In this document: in pieces, positions 1 to 27,488 of the stretch | Position numbering within the stretch: position 1 is the first letter of the stretch | How the letters are laid out: every line of letters starts with the position of its first letter | Origin: a virus | DNA length: 27,488 bases | Reading direction: 5' to 3' (one strand) | Virus record (IMG/VR): IMGVR_UViG_3300032265_000426 | Span: 1-27,488 of that record | The notes under the pieces: model-generated | What the model was told of the DNA's origin: nothing | Database searches by the model: none | Seen by the model: only the letters and a program-made list of their open reading frames with translations | Position numbers and translations under genes: made by a program

Positions 1-1467
1 GCTCCTGCTAGTGCGGGTACACGTATTTGGAACCAAGTGAACTGGGGCCAAAATCTAGTCTACGGCCCTCGTGGTTTTCCTTTGTACTACTGGGATGCTA
101 CTGTTGGGTATCAGGCTACAACAGTTTCAATTTCTAACGCTACTCCATGCGTTGTTTCATGTAGCTTAGGTCTTGCAAATTTAACACCCATCACGCTGGC
201 TACAACTGGAGCGCTACCTACAGGTTTGCTGCCGGGAACTACCTACTACGTAAGATATATATCTTCTAGTTCATTTAATTTGTCCCTTACCCCAACTGGG
301 GCGCTTATTAATACTTCTTCTGCTGGATCAGGTACGCAGTCTATTTCCCCTCGTGGGGTTTTGCTGTCTAGCCTTGCGGGGTCTGATGGCTACTGCCCGC
401 TCTACCAAAACACGTTTACTGTATCTGATGCCAGCCGGTTCCTGCTTGTGTTTGGTACAAACGATTACGGTAGCACTACGCTTGACCCCATGCTTATTCG
501 CTGGTCAGATCAGGAGTCTTTGACCACATGGCTTCCATCAATTACCAATCAAGCTGGTAGCGTGCGTCTGTCGCATGGTTCCAAAATTGTCACTACCTTG
601 CAAAGCCGTCAAGAGATTTTGGTGTGGACAGATTCCTCCCTGTATTCCTTGCAGTACCTTGGACCGCCGTATGTCTGGAGTTCACAAATTCTTGCGGACA
701 ATATTTCTATCATTGGCCCCAATGCCGCAGCTATGGCTTCTGGCGTTAGCTACTGGATGGGCGTGGATAAGTTCTACAAATATGATGGTCGCGTCCAAAC
801 CCTCCGCTGCGATCTACGTCAATATATCTATAGTGATATAAATCTAGCGCAATCTGAACAAGTATTTGGCAGTACCAATGAAGGCTTTAATGAAGTTTGG
901 TGGTTTTACTGTTCAGAAAACAGTAACACTGTAGATAAGTATGTTATTTACAACTACACTGAAGACCTATGGCAATACGGCTCAATGGCCCGTACGGCTT
1001 GGTTAGATACGGGTTTACGTAATTACCCCCTTGCGGCTACATACAGTTATAACATTGTGCAACATGAGTATGGAGTGGATGACAACGAAACGGCAACCAC
1101 GCTCCCAATTGCTGCATCCATAACATCTTCCCAGTACGATATTGGGGATGGGCATAATTTTGCATTTGTGTACCGTATGCTGCCTGATTTAACTTTCCGT
1201 GGATCAACCGGCGGCACAACCCCCGCCGTAACTATGTACCTTCAGGGATTAAATAATTCAGGCTCTGGCATTACACAGTCGGGCAGCGCTGGGGTTACAT
1301 ACAACGGCACGGCTCCTTCGGTTATTAACGTCGATGAGTTTACAGGTCAGATATACATCAGGGTTCGGGGTCGCCAAATGCAGATGCAGATTACGTCTAA
1401 CACGCTTGGTACGCAATGGCAACTTGGCTCTCCCCGTATTGATATGAGACTGGATGGGCGTAGGTAA
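1..1467 (+). CDS. Phage tail/DNA-stabilisation protein (P22 gp10-like), 5' truncated
   Basis: The reading frame is open from the first base, and the first candidate start (a GTG at 37) has no ribosome site, so the gene begins upstream of the window; 488 residues are visible. The aromatic-rich repeats around nt 660-1000 (Tyr-Trp-Met-Gly, Phe-Tyr-Lys-Tyr-Asp-Gly, Glu-Val-Trp-Trp-Phe-Tyr) and the C-terminal RGRQMQMQI...LGSPRIDMRLDGRR pattern resemble P22 gp10-type stabilisation proteins and related podovirus tail-tube/nozzle proteins, which close the portal channel and connect it to the tail. A Thr/Ser/Gly-rich insert with a TTYYV motif at about nt 150-345 looks like a small beta-sandwich of the kind often found in phage tail proteins. 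It overlaps the next gene by one base. The assignment comes from remembered sequence patterns and was not confirmed by a search. Confidence 0.72.
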   Translation, partial: APASAGTRIWNQVNWGQNLVYGPRGFPLYYWDATVGYQATTVSISNATPCVVSCSLGLANLTPITLATTGALPTGLLPGTTYYVRYISSSSFNLSLTPTGALINTSSAGSGTQSISPRGVLLSSLAGSDGYCPLYQNTFTVSDASRFLLVFGTNDYGSTTLDPMLIRWSDQESLTTWLPSITNQAGSVRLSHGSKIVTTLQSRQEILVWTDSSLYSLQYLGPPYVWSSQILADNISIIGPNAAAMASGVSYWMGVDKFYKYDGRVQTLRCDLRQYIYSDINLAQSEQVFGSTNEGFNEVWWFYCSENSNTVDKYVIYNYTEDLWQYGSMARTAWLDTGLRNYPLAATYSYNIVQHEYGVDDNETATTLPIAASITSSQYDIGDGHNFAFVYRMLPDLTFRGSTGGTTPAVTMYLQGLNNSGSGITQSGSAGVTYNGTAPSVINVDEFTGQIYIRVRGRQMQMQITSNTLGTQWQLGSPRIDMRLDGRR

Positions 1468-1769
1468 TGGCACAGAAAAATGTAGTCGCCCCAAAGTTAC
1501 CCGCAGCAATAGGTAACGAGTACGACCCTGCGCTGATAAACCAGTTAACAAATGTATTGCGGCTGTACTTTAACCAACTAGATAATGCAGGGCCAATGGT
1601 AGCTAGTACACAGCGTAACGGCGCAGATGTTATTGCGGCTCTAAGTTTTTTTCCCACGGCAGGAACAGCAACCCCTAGCCTGCCAACACAAGCGGATTTA
1701 TCTAGCCTACGGGTAGGAGATATCTATTATGATACCTCTGCTAGTAACGTGCTTAAAGTAAAAACATAG
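1467..1769 (+). CDS. Small conserved phage protein in tail cassette (unknown function)
   Basis: This 100-residue protein starts at an ATG sharing its A with the TAA stop of the tail gene (TAATG). No strong ribosome site precedes it, so translational coupling is likely. An N-terminal helix-prone segment (about residues 22-42, with LYFNQLDN) is followed by a C-terminal GDIYYDTSASNVLKVKT stretch, which looks like a short beta-hairpin. Proteins of this look commonly follow the tail/stabilisation gene in aquatic podoviruses and have no assigned function. A minor tail or head-tail component is the likely role, from position only. Confidence 0.75.
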   Translation: MAQKNVVAPKLPAAIGNEYDPALINQLTNVLRLYFNQLDNAGPMVASTQRNGADVIAALSFFPTAGTATPSLPTQADLSSLRVGDIYYDTSASNVLKVKT

Positions 1770-1785
1770 TTTTAAGGAGTCTGTT

Positions 1786-2910
1786 ATGGACGGTGGATTA
1801 ATGGAAACAGCCCTGATGGGCGCAGCGATGGGCGGTGGCTCATCCCTTCTTACTGGTGGTGACCCACTTAAAGGTGCGCTGATAGGTGGCCTAATGGGTG
1901 GCATTAGTAACGGTATTATGCCCGGTGCTGCTGCGGCCCCAACGACAACTAGTCTAGGCGCTCAAGCTGCTACAACTCCCGGCATTACTAGCCTTCTACC
2001 AGAAGCAAATATGTTTAACCCCGCCGCCGCTAGTAACTTTAGTCTTGGGACACAAGCTGCTACTCCGGGTTTAAGCCTGCCTTCCAGTGCTTCTTTTAAC
2101 CCAATGCAAGCTGGTTCTAGTATTCCAGCGGCAGCGCCTATGCCGGTTACAGGAGTTCCGGGCACAAACTTTTTAGATGTCCCCGGGATGGACTTTAGCA
2201 ATAGTAAAATGTTAGCTGGTTCAACTCCTCCTTTGGGTTCTGGTACAGCAGGCAATATGAACATTGCTAACGCTCCAGTTGGTATGCCCTCTACATCATT
2301 AGCCCCGCAGGCAGGTTTAACTTCTGGCGCTGGCGCAGAAGAATTAGGTATTGGCGGTCTTAAACCCGGCGCTTCCACGCTCCCTTCTACCGCAGCGGGT
2401 AAAGAATCTGGCTTCATGCAGGATTTAGCAAAAGAGTGGAAAGCTCTACCGGCATCTAAAAAATTGTTATATGGCGGCGCAGGCGCACTTGGAGTTGCAG
2501 CATTGGCAACGCCAAGAGGTAATGGCTACACCCCTGAAAAATACACTGGGCCATTGAGCTTTTTTAAGTATGATCCTAGTGTTTACAAACCTACAGACGC
2601 GCCATCTCCTCGTTATGCTGGCGGTGGTATTGCTGATCTTGGTGGCTACTCTGATGGTGGGCGCATGCTAAAAGGCCCGGGCGACGGAATGTCGGATAAT
2701 ATCCCTGCTACTATTGCCGGTAAACAACCCGCACGGTTGGCTAATGAAGAGTTCGTAGTTCCTGCCGATGTCGTTTCTCACTTGGGTAATGGCTCCTCAG
2801 ATGCAGGGGCTAAACAGTTGTACTCAATGATGAATCGGGTGCGTAAAGCACGAACAGGTAACCCCAAGCAGGGGCGTGAAATCAACGCTGGCAAGTACTT
2901 GCCCGCATAA
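1786..2910 (+). CDS. Low-complexity virion-cassette protein with C-terminal GDGMSDNIPA / EFVV motif
   Basis: This 374-residue protein has an AAGGAG ribosome site 7 bases before the ATG. The N-terminus (residues 1-50) is Gly/Ala/Met-rich with a glycine-zipper look that could insert in or associate with membranes. Residues 50-215 are Pro/Ala/Thr/Ser-rich low complexity. The C-terminal 100 residues are conserved-looking: a YAGGGI segment near 277, GPGDGMSDNIPA from 297, EEFVVPADVVSHLGNG from 321, then a basic tail. The SD-x-IPA...GEFVV pattern is also found near the ends of tape-measure and other phage virion proteins. It is probably a minor or internal virion protein; no enzymatic motif is visible. 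Confidence 0.75.
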   Translation: MDGGLMETALMGAAMGGGSSLLTGGDPLKGALIGGLMGGISNGIMPGAAAAPTTTSLGAQAATTPGITSLLPEANMFNPAAASNFSLGTQAATPGLSLPSSASFNPMQAGSSIPAAAPMPVTGVPGTNFLDVPGMDFSNSKMLAGSTPPLGSGTAGNMNIANAPVGMPSTSLAPQAGLTSGAGAEELGIGGLKPGASTLPSTAAGKESGFMQDLAKEWKALPASKKLLYGGAGALGVAALATPRGNGYTPEKYTGPLSFFKYDPSVYKPTDAPSPRYAGGGIADLGGYSDGGRMLKGPGDGMSDNIPATIAGKQPARLANEEFVVPADVVSHLGNGSSDAGAKQLYSMMNRVRKARTGNPKQGREINAGKYLPA

Positions 2911-2920
2911 GGAGAATACT

Positions 2921-3919
2921 ATGTCTGGTGGCGGCGGCGCAAGTGGTGGCGGGGCTCCGGCTGGAGGAGTAGGCGGCTATGGTACTGGGATGGGTAATCC
3001 TAGTATGGGCGGCGGTGGTGGAGGTGGGCCAAGCGGCCCCGGTGGTGGAGGTGGGCCAAGCGGCCCCGGTGGTATGGGCGGTGGCGGTGGTTATGGCGGG
3101 AACTCAAATGCTGTACCTCAAGGCGGTAGTGATTTTAATAGTGGTTTTGGCATGGGTATAAGTGGCGCTGGCATGGGTGCTGGTATAGGTTCTGGCATGG
3201 GGCAAAACAATACCAATGGGCAGTTCTTCCAACCCATATATCGTGGGCAATATCAAGATTACGGGAACCCATACGCATCTAACAATGTAAGCCAGTACGG
3301 GATGGGGCAACAACGAGGGTTCCAACAACCTTCTCCCTATAACCCGTTTAGTGGTTACGGTGGTATGGGTGGCGGTGGCTATGGTTACGGCGGTATGGGT
3401 GGCGGTTATGGTGGTATGAACCAAGGTTATGGTGGTATGGGTGGCGGTGGCTATGGTGGCTTTGGCGGTGGCTCTCCTTTTGGTAGGGGTATGGGTAGGG
3501 GCTACGGTGGTATGCAACAGCAAAGTTATATGAATCAAGCCACTCAAATGCCGCAAGGTTACAGTAGTGGGTCGGATATTCCACCCGGGGGCTACGGTGG
3601 GCAACGCCAAACACAAAACTACGGCGATTTAGCTGGCTTGCAAACCCTGCCAGCACAAGTACCACAAGACTACTCCCCTGCTAGTTCTCAAGATGCGGGT
3701 ATGAACCAATACCGTGGTGGGCCAAATGGGCTATCAAGTTACGGCGGTGGGCCAGCCACTGCGCCAGCAGCCCAAGGTTTAGGTAACCAACCAAGTTTTA
3801 GTGGCCCCGGTGGTTTTGCTAGTATGTTGCAAGGTCTTGGCGGGCCAGCTCAACAACCTTCATACCGCTACAGCGCTTTTGCAGAAGGTGGTATTACTTC
3901 TTTAGTGGATAAAGAATGA
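2921..3919 (+). CDS. Glycine/methionine-rich virion-cassette protein ending in FAEGGI
   Basis: This 332-residue protein starts at the ATG at 2921, six bases after an AAGGAG that spans the stop of the preceding gene; an in-frame upstream GTG at 2876 lies inside the previous gene and lacks a ribosome site. Most of the chain is GGMGGGGYGG-type sequence with scattered Tyr, Gln and Asn, so it is probably disordered or a flexible sticky filler rather than a fold. The only distinct part is the C-terminus, with FAEGGI at 320-325, which echoes motifs in the flanking genes. Its stop overlaps the next start (ATGA). Function is unknown; a structural or internal virion role is inferred from position. Confidence 0.72.
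   Translation: MSGGGGASGGGAPAGGVGGYGTGMGNPSMGGGGGGGPSGPGGGGGPSGPGGMGGGGGYGGNSNAVPQGGSDFNSGFGMGISGAGMGAGIGSGMGQNNTNGQFFQPIYRGQYQDYGNPYASNNVSQYGMGQQRGFQQPSPYNPFSGYGGMGGGGYGYGGMGGGYGGMNQGYGGMGGGGYGGFGGGSPFGRGMGRGYGGMQQQSYMNQATQMPQGYSSGSDIPPGGYGGQRQTQNYGDLAGLQTLPAQVPQDYSPASSQDAGMNQYRGGPNGLSSYGGGPATAPAAQGLGNQPSFSGPGGFASMLQGLGGPAQQPSYRYSAFAEGGITSLVDKE
3014..3067 (+). repeat. 27-bp perfect tandem duplication
   Basis: Two adjacent identical 27-base units (3014-3040 and 3041-3067) encode two copies of a nine-residue GGGGPSGPG block in the Gly-rich protein. Because the copies are identical at the DNA level, this looks like a recent in-frame slippage or recombination event. Confidence 0.85.
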
Positions 3920-4347
3920 CCCTTTTTATACGCCACGTTGAGACTGAACATATCCAGCAAATCTGGCCTGTAGTGCAGCCTTTTATTGAAGAGGCTATGC
4001 AAAAGGGTGGGGATTTTCCTGACTGGGCGCAGTCATACAACGTGGCGCATATCCAAGCATTCTTAACCGTTGGGCAATGGCTTTTATTGGTAGCCGTTGA
4101 TGAAGAAAATAAAATCCACGGGGCGGCAACCGTATCGTTTATCAATTACCCTCTGCATAGAGTGGCGTTTGTAACTACCATTGGTGGAAAACTTATATCA
4201 AGTGAAGACACTATGGAACAGCTAAAGCTCTTGCTAAAACAACGTGGCGCAACGAAAATACAAGGATATGGGCGTCCAGCCATAGTACGCTTGTGGAAAC
4301 GCTACAACTTTGAACCCAGAAATACTTTAGTCGAGGTGCTTATATGA
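3916..4347 (+). CDS. Small GNAT-like acyltransferase-fold protein in virion cassette
   Basis: This 143-residue protein starts in an ATGA overlap with the preceding stop. Its layout resembles a minimal GNAT fold: an N-terminal strand and helices (residues 1-50), a central strand pair around LLLVAVDEENKIHGAATV (75-92), another strand AFVTTIGGK, a helix KLLLKQRGATK, and the closing RLWKRYNFEPRNTLVEV typical of the last GNAT helix and strand. The usual acetyl-CoA loop (Q/R-x-x-G-x-G/A) is not clear, so it may be catalytically degenerate. Proteins of this size and fold occur beside internal virion genes in T7-like and other podoviruses, where a role in ejection-complex assembly is plausible. Function here is inferred. 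Confidence 0.65.
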   Translation: MTLFIRHVETEHIQQIWPVVQPFIEEAMQKGGDFPDWAQSYNVAHIQAFLTVGQWLLLVAVDEENKIHGAATVSFINYPLHRVAFVTTIGGKLISSEDTMEQLKLLLKQRGATKIQGYGRPAIVRLWKRYNFEPRNTLVEVLI

Positions 4348-6407
4348 GCAGTGGCGGCGGCAGCAGTGCTCCAACTCAAACAAATGTTACGCAGTCAAAC
4401 ATTCCTGACTGGCTTCGCCCTCAAGTTGAGCAAGTACTTGGTGGGGCTACGCAACAACTATTTAATGTAAATAAAGATACTGGGCAGATAGAAGGTTCTA
4501 AACCATTTATACCTTACAGTCAAAACCCACAAGATTACGTAGCTGGGTTTAGCCCCTTGCAGCAACAAGTTCAAGGGAATGCTGCAAACCTACAGATGCC
4601 GGGGCAGTTCGATCAAGCTACTCAATTAGCTAATATAGCGGGTCAAGGCGGGTTAAATACCGCAGCGCAAGGCGCTGGCTACGGGCAAGCTGGGTTCCAG
4701 TCTGGTATGCAAGGTCAAGGCATGGGGCAGCAAGCGTATGGGCAAGCCAACCGAAATGCCAACATGGCACAAGGTCAAGCGTATGGCTATGGCGCACAGG
4801 GCGCTGGTTATGGCTCACAAGGCGCTGGCTACGGTGCGCAAGGTCTGGCTATGGGACAGCAGACAGCCGCCCAAGCGGCCCAAGATGCCGCAGCGGCACG
4901 CAGTGCATCGTATGGTTATGGTGCGCAAGGCCAACAGGCTGGGCAAATGGGCCAACAACTTGGTATGCAGGGCGGCACTAACTATGGTGGTATGGGCGCT
5001 GGCTACGGTTCCCAAGCTGCCGGTCTAGCTGGTCAAGCACAAGGCTATGGTGGTATGGGCGCTGGCTACGGTTCCCAAGCTGCTGGTCTAGCTGATAGGG
5101 CGTTGGGTTATGGAGACTTGTCCTCGCAAATTGGGCAAATGGGGTTAAACGCCCAGCAAACAGGCCAAGGCATTACGGCGCAGTCACAAGATTTAGCACG
5201 CCAACAAGCTGCGGCAGGGCAAAACTATGCCCAGCAAGCTACTGACCCCGGCGCGTACCAAAAGTACATGAATCCGTACACGCAAAATGTAACGAATATA
5301 CAGAACCAAGAGTTACAACGTAACGCCGATATTGCTTCAACTAAACGTGGTGCGCAGGCTGCAAATGTTGGTGCTTTTGGTGGTTCACGGCAGGCTATTG
5401 AGAATGCTGAAGCGCAGCGTAATCTGCAACAATTGCAAAATCAAAATCAAGCTACTGGCGCTCAGCAGGCGTATGACCGAGCCCAGCAAAACATGCAGTA
5501 CGGGGCAGGGCTTGGCCTACAAGGTTTAAGTGGCGCTCAATCTGGCTTAGGCACTGCGCTGCAAGGTGGGCAACTTGGCCTATCAGGTATTGGCACTGCG
5601 CTACAAGGGCAACAAAATGCTATGTCCGGTGTTGGGCAAGCTGGCGCGATGTACGGTCTTGGCATGCAAGGTGCGCAGTCTGGACTAGCTGGCCTTAACG
5701 CCGCTAACCAAGCGTATCAAACAGGTATCCAAGGTTCACAAGCTGGCCTTGCAGGTGTAGATAGGTCTTTGGCTGGTACGGCACAAGGCATGCAGGGTGC
5801 TGGGTTGGGGCTTCAAGGGACTGGGCAAGCTATCAACGCTGGTCAACTTGGCATTCAAGGCGGTCAAGCAGGTATGCAGGGTGCTGGTTTGGGTATCCAA
5901 GGCTCTCAAGCCGGTATGCAAGGTTCCCAAACTGGGCTCCAAGGTGTTGGTCAGGCTATTAACGCCGGTCAATATGGGCTTCAAGGTGCGCAAACCGGTA
6001 TGCAAGGTACGGCCCAAGGTATGCAAGGCGCTGGTGTAGGACTCTCGGGAGTCGGGGCTCAACAAGCTGGATATGGTGCAGCGGGTCAAATGGCTGGGCA
6101 ACTGGGTAATCTTGGTAACTCTCAGCTTGCAGCCCAGACGGGCATATTGGGTTTGCAGAACCAGATTGGTGGTCAACAGCAGAACCAGATGCAACAGTAC
6201 ATCAACAATGCGATTAACAACTATGCGCAGGCGCAGCAGCAGCCGATGCAAAACCTTAACGCCTTTAATGCACTACTGCGTGGGTATGCAGTGCCGGGGC
6301 AGACTACAACTCAGTATCAAGCAGCACCTAGCGGTATGTCGCAACTTGCAGGTCTTGGTCAAATGGGTATTGGTGGTTTAGGTTTGTATAACGCAATGAA
6401 TCGCTAG
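4344..6407 (+). CDS. Gly/Gln heptad-repeat internal virion or ejection-type protein
   Basis: This 687-residue protein starts in an ATGA overlap, with GAGGTG upstream. Residues 1-90 are non-repetitive (IPDWLRPQVEQVL and a Pro/Tyr-rich segment). Residues about 100-255 and 390-575 are built from seven-residue units of the type x-x-x-G-hydrophobic-Q-G. Between them is a distinct block (about 305-365): NPYTQNVTNIQNQELQRNAD followed by GAFGGSRQAIENAEAQRNLQ, a helical signature that I associate with podovirus internal or DNA-ejection proteins. The C-terminal 110 residues are Gln-rich and helix-prone. No enzyme motif is seen. Position suggests a virion interior or ejection role. Confidence 0.7.
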   Translation: MSSGGGSSAPTQTNVTQSNIPDWLRPQVEQVLGGATQQLFNVNKDTGQIEGSKPFIPYSQNPQDYVAGFSPLQQQVQGNAANLQMPGQFDQATQLANIAGQGGLNTAAQGAGYGQAGFQSGMQGQGMGQQAYGQANRNANMAQGQAYGYGAQGAGYGSQGAGYGAQGLAMGQQTAAQAAQDAAAARSASYGYGAQGQQAGQMGQQLGMQGGTNYGGMGAGYGSQAAGLAGQAQGYGGMGAGYGSQAAGLADRALGYGDLSSQIGQMGLNAQQTGQGITAQSQDLARQQAAAGQNYAQQATDPGAYQKYMNPYTQNVTNIQNQELQRNADIASTKRGAQAANVGAFGGSRQAIENAEAQRNLQQLQNQNQATGAQQAYDRAQQNMQYGAGLGLQGLSGAQSGLGTALQGGQLGLSGIGTALQGQQNAMSGVGQAGAMYGLGMQGAQSGLAGLNAANQAYQTGIQGSQAGLAGVDRSLAGTAQGMQGAGLGLQGTGQAINAGQLGIQGGQAGMQGAGLGIQGSQAGMQGSQTGLQGVGQAINAGQYGLQGAQTGMQGTAQGMQGAGVGLSGVGAQQAGYGAAGQMAGQLGNLGNSQLAAQTGILGLQNQIGGQQQNQMQQYINNAINNYAQAQQQPMQNLNAFNALLRGYAVPGQTTTQYQAAPSGMSQLAGLGQMGIGGLGLYNAMNR
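4982..5094 (+). repeat. 63-bp-period tandem duplication within heptad array
   Basis: A 50-base segment at 4982-5031 recurs at 5045-5094 with a single C/T difference. The period is 63 bases, 21 residues, exactly three heptads. The array has therefore expanded recently by a whole number of heptads while staying in frame and in register. Confidence 0.85.
5509..6060 (+). repeat. Degenerate 21-bp (heptad) coding repeat array
   Basis: About 26 consecutive seven-residue units, such as QAGMQGA, GLGIQGS, QTGLQGV and QYGLQGA, keep a Gly-hydrophobic-Gln-Gly core with variable flanks. GQAINAG units recur at intervals inside the array. Copies differ in codon choice, so this is an old array held at the protein level, unlike the fresh duplication at 4982-5094. 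Confidence 0.75.
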
Positions 6408-6421
6408 GTTAAGGAATAATC

Positions 6422-8308
6422 ATGAGTCTCGATAGCATAAAAGATGAAATGACCCGCCGTGCGTCTGATTTGGCTACGCAAGCACAAAAGTCAAATGACC
6501 CAAAAGAAATACAACGTATCCAACAACTTCTTGTACAGGGTGTGCAAAGTGGTCGGCTTCAGTCGTATGTTGGTATTCCGTTAATTAAAGAGTTAACAGA
6601 CAGTTTGGCAAAAGCTCAAGCCGTTGCAACCCAAGGAGCAATGGGTACACCCCCTGCTCCTGCTGGCCCTCCCCTTGCACAACAAGTTATGTCCCAAGCT
6701 CAACGAGCTGGTGGGGTTGATCAATTACCTAGCAACTTGCCAACGCAAGGCTATGCTCATGGTGGCATTGTGGCGTTTGCTGAAGGTGGCAATACTGATG
6801 GGCACGGCGTTCAGCATTTTGAAGAGGGTGGTACTCCGCTTGAACGGTGGTGGGGCGGGGTAAAACAAAGTTTTGGAGAAGACCAACAAAAAGCGGCATT
6901 ATTAACCCAGTTAAAAAACCAATATGGCCCTGCTTCTGCGCCTGTTGGGATGTTTATGCAGCAAAGTGATGCAGAACGGCAAGCAGCTAAAAGTATTATG
7001 GATGTTCTTAATAGTCGTGGGGCGCAACTTACTATGGGGCAGTTGCAAGACCTTAAAGACCAAGGGATTACTGCATTACCAAGTATTCCTACTCCCGGAA
7101 CTCCTGCGGCTCCTCCGGCTGTGACTCCTCCTACTCCTGTAGCTGCTCCAGTAAGCGGGGATAAAACTAAAGCCAATTCCTTACGTTCTGCGGTTAATCC
7201 AACAGAACCTAAACCAGTTTCAGCAGTTTCTTTGTTGCAAAACTCTATGGGTAATATGCCTACTGGCGGCGGCGCAGTTGGCGGTGGTGGTATTAGTAAT
7301 CTTAAATTGCCACAGATGCAAGATATTGCGGCTCCAAAATTGGTTGATTATAGCCAGTTTTATAATGATTTACCAAACAAAGCTAAAAAGGCATCAGAGA
7401 ATGCCGTTAAGTCAGCGCAAGAAGAAATGGATGCAGCAGATAAACCCGGTTTTGATGCACGTGAAGCCCGACAAAAAACTCGGGAAGCATCAAACGATAA
7501 AGACCGCTTGATATCGCTTTACTCTGGGATCATTAAAGGTGGCGCTAAAACACTTGCTGGAAAATCCCCATTTGCTGCCGAGAATATTGGGGCGGGAATG
7601 GAAACAACTGTAGACGCTGTTACCCAAGGTGAGGCTGCTTACCGCAATGCTAGGGACAGGCTGGAAGATGCACGCGATAATTTAGATGCACAGAAAGCTG
7701 CTGCCAAGAAAGGTAACATGCAGTATGCAGCGCAGCGTGGTGATCAGGCAGCTAACCAGTTTACCCAAGCACAACAATTTGCCATGACAGGAGCGCATTA
7801 CGGCAATTCTGATGCCATGCAGTTACATAACTCTTTACAAACTGGTGCATATCAAAGAGCCAGTTTAGAGCAATCAGGTGTATTAGGTTTAGCAGGGCTA
7901 AAAAACCAAGCCGCTGGTTTAGGGTTACAAGCACAAGGTCTAGCATTACAAGGCAAGCAACTCTTTTTGCATGCCCAGCAAATGGATAACACGCTTGCGT
8001 TCCAAAATAAACAATTGGGTATGATGGCAGAGCGTTATAAAGCTATGGATAAAGCATCCCAAGCCCGTATGCAGATGGCACAAGCAACTGCGCTTGCTAA
8101 TTTCGATAAGAACGAAGGCCAAGCAATTAAGGCAATGCTTGCTCAAAAATACAACAACCCTAATTGGATGGTTGGTAATGACCAAAATAGTTTAACAGCG
8201 CAAAAAGAATATGCAGCGCATAGAAATAGTTACTTGTTAGATGCTCAAATGGGTGCAGAAAAAGATGATTCAGTACGTGATGCACGTAGCCTTATAAATG
8301 CGGAGTAA
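6422..8308 (+). CDS. Coiled-coil internal virion-type protein with AEGG motifs
   Basis: This 628-residue protein has AAGGA six bases before the ATG. Residues 1-75 are helical (DSIKDEMTRRASDLATQAQK). GYAHGGIVAFAEGG at 110-123 and HFEEGG at 132-137 echo motifs of the two upstream low-complexity genes. A Pro-rich linker (about 220-290) leads to a long helical, charged and Gln-rich half (about 300-628) with likely coiled coils such as ARDRLEDARDNLDAQKAAAK. No catalytic motif is evident. Its size, helical content and position just before the giant protein fit an ejection-complex or internal core component, by analogy with T7 gp15 or P22 gp20/gp16. This is inference, without recognisable sequence homology. 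Confidence 0.68.
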   Translation: MSLDSIKDEMTRRASDLATQAQKSNDPKEIQRIQQLLVQGVQSGRLQSYVGIPLIKELTDSLAKAQAVATQGAMGTPPAPAGPPLAQQVMSQAQRAGGVDQLPSNLPTQGYAHGGIVAFAEGGNTDGHGVQHFEEGGTPLERWWGGVKQSFGEDQQKAALLTQLKNQYGPASAPVGMFMQQSDAERQAAKSIMDVLNSRGAQLTMGQLQDLKDQGITALPSIPTPGTPAAPPAVTPPTPVAAPVSGDKTKANSLRSAVNPTEPKPVSAVSLLQNSMGNMPTGGGAVGGGGISNLKLPQMQDIAAPKLVDYSQFYNDLPNKAKKASENAVKSAQEEMDAADKPGFDAREARQKTREASNDKDRLISLYSGIIKGGAKTLAGKSPFAAENIGAGMETTVDAVTQGEAAYRNARDRLEDARDNLDAQKAAAKKGNMQYAAQRGDQAANQFTQAQQFAMTGAHYGNSDAMQLHNSLQTGAYQRASLEQSGVLGLAGLKNQAAGLGLQAQGLALQGKQLFLHAQQMDNTLAFQNKQLGMMAERYKAMDKASQARMQMAQATALANFDKNEGQAIKAMLAQKYNNPNWMVGNDQNSLTAQKEYAAHRNSYLLDAQMGAEKDDSVRDARSLINAE

Positions 8309-8311
8309 ACC

Positions 8312-11300
8312 GTGATTATTAATCTACCCAAACTTGGGCCAGTACGGTTTGACGATAATTTATCTACTGAACAATTTCATGCGCAGCTTAATGCGCTTCA
8401 ACAAAAATACGATTTTCAATTACCAAAACCTGACGTAGGTATTGGCACCTTGCTCAAGCAAGGTTTCATGCGTAGTATGGGGGAAACAGGTATCGCCCTT
8501 GGTGATGTCATCCCCGCTATGGGTGCGTCTGCGCTTGGGTTTGATGATTACGCCAAGAAACAAATGGGGGAAGCAGCAGCTTCTCGTGAACAATTACAAC
8601 AAAAATACCCCACACAATTTAATTCATACAAAGAAGTTAGTAGTCCTTACGAAGCCCTCCAGTATGGGGCTGAGACGTTGGGTGAGCTTGCACCAACCGC
8701 ATTGACTGCCATGATCCCCGGTGTTGGCGCAGAGGCTTTAGGTGCGCGTGTGGCTGCGCGTGGTGCTATGGGTGCAGCTATGGAAGCTGGCCCCTTGACC
8801 GAGGCTGCAATGGCAGCAGCACAAACAGGTGCTAAAAAAGCCGCAGAGACTGTAGGCCGTCGTGCAATGTATGGTGGTGTGTACCTTGGCTCTCTGGCCC
8901 AGAACGCTCCAGAAATATTTCAAAACATCTATGACGAAACCGGCAAGATGGAGCCGGGTATTGCTGCTTTAGCGGGTGGCATTTCCTCAGTGCTAGATAC
9001 CATAGTGCCCGGGGATGTAATGGATCAGTTGGGTAAGTACGGCAAAATGAAAGCAATTGCAGAGATTGCCAAAGAGTCCGGTGCTGCGCCCAAGGTGTGG
9101 AAATACATGCTTGGAAGTGCTGCCAAAGATGCAGCAATGGAAGGTCTTACAGAATCTGCTCAAGAAATCATTGGGGCCACAGCAGAAAAAGTTGCTGGAA
9201 GTAGTAAAGACGTATTCTCCCCAGAAAACATTCAACGCTATAAAGAGAATTTTGTTAAAGGCGCAATTGGTGGCGCTGGCTTTGGCGTACTCGGTGGGTT
9301 TGGTGAAGGCGCACGGGCTAAACACGAATACCGTAACTACCAAGAAGCTGAAGACTTTGTTAAACAACTACGCGCCAAAGAGGAAGCTGCGGGAACACTT
9401 ACCCCTGAGAAGGCAGCGCACTATGACGAGCAGATTGAAGGTTATCGTACTCAGCGCCAAGCAGATTTAGAAGCTGCATTTGAGGGATTACCTGACTTTG
9501 CGCAACGTCAAGAAGAGATGAAGGCGTTGCAAGCACGTATGGATGAAGCACGTCCGGGATCTAAAGCCTATAAAGACTTAACTGCTGATCTTCAAAAAAT
9601 GCGCGATGATGCAGAGGCTGCACGTAACAAGCAGTTGGAGGAAGAACAAAAAGCCGATGCTGAGAAAGTGGCAGGTAGTGCATTTGCCAAAGCGGAACCT
9701 ACTCCCGGTACTGGAGGGATGTTTAAACCGGGGCTTGAGCAACAGCGCGGAGAACAACAATCTGCCACACGCCAGTTTGCATTTGGAGATACTGCATCCG
9801 CTTTAGCAGGTGATCCAGTTACTGTAGACACCCTAAAAAACTTGAGCATCTCAGACCGTTCTACTACGGGTATTAGTTTGCTTGGAACTGATCTTGATAC
9901 GGTAGACGGTCGTCGTAAATTTATACAGACGTTGGAGAACCCTAGCTTCACAGGCAAAATTAACGAAGAGGCTTACGATGCTATCGTTAGTACGTTTGAC
10001 CCTAAAGAAGTTGTTGCACATCGTGCAGAAATGCAAGCTGAGAATATCTCTCCCACTAAACAGAAACAGCAACAACAGACAAGACAATTTGCCTTTGGAG
10101 AACCAGATGTTACAGGAACTAACACTACACCAAGTGGAGCAAGCCCTGATGTGGCTGGACAGTCCGAAACAGGGACTGTACCCAAGCGATCTAAAAAATC
10201 TGAACGAAGTGGATTGGCTAGTACTACAGAATCTACTGATAACACTGCAACAGGAGAAGGCCAGCAGTCTAGTGCATTAAATGAAAACGCCCCTACTACA
10301 GAAAATACGACTGCAAATGTTACTCCTGCTACTGAAAATACCAGTACTACCGAAACGAGTACAACACCACCTACTAATACAACTTCTGAAAATTTAAATA
10401 CAAATGGCACTCAAACCTCTGAAACCCAGCAAACAGAAACGCAAAGACAAGAAGCACCAGCAACCGGAGTAACAACCGAAACTCCAACGCCACGTGGGGT
10501 AACAGCGCGTCCTGATTTATCCGCAGAACTGGGCGTGATTCGGCAGAAGCTGGGTGTTGCTAAGTCTAAGTTGACTGGCATTGCAAAAGACGCGCATGCT
10601 TACTTTAGTAAGGTAGTGCCGGAACTTGCGTTAGATGCAATTGCCAACGACTTGGTATATCAACCTACGGCATACCGTAACTCAAACATGACACTGCCTA
10701 GCGTAACTACGCCGGGCACATTTGCGCCAACCCCTGAACCCACTTTTCACCTTGCTGAAGAATCTAAATTCCACGCAGGACAGGGGGGCGTTCACGCTAA
10801 AAATGCTGCTGCATGGGCACGTGCAAATCTGTCTCCCGAAGCTGTAGCCTTTATGGATAGCAAGATTGCCCAGTATCAAAAGGAAGCCGAGCGATCCAGC
10901 AAATCACGTAAAAAATTAGATAAGCAGCAAGCTCTTAGTAAAGCTACTGGTGTACAGGTTGCTGAAGAATCTAAAGCTGCCAAAGAGGAAGGTGACTACG
11001 CACCTACCCTGCAAGAACTTGAAGAAGCTAAAGGTACAAAAACTCTAGCAGGTAAACGTAAGAAGAACTTACAAAAACTTGCCAATGAGTTGTCGTCTGA
11101 TGCTGACTTATATGGCTCGTTTGATGATGTCGTTGATACTGATACTGGCGGCATTCTTCCTGCTGATGAAAATGCTGCGGCGTTACATTCATCGGCGCAC
11201 CCGGTGACCCTACATCAACTAGAGAACAACAACTTGGTAGGTGCGCTTAACGCTCTGGCGGATAACGCTTCGTCTGACTTTGCCAAGTTTTTTGCGCGTA

Positions 11301-14300
11301 TATTATCCAAAGTTGTTGGTAACGTAAATCTAGTATATGGGGCAGAACGCTCTATGTATGACCCAAAGACCAACACCATCTATTTGCGTGATGGTGCGTC
11401 TGAGTATGAAATACTGCATGAGTCAGCACATGCTGCCTTGTCGCACACCTTGGACAATGCTTCCCACCCAATAACCCGTCAAATTAAGACGTTGTTTGAA
11501 GCCATGAAAAAAGGGACAGAGGGTACGTATGGTGCAAAAGACATACAGGAATTTGTTGCAGAGGCTTGGAGTAATGAAGATTTCCGCAACCAGCTAAAAG
11601 AATTTAAACCCACTGGCGAAAAATTTACCGGTTGGGAAAAGTTTATGAAAGCCATACGGCAGTTCTTTGGTTTAAAAACAAAACCTGAACATACAACTGC
11701 ATTGGATGCGCTTGACCGGATGCTTAACGAGATTGTTAGTCCACCACCTGAGACACGCACGGGAGAAACGCTCTATGCCCAAGCTGCTACTAAACCAAAC
11801 ATAGCACAAGAAACTTTAGCGCGTATGGAAACGGTTATGCGCAGGCAACCTGTAATGAACAGTGAACGGGTTGTTGGATTTTGGAAAGGGTTAGAAAAAG
11901 TCAATGCGTTTGGACGTTTGGCAATGTATAAAACCCTTAACCTCTCAGCACTTGGTGAAATTGGTACCCGTATATTTGGTGAAAACTCCAAACTTTTTGC
12001 CAATCGCATCAATGAAATGGAAGGATATAAAGAACATTTGATGGAGGCTATGGCTCCGTTGCACCGCCGACTCCAAGAATTTCAAAGCTCTGAACGCTAC
12101 CAAGCATGGTCTGATTTAGTAGATGCTGCCACAATTCCTGACATCCGTCCTTATGATGAGGCACGTTCTAGGTATATAGGTACAGGCAAATTTGCAGAAT
12201 ACGAGGCGCTTAATAAGCGTTGGAAACAATTAACACCAGACGAGCAAAAACTGTACAAAGATTTATTTGCCACCTACAAAGCCCTTGATGGTGAGTTTAT
12301 AAAATCGTTAGAGAAGAACATCAAAGGTACAGTAGATGATCCCGGTAAAGCGTTATCTGCGTACCAAAAGATTTTGCAAGAGCTTTCTACTGTACGTATT
12401 GATCACTATGCTCCACTGTATCGTGAAGGCCCGTTTTGGCTGCAATACGATGTTAATGGCGTAACAGAGAAAAAAGCGTTTAGCAGCCAAGCTGAACGTA
12501 ACTTTGCGCGTCAACAACTTCAGACAAGTGGCGCAACCAATTTTGATGAGTACTCTAGAGTTCAGCAAATTAACTCTAAAAATATTCCTGATGGGACAAT
12601 GCTTGCCTCAATCATGGACATCATGAAAAAAGCGGGAGCAGGAGAAGAAGACTTAAACAAGTTAATACAACTTATTGTGCAGTCTTTACCTGAAACTAGC
12701 ATTCTTAAAAGTCGCCAAAACCGTACCGGCATTGGTGGTTACATCCAAAACGCAAGCTACGTATTTGATCGGGTTAGCAGTAACAGCGCACGGCAGCTTG
12801 CCCGTATGCGGTATGCCCCTGAAATTAAAAACCTGCTCACAAAAATGGGCGAGGATGCCAACACTATGCGTGGGCAAGAACAAATTTATGCAATCGAATT
12901 ACATAAAGAGTTTGCGCAGCGTGGGCAGTTTGCCATAACCCCTAACTTATCCAATTGGTCACAGACTGCAAGCTCTAGTGCTTTTTACTTTAACCTAGCA
13001 GGCAATGCATCTACCGCACTGATACAAGTTGTACAGACTCCAATGGTTACCTTCCCGCATTTGGGGGGTGTATATGGTTGGGGTAAGGCAAAAGATGCAA
13101 TGTTTAAAGCCTTCAAACTGTATAAAGAGAGCGGCTTGTCCCGCAACGTCGCTGAATTAGGCGGCGATGTATCCCAACAGAAAGCAATGCTTTCTATTGA
13201 AAATGCGGTTAACAATGGCAAAGCCCCACAGTACAAAGCATTGATTGAAGCCATGAAACTTCATGGACTATTGCAAACATCTACTGCAAGAGATGCCCTG
13301 AGTTCTGTTAACAACGATAAATCTGCTTATGGTGGCGTATCAAAAATACAGCGTGTAACTACGTTGGTAAGCTCTTTTATGTTCCACCATGCCGAACGTA
13401 TGGGTAGGGAAATTACTGGTGTGGCAGCTTATGATTTGGAAATGGATCGCCTTAAATCTAAGGGCATTACAGGCGAAGAAGCACAGAAGCAAGCCATTGC
13501 TAAAGCAATTTATACGGTAGAGTACACGCATGGTGCTGGTAGTACAGCGGCTGGCCCAAGCATAGCGCAAAGCGATATTGGTAGAACTTTGATGGTGTTC
13601 AAGCGTTACGCTTTCAGCATGTATCACATGTTGTTTGACACCATGCTCCGTGCGTTGCCAGTTAAAGGAGCAGCAGGCGAACAGTTAGAACAAATTAAAG
13701 CAGCGCGTAGGCAGCTTCTTGGCATCTATGGCATGAGCGCATTGTTCTCAGGTATTAAGGGTTTACCCTTGTATTGGATTATGCAGATGGCTTATGACGC
13801 AGTTAAAGATAAAGACGACGATGACTTTGATACGGTCATGCGCCGGTACATCCATGAGTTTGCGTTTAAAGGCCCAGTCAATTACGTATCTAACTTAGAC
13901 CTTGCAAGTCGTGTGGGTTGGACAGACTTGTTGTGGCGTGAAAATAAAGGTGCCAAAGCAGATGCTGGGGTCATGCAGCAGTTTGCGGAAGCTGCATTTG
14001 GCGCACCGTGGTCAATGGGTGACAGTATGTACCGTGGATACAAGTTGATCCAAGAAGGAAACATAGAGCGCGGTATTGAGACTATATTGCCTGTAAGTAT
14101 CCGCAACATCTTTAAGGGTAGTCGATACGCCTTACAAGGCGCTAACACGCTACGTGGTGATCCTGTAATGGGGGATATCAATGGCTACAACGCTGCTATG
14201 CAAGTGCTTGGGTTTGCTCCTGCTGACTTGATGAAACAGTACGAAGAAAATGCCTACATCACTAACAAGGCCAAGACAATTCATAAGGAAGAAAACGATC

Positions 14301-14536
14301 TCTTGCGGCAGTACTATGTTGCTCTGCATGAAAACGACTATGACCGCATGCAAGCTCGTAGGGCTGACCTTATGAAACTTGGCGCTAAGTATCCTGAACT
14401 TGGTATCAACGATGCATTCCTTTCAAAATCTGTGGCTGCACGTGACCGCATTACCAGCCAAATGTATCACGGCGTACAGGTAGATCAGAAGCTGAAAGAA
14501 CGTCTCCGTGGGGCTGCTGCTACAGCGTATGAATAA
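8312..14536 (+). CDS. Giant polyvalent/ejected virion protein with HExxH zincin domain
   Basis: This 2074-residue protein starts at a GTG with GGAG six bases upstream. Layout: a short N-terminal module (1-40, LPKLGPVRFDDNLSTEQFHA); Gly/Ala-rich hydrophobic helices that could cross a membrane (about 120-340); a coiled coil (about 390-455); two TRQFAFG motifs at 486-492 and 590-596; a Thr/Ser/Asn-rich linker (about 600-730); a zincin-type metallopeptidase domain with HESAH at 1036-1040 and EFVAEAW at 1080-1086, which supplies a likely third ligand or conserved Glu; long helical regions; and a hydrophobic C-terminal part (about 1550-1840) resembling LPD38-type regions of phage polyvalent proteins. 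Such proteins are thought to be packaged and injected with the DNA. It ends the + operon. The zincin call is good; the substrate is unknown. Confidence 0.78.
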   Translation: MIINLPKLGPVRFDDNLSTEQFHAQLNALQQKYDFQLPKPDVGIGTLLKQGFMRSMGETGIALGDVIPAMGASALGFDDYAKKQMGEAAASREQLQQKYPTQFNSYKEVSSPYEALQYGAETLGELAPTALTAMIPGVGAEALGARVAARGAMGAAMEAGPLTEAAMAAAQTGAKKAAETVGRRAMYGGVYLGSLAQNAPEIFQNIYDETGKMEPGIAALAGGISSVLDTIVPGDVMDQLGKYGKMKAIAEIAKESGAAPKVWKYMLGSAAKDAAMEGLTESAQEIIGATAEKVAGSSKDVFSPENIQRYKENFVKGAIGGAGFGVLGGFGEGARAKHEYRNYQEAEDFVKQLRAKEEAAGTLTPEKAAHYDEQIEGYRTQRQADLEAAFEGLPDFAQRQEEMKALQARMDEARPGSKAYKDLTADLQKMRDDAEAARNKQLEEEQKADAEKVAGSAFAKAEPTPGTGGMFKPGLEQQRGEQQSATRQFAFGDTASALAGDPVTVDTLKNLSISDRSTTGISLLGTDLDTVDGRRKFIQTLENPSFTGKINEEAYDAIVSTFDPKEVVAHRAEMQAENISPTKQKQQQQTRQFAFGEPDVTGTNTTPSGASPDVAGQSETGTVPKRSKKSERSGLASTTESTDNTATGEGQQSSALNENAPTTENTTANVTPATENTSTTETSTTPPTNTTSENLNTNGTQTSETQQTETQRQEAPATGVTTETPTPRGVTARPDLSAELGVIRQKLGVAKSKLTGIAKDAHAYFSKVVPELALDAIANDLVYQPTAYRNSNMTLPSVTTPGTFAPTPEPTFHLAEESKFHAGQGGVHAKNAAAWARANLSPEAVAFMDSKIAQYQKEAERSSKSRKKLDKQQALSKATGVQVAEESKAAKEEGDYAPTLQELEEAKGTKTLAGKRKKNLQKLANELSSDADLYGSFDDVVDTDTGGILPADENAAALHSSAHPVTLHQLENNNLVGALNALADNASSDFAKFFARILSKVVGNVNLVYGAERSMYDPKTNTIYLRDGASEYEILHESAHAALSHTLDNASHPITRQIKTLFEAMKKGTEGTYGAKDIQEFVAEAWSNEDFRNQLKEFKPTGEKFTGWEKFMKAIRQFFGLKTKPEHTTALDALDRMLNEIVSPPPETRTGETLYAQAATKPNIAQETLARMETVMRRQPVMNSERVVGFWKGLEKVNAFGRLAMYKTLNLSALGEIGTRIFGENSKLFANRINEMEGYKEHLMEAMAPLHRRLQEFQSSERYQAWSDLVDAATIPDIRPYDEARSRYIGTGKFAEYEALNKRWKQLTPDEQKLYKDLFATYKALDGEFIKSLEKNIKGTVDDPGKALSAYQKILQELSTVRIDHYAPLYREGPFWLQYDVNGVTEKKAFSSQAERNFARQQLQTSGATNFDEYSRVQQINSKNIPDGTMLASIMDIMKKAGAGEEDLNKLIQLIVQSLPETSILKSRQNRTGIGGYIQNASYVFDRVSSNSARQLARMRYAPEIKNLLTKMGEDANTMRGQEQIYAIELHKEFAQRGQFAITPNLSNWSQTASSSAFYFNLAGNASTALIQVVQTPMVTFPHLGGVYGWGKAKDAMFKAFKLYKESGLSRNVAELGGDVSQQKAMLSIENAVNNGKAPQYKALIEAMKLHGLLQTSTARDALSSVNNDKSAYGGVSKIQRVTTLVSSFMFHHAERMGREITGVAAYDLEMDRLKSKGITGEEAQKQAIAKAIYTVEYTHGAGSTAAGPSIAQSDIGRTLMVFKRYAFSMYHMLFDTMLRALPVKGAAGEQLEQIKAARRQLLGIYGMSALFSGIKGLPLYWIMQMAYDAVKDKDDDDFDTVMRRYIHEFAFKGPVNYVSNLDLASRVGWTDLLWRENKGAKADAGVMQQFAEAAFGAPWSMGDSMYRGYKLIQEGNIERGIETILPVSIRNIFKGSRYALQGANTLRGDPVMGDINGYNAAMQVLGFAPADLMKQYEENAYITNKAKTIHKEENDLLRQYYVALHENDYDRMQARRADLMKLGAKYPELGINDAFLSKSVAARDRITSQMYHGVQVDQKLKERLRGAAATAYE

Positions 14537-14562
14537 AAAAATCCCGACACTAGGTCGGGATT
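14535..14562 (-). terminator. Intrinsic terminator closing the minus-strand operon
   Basis: A perfect 9-bp stem (AATCCCGAC with GTCGGGATT, 14540-14548 and 14554-14562) with a 5-nt loop is followed, read on the minus strand, by a run of seven T (two inside the stem). On the plus strand the stem is followed by AAAAGG, so its orientation serves the minus operon. The T tract abuts the stop codon of the giant plus-strand gene, so the two operons converge with almost no spacer. It may impede plus transcription too. Confidence 0.85.
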
Positions 14563-14598
14563 AAAAGGAGAAAGCAACCACAGGAGAGAGACACAAGT

Positions 14599-14617
14599 TG
14601 CTAGGCGAACTCTAGCA
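14599..14617 (-). other. Short inverted repeat 3' of last minus gene
   Basis: TGCTAG pairs with CTAGCA around a 7-nt loop, six bases past the stop of the last minus-strand gene. No T run follows on either strand, so it is not a terminator by itself. It could be an mRNA 3'-end stabilising hairpin in front of the real terminator, or chance. The remainder of 14563-14622 holds purine-rich AGGAG-like stretches on the plus strand but no open frame of useful length. Confidence 0.35.
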
Positions 14618-14622
14618 CATTG

Positions 14623-14826
14623 TTAATTGATCCGCCAGAATCTTACTCCCTGTGTGCCTTTTTCCAACGTAAAGCGGTGCTTCACATTCATGTTCCGTTC
14701 TGCTGCGGATAAAACTATTTGTTTAGCAACAGCATGGCGATCTAAGCAGGGTATGTAGAAGGAACTTCCTACTACAAACTTATGCCATTCTATTACAACA
14801 GGTACAGTGTCAGCCGTTATCGACAT
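14623..14826 (-). CDS. Small conserved phage protein (GxSFYIPC / GVRFWR type)
   Basis: This 67-residue protein starts 17 bases inside the 3' end of the primase-helicase gene and runs to the terminator region. It has two recognisable blocks, VGSSFYIPC (residues 19-27) and a C-terminal EKGTQGVRFWRI, with a basic helix between them. Small phage proteins with a G-x-SF-hydrophobic-IP...G-hydrophobic-R-hydrophobic-WR pattern are widespread near replication genes and unassigned. Last gene of the minus operon; a nucleic-acid-binding role is possible but unproven. Confidence 0.72.
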   Translation of the reverse strand: MSITADTVPVVIEWHKFVVGSSFYIPCLDRHAVAKQIVLSAAERNMNVKHRFTLEKGTQGVRFWRIN

Positions 14827-17653
14827 CTATTTCAGGTGTTTCCGCTTCAGGATCTAGCTCTTTTGCAACAGAGCAGTCAATCATCATTGCCAAAACCGAG
14901 GGAGTAGTGAGGTCAGATCCTTTGGACAGGCTCTTTTTGACCAAACCCTTCATTACTTTCATGGTTTTTAAATCAGAGGTCAACGCCTTATAAGAGATTT
15001 GGTTGATGCTGCACCATTCACGTAGCCCCCGTGCTGCAATGAACAACATCTTTTGGTCAGGCTCGTAACGTATCAACAACTCTCCACGGGGTTCCCTGAT
15101 TGGCGCTTCGGTTAGTCCTGTACGTTTATCAACATTGCTATTTACGATCAACATATTATTAGTCTTCTCGTTAAGGAACATACCAATACGACTCAAGGGG
15201 CCGGTGTTGTCAGCACGTACATCTAACCGCAAGTTACCAAGTCTTTCAACTGCCCATTTATAAACTAAAGCTACGTCAATATCATGTAGCCCCAACTTCT
15301 TGGTGATGATTCCTGATGTGATGGCGCAAGCAGCAGTAGCTGACCAAAAGCGTTCCCGTTGTGTAAACCCTGCGGCTTTATCTAATTTACGCTGCACCGC
15401 AGCAAGCAAGCGTTTTACTTCGGGGAGGTTGGTAATCACATACCGTATAAAGATTTCCCCTGCCACACCATAATTCTCATACATCGGGTTGAACATGGCA
15501 TCGGATTCAGCCTTACTAAGTGAATCGTTCTTGGCTACGTTCAACTCAATAATCCGCATCAACTCACCTTCAGGAAAGTCCTTGAGGTTGTACAACTGAT
15601 CGTACAAACTTTTGTTACCTGATGTAATTGCAATCGACGACCAGCGTAATGAATTGCTACGCTCTGCATTGGTTTGCGATTGCATCCGGTTTCGACCACG
15701 ACCATGCGTCATAGCATAAGCCATGCTGCTGACTTCCTCGTCATCCATATTGGTCAACTCGTCAATCGTTGGTGGCAAATTTCCAAGTACAGCAATCCTA
15801 TGCATACGGGCAAGATATTTATCTTCTTGGTTCAATAAAGGTTCAACAGGTCTTCCCCATATGCTGTTAATCAAAAGCTGGATGGTAGTTTTACCCACTC
15901 CGCTACCATTGTTTGTCAGGTGAATGATTGACCCATTGAGCTTTGTATACTTAAAGAGGGCAGACCCGAACCCTGCAAATAATGTGAACGCACGTACTTC
16001 GTTCCCGGCTGCTGCGTAAATGTTTGCTACCTTTTTCCACTCGGTGATTGTTCCTTTTTTGGTATAGAAACTGGCAGTCTCTGATGTTGCAGATGATGAC
16101 GGGCTGAAATTAACCCCTGATGCTGTTATCTCACGGTTGCCAATAATGAATTTGCTATCGTCTTCATGCCAACCAAACTGCTGCCGTGCCTTCTCAGCCT
16201 CAGTCAAATGTTGTAGTTCCTGAACCCATTTAGTCACGTATCCCATAAGTACATCCAATCTTTTGTTATAAGCAGCTACACCTTGATAAGCCAAAACTTC
16301 CCGAAATTTATCCTTGGACAAAACGCTGGAAAGAGGGGCAGAGAATTCACGGATACCATCTTTGGGCATATGTAAACGCATCCACAAAGATTCTCCAGCG
16401 TCAGGATCAGTCAGGCGCTTAACAACATAGAAGTCGTACTCATAAATCAACTCGTCTTTGTTGTCTTCGCCCTTCTCATTCTTACCCCAACCACGCTTAT
16501 AGACCCCGCCATTTTTTCCCCTGAAATATGGGTATGGGTATTCAGGGATTTCAACTGTCATGTCTTCTTCTAAGACTGCATTGCGCATTACAACGATGTT
16601 GTCTTCTGCCTTGGCCTCTGCAATACGTGACCCAATTTGTATGGGTGATGTAATCTTTCCTTTGTGGGGGCAGTCCTGACATAGCGTTGAGTTAATGCTT
16701 GCAAACGTGGTGCACTTGTACGGCTTATCGCGTAGTGCCATCGCCTTGTTGTAAGTCTCTTGCGGATCGTACTCAGAATGCTGATTAGATATCTTGTGAA
16801 TTGATAGGTCACCGTCTTCGCAATTAACCGCAATGGATAACCCCGCTCTCCACAACGGCTCCTCTACCGTTTCTTGTTCTTTGTAAATCCGTACCAGTTG
16901 CGCACACCCTTCACCCTCGGCACTTTTGCGCATGATCGCAGAGAAACGGGATATGCTGTTACCCATCAAAGCGCGAGTCGTGGCATCTATTGGGCGGCGC
17001 GGTGCATCCGAACCAAACAAGCTACCGTTATCTTCGGGCTCCTCTTCGACACCTATCAACATCTTGAACCGTGCGAGTTCAATAGGTACTCCATGAACCA
17101 ACACACCGACAGATTTTGGTGGGTTGTCTTTAAAGTTAAGCGTATCTGGGATCCGTAAAATACGTGCCGCATCTGCGGTAACTGCGGGATCAGCAGATAG
17201 GTTGTAGGTAGCACAGAATTTCTTCAGTGCCTCGGCTGTTGGCTTCCAATCGTTGTAGCCAATTGTTTCCGTGAGTGTCCAATAAACATGTATGCCGCGC
17301 CCTGAGTTGACTATAGTAGGCCGAGGTAGTCCATTTGTTTGAACAAATTGTTTGAGTGCGATAAGCGCCGCAGCTTGGGTAAGGTAGGGCTTAGTTTCGC
17401 CACAATCAAGATCCAACCAAAAAGCCTTGAACCATTTAGCGTTCTTAGCTGTTCTGCCTTCACTATCATCAAGGTACTTTGCACATCCAAAATATGTGTC
17501 GTACCCTTGTGCGATTAAACCTTCTACTAGCCCGTCAATCTCATCAATTGTTTTTACAAATGTCTGCCTCGGTGTACCTTTTTTCAACCCAACCACGCAG
17601 TACAAACCGTCATCGGCAAGCACAGAGGTGAGGAAAGTATTCCGTGTTGTCAT
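14810..17653 (-). CDS. Primase-helicase fusion: AEP primase plus DUF927-type helicase
   Basis: This 947-residue protein should prime and unwind DNA at the fork. The N-terminal archaeo-eukaryotic-type primase (PrimPol) part shows the metal-binding DLD at 81-83, the NSGRGIHVYW segment at 116-125 with the expected His122, and RILRIPDTLN at 164-173. Cys314, Cys325, Cys328 and His330 form a probable metal site linking to the second half. That half has a Walker A (NNGSGVGKTT, 581-590, Lys588) and a Walker B-like PPTIDEL (627-633), in a DUF927-like context. A terminator-like hairpin lies just upstream, and only a weak AAGAG ribosome site is visible. It overlaps the next small gene. Confidence 0.85.
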   Translation of the reverse strand: MTTRNTFLTSVLADDGLYCVVGLKKGTPRQTFVKTIDEIDGLVEGLIAQGYDTYFGCAKYLDDSEGRTAKNAKWFKAFWLDLDCGETKPYLTQAAALIALKQFVQTNGLPRPTIVNSGRGIHVYWTLTETIGYNDWKPTAEALKKFCATYNLSADPAVTADAARILRIPDTLNFKDNPPKSVGVLVHGVPIELARFKMLIGVEEEPEDNGSLFGSDAPRRPIDATTRALMGNSISRFSAIMRKSAEGEGCAQLVRIYKEQETVEEPLWRAGLSIAVNCEDGDLSIHKISNQHSEYDPQETYNKAMALRDKPYKCTTFASINSTLCQDCPHKGKITSPIQIGSRIAEAKAEDNIVVMRNAVLEEDMTVEIPEYPYPYFRGKNGGVYKRGWGKNEKGEDNKDELIYEYDFYVVKRLTDPDAGESLWMRLHMPKDGIREFSAPLSSVLSKDKFREVLAYQGVAAYNKRLDVLMGYVTKWVQELQHLTEAEKARQQFGWHEDDSKFIIGNREITASGVNFSPSSSATSETASFYTKKGTITEWKKVANIYAAAGNEVRAFTLFAGFGSALFKYTKLNGSIIHLTNNGSGVGKTTIQLLINSIWGRPVEPLLNQEDKYLARMHRIAVLGNLPPTIDELTNMDDEEVSSMAYAMTHGRGRNRMQSQTNAERSNSLRWSSIAITSGNKSLYDQLYNLKDFPEGELMRIIELNVAKNDSLSKAESDAMFNPMYENYGVAGEIFIRYVITNLPEVKRLLAAVQRKLDKAAGFTQRERFWSATAACAITSGIITKKLGLHDIDVALVYKWAVERLGNLRLDVRADNTGPLSRIGMFLNEKTNNMLIVNSNVDKRTGLTEAPIREPRGELLIRYEPDQKMLFIAARGLREWCSINQISYKALTSDLKTMKVMKGLVKKSLSKGSDLTTPSVLAMMIDCSVAKELDPEAETPEIDVDNG

Positions 17654-17673
17654 TGTTCGCTCTTTTTACAGAC

Positions 17674-17710
17674 AAAAATACCATAAGACCTACTGGCGAT
17701 AGGTCTATGG
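17674..17710 (-). terminator. Hairpin plus U-tract upstream of primase-helicase gene (terminator/attenuator or processing site)
   Basis: On the minus strand, CCATAGACCTA pairs with TAGGTCTTATGG (one bulged A) around a 7-nt loop (17681-17710 in plus coordinates). TATTTTTG follows directly. This lies in the 63-base gap between the HTH gene and the primase-helicase gene. The layout fits an intrinsic terminator or partial attenuator that lowers primase expression; an RNase III-type processing hairpin is the alternative. Confidence 0.65.
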
Positions 17711-17716
17711 CTCGGA

Positions 17717-17965
17717 TCAAGATGCTGATGTAGCGTTTAAGCGATCAAGCAGTTCCCATAATACTTTGCGTTTTTCAGGGTGCGGTAGGGCTTTCCCTAA
17801 GAACCACATGTATATGGCTTGGCGTGAAACATCTAGGTGTTCTGCTACATCTTGTACTGGGATGTCCCGTTCAATGCAAATGCGTCCAAGCTGCACACCC
17901 ACATGAAATGGATCTGCTTGCTTATTGGCATCTACAAATTTACGGGAATAGCCTCTGTTGTTCAT
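17717..17965 (-). CDS. HTH DNA-binding protein (phage regulator-like)
   Basis: This 82-residue protein has AGGGAAG upstream of its ATG. Residues 36-58 (PVQDVAEHLDVSRQAIYMWF) form a clear helix-turn-helix of the Cro/C1 or transposase-like type, preceded by a helix with PFHVGVQLGRICIERD. Such small proteins recur in phage replication operons. It overlaps the preceding gene by 26 bases. It probably binds DNA as a regulator or replication accessory; no sequence shows which operator it uses. Confidence 0.75.
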   Translation of the reverse strand: MNNRGYSRKFVDANKQADPFHVGVQLGRICIERDIPVQDVAEHLDVSRQAIYMWFLGKALPHPEKRKVLWELLDRLNATSAS

Positions 17966-18287
17966 AGTCTTCCCTAGTTGCTGCTTTCATTACACGTTGG
18001 CTTCGACCTGAACGGGCTTTACGTTTTTCACCGGTATCACGCACCCATCCTTTACGGATCAAAGGTGCATAGCGCGGACTGATAGTTTGTATACCGTACT
18101 GTGGCAACATGCGAACCACATCATCTCCAATGCACCCATTGGGAAACATTTTGATGACTTCGTAAACAACATGTTCTAGTTCCGTTGTGTCTATTGATTG
18201 CGCTGCCTCATGGCTTGTGCTTGGGTCAGAGTTACGTGCCAACCCAGGAATTGGGCTTGGCATACTTGGGAAAAGTTCTTCCTGCAT
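17940..18287 (-). CDS. Winged-helix-like phage replication-operon protein
   Basis: This 115-residue protein has an AGGAGA ribosome site just upstream of its ATG. After a disordered N-terminus (SDPSTSHEAAQSID near 20-33), it has a winged-helix layout: a helix with VVYEVIKMFPNGCIGDDVVR, then a recognition-type helix and wing around ISPRYAPLIRKGWVRDTGEKR, and a basic tail SGRSQRVMKAAT. The pattern matches many unassigned phage proteins that look like MarR/wHTH domains. The 87 bases upstream (18288-18374) hold no convincing gene or promoter. Confidence 0.72.
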   Translation of the reverse strand: MQEELFPSMPSPIPGLARNSDPSTSHEAAQSIDTTELEHVVYEVIKMFPNGCIGDDVVRMLPQYGIQTISPRYAPLIRKGWVRDTGEKRKARSGRSQRVMKAATREDYEQQRLFP

Positions 18288-18374
18288 ATTGTTCTCCTGT
18301 TAGGCGGGGGTACTCGCTGCACTGATCGTGGATGAACCCACATTGTTGTCAGCATCCGCTTTCCCCCCTAAACA

Positions 18375-19292
18375 TTACTCAGCCCAGTCGTCCAAGATAT
18401 CAGCTACATCTTTTGGTGCAGCTTTCTTGGTGCGTTTAGTCGGCTCTTCTTCAGCAGCGGCAGGGGCGGGTTTTTCAGCGATATGATGTTTAGTAGCAAT
18501 CGCTTCGTACGCAGGGGCTTGGTCTTCGTTAACCAACTTACCCATCGGTGCTTTCCCCGTCGTTTTCGTTCCATCAACCATAGCCACCGTAGATGCAATA
18601 GCTGCTTTGGCTTCGGCAGATTTACCTTTCTCTTGGGACATCTGCAATTCATCCGCTTCCAATGGACGCACTGCTTTGAACGTCAGGCGCGGGGTTGCGC
18701 TTGCTGTATCAAAACGCATCTCAGTAACGATTGCCGTCACGGGCAAACCATGACTTCCCAAGAATTTGGCATACGCTTGCAAAGACATCTTGCCATTCTC
18801 AGCCGCACCAAAAATGGATTGCGCGGGTAAGGTCAGTTGATAAACGTCTCCACGAATATCATTCTCCAAGACAATGGCAAGGCGCTGACTGAATCGGCAT
18901 GCACGAGATTCGCCTTGTCCTGAACCTTTGATGTTTTGTGAACATGTAGCGCACTTCTCGGCTTGTGGATCTTCAACTTTGCTGTCGGGGCTAACGCCAT
19001 CGTTTGACCAGCATGTTGGTGCAGTGGATTGACCTTCTTGGTATGTACCGGCATAGAAACTTCTTGATACGTTTGCATTCGCAGCCACAATCACAATGTT
19101 CATAGCGCGGTCTTCATTTTGGGCGATCTCTTTACCATCGACCATCATACGGAACACACCACCACGTATGGAGATGCGTTTACCACCAGTACCACCACCC
19201 ATCAGGGCTTTGGTTGTAGCATCTAATTCGATGTTACGTAGGTGCGCGGGTACGTTGTTACCGCCTTTAGAAAACAGGGTCATTTCACTCAT
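18375..19292 (-). CDS. Candidate phage single-strand DNA-binding protein with four-Cys cluster
   Basis: This 305-residue protein has GGAGAAAGACT upstream of its ATG. The central region (about 38-210) is beta-rich, with KRISIRGGVFRMMVDGKE, INIVIVAANANVSR-like strands and VYQLTLPAQSIFG, consistent with an OB-like core. Cys94, Cys114, Cys117 and Cys132 form a probable zinc site. A low-complexity Ala/Lys/Glu linker (about 225-292) ends in an acidic tail with a terminal aromatic (DVADILDDWAE, 295-305), as in SSB and T7 gp2.5 where the tail recruits replication partners. Context among polymerase, helicase and primase supports replication SSB. The family is usually unannotated; the role is inferred. 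Confidence 0.7.
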   Translation of the reverse strand: MSEMTLFSKGGNNVPAHLRNIELDATTKALMGGGTGGKRISIRGGVFRMMVDGKEIAQNEDRAMNIVIVAANANVSRSFYAGTYQEGQSTAPTCWSNDGVSPDSKVEDPQAEKCATCSQNIKGSGQGESRACRFSQRLAIVLENDIRGDVYQLTLPAQSIFGAAENGKMSLQAYAKFLGSHGLPVTAIVTEMRFDTASATPRLTFKAVRPLEADELQMSQEKGKSAEAKAAIASTVAMVDGTKTTGKAPMGKLVNEDQAPAYEAIATKHHIAEKPAPAAAEEEPTKRTKKAAPKDVADILDDWAE

Positions 19293-19482
19293 AGTCTTTC
19301 TCCACTTGGTTTACAGGTTTGGTTTGCATTAATGCTTCGATATCGGCGCGGTTAAACCGCACCTTGTTGCCTACACGAAAGTGCGGGATTTGCCCCGAAC
19401 GAATCATGGTGTAGATGGTTTGCCGTGACATCCGCAGCAGGTCTGCTACTTCAGGTACGGTCATAGAGTTTTCAAGTCCCAT
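19285..19482 (-). CDS. Excisionase-family (MerR-like) HTH protein
   Basis: This 65-residue protein has an AGGAGA site upstream. MTVPEVADLLRMSRQTIYTM (7-26) followed by the wing-like IPHFRVGNKVRFNRADIEAL (32-51) is the hallmark of the small excisionase/HTH_17 DNA-binding family. It overlaps both neighbours (8 and 11 bases), so it is co-translated with the SSB candidate. With no integrase in the window, a transcription or replication regulator is more likely than a recombination directionality factor. Confidence 0.8.
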   Translation of the reverse strand: MGLENSMTVPEVADLLRMSRQTIYTMIRSGQIPHFRVGNKVRFNRADIEALMQTKPVNQVEKDYE

Positions 19483-19879
19483 TGGTACTTCTCCTAATAG
19501 TTACACTGTATTTGCTGTCGATGTTCATTCCTTGTGGCATAAGGTCAGGATTCTCTTCCAGCAGTTGCTTCATGGTTAATTGACTGATACGGCGTTCCAG
19601 TAACTCAGGCATCTTGTTTTCCAAGATAAACCTGTGCATGGATTCCCAGTCACTTGTCCAGTAGCGGGTCTTCACTGTACGCATTACCGTACCGTGCTTG
19701 CTACCTAATTTGTCAGCACCGATTTCCTTGCAAAGTTCCAATAGCTTGGACTCTACAGTCTCCATCTGTGACTTGACGTTCCCGTCTGCCTCTTCGTATT
19801 CACGTAGAAGCTCGGCTCTTTTGTCGCGCATTTTGATGTAAACGGCGACCAATTTATCAACCGATATTGTCTCGGTCAT
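19472..19879 (-). CDS. Conserved phage coiled-coil protein (unknown function)
   Basis: This 135-residue protein begins at the ATG at 19879, which has AGGAGA five bases upstream; an in-frame ATG at 19915 falls within the promoter -10 region and is not the start. Residues 6-55 are a charged helix (VYIKMRDKRAELLREYEEAD). A GTVMRTVKTRYWTSDWESMH block is followed by helices ending PELLERRISQLTMKQLLEEN, and the chain ends in a strand with TIRRS. It resembles a common unassigned phage family beside replication genes. First gene after the internal promoter. Confidence 0.78.
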   Translation of the reverse strand: MTETISVDKLVAVYIKMRDKRAELLREYEEADGNVKSQMETVESKLLELCKEIGADKLGSKHGTVMRTVKTRYWTSDWESMHRFILENKMPELLERRISQLTMKQLLEENPDLMPQGMNIDSKYSVTIRRSTNGT

Positions 19880-19905
19880 ATGGTTCTCCTGTGGTTTGTA
19901 GACGG

Positions 19906-19935
19906 ATAGTAACACATAAAAATTAACAATGTCAA
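19906..19935 (-). promoter_or_regulatory. Sigma-70-type promoter (extended -10) driving the distal replication genes
   Basis: Read on the minus strand: TTGACA (plus 19930-19935), 18-bp spacer, TACTAT (plus 19906-19911), with a TG one base before the -10 (TGTTACTAT). It sits in the 60-base gap between the SNF2 helicase stop and the next gene, giving a leader of roughly 20 bases to the ATG at 19879. The -35 is perfect and the -10 matches at four of six positions, helped by the extended TG. Confidence 0.7.
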
Positions 19936-19939
19936 GAAT

Positions 19940-21490
19940 TTATCTAAGTATTTCCCCGTATAGATCAATGATCCGATTATGGATATCAACTTTGTTTTCT
20001 AGCATGGAGTACATACGCCTTTCCACACCGCTCCCTTGCAGATGCACCACTGTCGTGGGGTTTTTCTGCCCCGCCCTGTGCACCCTTGCATTGCACTGTA
20101 AGTACGTCTCCACCGACATCACCGGACTCCAGTACACAATTGTGTTTGCAGCATGTAGGGTCACGCCGTGGGATGCCGACTGTGGTTGGATCACCAGTAC
20201 TTGTAGATCGTTCTTTGTTTGAAACCGTTCAAATATTTCTGTGCGTTTTCCTGCGGGTATGCCCCCATGAATTACCGATGTGGAGTACCCATGCTGACGT
20301 AAGTCATCTGTCACCACCTCAATTGCATGCCGGTATGGCACAAACACTAAGACCTTGTGGCTTGACTCTTCTATTACTTCACGTAGTATGGCTAACCTAT
20401 TGCTTGCATCAAAGTGAATAACTTCTCCTGTGTCGGAATACACTGCACCCCCGGAAAGCTGTAAGAGTTTGTTTAAACTTGCTGCTGCGTTAACGGTTGT
20501 TATCTCCTCTCCTGCTGCTTGTACGATAAGACGCTTACGTAATAGTTCATAGTACTTCTCTTGCTGTGTAGTAAGTGGTACGTCCCTAGTAACGTATGTC
20601 ATTTCTGGTAAGTCTAAACATTGTTCCTTTGTGAAACGTATTGCAGGTTGTAACGCACGGTGCACTATTACCTCAGAATCTAACTTAGGAACCCATTTGA
20701 ATTGGCTGATCTTGTGCATGACGATATCGCGGAACCCACCATAGAACCTCGGCACTCCTGACGGGTTAACCAACTTGGCAATACCGTAGGCATCCACGGG
20801 CGACTGTGATGCGGGTGTACCTGTAAGCATCCATAGCCATGTGTCAGGCTTTATAAGACTGTTCAACACCTTCCAGCGTTTTGTAGTGGGATTTTTATAG
20901 GCGTTAGCCTCGTCAATAACGATTAGATCAAAGTTCCCCTTTACAACGGCATTGGACACAATCTCCACCCCGTCATAGTTGATGATCACAAACTCCGCAT
21001 CACCTCCTATGATCTCTTTACGCTTCTCAGGTTTGCCGTAGGCAACGTCCACCTTGCGATGCATTGCAAATTTAAACAAGTCATTGCGCCATGCCGACTC
21101 CATGATAGACAACGGGCAGATGACCAGTACCCGTTTGATGATGCGCTTGGACATCAGGTAATCAGCCGCCCAAATCACCGATGCTGTTTTGCCTGTACCC
21201 TGTTCGTTAAAACAGAATGCACGCCTATGCATAGTTAGGAATGACGATGTAACTTTTTGGTGTTCAAACGGTTTGTGTAGCCCTGCCCATTTATACGTAG
21301 CGTTAATTGGTGAAGGCACATCTTTGATCTTGAGATTCTTTAAGACTATTGCCTCTTCCAAATCCCAGTTCACCAACACTTTGGCTATCTCACCATCATC
21401 CTCCAACACTTTGCTCTTTGGTATCACCGTAGTGATTCTGTCGGGATTGCGTACCTTCAGTAGTAACGCCCTGTTCTCTATGATTTTCAT
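19940..21490 (-). CDS. SNF2-family SF2 helicase/translocase
   Basis: This 516-residue protein starts at the ATG at 21490 after GGAGAG; an upstream in-frame ATG at 21553 has no such site and would swallow the regulatory palindrome. It has a FEHQ Q-like motif (75-78), Walker A NEQGTGKT (95-102), the DEAN box (193-196), TGTPASQS (223-230), and motif VI ARVHRAGQ (468-475), which is typical of SNF2-type ATPases rather than DEAD RNA helicases. Phage SNF2 helicases act in replication, recombination or DNA remodelling. Promoter and gene lie downstream of a small HNH gene. Confidence 0.9.
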   Translation of the reverse strand: MKIIENRALLLKVRNPDRITTVIPKSKVLEDDGEIAKVLVNWDLEEAIVLKNLKIKDVPSPINATYKWAGLHKPFEHQKVTSSFLTMHRRAFCFNEQGTGKTASVIWAADYLMSKRIIKRVLVICPLSIMESAWRNDLFKFAMHRKVDVAYGKPEKRKEIIGGDAEFVIINYDGVEIVSNAVVKGNFDLIVIDEANAYKNPTTKRWKVLNSLIKPDTWLWMLTGTPASQSPVDAYGIAKLVNPSGVPRFYGGFRDIVMHKISQFKWVPKLDSEVIVHRALQPAIRFTKEQCLDLPEMTYVTRDVPLTTQQEKYYELLRKRLIVQAAGEEITTVNAAASLNKLLQLSGGAVYSDTGEVIHFDASNRLAILREVIEESSHKVLVFVPYRHAIEVVTDDLRQHGYSTSVIHGGIPAGKRTEIFERFQTKNDLQVLVIQPQSASHGVTLHAANTIVYWSPVMSVETYLQCNARVHRAGQKNPTTVVHLQGSGVERRMYSMLENKVDIHNRIIDLYGEILR

Positions 21491-21543
21491 GCTCTCTCCA
21501 ATAGGTAATCCACTCAAACACGGTCTGTGTTTAAGTTTTGTTA

Positions 21544-21557
21544 TAAGGTGCACCTTA
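21544..21557. promoter_or_regulatory. 14-bp perfect palindrome overlapping a -10-like site (putative operator)
   Basis: TAAGGTGCACCTTA is a perfect palindrome 54 bases upstream of the helicase start in a 190-base gap. On the minus strand its end runs into TATAAC, a 5/6 match to the -10 consensus; no good -35 is placed at 17 bp, so an activator or weak promoter would be needed. This is the arrangement of a repressor site over a promoter. Nothing shows which of the HTH proteins, if any, binds it. Confidence 0.4.
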
Positions 21558-21680
21558 CGGGTGCTATTCGGTCAGTTCCCAACTAAAGGAGCGTTGTGCT
21601 GACTGATACGGTTATATGGGGATATGTTCCCCGTCTGCTACTACTCGTAACTTACCTTGCAGACTCCATCATGACTCTCG

Positions 21681-21977
21681 TCAAGATTTCTTTTTTCGTT
21701 CCCGTGTGCTGGTTTCAGACACTACTTTGTGATCTGACCCACGTTTAAACGAACGATTGGCAGATGCCGACTCAAGCACCACACCATCCTTATTACTGCC
21801 ACCTTTAGATAGTGCAACACGGTGTGCTACATCTTTACCTGTGCGGTCAACACCCTCTTTGTCCAGCTTGCGCCGCGCACGTTGGCGCTCCATACGCGCT
21901 TCATGTGCTTGCGGTCTTTTCTTCTCTAGTTCGTACTCACGCTTAACATTACGATCAGCGGGGTTCTTATAAGGCAT
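21681..21977 (-). CDS. Small HNH-like basic protein
   Basis: This 98-residue protein starts at the ATG at 21977, preceded by AAGGAA; a longer frame to 22097 is a read-through of the upstream gene's overlap. The N-terminus (PADRNVKREYELEKKRPQAH) is highly basic and helical. The C-terminal DVAHRVALSKGGSN...ANRSF pattern matches the core of phage HNH nucleases (His, Asn), though with no zinc Cys pairs. It may be an active homing-type or terminase/recombination nuclease, or a DNA-binding relic. It begins one base after the nuclease-gene stop. Confidence 0.7.
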   Translation of the reverse strand: MPYKNPADRNVKREYELEKKRPQAHEARMERQRARRKLDKEGVDRTGKDVAHRVALSKGGSNKDGVVLESASANRSFKRGSDHKVVSETSTRERKKKS

Positions 21978-21978
21978 A

Positions 21979-22659
21979 TTAGTTCCTTCCGTTATGTTGA
22001 CAATGTAGTACCGAACACCACGCTTTGCAAGTGAAATTTTTCTTAGGGTTAAAAATTCCTGTAGCGTAAGCAGTTTCGCGGGAAACAATTGTCTCATCTA
22101 ATTGGGCAAAGATATCAAACTTTGCGTTGGCAACAAAATCTGCGGGGATGAAGTCCCTAGCTACCACAAACAACAACCCTGTGCGTACACGCTCAATCTC
22201 AGGGAAATGTACGAACACACATGCCGCCATCAATGCCAACTGTTTAGGGTCAGCATACCGACTGCTCTTGCCAGTCTTGTAGTCAATGATCCGCGCTTCC
22301 TTTTTGTTGCGGTCAATAATTAGTAGGTCAGCAATTCCCCTGTACCAAACTTGTGGGTCTTTAAACGCACAAGCCACCAGCCGCCCATCTTCTTTACGTA
22401 GCCCCATCTCATGTTCACATAGTTTCTCGCCTTCAATGGCTTTCAACTTATCAAGGAACGGAATCATGTAGCTGTACTGTTTGGGTATCGGCTTACCATC
22501 GCGTATGTACTCCTCGGCAGCAAGATGCACTGCTGTGCCGTATAGCATGGCTTCACTCTCAGGCTCCTTGATATCCTTTGCTACACGCAAATGGTAATAC
22601 TTTTTAGGGCATTGATCAAACATTGTGATGCCTGAGTAACTCCATGCAGGGGCTTTCAT
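21979..22659 (-). CDS. Cas4/RecB-like PD-(D/E)XK nuclease with C-terminal Cys cluster
   Basis: This 226-residue protein has GGAG upstream of its ATG. SYSGITMFDQCPKKYYH (7-23, Cys17) and YGTAVHLAAEE (40-50, His45) open the domain. IADLLII with Asp111 and IDYKTGK with Asp126, Tyr127 and Lys128 give the D...D-x-K core of PDDEXK_1 nucleases, followed by a Gln at 140. Cys211, Cys215 and Cys220 near the end, with Cys17, make a likely Fe-S or Zn site as in Cas4/AddB. It would process DNA ends in recombination-dependent replication. It overlaps the preceding gene by four bases. Confidence 0.85.
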   Translation of the reverse strand: MKAPAWSYSGITMFDQCPKKYYHLRVAKDIKEPESEAMLYGTAVHLAAEEYIRDGKPIPKQYSYMIPFLDKLKAIEGEKLCEHEMGLRKEDGRLVACAFKDPQVWYRGIADLLIIDRNKKEARIIDYKTGKSSRYADPKQLALMAACVFVHFPEIERVRTGLLFVVARDFIPADFVANAKFDIFAQLDETIVSRETAYATGIFNPKKNFTCKAWCSVLHCQHNGRN

Positions 22660-22835
22660 TTTTTCTCCATCTCGTGTCGGATTGCGTGATACGTTAGCTT
22701 GGCTTCTGCCATCGCTATAAGTGCCTGCTCTAAGGCTGCGTCATAGTCATGCTCTAACATTTTGTTGTGTAGCTCTTTCAATGCCCGCTCCGCCATCATG
22801 CAAGGGTATGCGTAATCAACTATTACTGAATCCAT
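22656..22835 (-). CDS. Small conserved phage protein (unknown)
   Basis: This 59-residue protein most likely starts at MDSVIVDYAYP (ATG at 22835), overlapping the sigma-like gene end by 20 bases; an alternate start at 22895 would lie fully inside that gene. The chain is helical (AERALKELHNKMLEHDYDAA then ALIAMAEAKLTYHAIRHEME) and resembles small unassigned proteins found upstream of phage Cas4-like nucleases. The ribosome site is weak, so coupling to the upstream gene is likely. Confidence 0.65.
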   Translation of the reverse strand: MDSVIVDYAYPCMMAERALKELHNKMLEHDYDAALEQALIAMAEAKLTYHAIRHEMEKK

Positions 22836-23472
22836 AATTTGATAAGTTCCATTCAACAAGTTTTTTAAATTTTGCATACATTGTAGGGTCTGCATCTTTA
22901 AGGTAATTTACCCATGCAGTATCTTGCGCCATCTCCTTCAAATTTTTTTTAAAGTTATTTTTTTGCGCAACCTTTTGTATTATTTTTTTAGCTTCTTTCA
23001 TATTTCGTTCGCGTTCTTTTTTGCGTCTTTCTATAGCGTAATATTTCTCCTCAGTAGATTCAGGGTGTAGGTGAGCAAGAAGTATTCCCAACCTTTCAGG
23101 TTTTTTAAATTTACGTAACCCTCTGCTTTCAATCTGCCTTATACGTTCACGACTAAGGTCAAATATGTTACCTATTTCTTCTAAGGTAAATTCGGGGCAA
23201 TCAAACCCAAACCGTAACCGTAGCACTTTGCTTTCTCTTGGACTAAGGCTATCTAAAAGATCCCTAACAACTTCAACCATTTCTTTTTTCTGCATATCCT
23301 CTTCAGGATCAAAACACTCTTCTACATCTATAGGTAAGCACGGTAGCGGAGGTATGTCTTCATCGTTCCTATATCCAAAGTAATAATACGCATGGGATAG
23401 TTCAGGATTTGCACCTGAAAAAGTACCGTAGGGGATGGTATGCCCCTTGCATTGTTGTCCTTGTCTTGGCAT
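22816..23472 (-). CDS. Sigma-70 region 4-only protein
   Basis: This 218-residue protein starts at the ATG at 23472, which shares a base with the polymerase stop (TGATG). Residues 67-135 are a full sigma-70 region 4: DSLSPRESKVLRLRFGFD, then the HTH FTLEEIGNIFDLSRERIRQI (95-115), as in primary sigma factors. Residues 1-60 contain no region 2 or 3, and the C-terminus (145-218) is Lys-rich with A-rich codons unlike the neighbours. Without region 2 it cannot recognise a -10 by itself; it could bind RNA polymerase beta-flap or DNA, replacing or blocking host sigma region 4. It lies between the polymerase and a nuclease gene. Confidence 0.85.
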   Translation of the reverse strand: MPRQGQQCKGHTIPYGTFSGANPELSHAYYYFGYRNDEDIPPLPCLPIDVEECFDPEEDMQKKEMVEVVRDLLDSLSPRESKVLRLRFGFDCPEFTLEEIGNIFDLSRERIRQIESRGLRKFKKPERLGILLAHLHPESTEEKYYAIERRKKERERNMKEAKKIIQKVAQKNNFKKNLKEMAQDTAWVNYLKDADPTMYAKFKKLVEWNLSNYGFSNS

Positions 23473-25301
23473 CAGCAGTCTCCGTAACTTTCTCCATACC
23501 CTGCTTCGCAGTTCAATGGTATGCCTTGCGCCCACTCAGGTATATACCGCATGCACTCCATGACATACGCCATAGCCTCTTGCGCCTCTTCTTTAGGTGC
23601 AATACATGCCACAGCATCATGTACAGTGAGTACTACTCGGTACTTCCTGCTTATCTTTATCATTTGTTCGCCAATGATGCAACGTGCCAAACCCTGACAA
23701 ATGTTCTCTGTTAACTTGCCACCGTACATCTTCACTGCGCCTTTGCGCGAATCATAAATATACTGCTGTTTGCCAGTTTTGTCTTTAACTTTTTTCAAGT
23801 TTGGATACCGTTGGTACAGTCCATTAGGCATAAGGATTCCCTCTTTACCAATCACCACCGCACCATTGCCCCACTTGGCAGTACGCCCCTTAGTCATCGC
23901 ATCCAATGCATTGTTGCCTTGGTTCCATAACTCAGGGATTTTTGGGTAAGTCTCTCTGTACACCTTGATGATCCGCGTGGCTTCCTCTAAAGGAATGTCC
24001 GTACCAAATGTTTTCAGTTGTATTTGGAATTTGATACCACCCATGCCGTACCCGCTACCCAAAATCGTGGTCTTCCCTACAAACCGTTCGGGATTAGCCT
24101 TTGTGTCTAAGACTTCTTCGACAGGCTTCTTATATATAGATGCCGCCATGATCTTGTACACATCTTCTCCATTGGCAAACGCTTGCACCAAATCATCTTG
24201 TCCTGCAAACCATGCAAGCACACGGGCCTCAATCTGCGCAGAGTCACAGTCAATAATCACATAGCCTTCCGGTGCAAGGATTGCCTTCTTAATCTTCCCT
24301 GCGTTCTCTCCACGGGATGGCAAATTCTGAAAGTTTAGCTTGTCCGCACCGCCCCACCTACCAGTGTGTGCAGCGTAATAAGATAAGGGCACCGGCACCA
24401 GACCACGTTTAGCGATACCTATCAACCTTTCTGTGCGTGTTTCCTCTAGGGTTGTTTTGTTGCCTAGTCGTGCGGATACCAATGTTTGCACTCGTTCATC
24501 GGGATGGTCAGCCAACGCCTTAAACTCTTCATCGTTCTTTGCCAACGCCAATGCTATTTTGCCTGTTGTAGGGGATATCTTTGTAGGCGGTTCAATACCC
24601 AAGTTCCTTAACAATGTAGCAAATTTGGCATTGGACATCAGGTCATTAATATCCGCACCACAATCGTCCAGCAGTTTCTTCTTACGATTCTTTACGTGTA
24701 CAAGATGTTGCTCTAAGACTCTTTCATCAAGGCGGAGAGCTGGTTGTGTAAACATCTTTATTGTGATGTCAATTAACCGCAACTCCACCTTATTGAAAGA
24801 TGGCATGAACGTCATAAACAACTCGTAGGTCAGGTCAACGTCATTGATACAGTACATGGCATAGGCTTTCATTTGAAACCTATCAAAGTCAGCACGGCGT
24901 TTGCCAAGCGCATTGACAACCTCAGTTCCTTTTTCACCCAACCCATAGTGTGTTACCAACTTAGCCAAGCTGTTGCCAACCTCAGTACCATGCAGCGCAC
25001 GTGCCATGCTCAATGTATCTGCAATCATCTTTGGGCGTATGCCTAATACCCAGTTCAGAATCGCCATATCAAACATAGCGTTGTGCGCCACCACAAGGGA
25101 ATTCCCCCAGTCGTACCTTGATAACTGTTCCCGTATTAATCCTTGCTCACCTGAAAAGAAACGTGTCTTCTCGTCATTGATCTTGATGCCTACACCAATG
25201 ATCTCAAAGCGAGGGTCACGCACGTACTCTTCGGTAGTAAGTTTGGACAAGGAAAACTCTTTGTCGTAGTACGTCTCAAAATCTATGGTTATGATATCCA
25301 T
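23472..25301 (-). CDS. Family A DNA polymerase with 3'-5' exonuclease
   Basis: This 609-residue protein has the T7-like two-domain layout, without a 5' nuclease domain. Exo motifs: DFET (7-10, Asp7/Glu9), HNAMFD (73-78) and YCIND (150-154). Polymerase motifs: TGRWGG (313-318), motif A DCDSAQIEAR (351-360, catalytic Asp353), motif B with Lys410 and GYG (417-419), and motif C VHDAV (560-564), where the usual Glu is replaced by Ala563 and the catalytic Asp562 is kept. It starts in a TAATG overlap. It is the replicative polymerase for the operon. Confidence 0.93.
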   Translation of the reverse strand: MDIITIDFETYYDKEFSLSKLTTEEYVRDPRFEIIGVGIKINDEKTRFFSGEQGLIREQLSRYDWGNSLVVAHNAMFDMAILNWVLGIRPKMIADTLSMARALHGTEVGNSLAKLVTHYGLGEKGTEVVNALGKRRADFDRFQMKAYAMYCINDVDLTYELFMTFMPSFNKVELRLIDITIKMFTQPALRLDERVLEQHLVHVKNRKKKLLDDCGADINDLMSNAKFATLLRNLGIEPPTKISPTTGKIALALAKNDEEFKALADHPDERVQTLVSARLGNKTTLEETRTERLIGIAKRGLVPVPLSYYAAHTGRWGGADKLNFQNLPSRGENAGKIKKAILAPEGYVIIDCDSAQIEARVLAWFAGQDDLVQAFANGEDVYKIMAASIYKKPVEEVLDTKANPERFVGKTTILGSGYGMGGIKFQIQLKTFGTDIPLEEATRIIKVYRETYPKIPELWNQGNNALDAMTKGRTAKWGNGAVVIGKEGILMPNGLYQRYPNLKKVKDKTGKQQYIYDSRKGAVKMYGGKLTENICQGLARCIIGEQMIKISRKYRVVLTVHDAVACIAPKEEAQEAMAYVMECMRYIPEWAQGIPLNCEAGYGESYGDC

Positions 25302-25552
25302 TAGAAGTTCAACCCAAAGAATGCTTTGATGTATGTTTCAAACTCTGCTGTTTTGAACGTACCCATTTCGCCGGTAGGTATGTAAGCTATACCAATCTCT
25401 GCTGGTTCGTGTATAGATTCCCATATCATGTAATCCCCCACCATGATTGCCCCCTCAATCTTTTCATGGTCAGGTTTTAGATACCCACGTACACTGCCAT
25501 CGTTAAATATTTCGCCATGAAATTGGGGTAAAGGTTTGTACATTTCACTCAT
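25301..25552 (-). CDS. Small protein of unknown function upstream of polymerase
   Basis: This 83-residue protein overlaps the polymerase start by one base (TAATG) and the preceding stop (ATGA). It looks like a compact beta-rich domain (IMVGDYMIWESI, PAEIGIAYIPTGEMGTFKT) with a C-terminal helix. I do not recognise the family. Position suggests a replication accessory, without motif support. Confidence 0.65.
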   Translation of the reverse strand: MSEMYKPLPQFHGEIFNDGSVRGYLKPDHEKIEGAIMVGDYMIWESIHEPAEIGIAYIPTGEMGTFKTAEFETYIKAFFGLNF

Positions 25553-26142
25553 CGCACACCTCCAAAGATTTGGTGTAGTTGTTGATATATAAACTTAGCT
25601 TCATCTAAACGTAGCGTATACGCAGAATCACCTGTAGAAATTGTGATAGATAGCGTAGTCGGCCCGACGGCTAACGCTTTTGTTTGTTTCTGCTTCCATA
25701 CAGACGCTTCAGGCACAGGCACTACAGGCGGCGGTTGCCACGGCACAAGCGTAGAGATACCAGTGTTTTTAGTCTTAGCTTTGTTCTTACTTTTAACCGG
25801 TTTGGGTTTACGTTTTATCTCAGTACGTTGCGCATCAGTCAATCTTGTGTATGCAAACGTAGCGCGTCCATTCTCCCCATCATCTTTAGGTACGGGCACA
25901 CGGCTCACGTAGTTGGTATCGTATAGCTGTTTTAATAACGCAGGGATATAAGTTATTGGTGTCTTAGGGCTTACTTTAGCCATGATGCCACGTAACTCTT
26001 TACCCGTTACCCCGGGTTGCTTATCAATCTGATCCAACAAGATGTTGGCAGTGCTTTGTGTTTTTGTCATGTCATTTCCTTTAGGTTGTTCTTTCCACTC
26101 TTCAAACGCTTTCTTAATTTTCTCTTCCATGATTGTGTTCAT
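25549..26142 (-). CDS. Putative winged-helix/DNA-binding replication-operon protein
   Basis: This 197-residue protein has AAAGGAG six bases before its ATG. Residues 28-105 have a wHTH-like layout (QPGVTGKELRGIMA, YIPALLKQLYDTNYVSR, then a wing ATFAYTRLT). A basic Lys/Pro/Asn linker (about 110-130) leads to a C-terminal strand-helix module, LSITISTGDSAYTLRLDEAK then FIYQQLHQIFGG, which I have seen repeated in phage proteins. Stop overlaps the next gene. Confidence 0.68.
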   Translation of the reverse strand: MNTIMEEKIKKAFEEWKEQPKGNDMTKTQSTANILLDQIDKQPGVTGKELRGIMAKVSPKTPITYIPALLKQLYDTNYVSRVPVPKDDGENGRATFAYTRLTDAQRTEIKRKPKPVKSKNKAKTKNTGISTLVPWQPPPVVPVPEASVWKQKQTKALAVGPTTLSITISTGDSAYTLRLDEAKFIYQQLHQIFGGVR

Positions 26143-26144
26143 AT

Positions 26145-26438
26145 CTAACTCCTTTCAATTTCTGTTAGTAACTCATTAACATCTTCTAGGTTGCTTTCAT
26201 TTACTACGATAGCGTAGCCACCCTGCCCAATGATTTGCGCTATGTTCTTATCTTGAAGCGCTGTTGTTTTTCCTTTCCCTGCCTTACATTCAATCGCAAA
26301 AAATTTACCCTTGTAGCACCCAACAATGTCGGGTACTCCTGATGCACCGTATCCTCCGGCGATCGGATAAAAGTAATACGTACCTAACTCTTTTAGTATG
26401 GCAACTACTTTGGTCTTAACTTTTTTCTCAGGTGTCAT
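26145..26438 (-). CDS. VRR-NUC nuclease (Holliday-junction-resolvase-like PD-(D/E)XK)
   Basis: This 97-residue protein matches the small phage VRR-NUC type: GVPDIVG with Asp37, then FAIECKAG with Glu50 and Lys52, and TALQDKNI with Gln62. Such minimal nucleases cleave branched DNA or act as replication/recombination nucleases in phages and as part of larger proteins. It overlaps the upstream gene by four bases (ATGA). Confidence 0.9.
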   Translation of the reverse strand: MTPEKKVKTKVVAILKELGTYYFYPIAGGYGASGVPDIVGCYKGKFFAIECKAGKGKTTALQDKNIAQIIGQGGYAIVVNESNLEDVNELLTEIERS

Positions 26439-26671
26439 GGTTTCTCCATTGGTTTAGGGCAGTTCTCAGGCGGTACTACTACACACCATACAGCAGCCCA
26501 TTGTTTTCTGTTGGTTGTCCAGCGGTCTATGTAAGCATCGGGCATATCTATTAACGCTTTATCAATAGCTCGGCGTTCTTTTTCGGTACGCTCAACTAGC
26601 TCAGATACAGTCAGCCCATCAGGGTACTTTTGTAACGCCATCCTTACGGCGTGGTGGTTGGACTTATGCAT
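26435..26671 (-). CDS. Winged-helix-like small phage protein
   Basis: This 78-residue protein starts at the ATG at 26671 (MHKSNHHAVRMAL), overlapping the previous small gene by eight bases; a TTG at 26686 is less likely. Residues 10-45 look like a winged-helix (YPDGLTVSELVERTEKERRA then IDKALIDMP), followed by YIDRW and a Cys-containing WCVVVPPENC strand. I recognise this pattern as a common unassigned phage protein. The ribosome site is only G-rich. Confidence 0.7.
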   Translation of the reverse strand: MHKSNHHAVRMALQKYPDGLTVSELVERTEKERRAIDKALIDMPDAYIDRWTTNRKQWAAVWCVVVPPENCPKPMEKP

Positions 26672-26828
26672 CCCTGCCCCACCCAAGCCAATGCTTTACG
26701 CGGTACTTCAGTATTAGCCAAATGCTTTGCGACCGCAATTGCTTTAGCAGTTCAGCCCGTTCCAGTAGTAACTCGCTGTTGTGCATGGACAGTAGGTTCC
26801 ACGCTTTCTCAATATCTTCCTGTGTCAT
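26664..26828 (-). CDS. 54-residue coiled-coil small protein
   Basis: A short gene: ATG at 26828, stop at 26664. It has a strong AAGGAGAA ribosome site and an ATGA overlap with the preceding gene, and it overlaps the following gene by eight bases. This tight fit argues it is real. The chain is a charged helix (EDIEKAWNLLSMHNSELLLE) followed by an aromatic/basic tail (YRVKHWLGWGRDA). Function unknown. Confidence 0.72.
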   Translation of the reverse strand: MTQEDIEKAWNLLSMHNSELLLERAELLKQLRSQSIWLILKYRVKHWLGWGRDA

Positions 26829-27121
26829 GTGTTCTTCTCCTTGAGTTTGGCATCAATTTGGTCAATAAGTTTACGTGTGTAGCCCTTGATAGGTGTGTCG
26901 CCCCACGGCCCAACGATTTCTTTTATTTCCTCATCCGTCAGGCTTACCCATGTGCGCTTATAGACTTGGATGTCATCATCGTCATCTAATACTTTCTTTA
27001 AGTATGCCCTCGCAGTTGGCGTGTCCGGTAACCCCGCAGCTTTTAGTTGTGCTGTCTGATGCACAAGGTACATCCCTTCCTCGTCCAGCGCCGCATCGCG
27101 TTTTGATTTGTAGCCTGTCAT
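26825..27121 (-). CDS. Small phage protein with WxSLTDEEI motif (unknown)
   Basis: This 98-residue protein has AAGGGGAAC upstream of its ATG. The N-terminal half is helical, followed by an acidic run (VLDDDDDIQVYKRTW), then a conserved-looking WVSLTDEEIKEIVGPW, and a C-terminal helix QIDAKLKEKN. W-x-x-LTDEEI stretches occur in many small early-operon phage proteins without known function. Confidence 0.75.
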   Translation of the reverse strand: MTGYKSKRDAALDEEGMYLVHQTAQLKAAGLPDTPTARAYLKKVLDDDDDIQVYKRTWVSLTDEEIKEIVGPWGDTPIKGYTRKLIDQIDAKLKEKNT

Positions 27122-27330
27122 GTTGTTCCCCTTGGTGGATAGCTTGCCATTGAATAGGCATCATGCATTTGACGCATGAATGCACAAGCCCTCTTATGCT
27201 CATCGGCACGGGCTGCTGCTTCTACAACATTAGCAAACCTATACCAAGCGTTGTCAGGAACCCAGTTGTCCATTCCGCCTTCGTATAACCCCATGTCGGC
27301 TAATATTTGCATTGCTTCTTGTTCAGTCAT
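27118..27330 (-). CDS. Small hypothetical phage protein
   Basis: This 70-residue protein is best started at MTEQEAMQIL (ATG at 27330) with a GGGGAAG site; a longer frame starts at 27357 inside the upstream gene. It has an acidic amphipathic N-terminus and a helical segment WYRFANVVEAAARADEHKRA. Overlaps the next gene by four bases. Family unknown. Confidence 0.68.
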   Translation of the reverse strand: MTEQEAMQILADMGLYEGGMDNWVPDNAWYRFANVVEAAARADEHKRACAFMRQMHDAYSMASYPPRGTT

Positions 27331-27331
27331 A

Positions 27332-27488
27332 TCACTTCCCCCAAAATGCAAAAGCAATCATTGCTACACCAGCCGCCACAAATATAAAAGCAATCAAGCC
27401 TTTGAATGTGGAAGCAATATCATCTATCGGGTCTTGGTAAAGCGTTTCTTTGGTATACGCTTCGTTAACACGTTTGATATCTTCTTCA
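27332..27488 (-). CDS. Single-pass membrane protein, 5' truncated by window end
   Basis: The frame is open to the window edge, so the start is outside. The 51 visible residues have a charged N-terminal part and one strong transmembrane helix at the C-terminus (LIAFIFVAAGVAMIAFAFWG). The stop is one base before the next gene. A small membrane protein at this place could be anchoring, an inhibitor or a lysis-type accessory; nothing decides between these. Confidence 0.7.
   Translation of the reverse strand, partial: EEDIKRVNEAYTKETLYQDPIDDIASTFKGLIAFIFVAAGVAMIAFAFWGK

What the first reader, a model, noticed from the sequence alone, without database searches (positions are those of the whole stretch)
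8312..14536. 2074-aa probable ejected polyvalent protein with a HESAH zincin centre
HESAH (nt 11417-11431, residues 1036-1040) is followed 40 residues later by EFVAEAW, the pairing seen in metallopeptidase domains of phage polyvalent proteins (known class: large proteins packaged and injected with DNA). Here the peptidase lies between hydrophobic N-terminal helices, a disordered linker and a hydrophobic C-terminal region, at the end of the virion cassette. Inferred: it enters the cell at infection and may cleave a host protein or itself. No substrate is known.
Basis: partly seen in the sequence, partly recalled or inferred. Interest (0 to 1): 0.65.

Follow-up and report, generated by a model that had tools for sequence, protein, structure and literature searches.

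The report
Injected phage protein with zinc protease
A short-tailed phage from a metagenome encodes a 2,074-residue protein that it very probably packs in its head and injects into the host, with an apparently intact zinc protease in the middle; the same protease is also present, labelled 'endolysin', in injected proteins of well-studied phages such as phiKMV and PhiM1.

Summary
In detail: ORF 8312-14536 (2,074 aa), HESAH at residues 1036-1040, EFVAEAW at 1080-1086. Among 77 distinct zincin domains from 110 viral relatives, H1036, E1037, H1040, Y1073 and E1084 are invariant and E1080 varies once (Asp). Profiles and a predicted structure place the domain with HExxH-Tyr-Glu zincins (anthrax lethal factor, Pro-Pro endopeptidases). 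The C-terminal third is LPD39 followed by the PLxRFG/tail-700 domain (E 1.8e-102). The gene ends a virion cassette. 'Polyvalent protein' therefore holds; LPD38 does not, and neither does 'DarB antirestriction', a label the databases would transfer. Packaging and injection are inferred, not shown. Added here: the zincin is homologous (hhalign 99.2%, E 8e-20) to a domain of T7-type tetrameric ejection proteins (PhiM1 gp48, phiKMV gp37, KP34 gp48, VP93 gp34), where it is annotated 'endolysin'. Most likely an ejected protein whose zincin acts after delivery. Whether it cuts a host protein or the phage protein itself is undecided; I lean away from simple constitutive self-cleavage. It is a new member of a known kind, with one useful cross-family link.

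The parts
8312..14536 (+). 2,074-aa ejected/polyvalent protein (PLxRFG/tail-700 family) with central zincin
   Evidence: 110 viral relatives
8312..9346 (+). conserved N-terminal region, residues 1-345; mildly hydrophobic, no known domain
   Evidence: about 50% column identity and dN/dS 0.06-0.20; no Kyte-Doolittle window above 1.4
9347..10579 (+). variable, Thr-rich linker region, residues 346-756; length differs between relatives, and two of them hold a second zincin here
   Evidence: (dN/dS 0.12-0.36)
10580..10951 (+). short conserved stretch before the zincin, residues 757-880, function unknown
11174..11806 (+). zincin metallopeptidase domain, residues 955-1165
   Evidence: alignment A3; AlphaFold2 pLDDT 81.7; fold neighbours are zincins; PDB profile hits
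11417..11431 (+). HESAH, residues 1036-1040: predicted Zn ligands H1036 and H1040, general base E1037
11528..11530 (+). Y1073, invariant; aligns with the catalytic Tyr728 of lethal factor
11549..11569 (+). EFVAEAW, residues 1080-1086: E1080 predicted third Zn ligand, E1084 invariant second-shell residue
12011..12388 (+). LPD39-like domain, residues 1234-1359
   Evidence: 26.1 bits, cut-off 27; 7 of 10 relatives pass the cut-off
12404..14497 (+). tail-700 / PLxRFG C-terminal domain, residues 1365-2062
   Evidence: NF032893, 344 bits against a cut-off of 100, E 1.8e-102; model pLDDT 79 without a PDB fold match
12413..12430 (+). PLYREG, residues 1368-1373, this protein's form of the PLxRFG motif
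1..1467 (+). neighbour: virion structural protein (phrog_3287), 5' end off the window
   Evidence: E 9.6e-48
3916..4347 (+). neighbour: small protein with weak resemblance to GNAT acetyltransferases; an annotated GNAT gene sits in the same slot of cultured relatives
   Evidence: synteny
4344..6407 (+). neighbour: Gly/Gln-rich protein; its homologue in another phage weakly matches a 'DNA ejection protein' family
6422..8308 (+). neighbour: 628-aa protein directly upstream, function unknown, in the position of an internal virion protein

Best explanation
The protein is the large ejection protein of a short-tailed phage. It is made last in the virion cassette, packaged in the head and expelled into the host with or ahead of the DNA (inferred from domain and gene order). 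Its C-terminal LPD39 + tail-700 module is the conserved module of the PLxRFG giants (shown by sequence). Its central domain is a catalytically complete zinc endopeptidase, with H1036, H1040 and E1080 as zinc ligands, E1037 as general base and Y1073 as the acid/transition-state residue (inferred from alignment to lethal factor). The protease most likely works after delivery, on a protein of the host envelope or cytoplasm or in a triggered cut of the ejected protein, rather than as a constitutive maturation protease in the head. The trans and the triggered-cis route cannot be told apart here; I lean to trans.
For: Identity: tail-700 E 1.8e-102; LPD39; giant PLxRFG proteins of Skulduggery, ZX1, Parlo and others match residues 1295-2066. 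Zincin: invariant catalytic set; alignment with lethal factor, including the Tyr and the third Glu at the same Tyr-to-Glu spacing of 7; the recognisable PDB fold matches at the top of the list are zincins; BFVD hits to polyvalent proteins, N4-type virion RNA polymerases and internal core proteins, E 6e-10 to 1e-3. Ejection: same gene order (GNAT-like gene, 2-4 proteins, giant) as cultured relatives; virion structural gene upstream; homologous zincin in ejection proteins including PhiM1 gp48, seen in the head by cryo-EM. Selection: zincin dN/dS 0.02-0.16 against 0.12-0.36 in the linker. Against constitutive self-cleavage: N4 vRNAP, with an HExxH domain, is packaged unprocessed (PMC5512222) and was solved as full-length recombinant protein (PMC12633501). 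For trans: two relatives carry a second, diverged zincin with the motif intact.
Against: No proteomics and no activity data for this family. E-values of the PDB fold search are weak (best 0.11). The zincin sits at a fixed junction just before tail-700, which would also suit self-cleavage. N4's zincin lacks the Tyr, so it is an imperfect precedent. No host or substrate is known.
Confidence: 0.5

Rival explanations
1. Self-processing protease: the zincin cuts its own polypeptide, separating the N-terminal half from the LPD39/tail-700 module, during assembly or on arrival, as Iyer et al. propose for polyvalent proteins.
For: P1 DdrB, with a C-terminal metallopeptidase domain, is cleaved before packaging (PMC5512222). 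In 6 of 8 cultured giants an HExxH lies about 150-280 residues before tail-700, as here. A Pro-rich segment with near-invariant P1146 and R1149 follows the domain.
Against: N4 vRNAP is not processed, and no cleavage is reported for PhiM1 gp48. No other enzyme domain was recognised that would need release.
Confidence: 0.32
2. Structural zincin: the domain keeps its fold and metal for stability in the head or for refolding after passage, without cutting anything.
For: phiKMV gp37 and N4 gp50 keep HExxH and Glu but lack the Tyr, so reduced forms exist.
Against: The general base and the Tyr are invariant in 77 of 77 distinct domains of this family.
Confidence: 0.13
3. Peptidoglycan-degrading 'endolysin/exotransglycosidase' domain, as annotated for the homologous region of PhiM1 gp48 and its relatives.
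For: Published annotation of PhiM1 gp48 268-528 (PMC11440229) and database names such as 'internal virion protein with endolysin domain'.
Against: Profile and fold matches are to zincin proteases, not to lysozyme or transglycosylase folds.
Confidence: 0.04
4. The motif is a chance HExxH in a protein of another kind.
For: None beyond the shortness of the motif.
Against: Expected count 0.03 and invariance in all relatives.
Confidence: 0.01

Closest known systems
Phage-type polyvalent proteins with zincin-like MPTase domains (Iyer et al. 2017, PMC5512222)
   Same: Large phage protein at the end of late genes, zincin with HExxH and a Glu on a later helix, LPD39, possible second zincin in relatives
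   Different: No methylase, helicase, RNA polymerase, ADP-ribosyltransferase or lysozyme domain recognised: the zincin is the only known enzyme domain
PLxRFG / tail-700 giant proteins (NCBIfam NF032893; Skulduggery, Parlo, ZX1, Pavtok)
   Same: C-terminal 700 residues and gene order; most also carry an HExxH shortly before tail-700
   Different: About half the length (2,074 against 3,000-5,000 aa); the 'DarB-like antirestriction' name reflects N-terminal domains absent here
T7-type tetrameric ejection proteins with a cryptic zincin (PhiM1 gp48 = PDB 8vb2; phiKMV gp37, same length and kind as PDB 9sfn chain G; KP34 gp48; VP93 gp34)
   Same: Homologous zincin domain (hhalign 99.2%, E 8e-20), position in the ejection cassette, weak collinear similarity of the C-terminal parts
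   Different: E1084 is Gln in PhiM1-type proteins; the C-terminal match is not significant (24.6%, E 8e-4) and the N-terminal parts do not match
Coliphage N4 virion RNA polymerase gp50, C1 domain
   Same: HExxH zincin followed by a large helical C-terminal region; related virion RNA polymerases appear in the fold search
   Different: RNA polymerase cargo; Tyr absent; C2 shows no detectable similarity to tail-700
HExxH-Tyr-Glu zincins: anthrax lethal factor and Pro-Pro endopeptidases
   Same: Catalytic residue set and Tyr-to-Glu spacing, zincin core fold
   Different: Only weak global similarity (E 0.1-1 in PDB searches); different context, no claim of the same substrate

Membership tests
Phage-type polyvalent protein (Iyer et al. 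2017) | Large multidomain protein with catalogued polyvalent domains (MPTase, LPDs) | tested here: met
   Zincin and LPD39: 26.1 bits in the window protein, just under the cut-off of 27; 7 of 10 relatives above it
Phage-type polyvalent protein (Iyer et al. 2017) | Linked to packaging/late genes | tested here: met
   Directly follows the virion cassette; same order in cultured phages
Phage-type polyvalent protein (Iyer et al. 2017) | Delivered with the DNA | not testable with these tools
   Needs virion proteomics
PLxRFG / tail-700 (NF032893) | Full-length domain match above the curated cut-off | tested here: met
   344 bits against 100, profile positions 2-680 of 681
Zincin metallopeptidase | HExxH plus downstream third ligand, conserved | tested here: met
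Zincin metallopeptidase | Zincin core fold | tested here: met
   Model pLDDT around 90 in the core; recognisable PDB neighbours PPEP-1/2/3, ArdC, PprI (E 0.1 or weaker); BFVD neighbours E 6e-10 to 1e-3
Zincin metallopeptidase | Zn binding and proteolysis | not testable with these tools
   Needs biochemistry
MPTase-PolyVal (PF18818) | Match above the curated cut-off | tested here: not met
   Only 1 of 54 domains, at E 0.066
LPD38 | Pfam match | tested here: not met
   No match at E 0.1
DarB-like antirestriction | Adenine methylase + SWI2/SNF2 helicase | tested here: not met
   The phrog_10089 match covers only profile positions 4024-4639 of 4647 in its best stretch; no methylase or helicase in Pfam
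T7-type tetrameric ejection protein | Shared zincin (PhiM1/phiKMV type) | tested here: met
   hhalign 99.2%, E 8e-20
T7-type tetrameric ejection protein | Homologous C-terminal part | tested here: inconclusive
   24.6%, E 8e-4; above all 30 block-shuffled controls
T7-type tetrameric ejection protein | Homologous N-terminal region | tested here: not met
   hhalign probability 0.2%

The most novel reading that the evidence does not exclude
A single zinc endopeptidase module is a common but unrecognised working part of podophage DNA-ejection machines. It is shared by PLxRFG giants, N4-type virion RNA polymerases and T7-type tetrameric ejection proteins, and acts on the cell envelope or on the ejectosome itself during genome entry. 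The helical C-terminal parts of the PLxRFG giants and the T7-type proteins would be ancient homologues.
Probability: 0.3. Interest if true: 0.75.

Novelty: new member of a known kind. Interest (0 to 1): 0.5.

Why it matters
The protein itself extends a known class. The useful part is the link. Cryo-EM structures of podophage ejectosomes already exist, and an HExxH zincin sits in them under the name 'endolysin-like domain' (PhiM1 gp48) or 'internal virion protein with endolysin domain' (KP34, phiKMV). If this is right, a question open since 2017, what the zincins of injected phage proteins do, becomes testable in laboratory phages such as phiKMV, KP34 or N4 by removing the active site, and existing maps can be re-inspected for zinc. 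It also warns against passing 'DarB-like antirestriction' or 'endolysin' on to such proteins.

Tried and rejected
Chance HExxH: rejected. LPD38: no match. 'DarB-like antirestriction': only the shared C-terminal part matches. Canonical membrane helices: none above threshold. Fold search of the C-terminal model in the PDB: only noise (TM-scores near 0.1). N4 C2 domain against tail-700: no detectable similarity. Enzyme cargo in the linker of nine long relatives: no Pfam domain of known function. A shared N-terminal hairpin tag: some relatives start with a PDG-hairpin motif also found at the start of ejection-slot proteins in 40-kb podophages, but the second motif type gave nothing, so it is not used as evidence for this protein. 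Host assignment: only two prophage-like hits, a Verrucomicrobiales MAG and Ca. Propionivibrio aalborgensis, too few to name a host.

Full report
CHECK. The window is a 27,488-base viral metagenome fragment. The reported gene, residues and coordinates are exact. The start is supported by relatives that begin with ATG at the same position. About 0.03 HExxH motifs are expected by chance in a protein of this composition.

CONSERVATION. Two scans of viral contigs gave 112 loci with relatives, several contigs occurring in both scans. The patterns that fetched them do not include HExxH. Of these, 110 carry a complete zincin region; the other two are cut by contig ends. In 77 distinct domains, including the window's own, H1036, E1037, H1040, Y1073, F1081, E1084 and N1088 never vary. 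E1080 is Glu in 76 and Asp in one. The spacing H1040-E1080 is 40 in 74 and 41 in 3 of the 77. The domain evolves under purifying selection: pairwise dN/dS is 0.02-0.16, against 0.12-0.36 in the linker region.

ZINCIN. AlphaFold2 from a 22-sequence alignment gave pLDDT 81.7, with values around 90 in the core. Foldseek in the PDB gave only weak E-values (best 0.11), but the recognisable matches at the top of the list are zincins: PPEP-1/Zmp1, PPEP-2, PPEP-3, ArdC, PprI. In predicted viral structures the matches are significant: large polyvalent proteins (best match E 6e-10), virion RNA polymerase of Vibrio phage phi 1 (3.5e-5), internal core proteins of Ralstonia phage RSB3 and Pseudomonas phage C171 (8e-4, 1e-3). 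The profile aligns with lethal factor so that H1036, E1037, H1040, Y1073 and E1080 meet His686, Glu687, His690, Tyr728 and Glu735 (roles in PMC3496994; residue numbering of the aligned stretch from general knowledge). E1080, not the invariant E1084, is therefore the likely third ligand. In PhiM1-type ejection proteins the position of E1084 is Gln while that of E1080 stays Glu.

REST OF THE PROTEIN. Residues 1365-2062 are tail-700/PLxRFG (344 bits against a cut-off of 100). Residues 1234-1359 are LPD39-like (26.1 bits, cut-off 27; 7 of 10 relatives pass). The phrog 'DarB-like antirestriction' matches in this C-terminal part, so antirestriction is not implied. Residues 1-345 are conserved without a known domain. 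Residues 346-756 vary in length and sequence, and in two relatives this region holds a second zincin with intact motif. No other enzyme domain was recognised in the window protein or in nine long relatives.

CONTEXT. Upstream lie a virion structural gene (phrog_3287, E 9.6e-48), a small gene with weak GNAT resemblance and two proteins of unknown function; a homologue of one weakly matches a DNA ejection protein family. Cultured phages Skulduggery, ZX1, Parlo and RHph_TM29 have the order GNAT, two to four proteins, giant protein. Six of eight cultured giants have an HExxH about 150-280 residues before tail-700. Downstream, a DUF927 primase-like gene runs in the opposite direction.

LINK TO EJECTOSOMES. 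The best PDB profile hits are PhiM1 gp48 (8vb2, E 6.5e-8), an 'internal virion protein' of 1,337 residues (9sfn chain G, 1e-6) and a 'gp10' (23sg, 0.01). phiKMV gp37 is also 1,337 aa and contains the same aligned stretches, so 9sfn chain G is probably phiKMV gp37; this identification is an inference. Profile-profile comparison with 19 distinct ejection proteins gives 99.2%, E 8e-20 for the zincin; HExxH is present in all 19. The PhiM1 paper calls residues 268-528 endolysin/exotransglycosidase-like and does not mention a peptidase (PMC11440229). The C-terminal parts show a collinear but non-significant match (24.6%, E 8e-4; score 42.3 against at most 31.6 in 30 block shuffles). This is a lead, not a result.

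MECHANISM. Shown: an intact, conserved catalytic set and the domain order. Inferred: packaging, ejection, zinc binding, proteolysis. Constitutive self-cleavage is disfavoured by N4 (packaged unprocessed, PMC5512222; full-length recombinant structure, PMC12633501), although N4's domain lacks the Tyr. It is favoured by P1 DdrB and by the fixed position before tail-700. I put action after delivery at about 0.5, self-processing at about 0.3, a structural role at about 0.13.

NOVELTY. Zincins in polyvalent proteins were described in 2017 (PMC5512222), with self-processing and host cleavage both proposed. This protein is a new member. The literature searches used here found no paper that describes the zincin of T7-type ejection proteins, but only open-licence papers were searched.

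Noticed in passing
L130 7198-10989 (PhiM1 gp48); L142, L143, L144 (KP34, phiKMV, VP93): Ejection proteins annotated 'internal virion protein with endolysin domain' or described as endolysin-like contain an HExxH zincin; PhiM1 H385, H389, Y442, E449.
   Followed up: partly
L002 and L030, around residues 860-1000 and 910-1070 of the large ORF: A second, diverged zincin (about 28-29% identical to the window's) with intact motif is inserted in the variable region.
   Followed up: partly
N-termini of large ORFs in L023, L027, L030, L032, L084, L090; L114-L117: A 35-aa N-terminal motif (PDGxxYxIxGPxGAT) is shared with ejection-slot proteins of unrelated 40-kb podophages; possibly a packaging or ejection tag.
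   Followed up: partly
window 1786-4347 and 4344-6407: Gly/Met/Gln-rich low-complexity virion-cassette proteins (374, 347 and 687 aa) without Pfam matches of note.
   Followed up: no
window 14810-17653 (-): 947-aa DUF927 primase/helicase-like protein, convergent with the giant gene; phrog_25314 E 6e-106.
   Followed up: no
A2 (window 11807-14533 and relatives) against ejection-protein C-terminal profiles: Collinear sub-threshold similarity between the tail-700 domain and the C-terminal part of T7-type ejection proteins, including PLxRFG against an SPYYFPRQYS-like stretch.
   Followed up: partly
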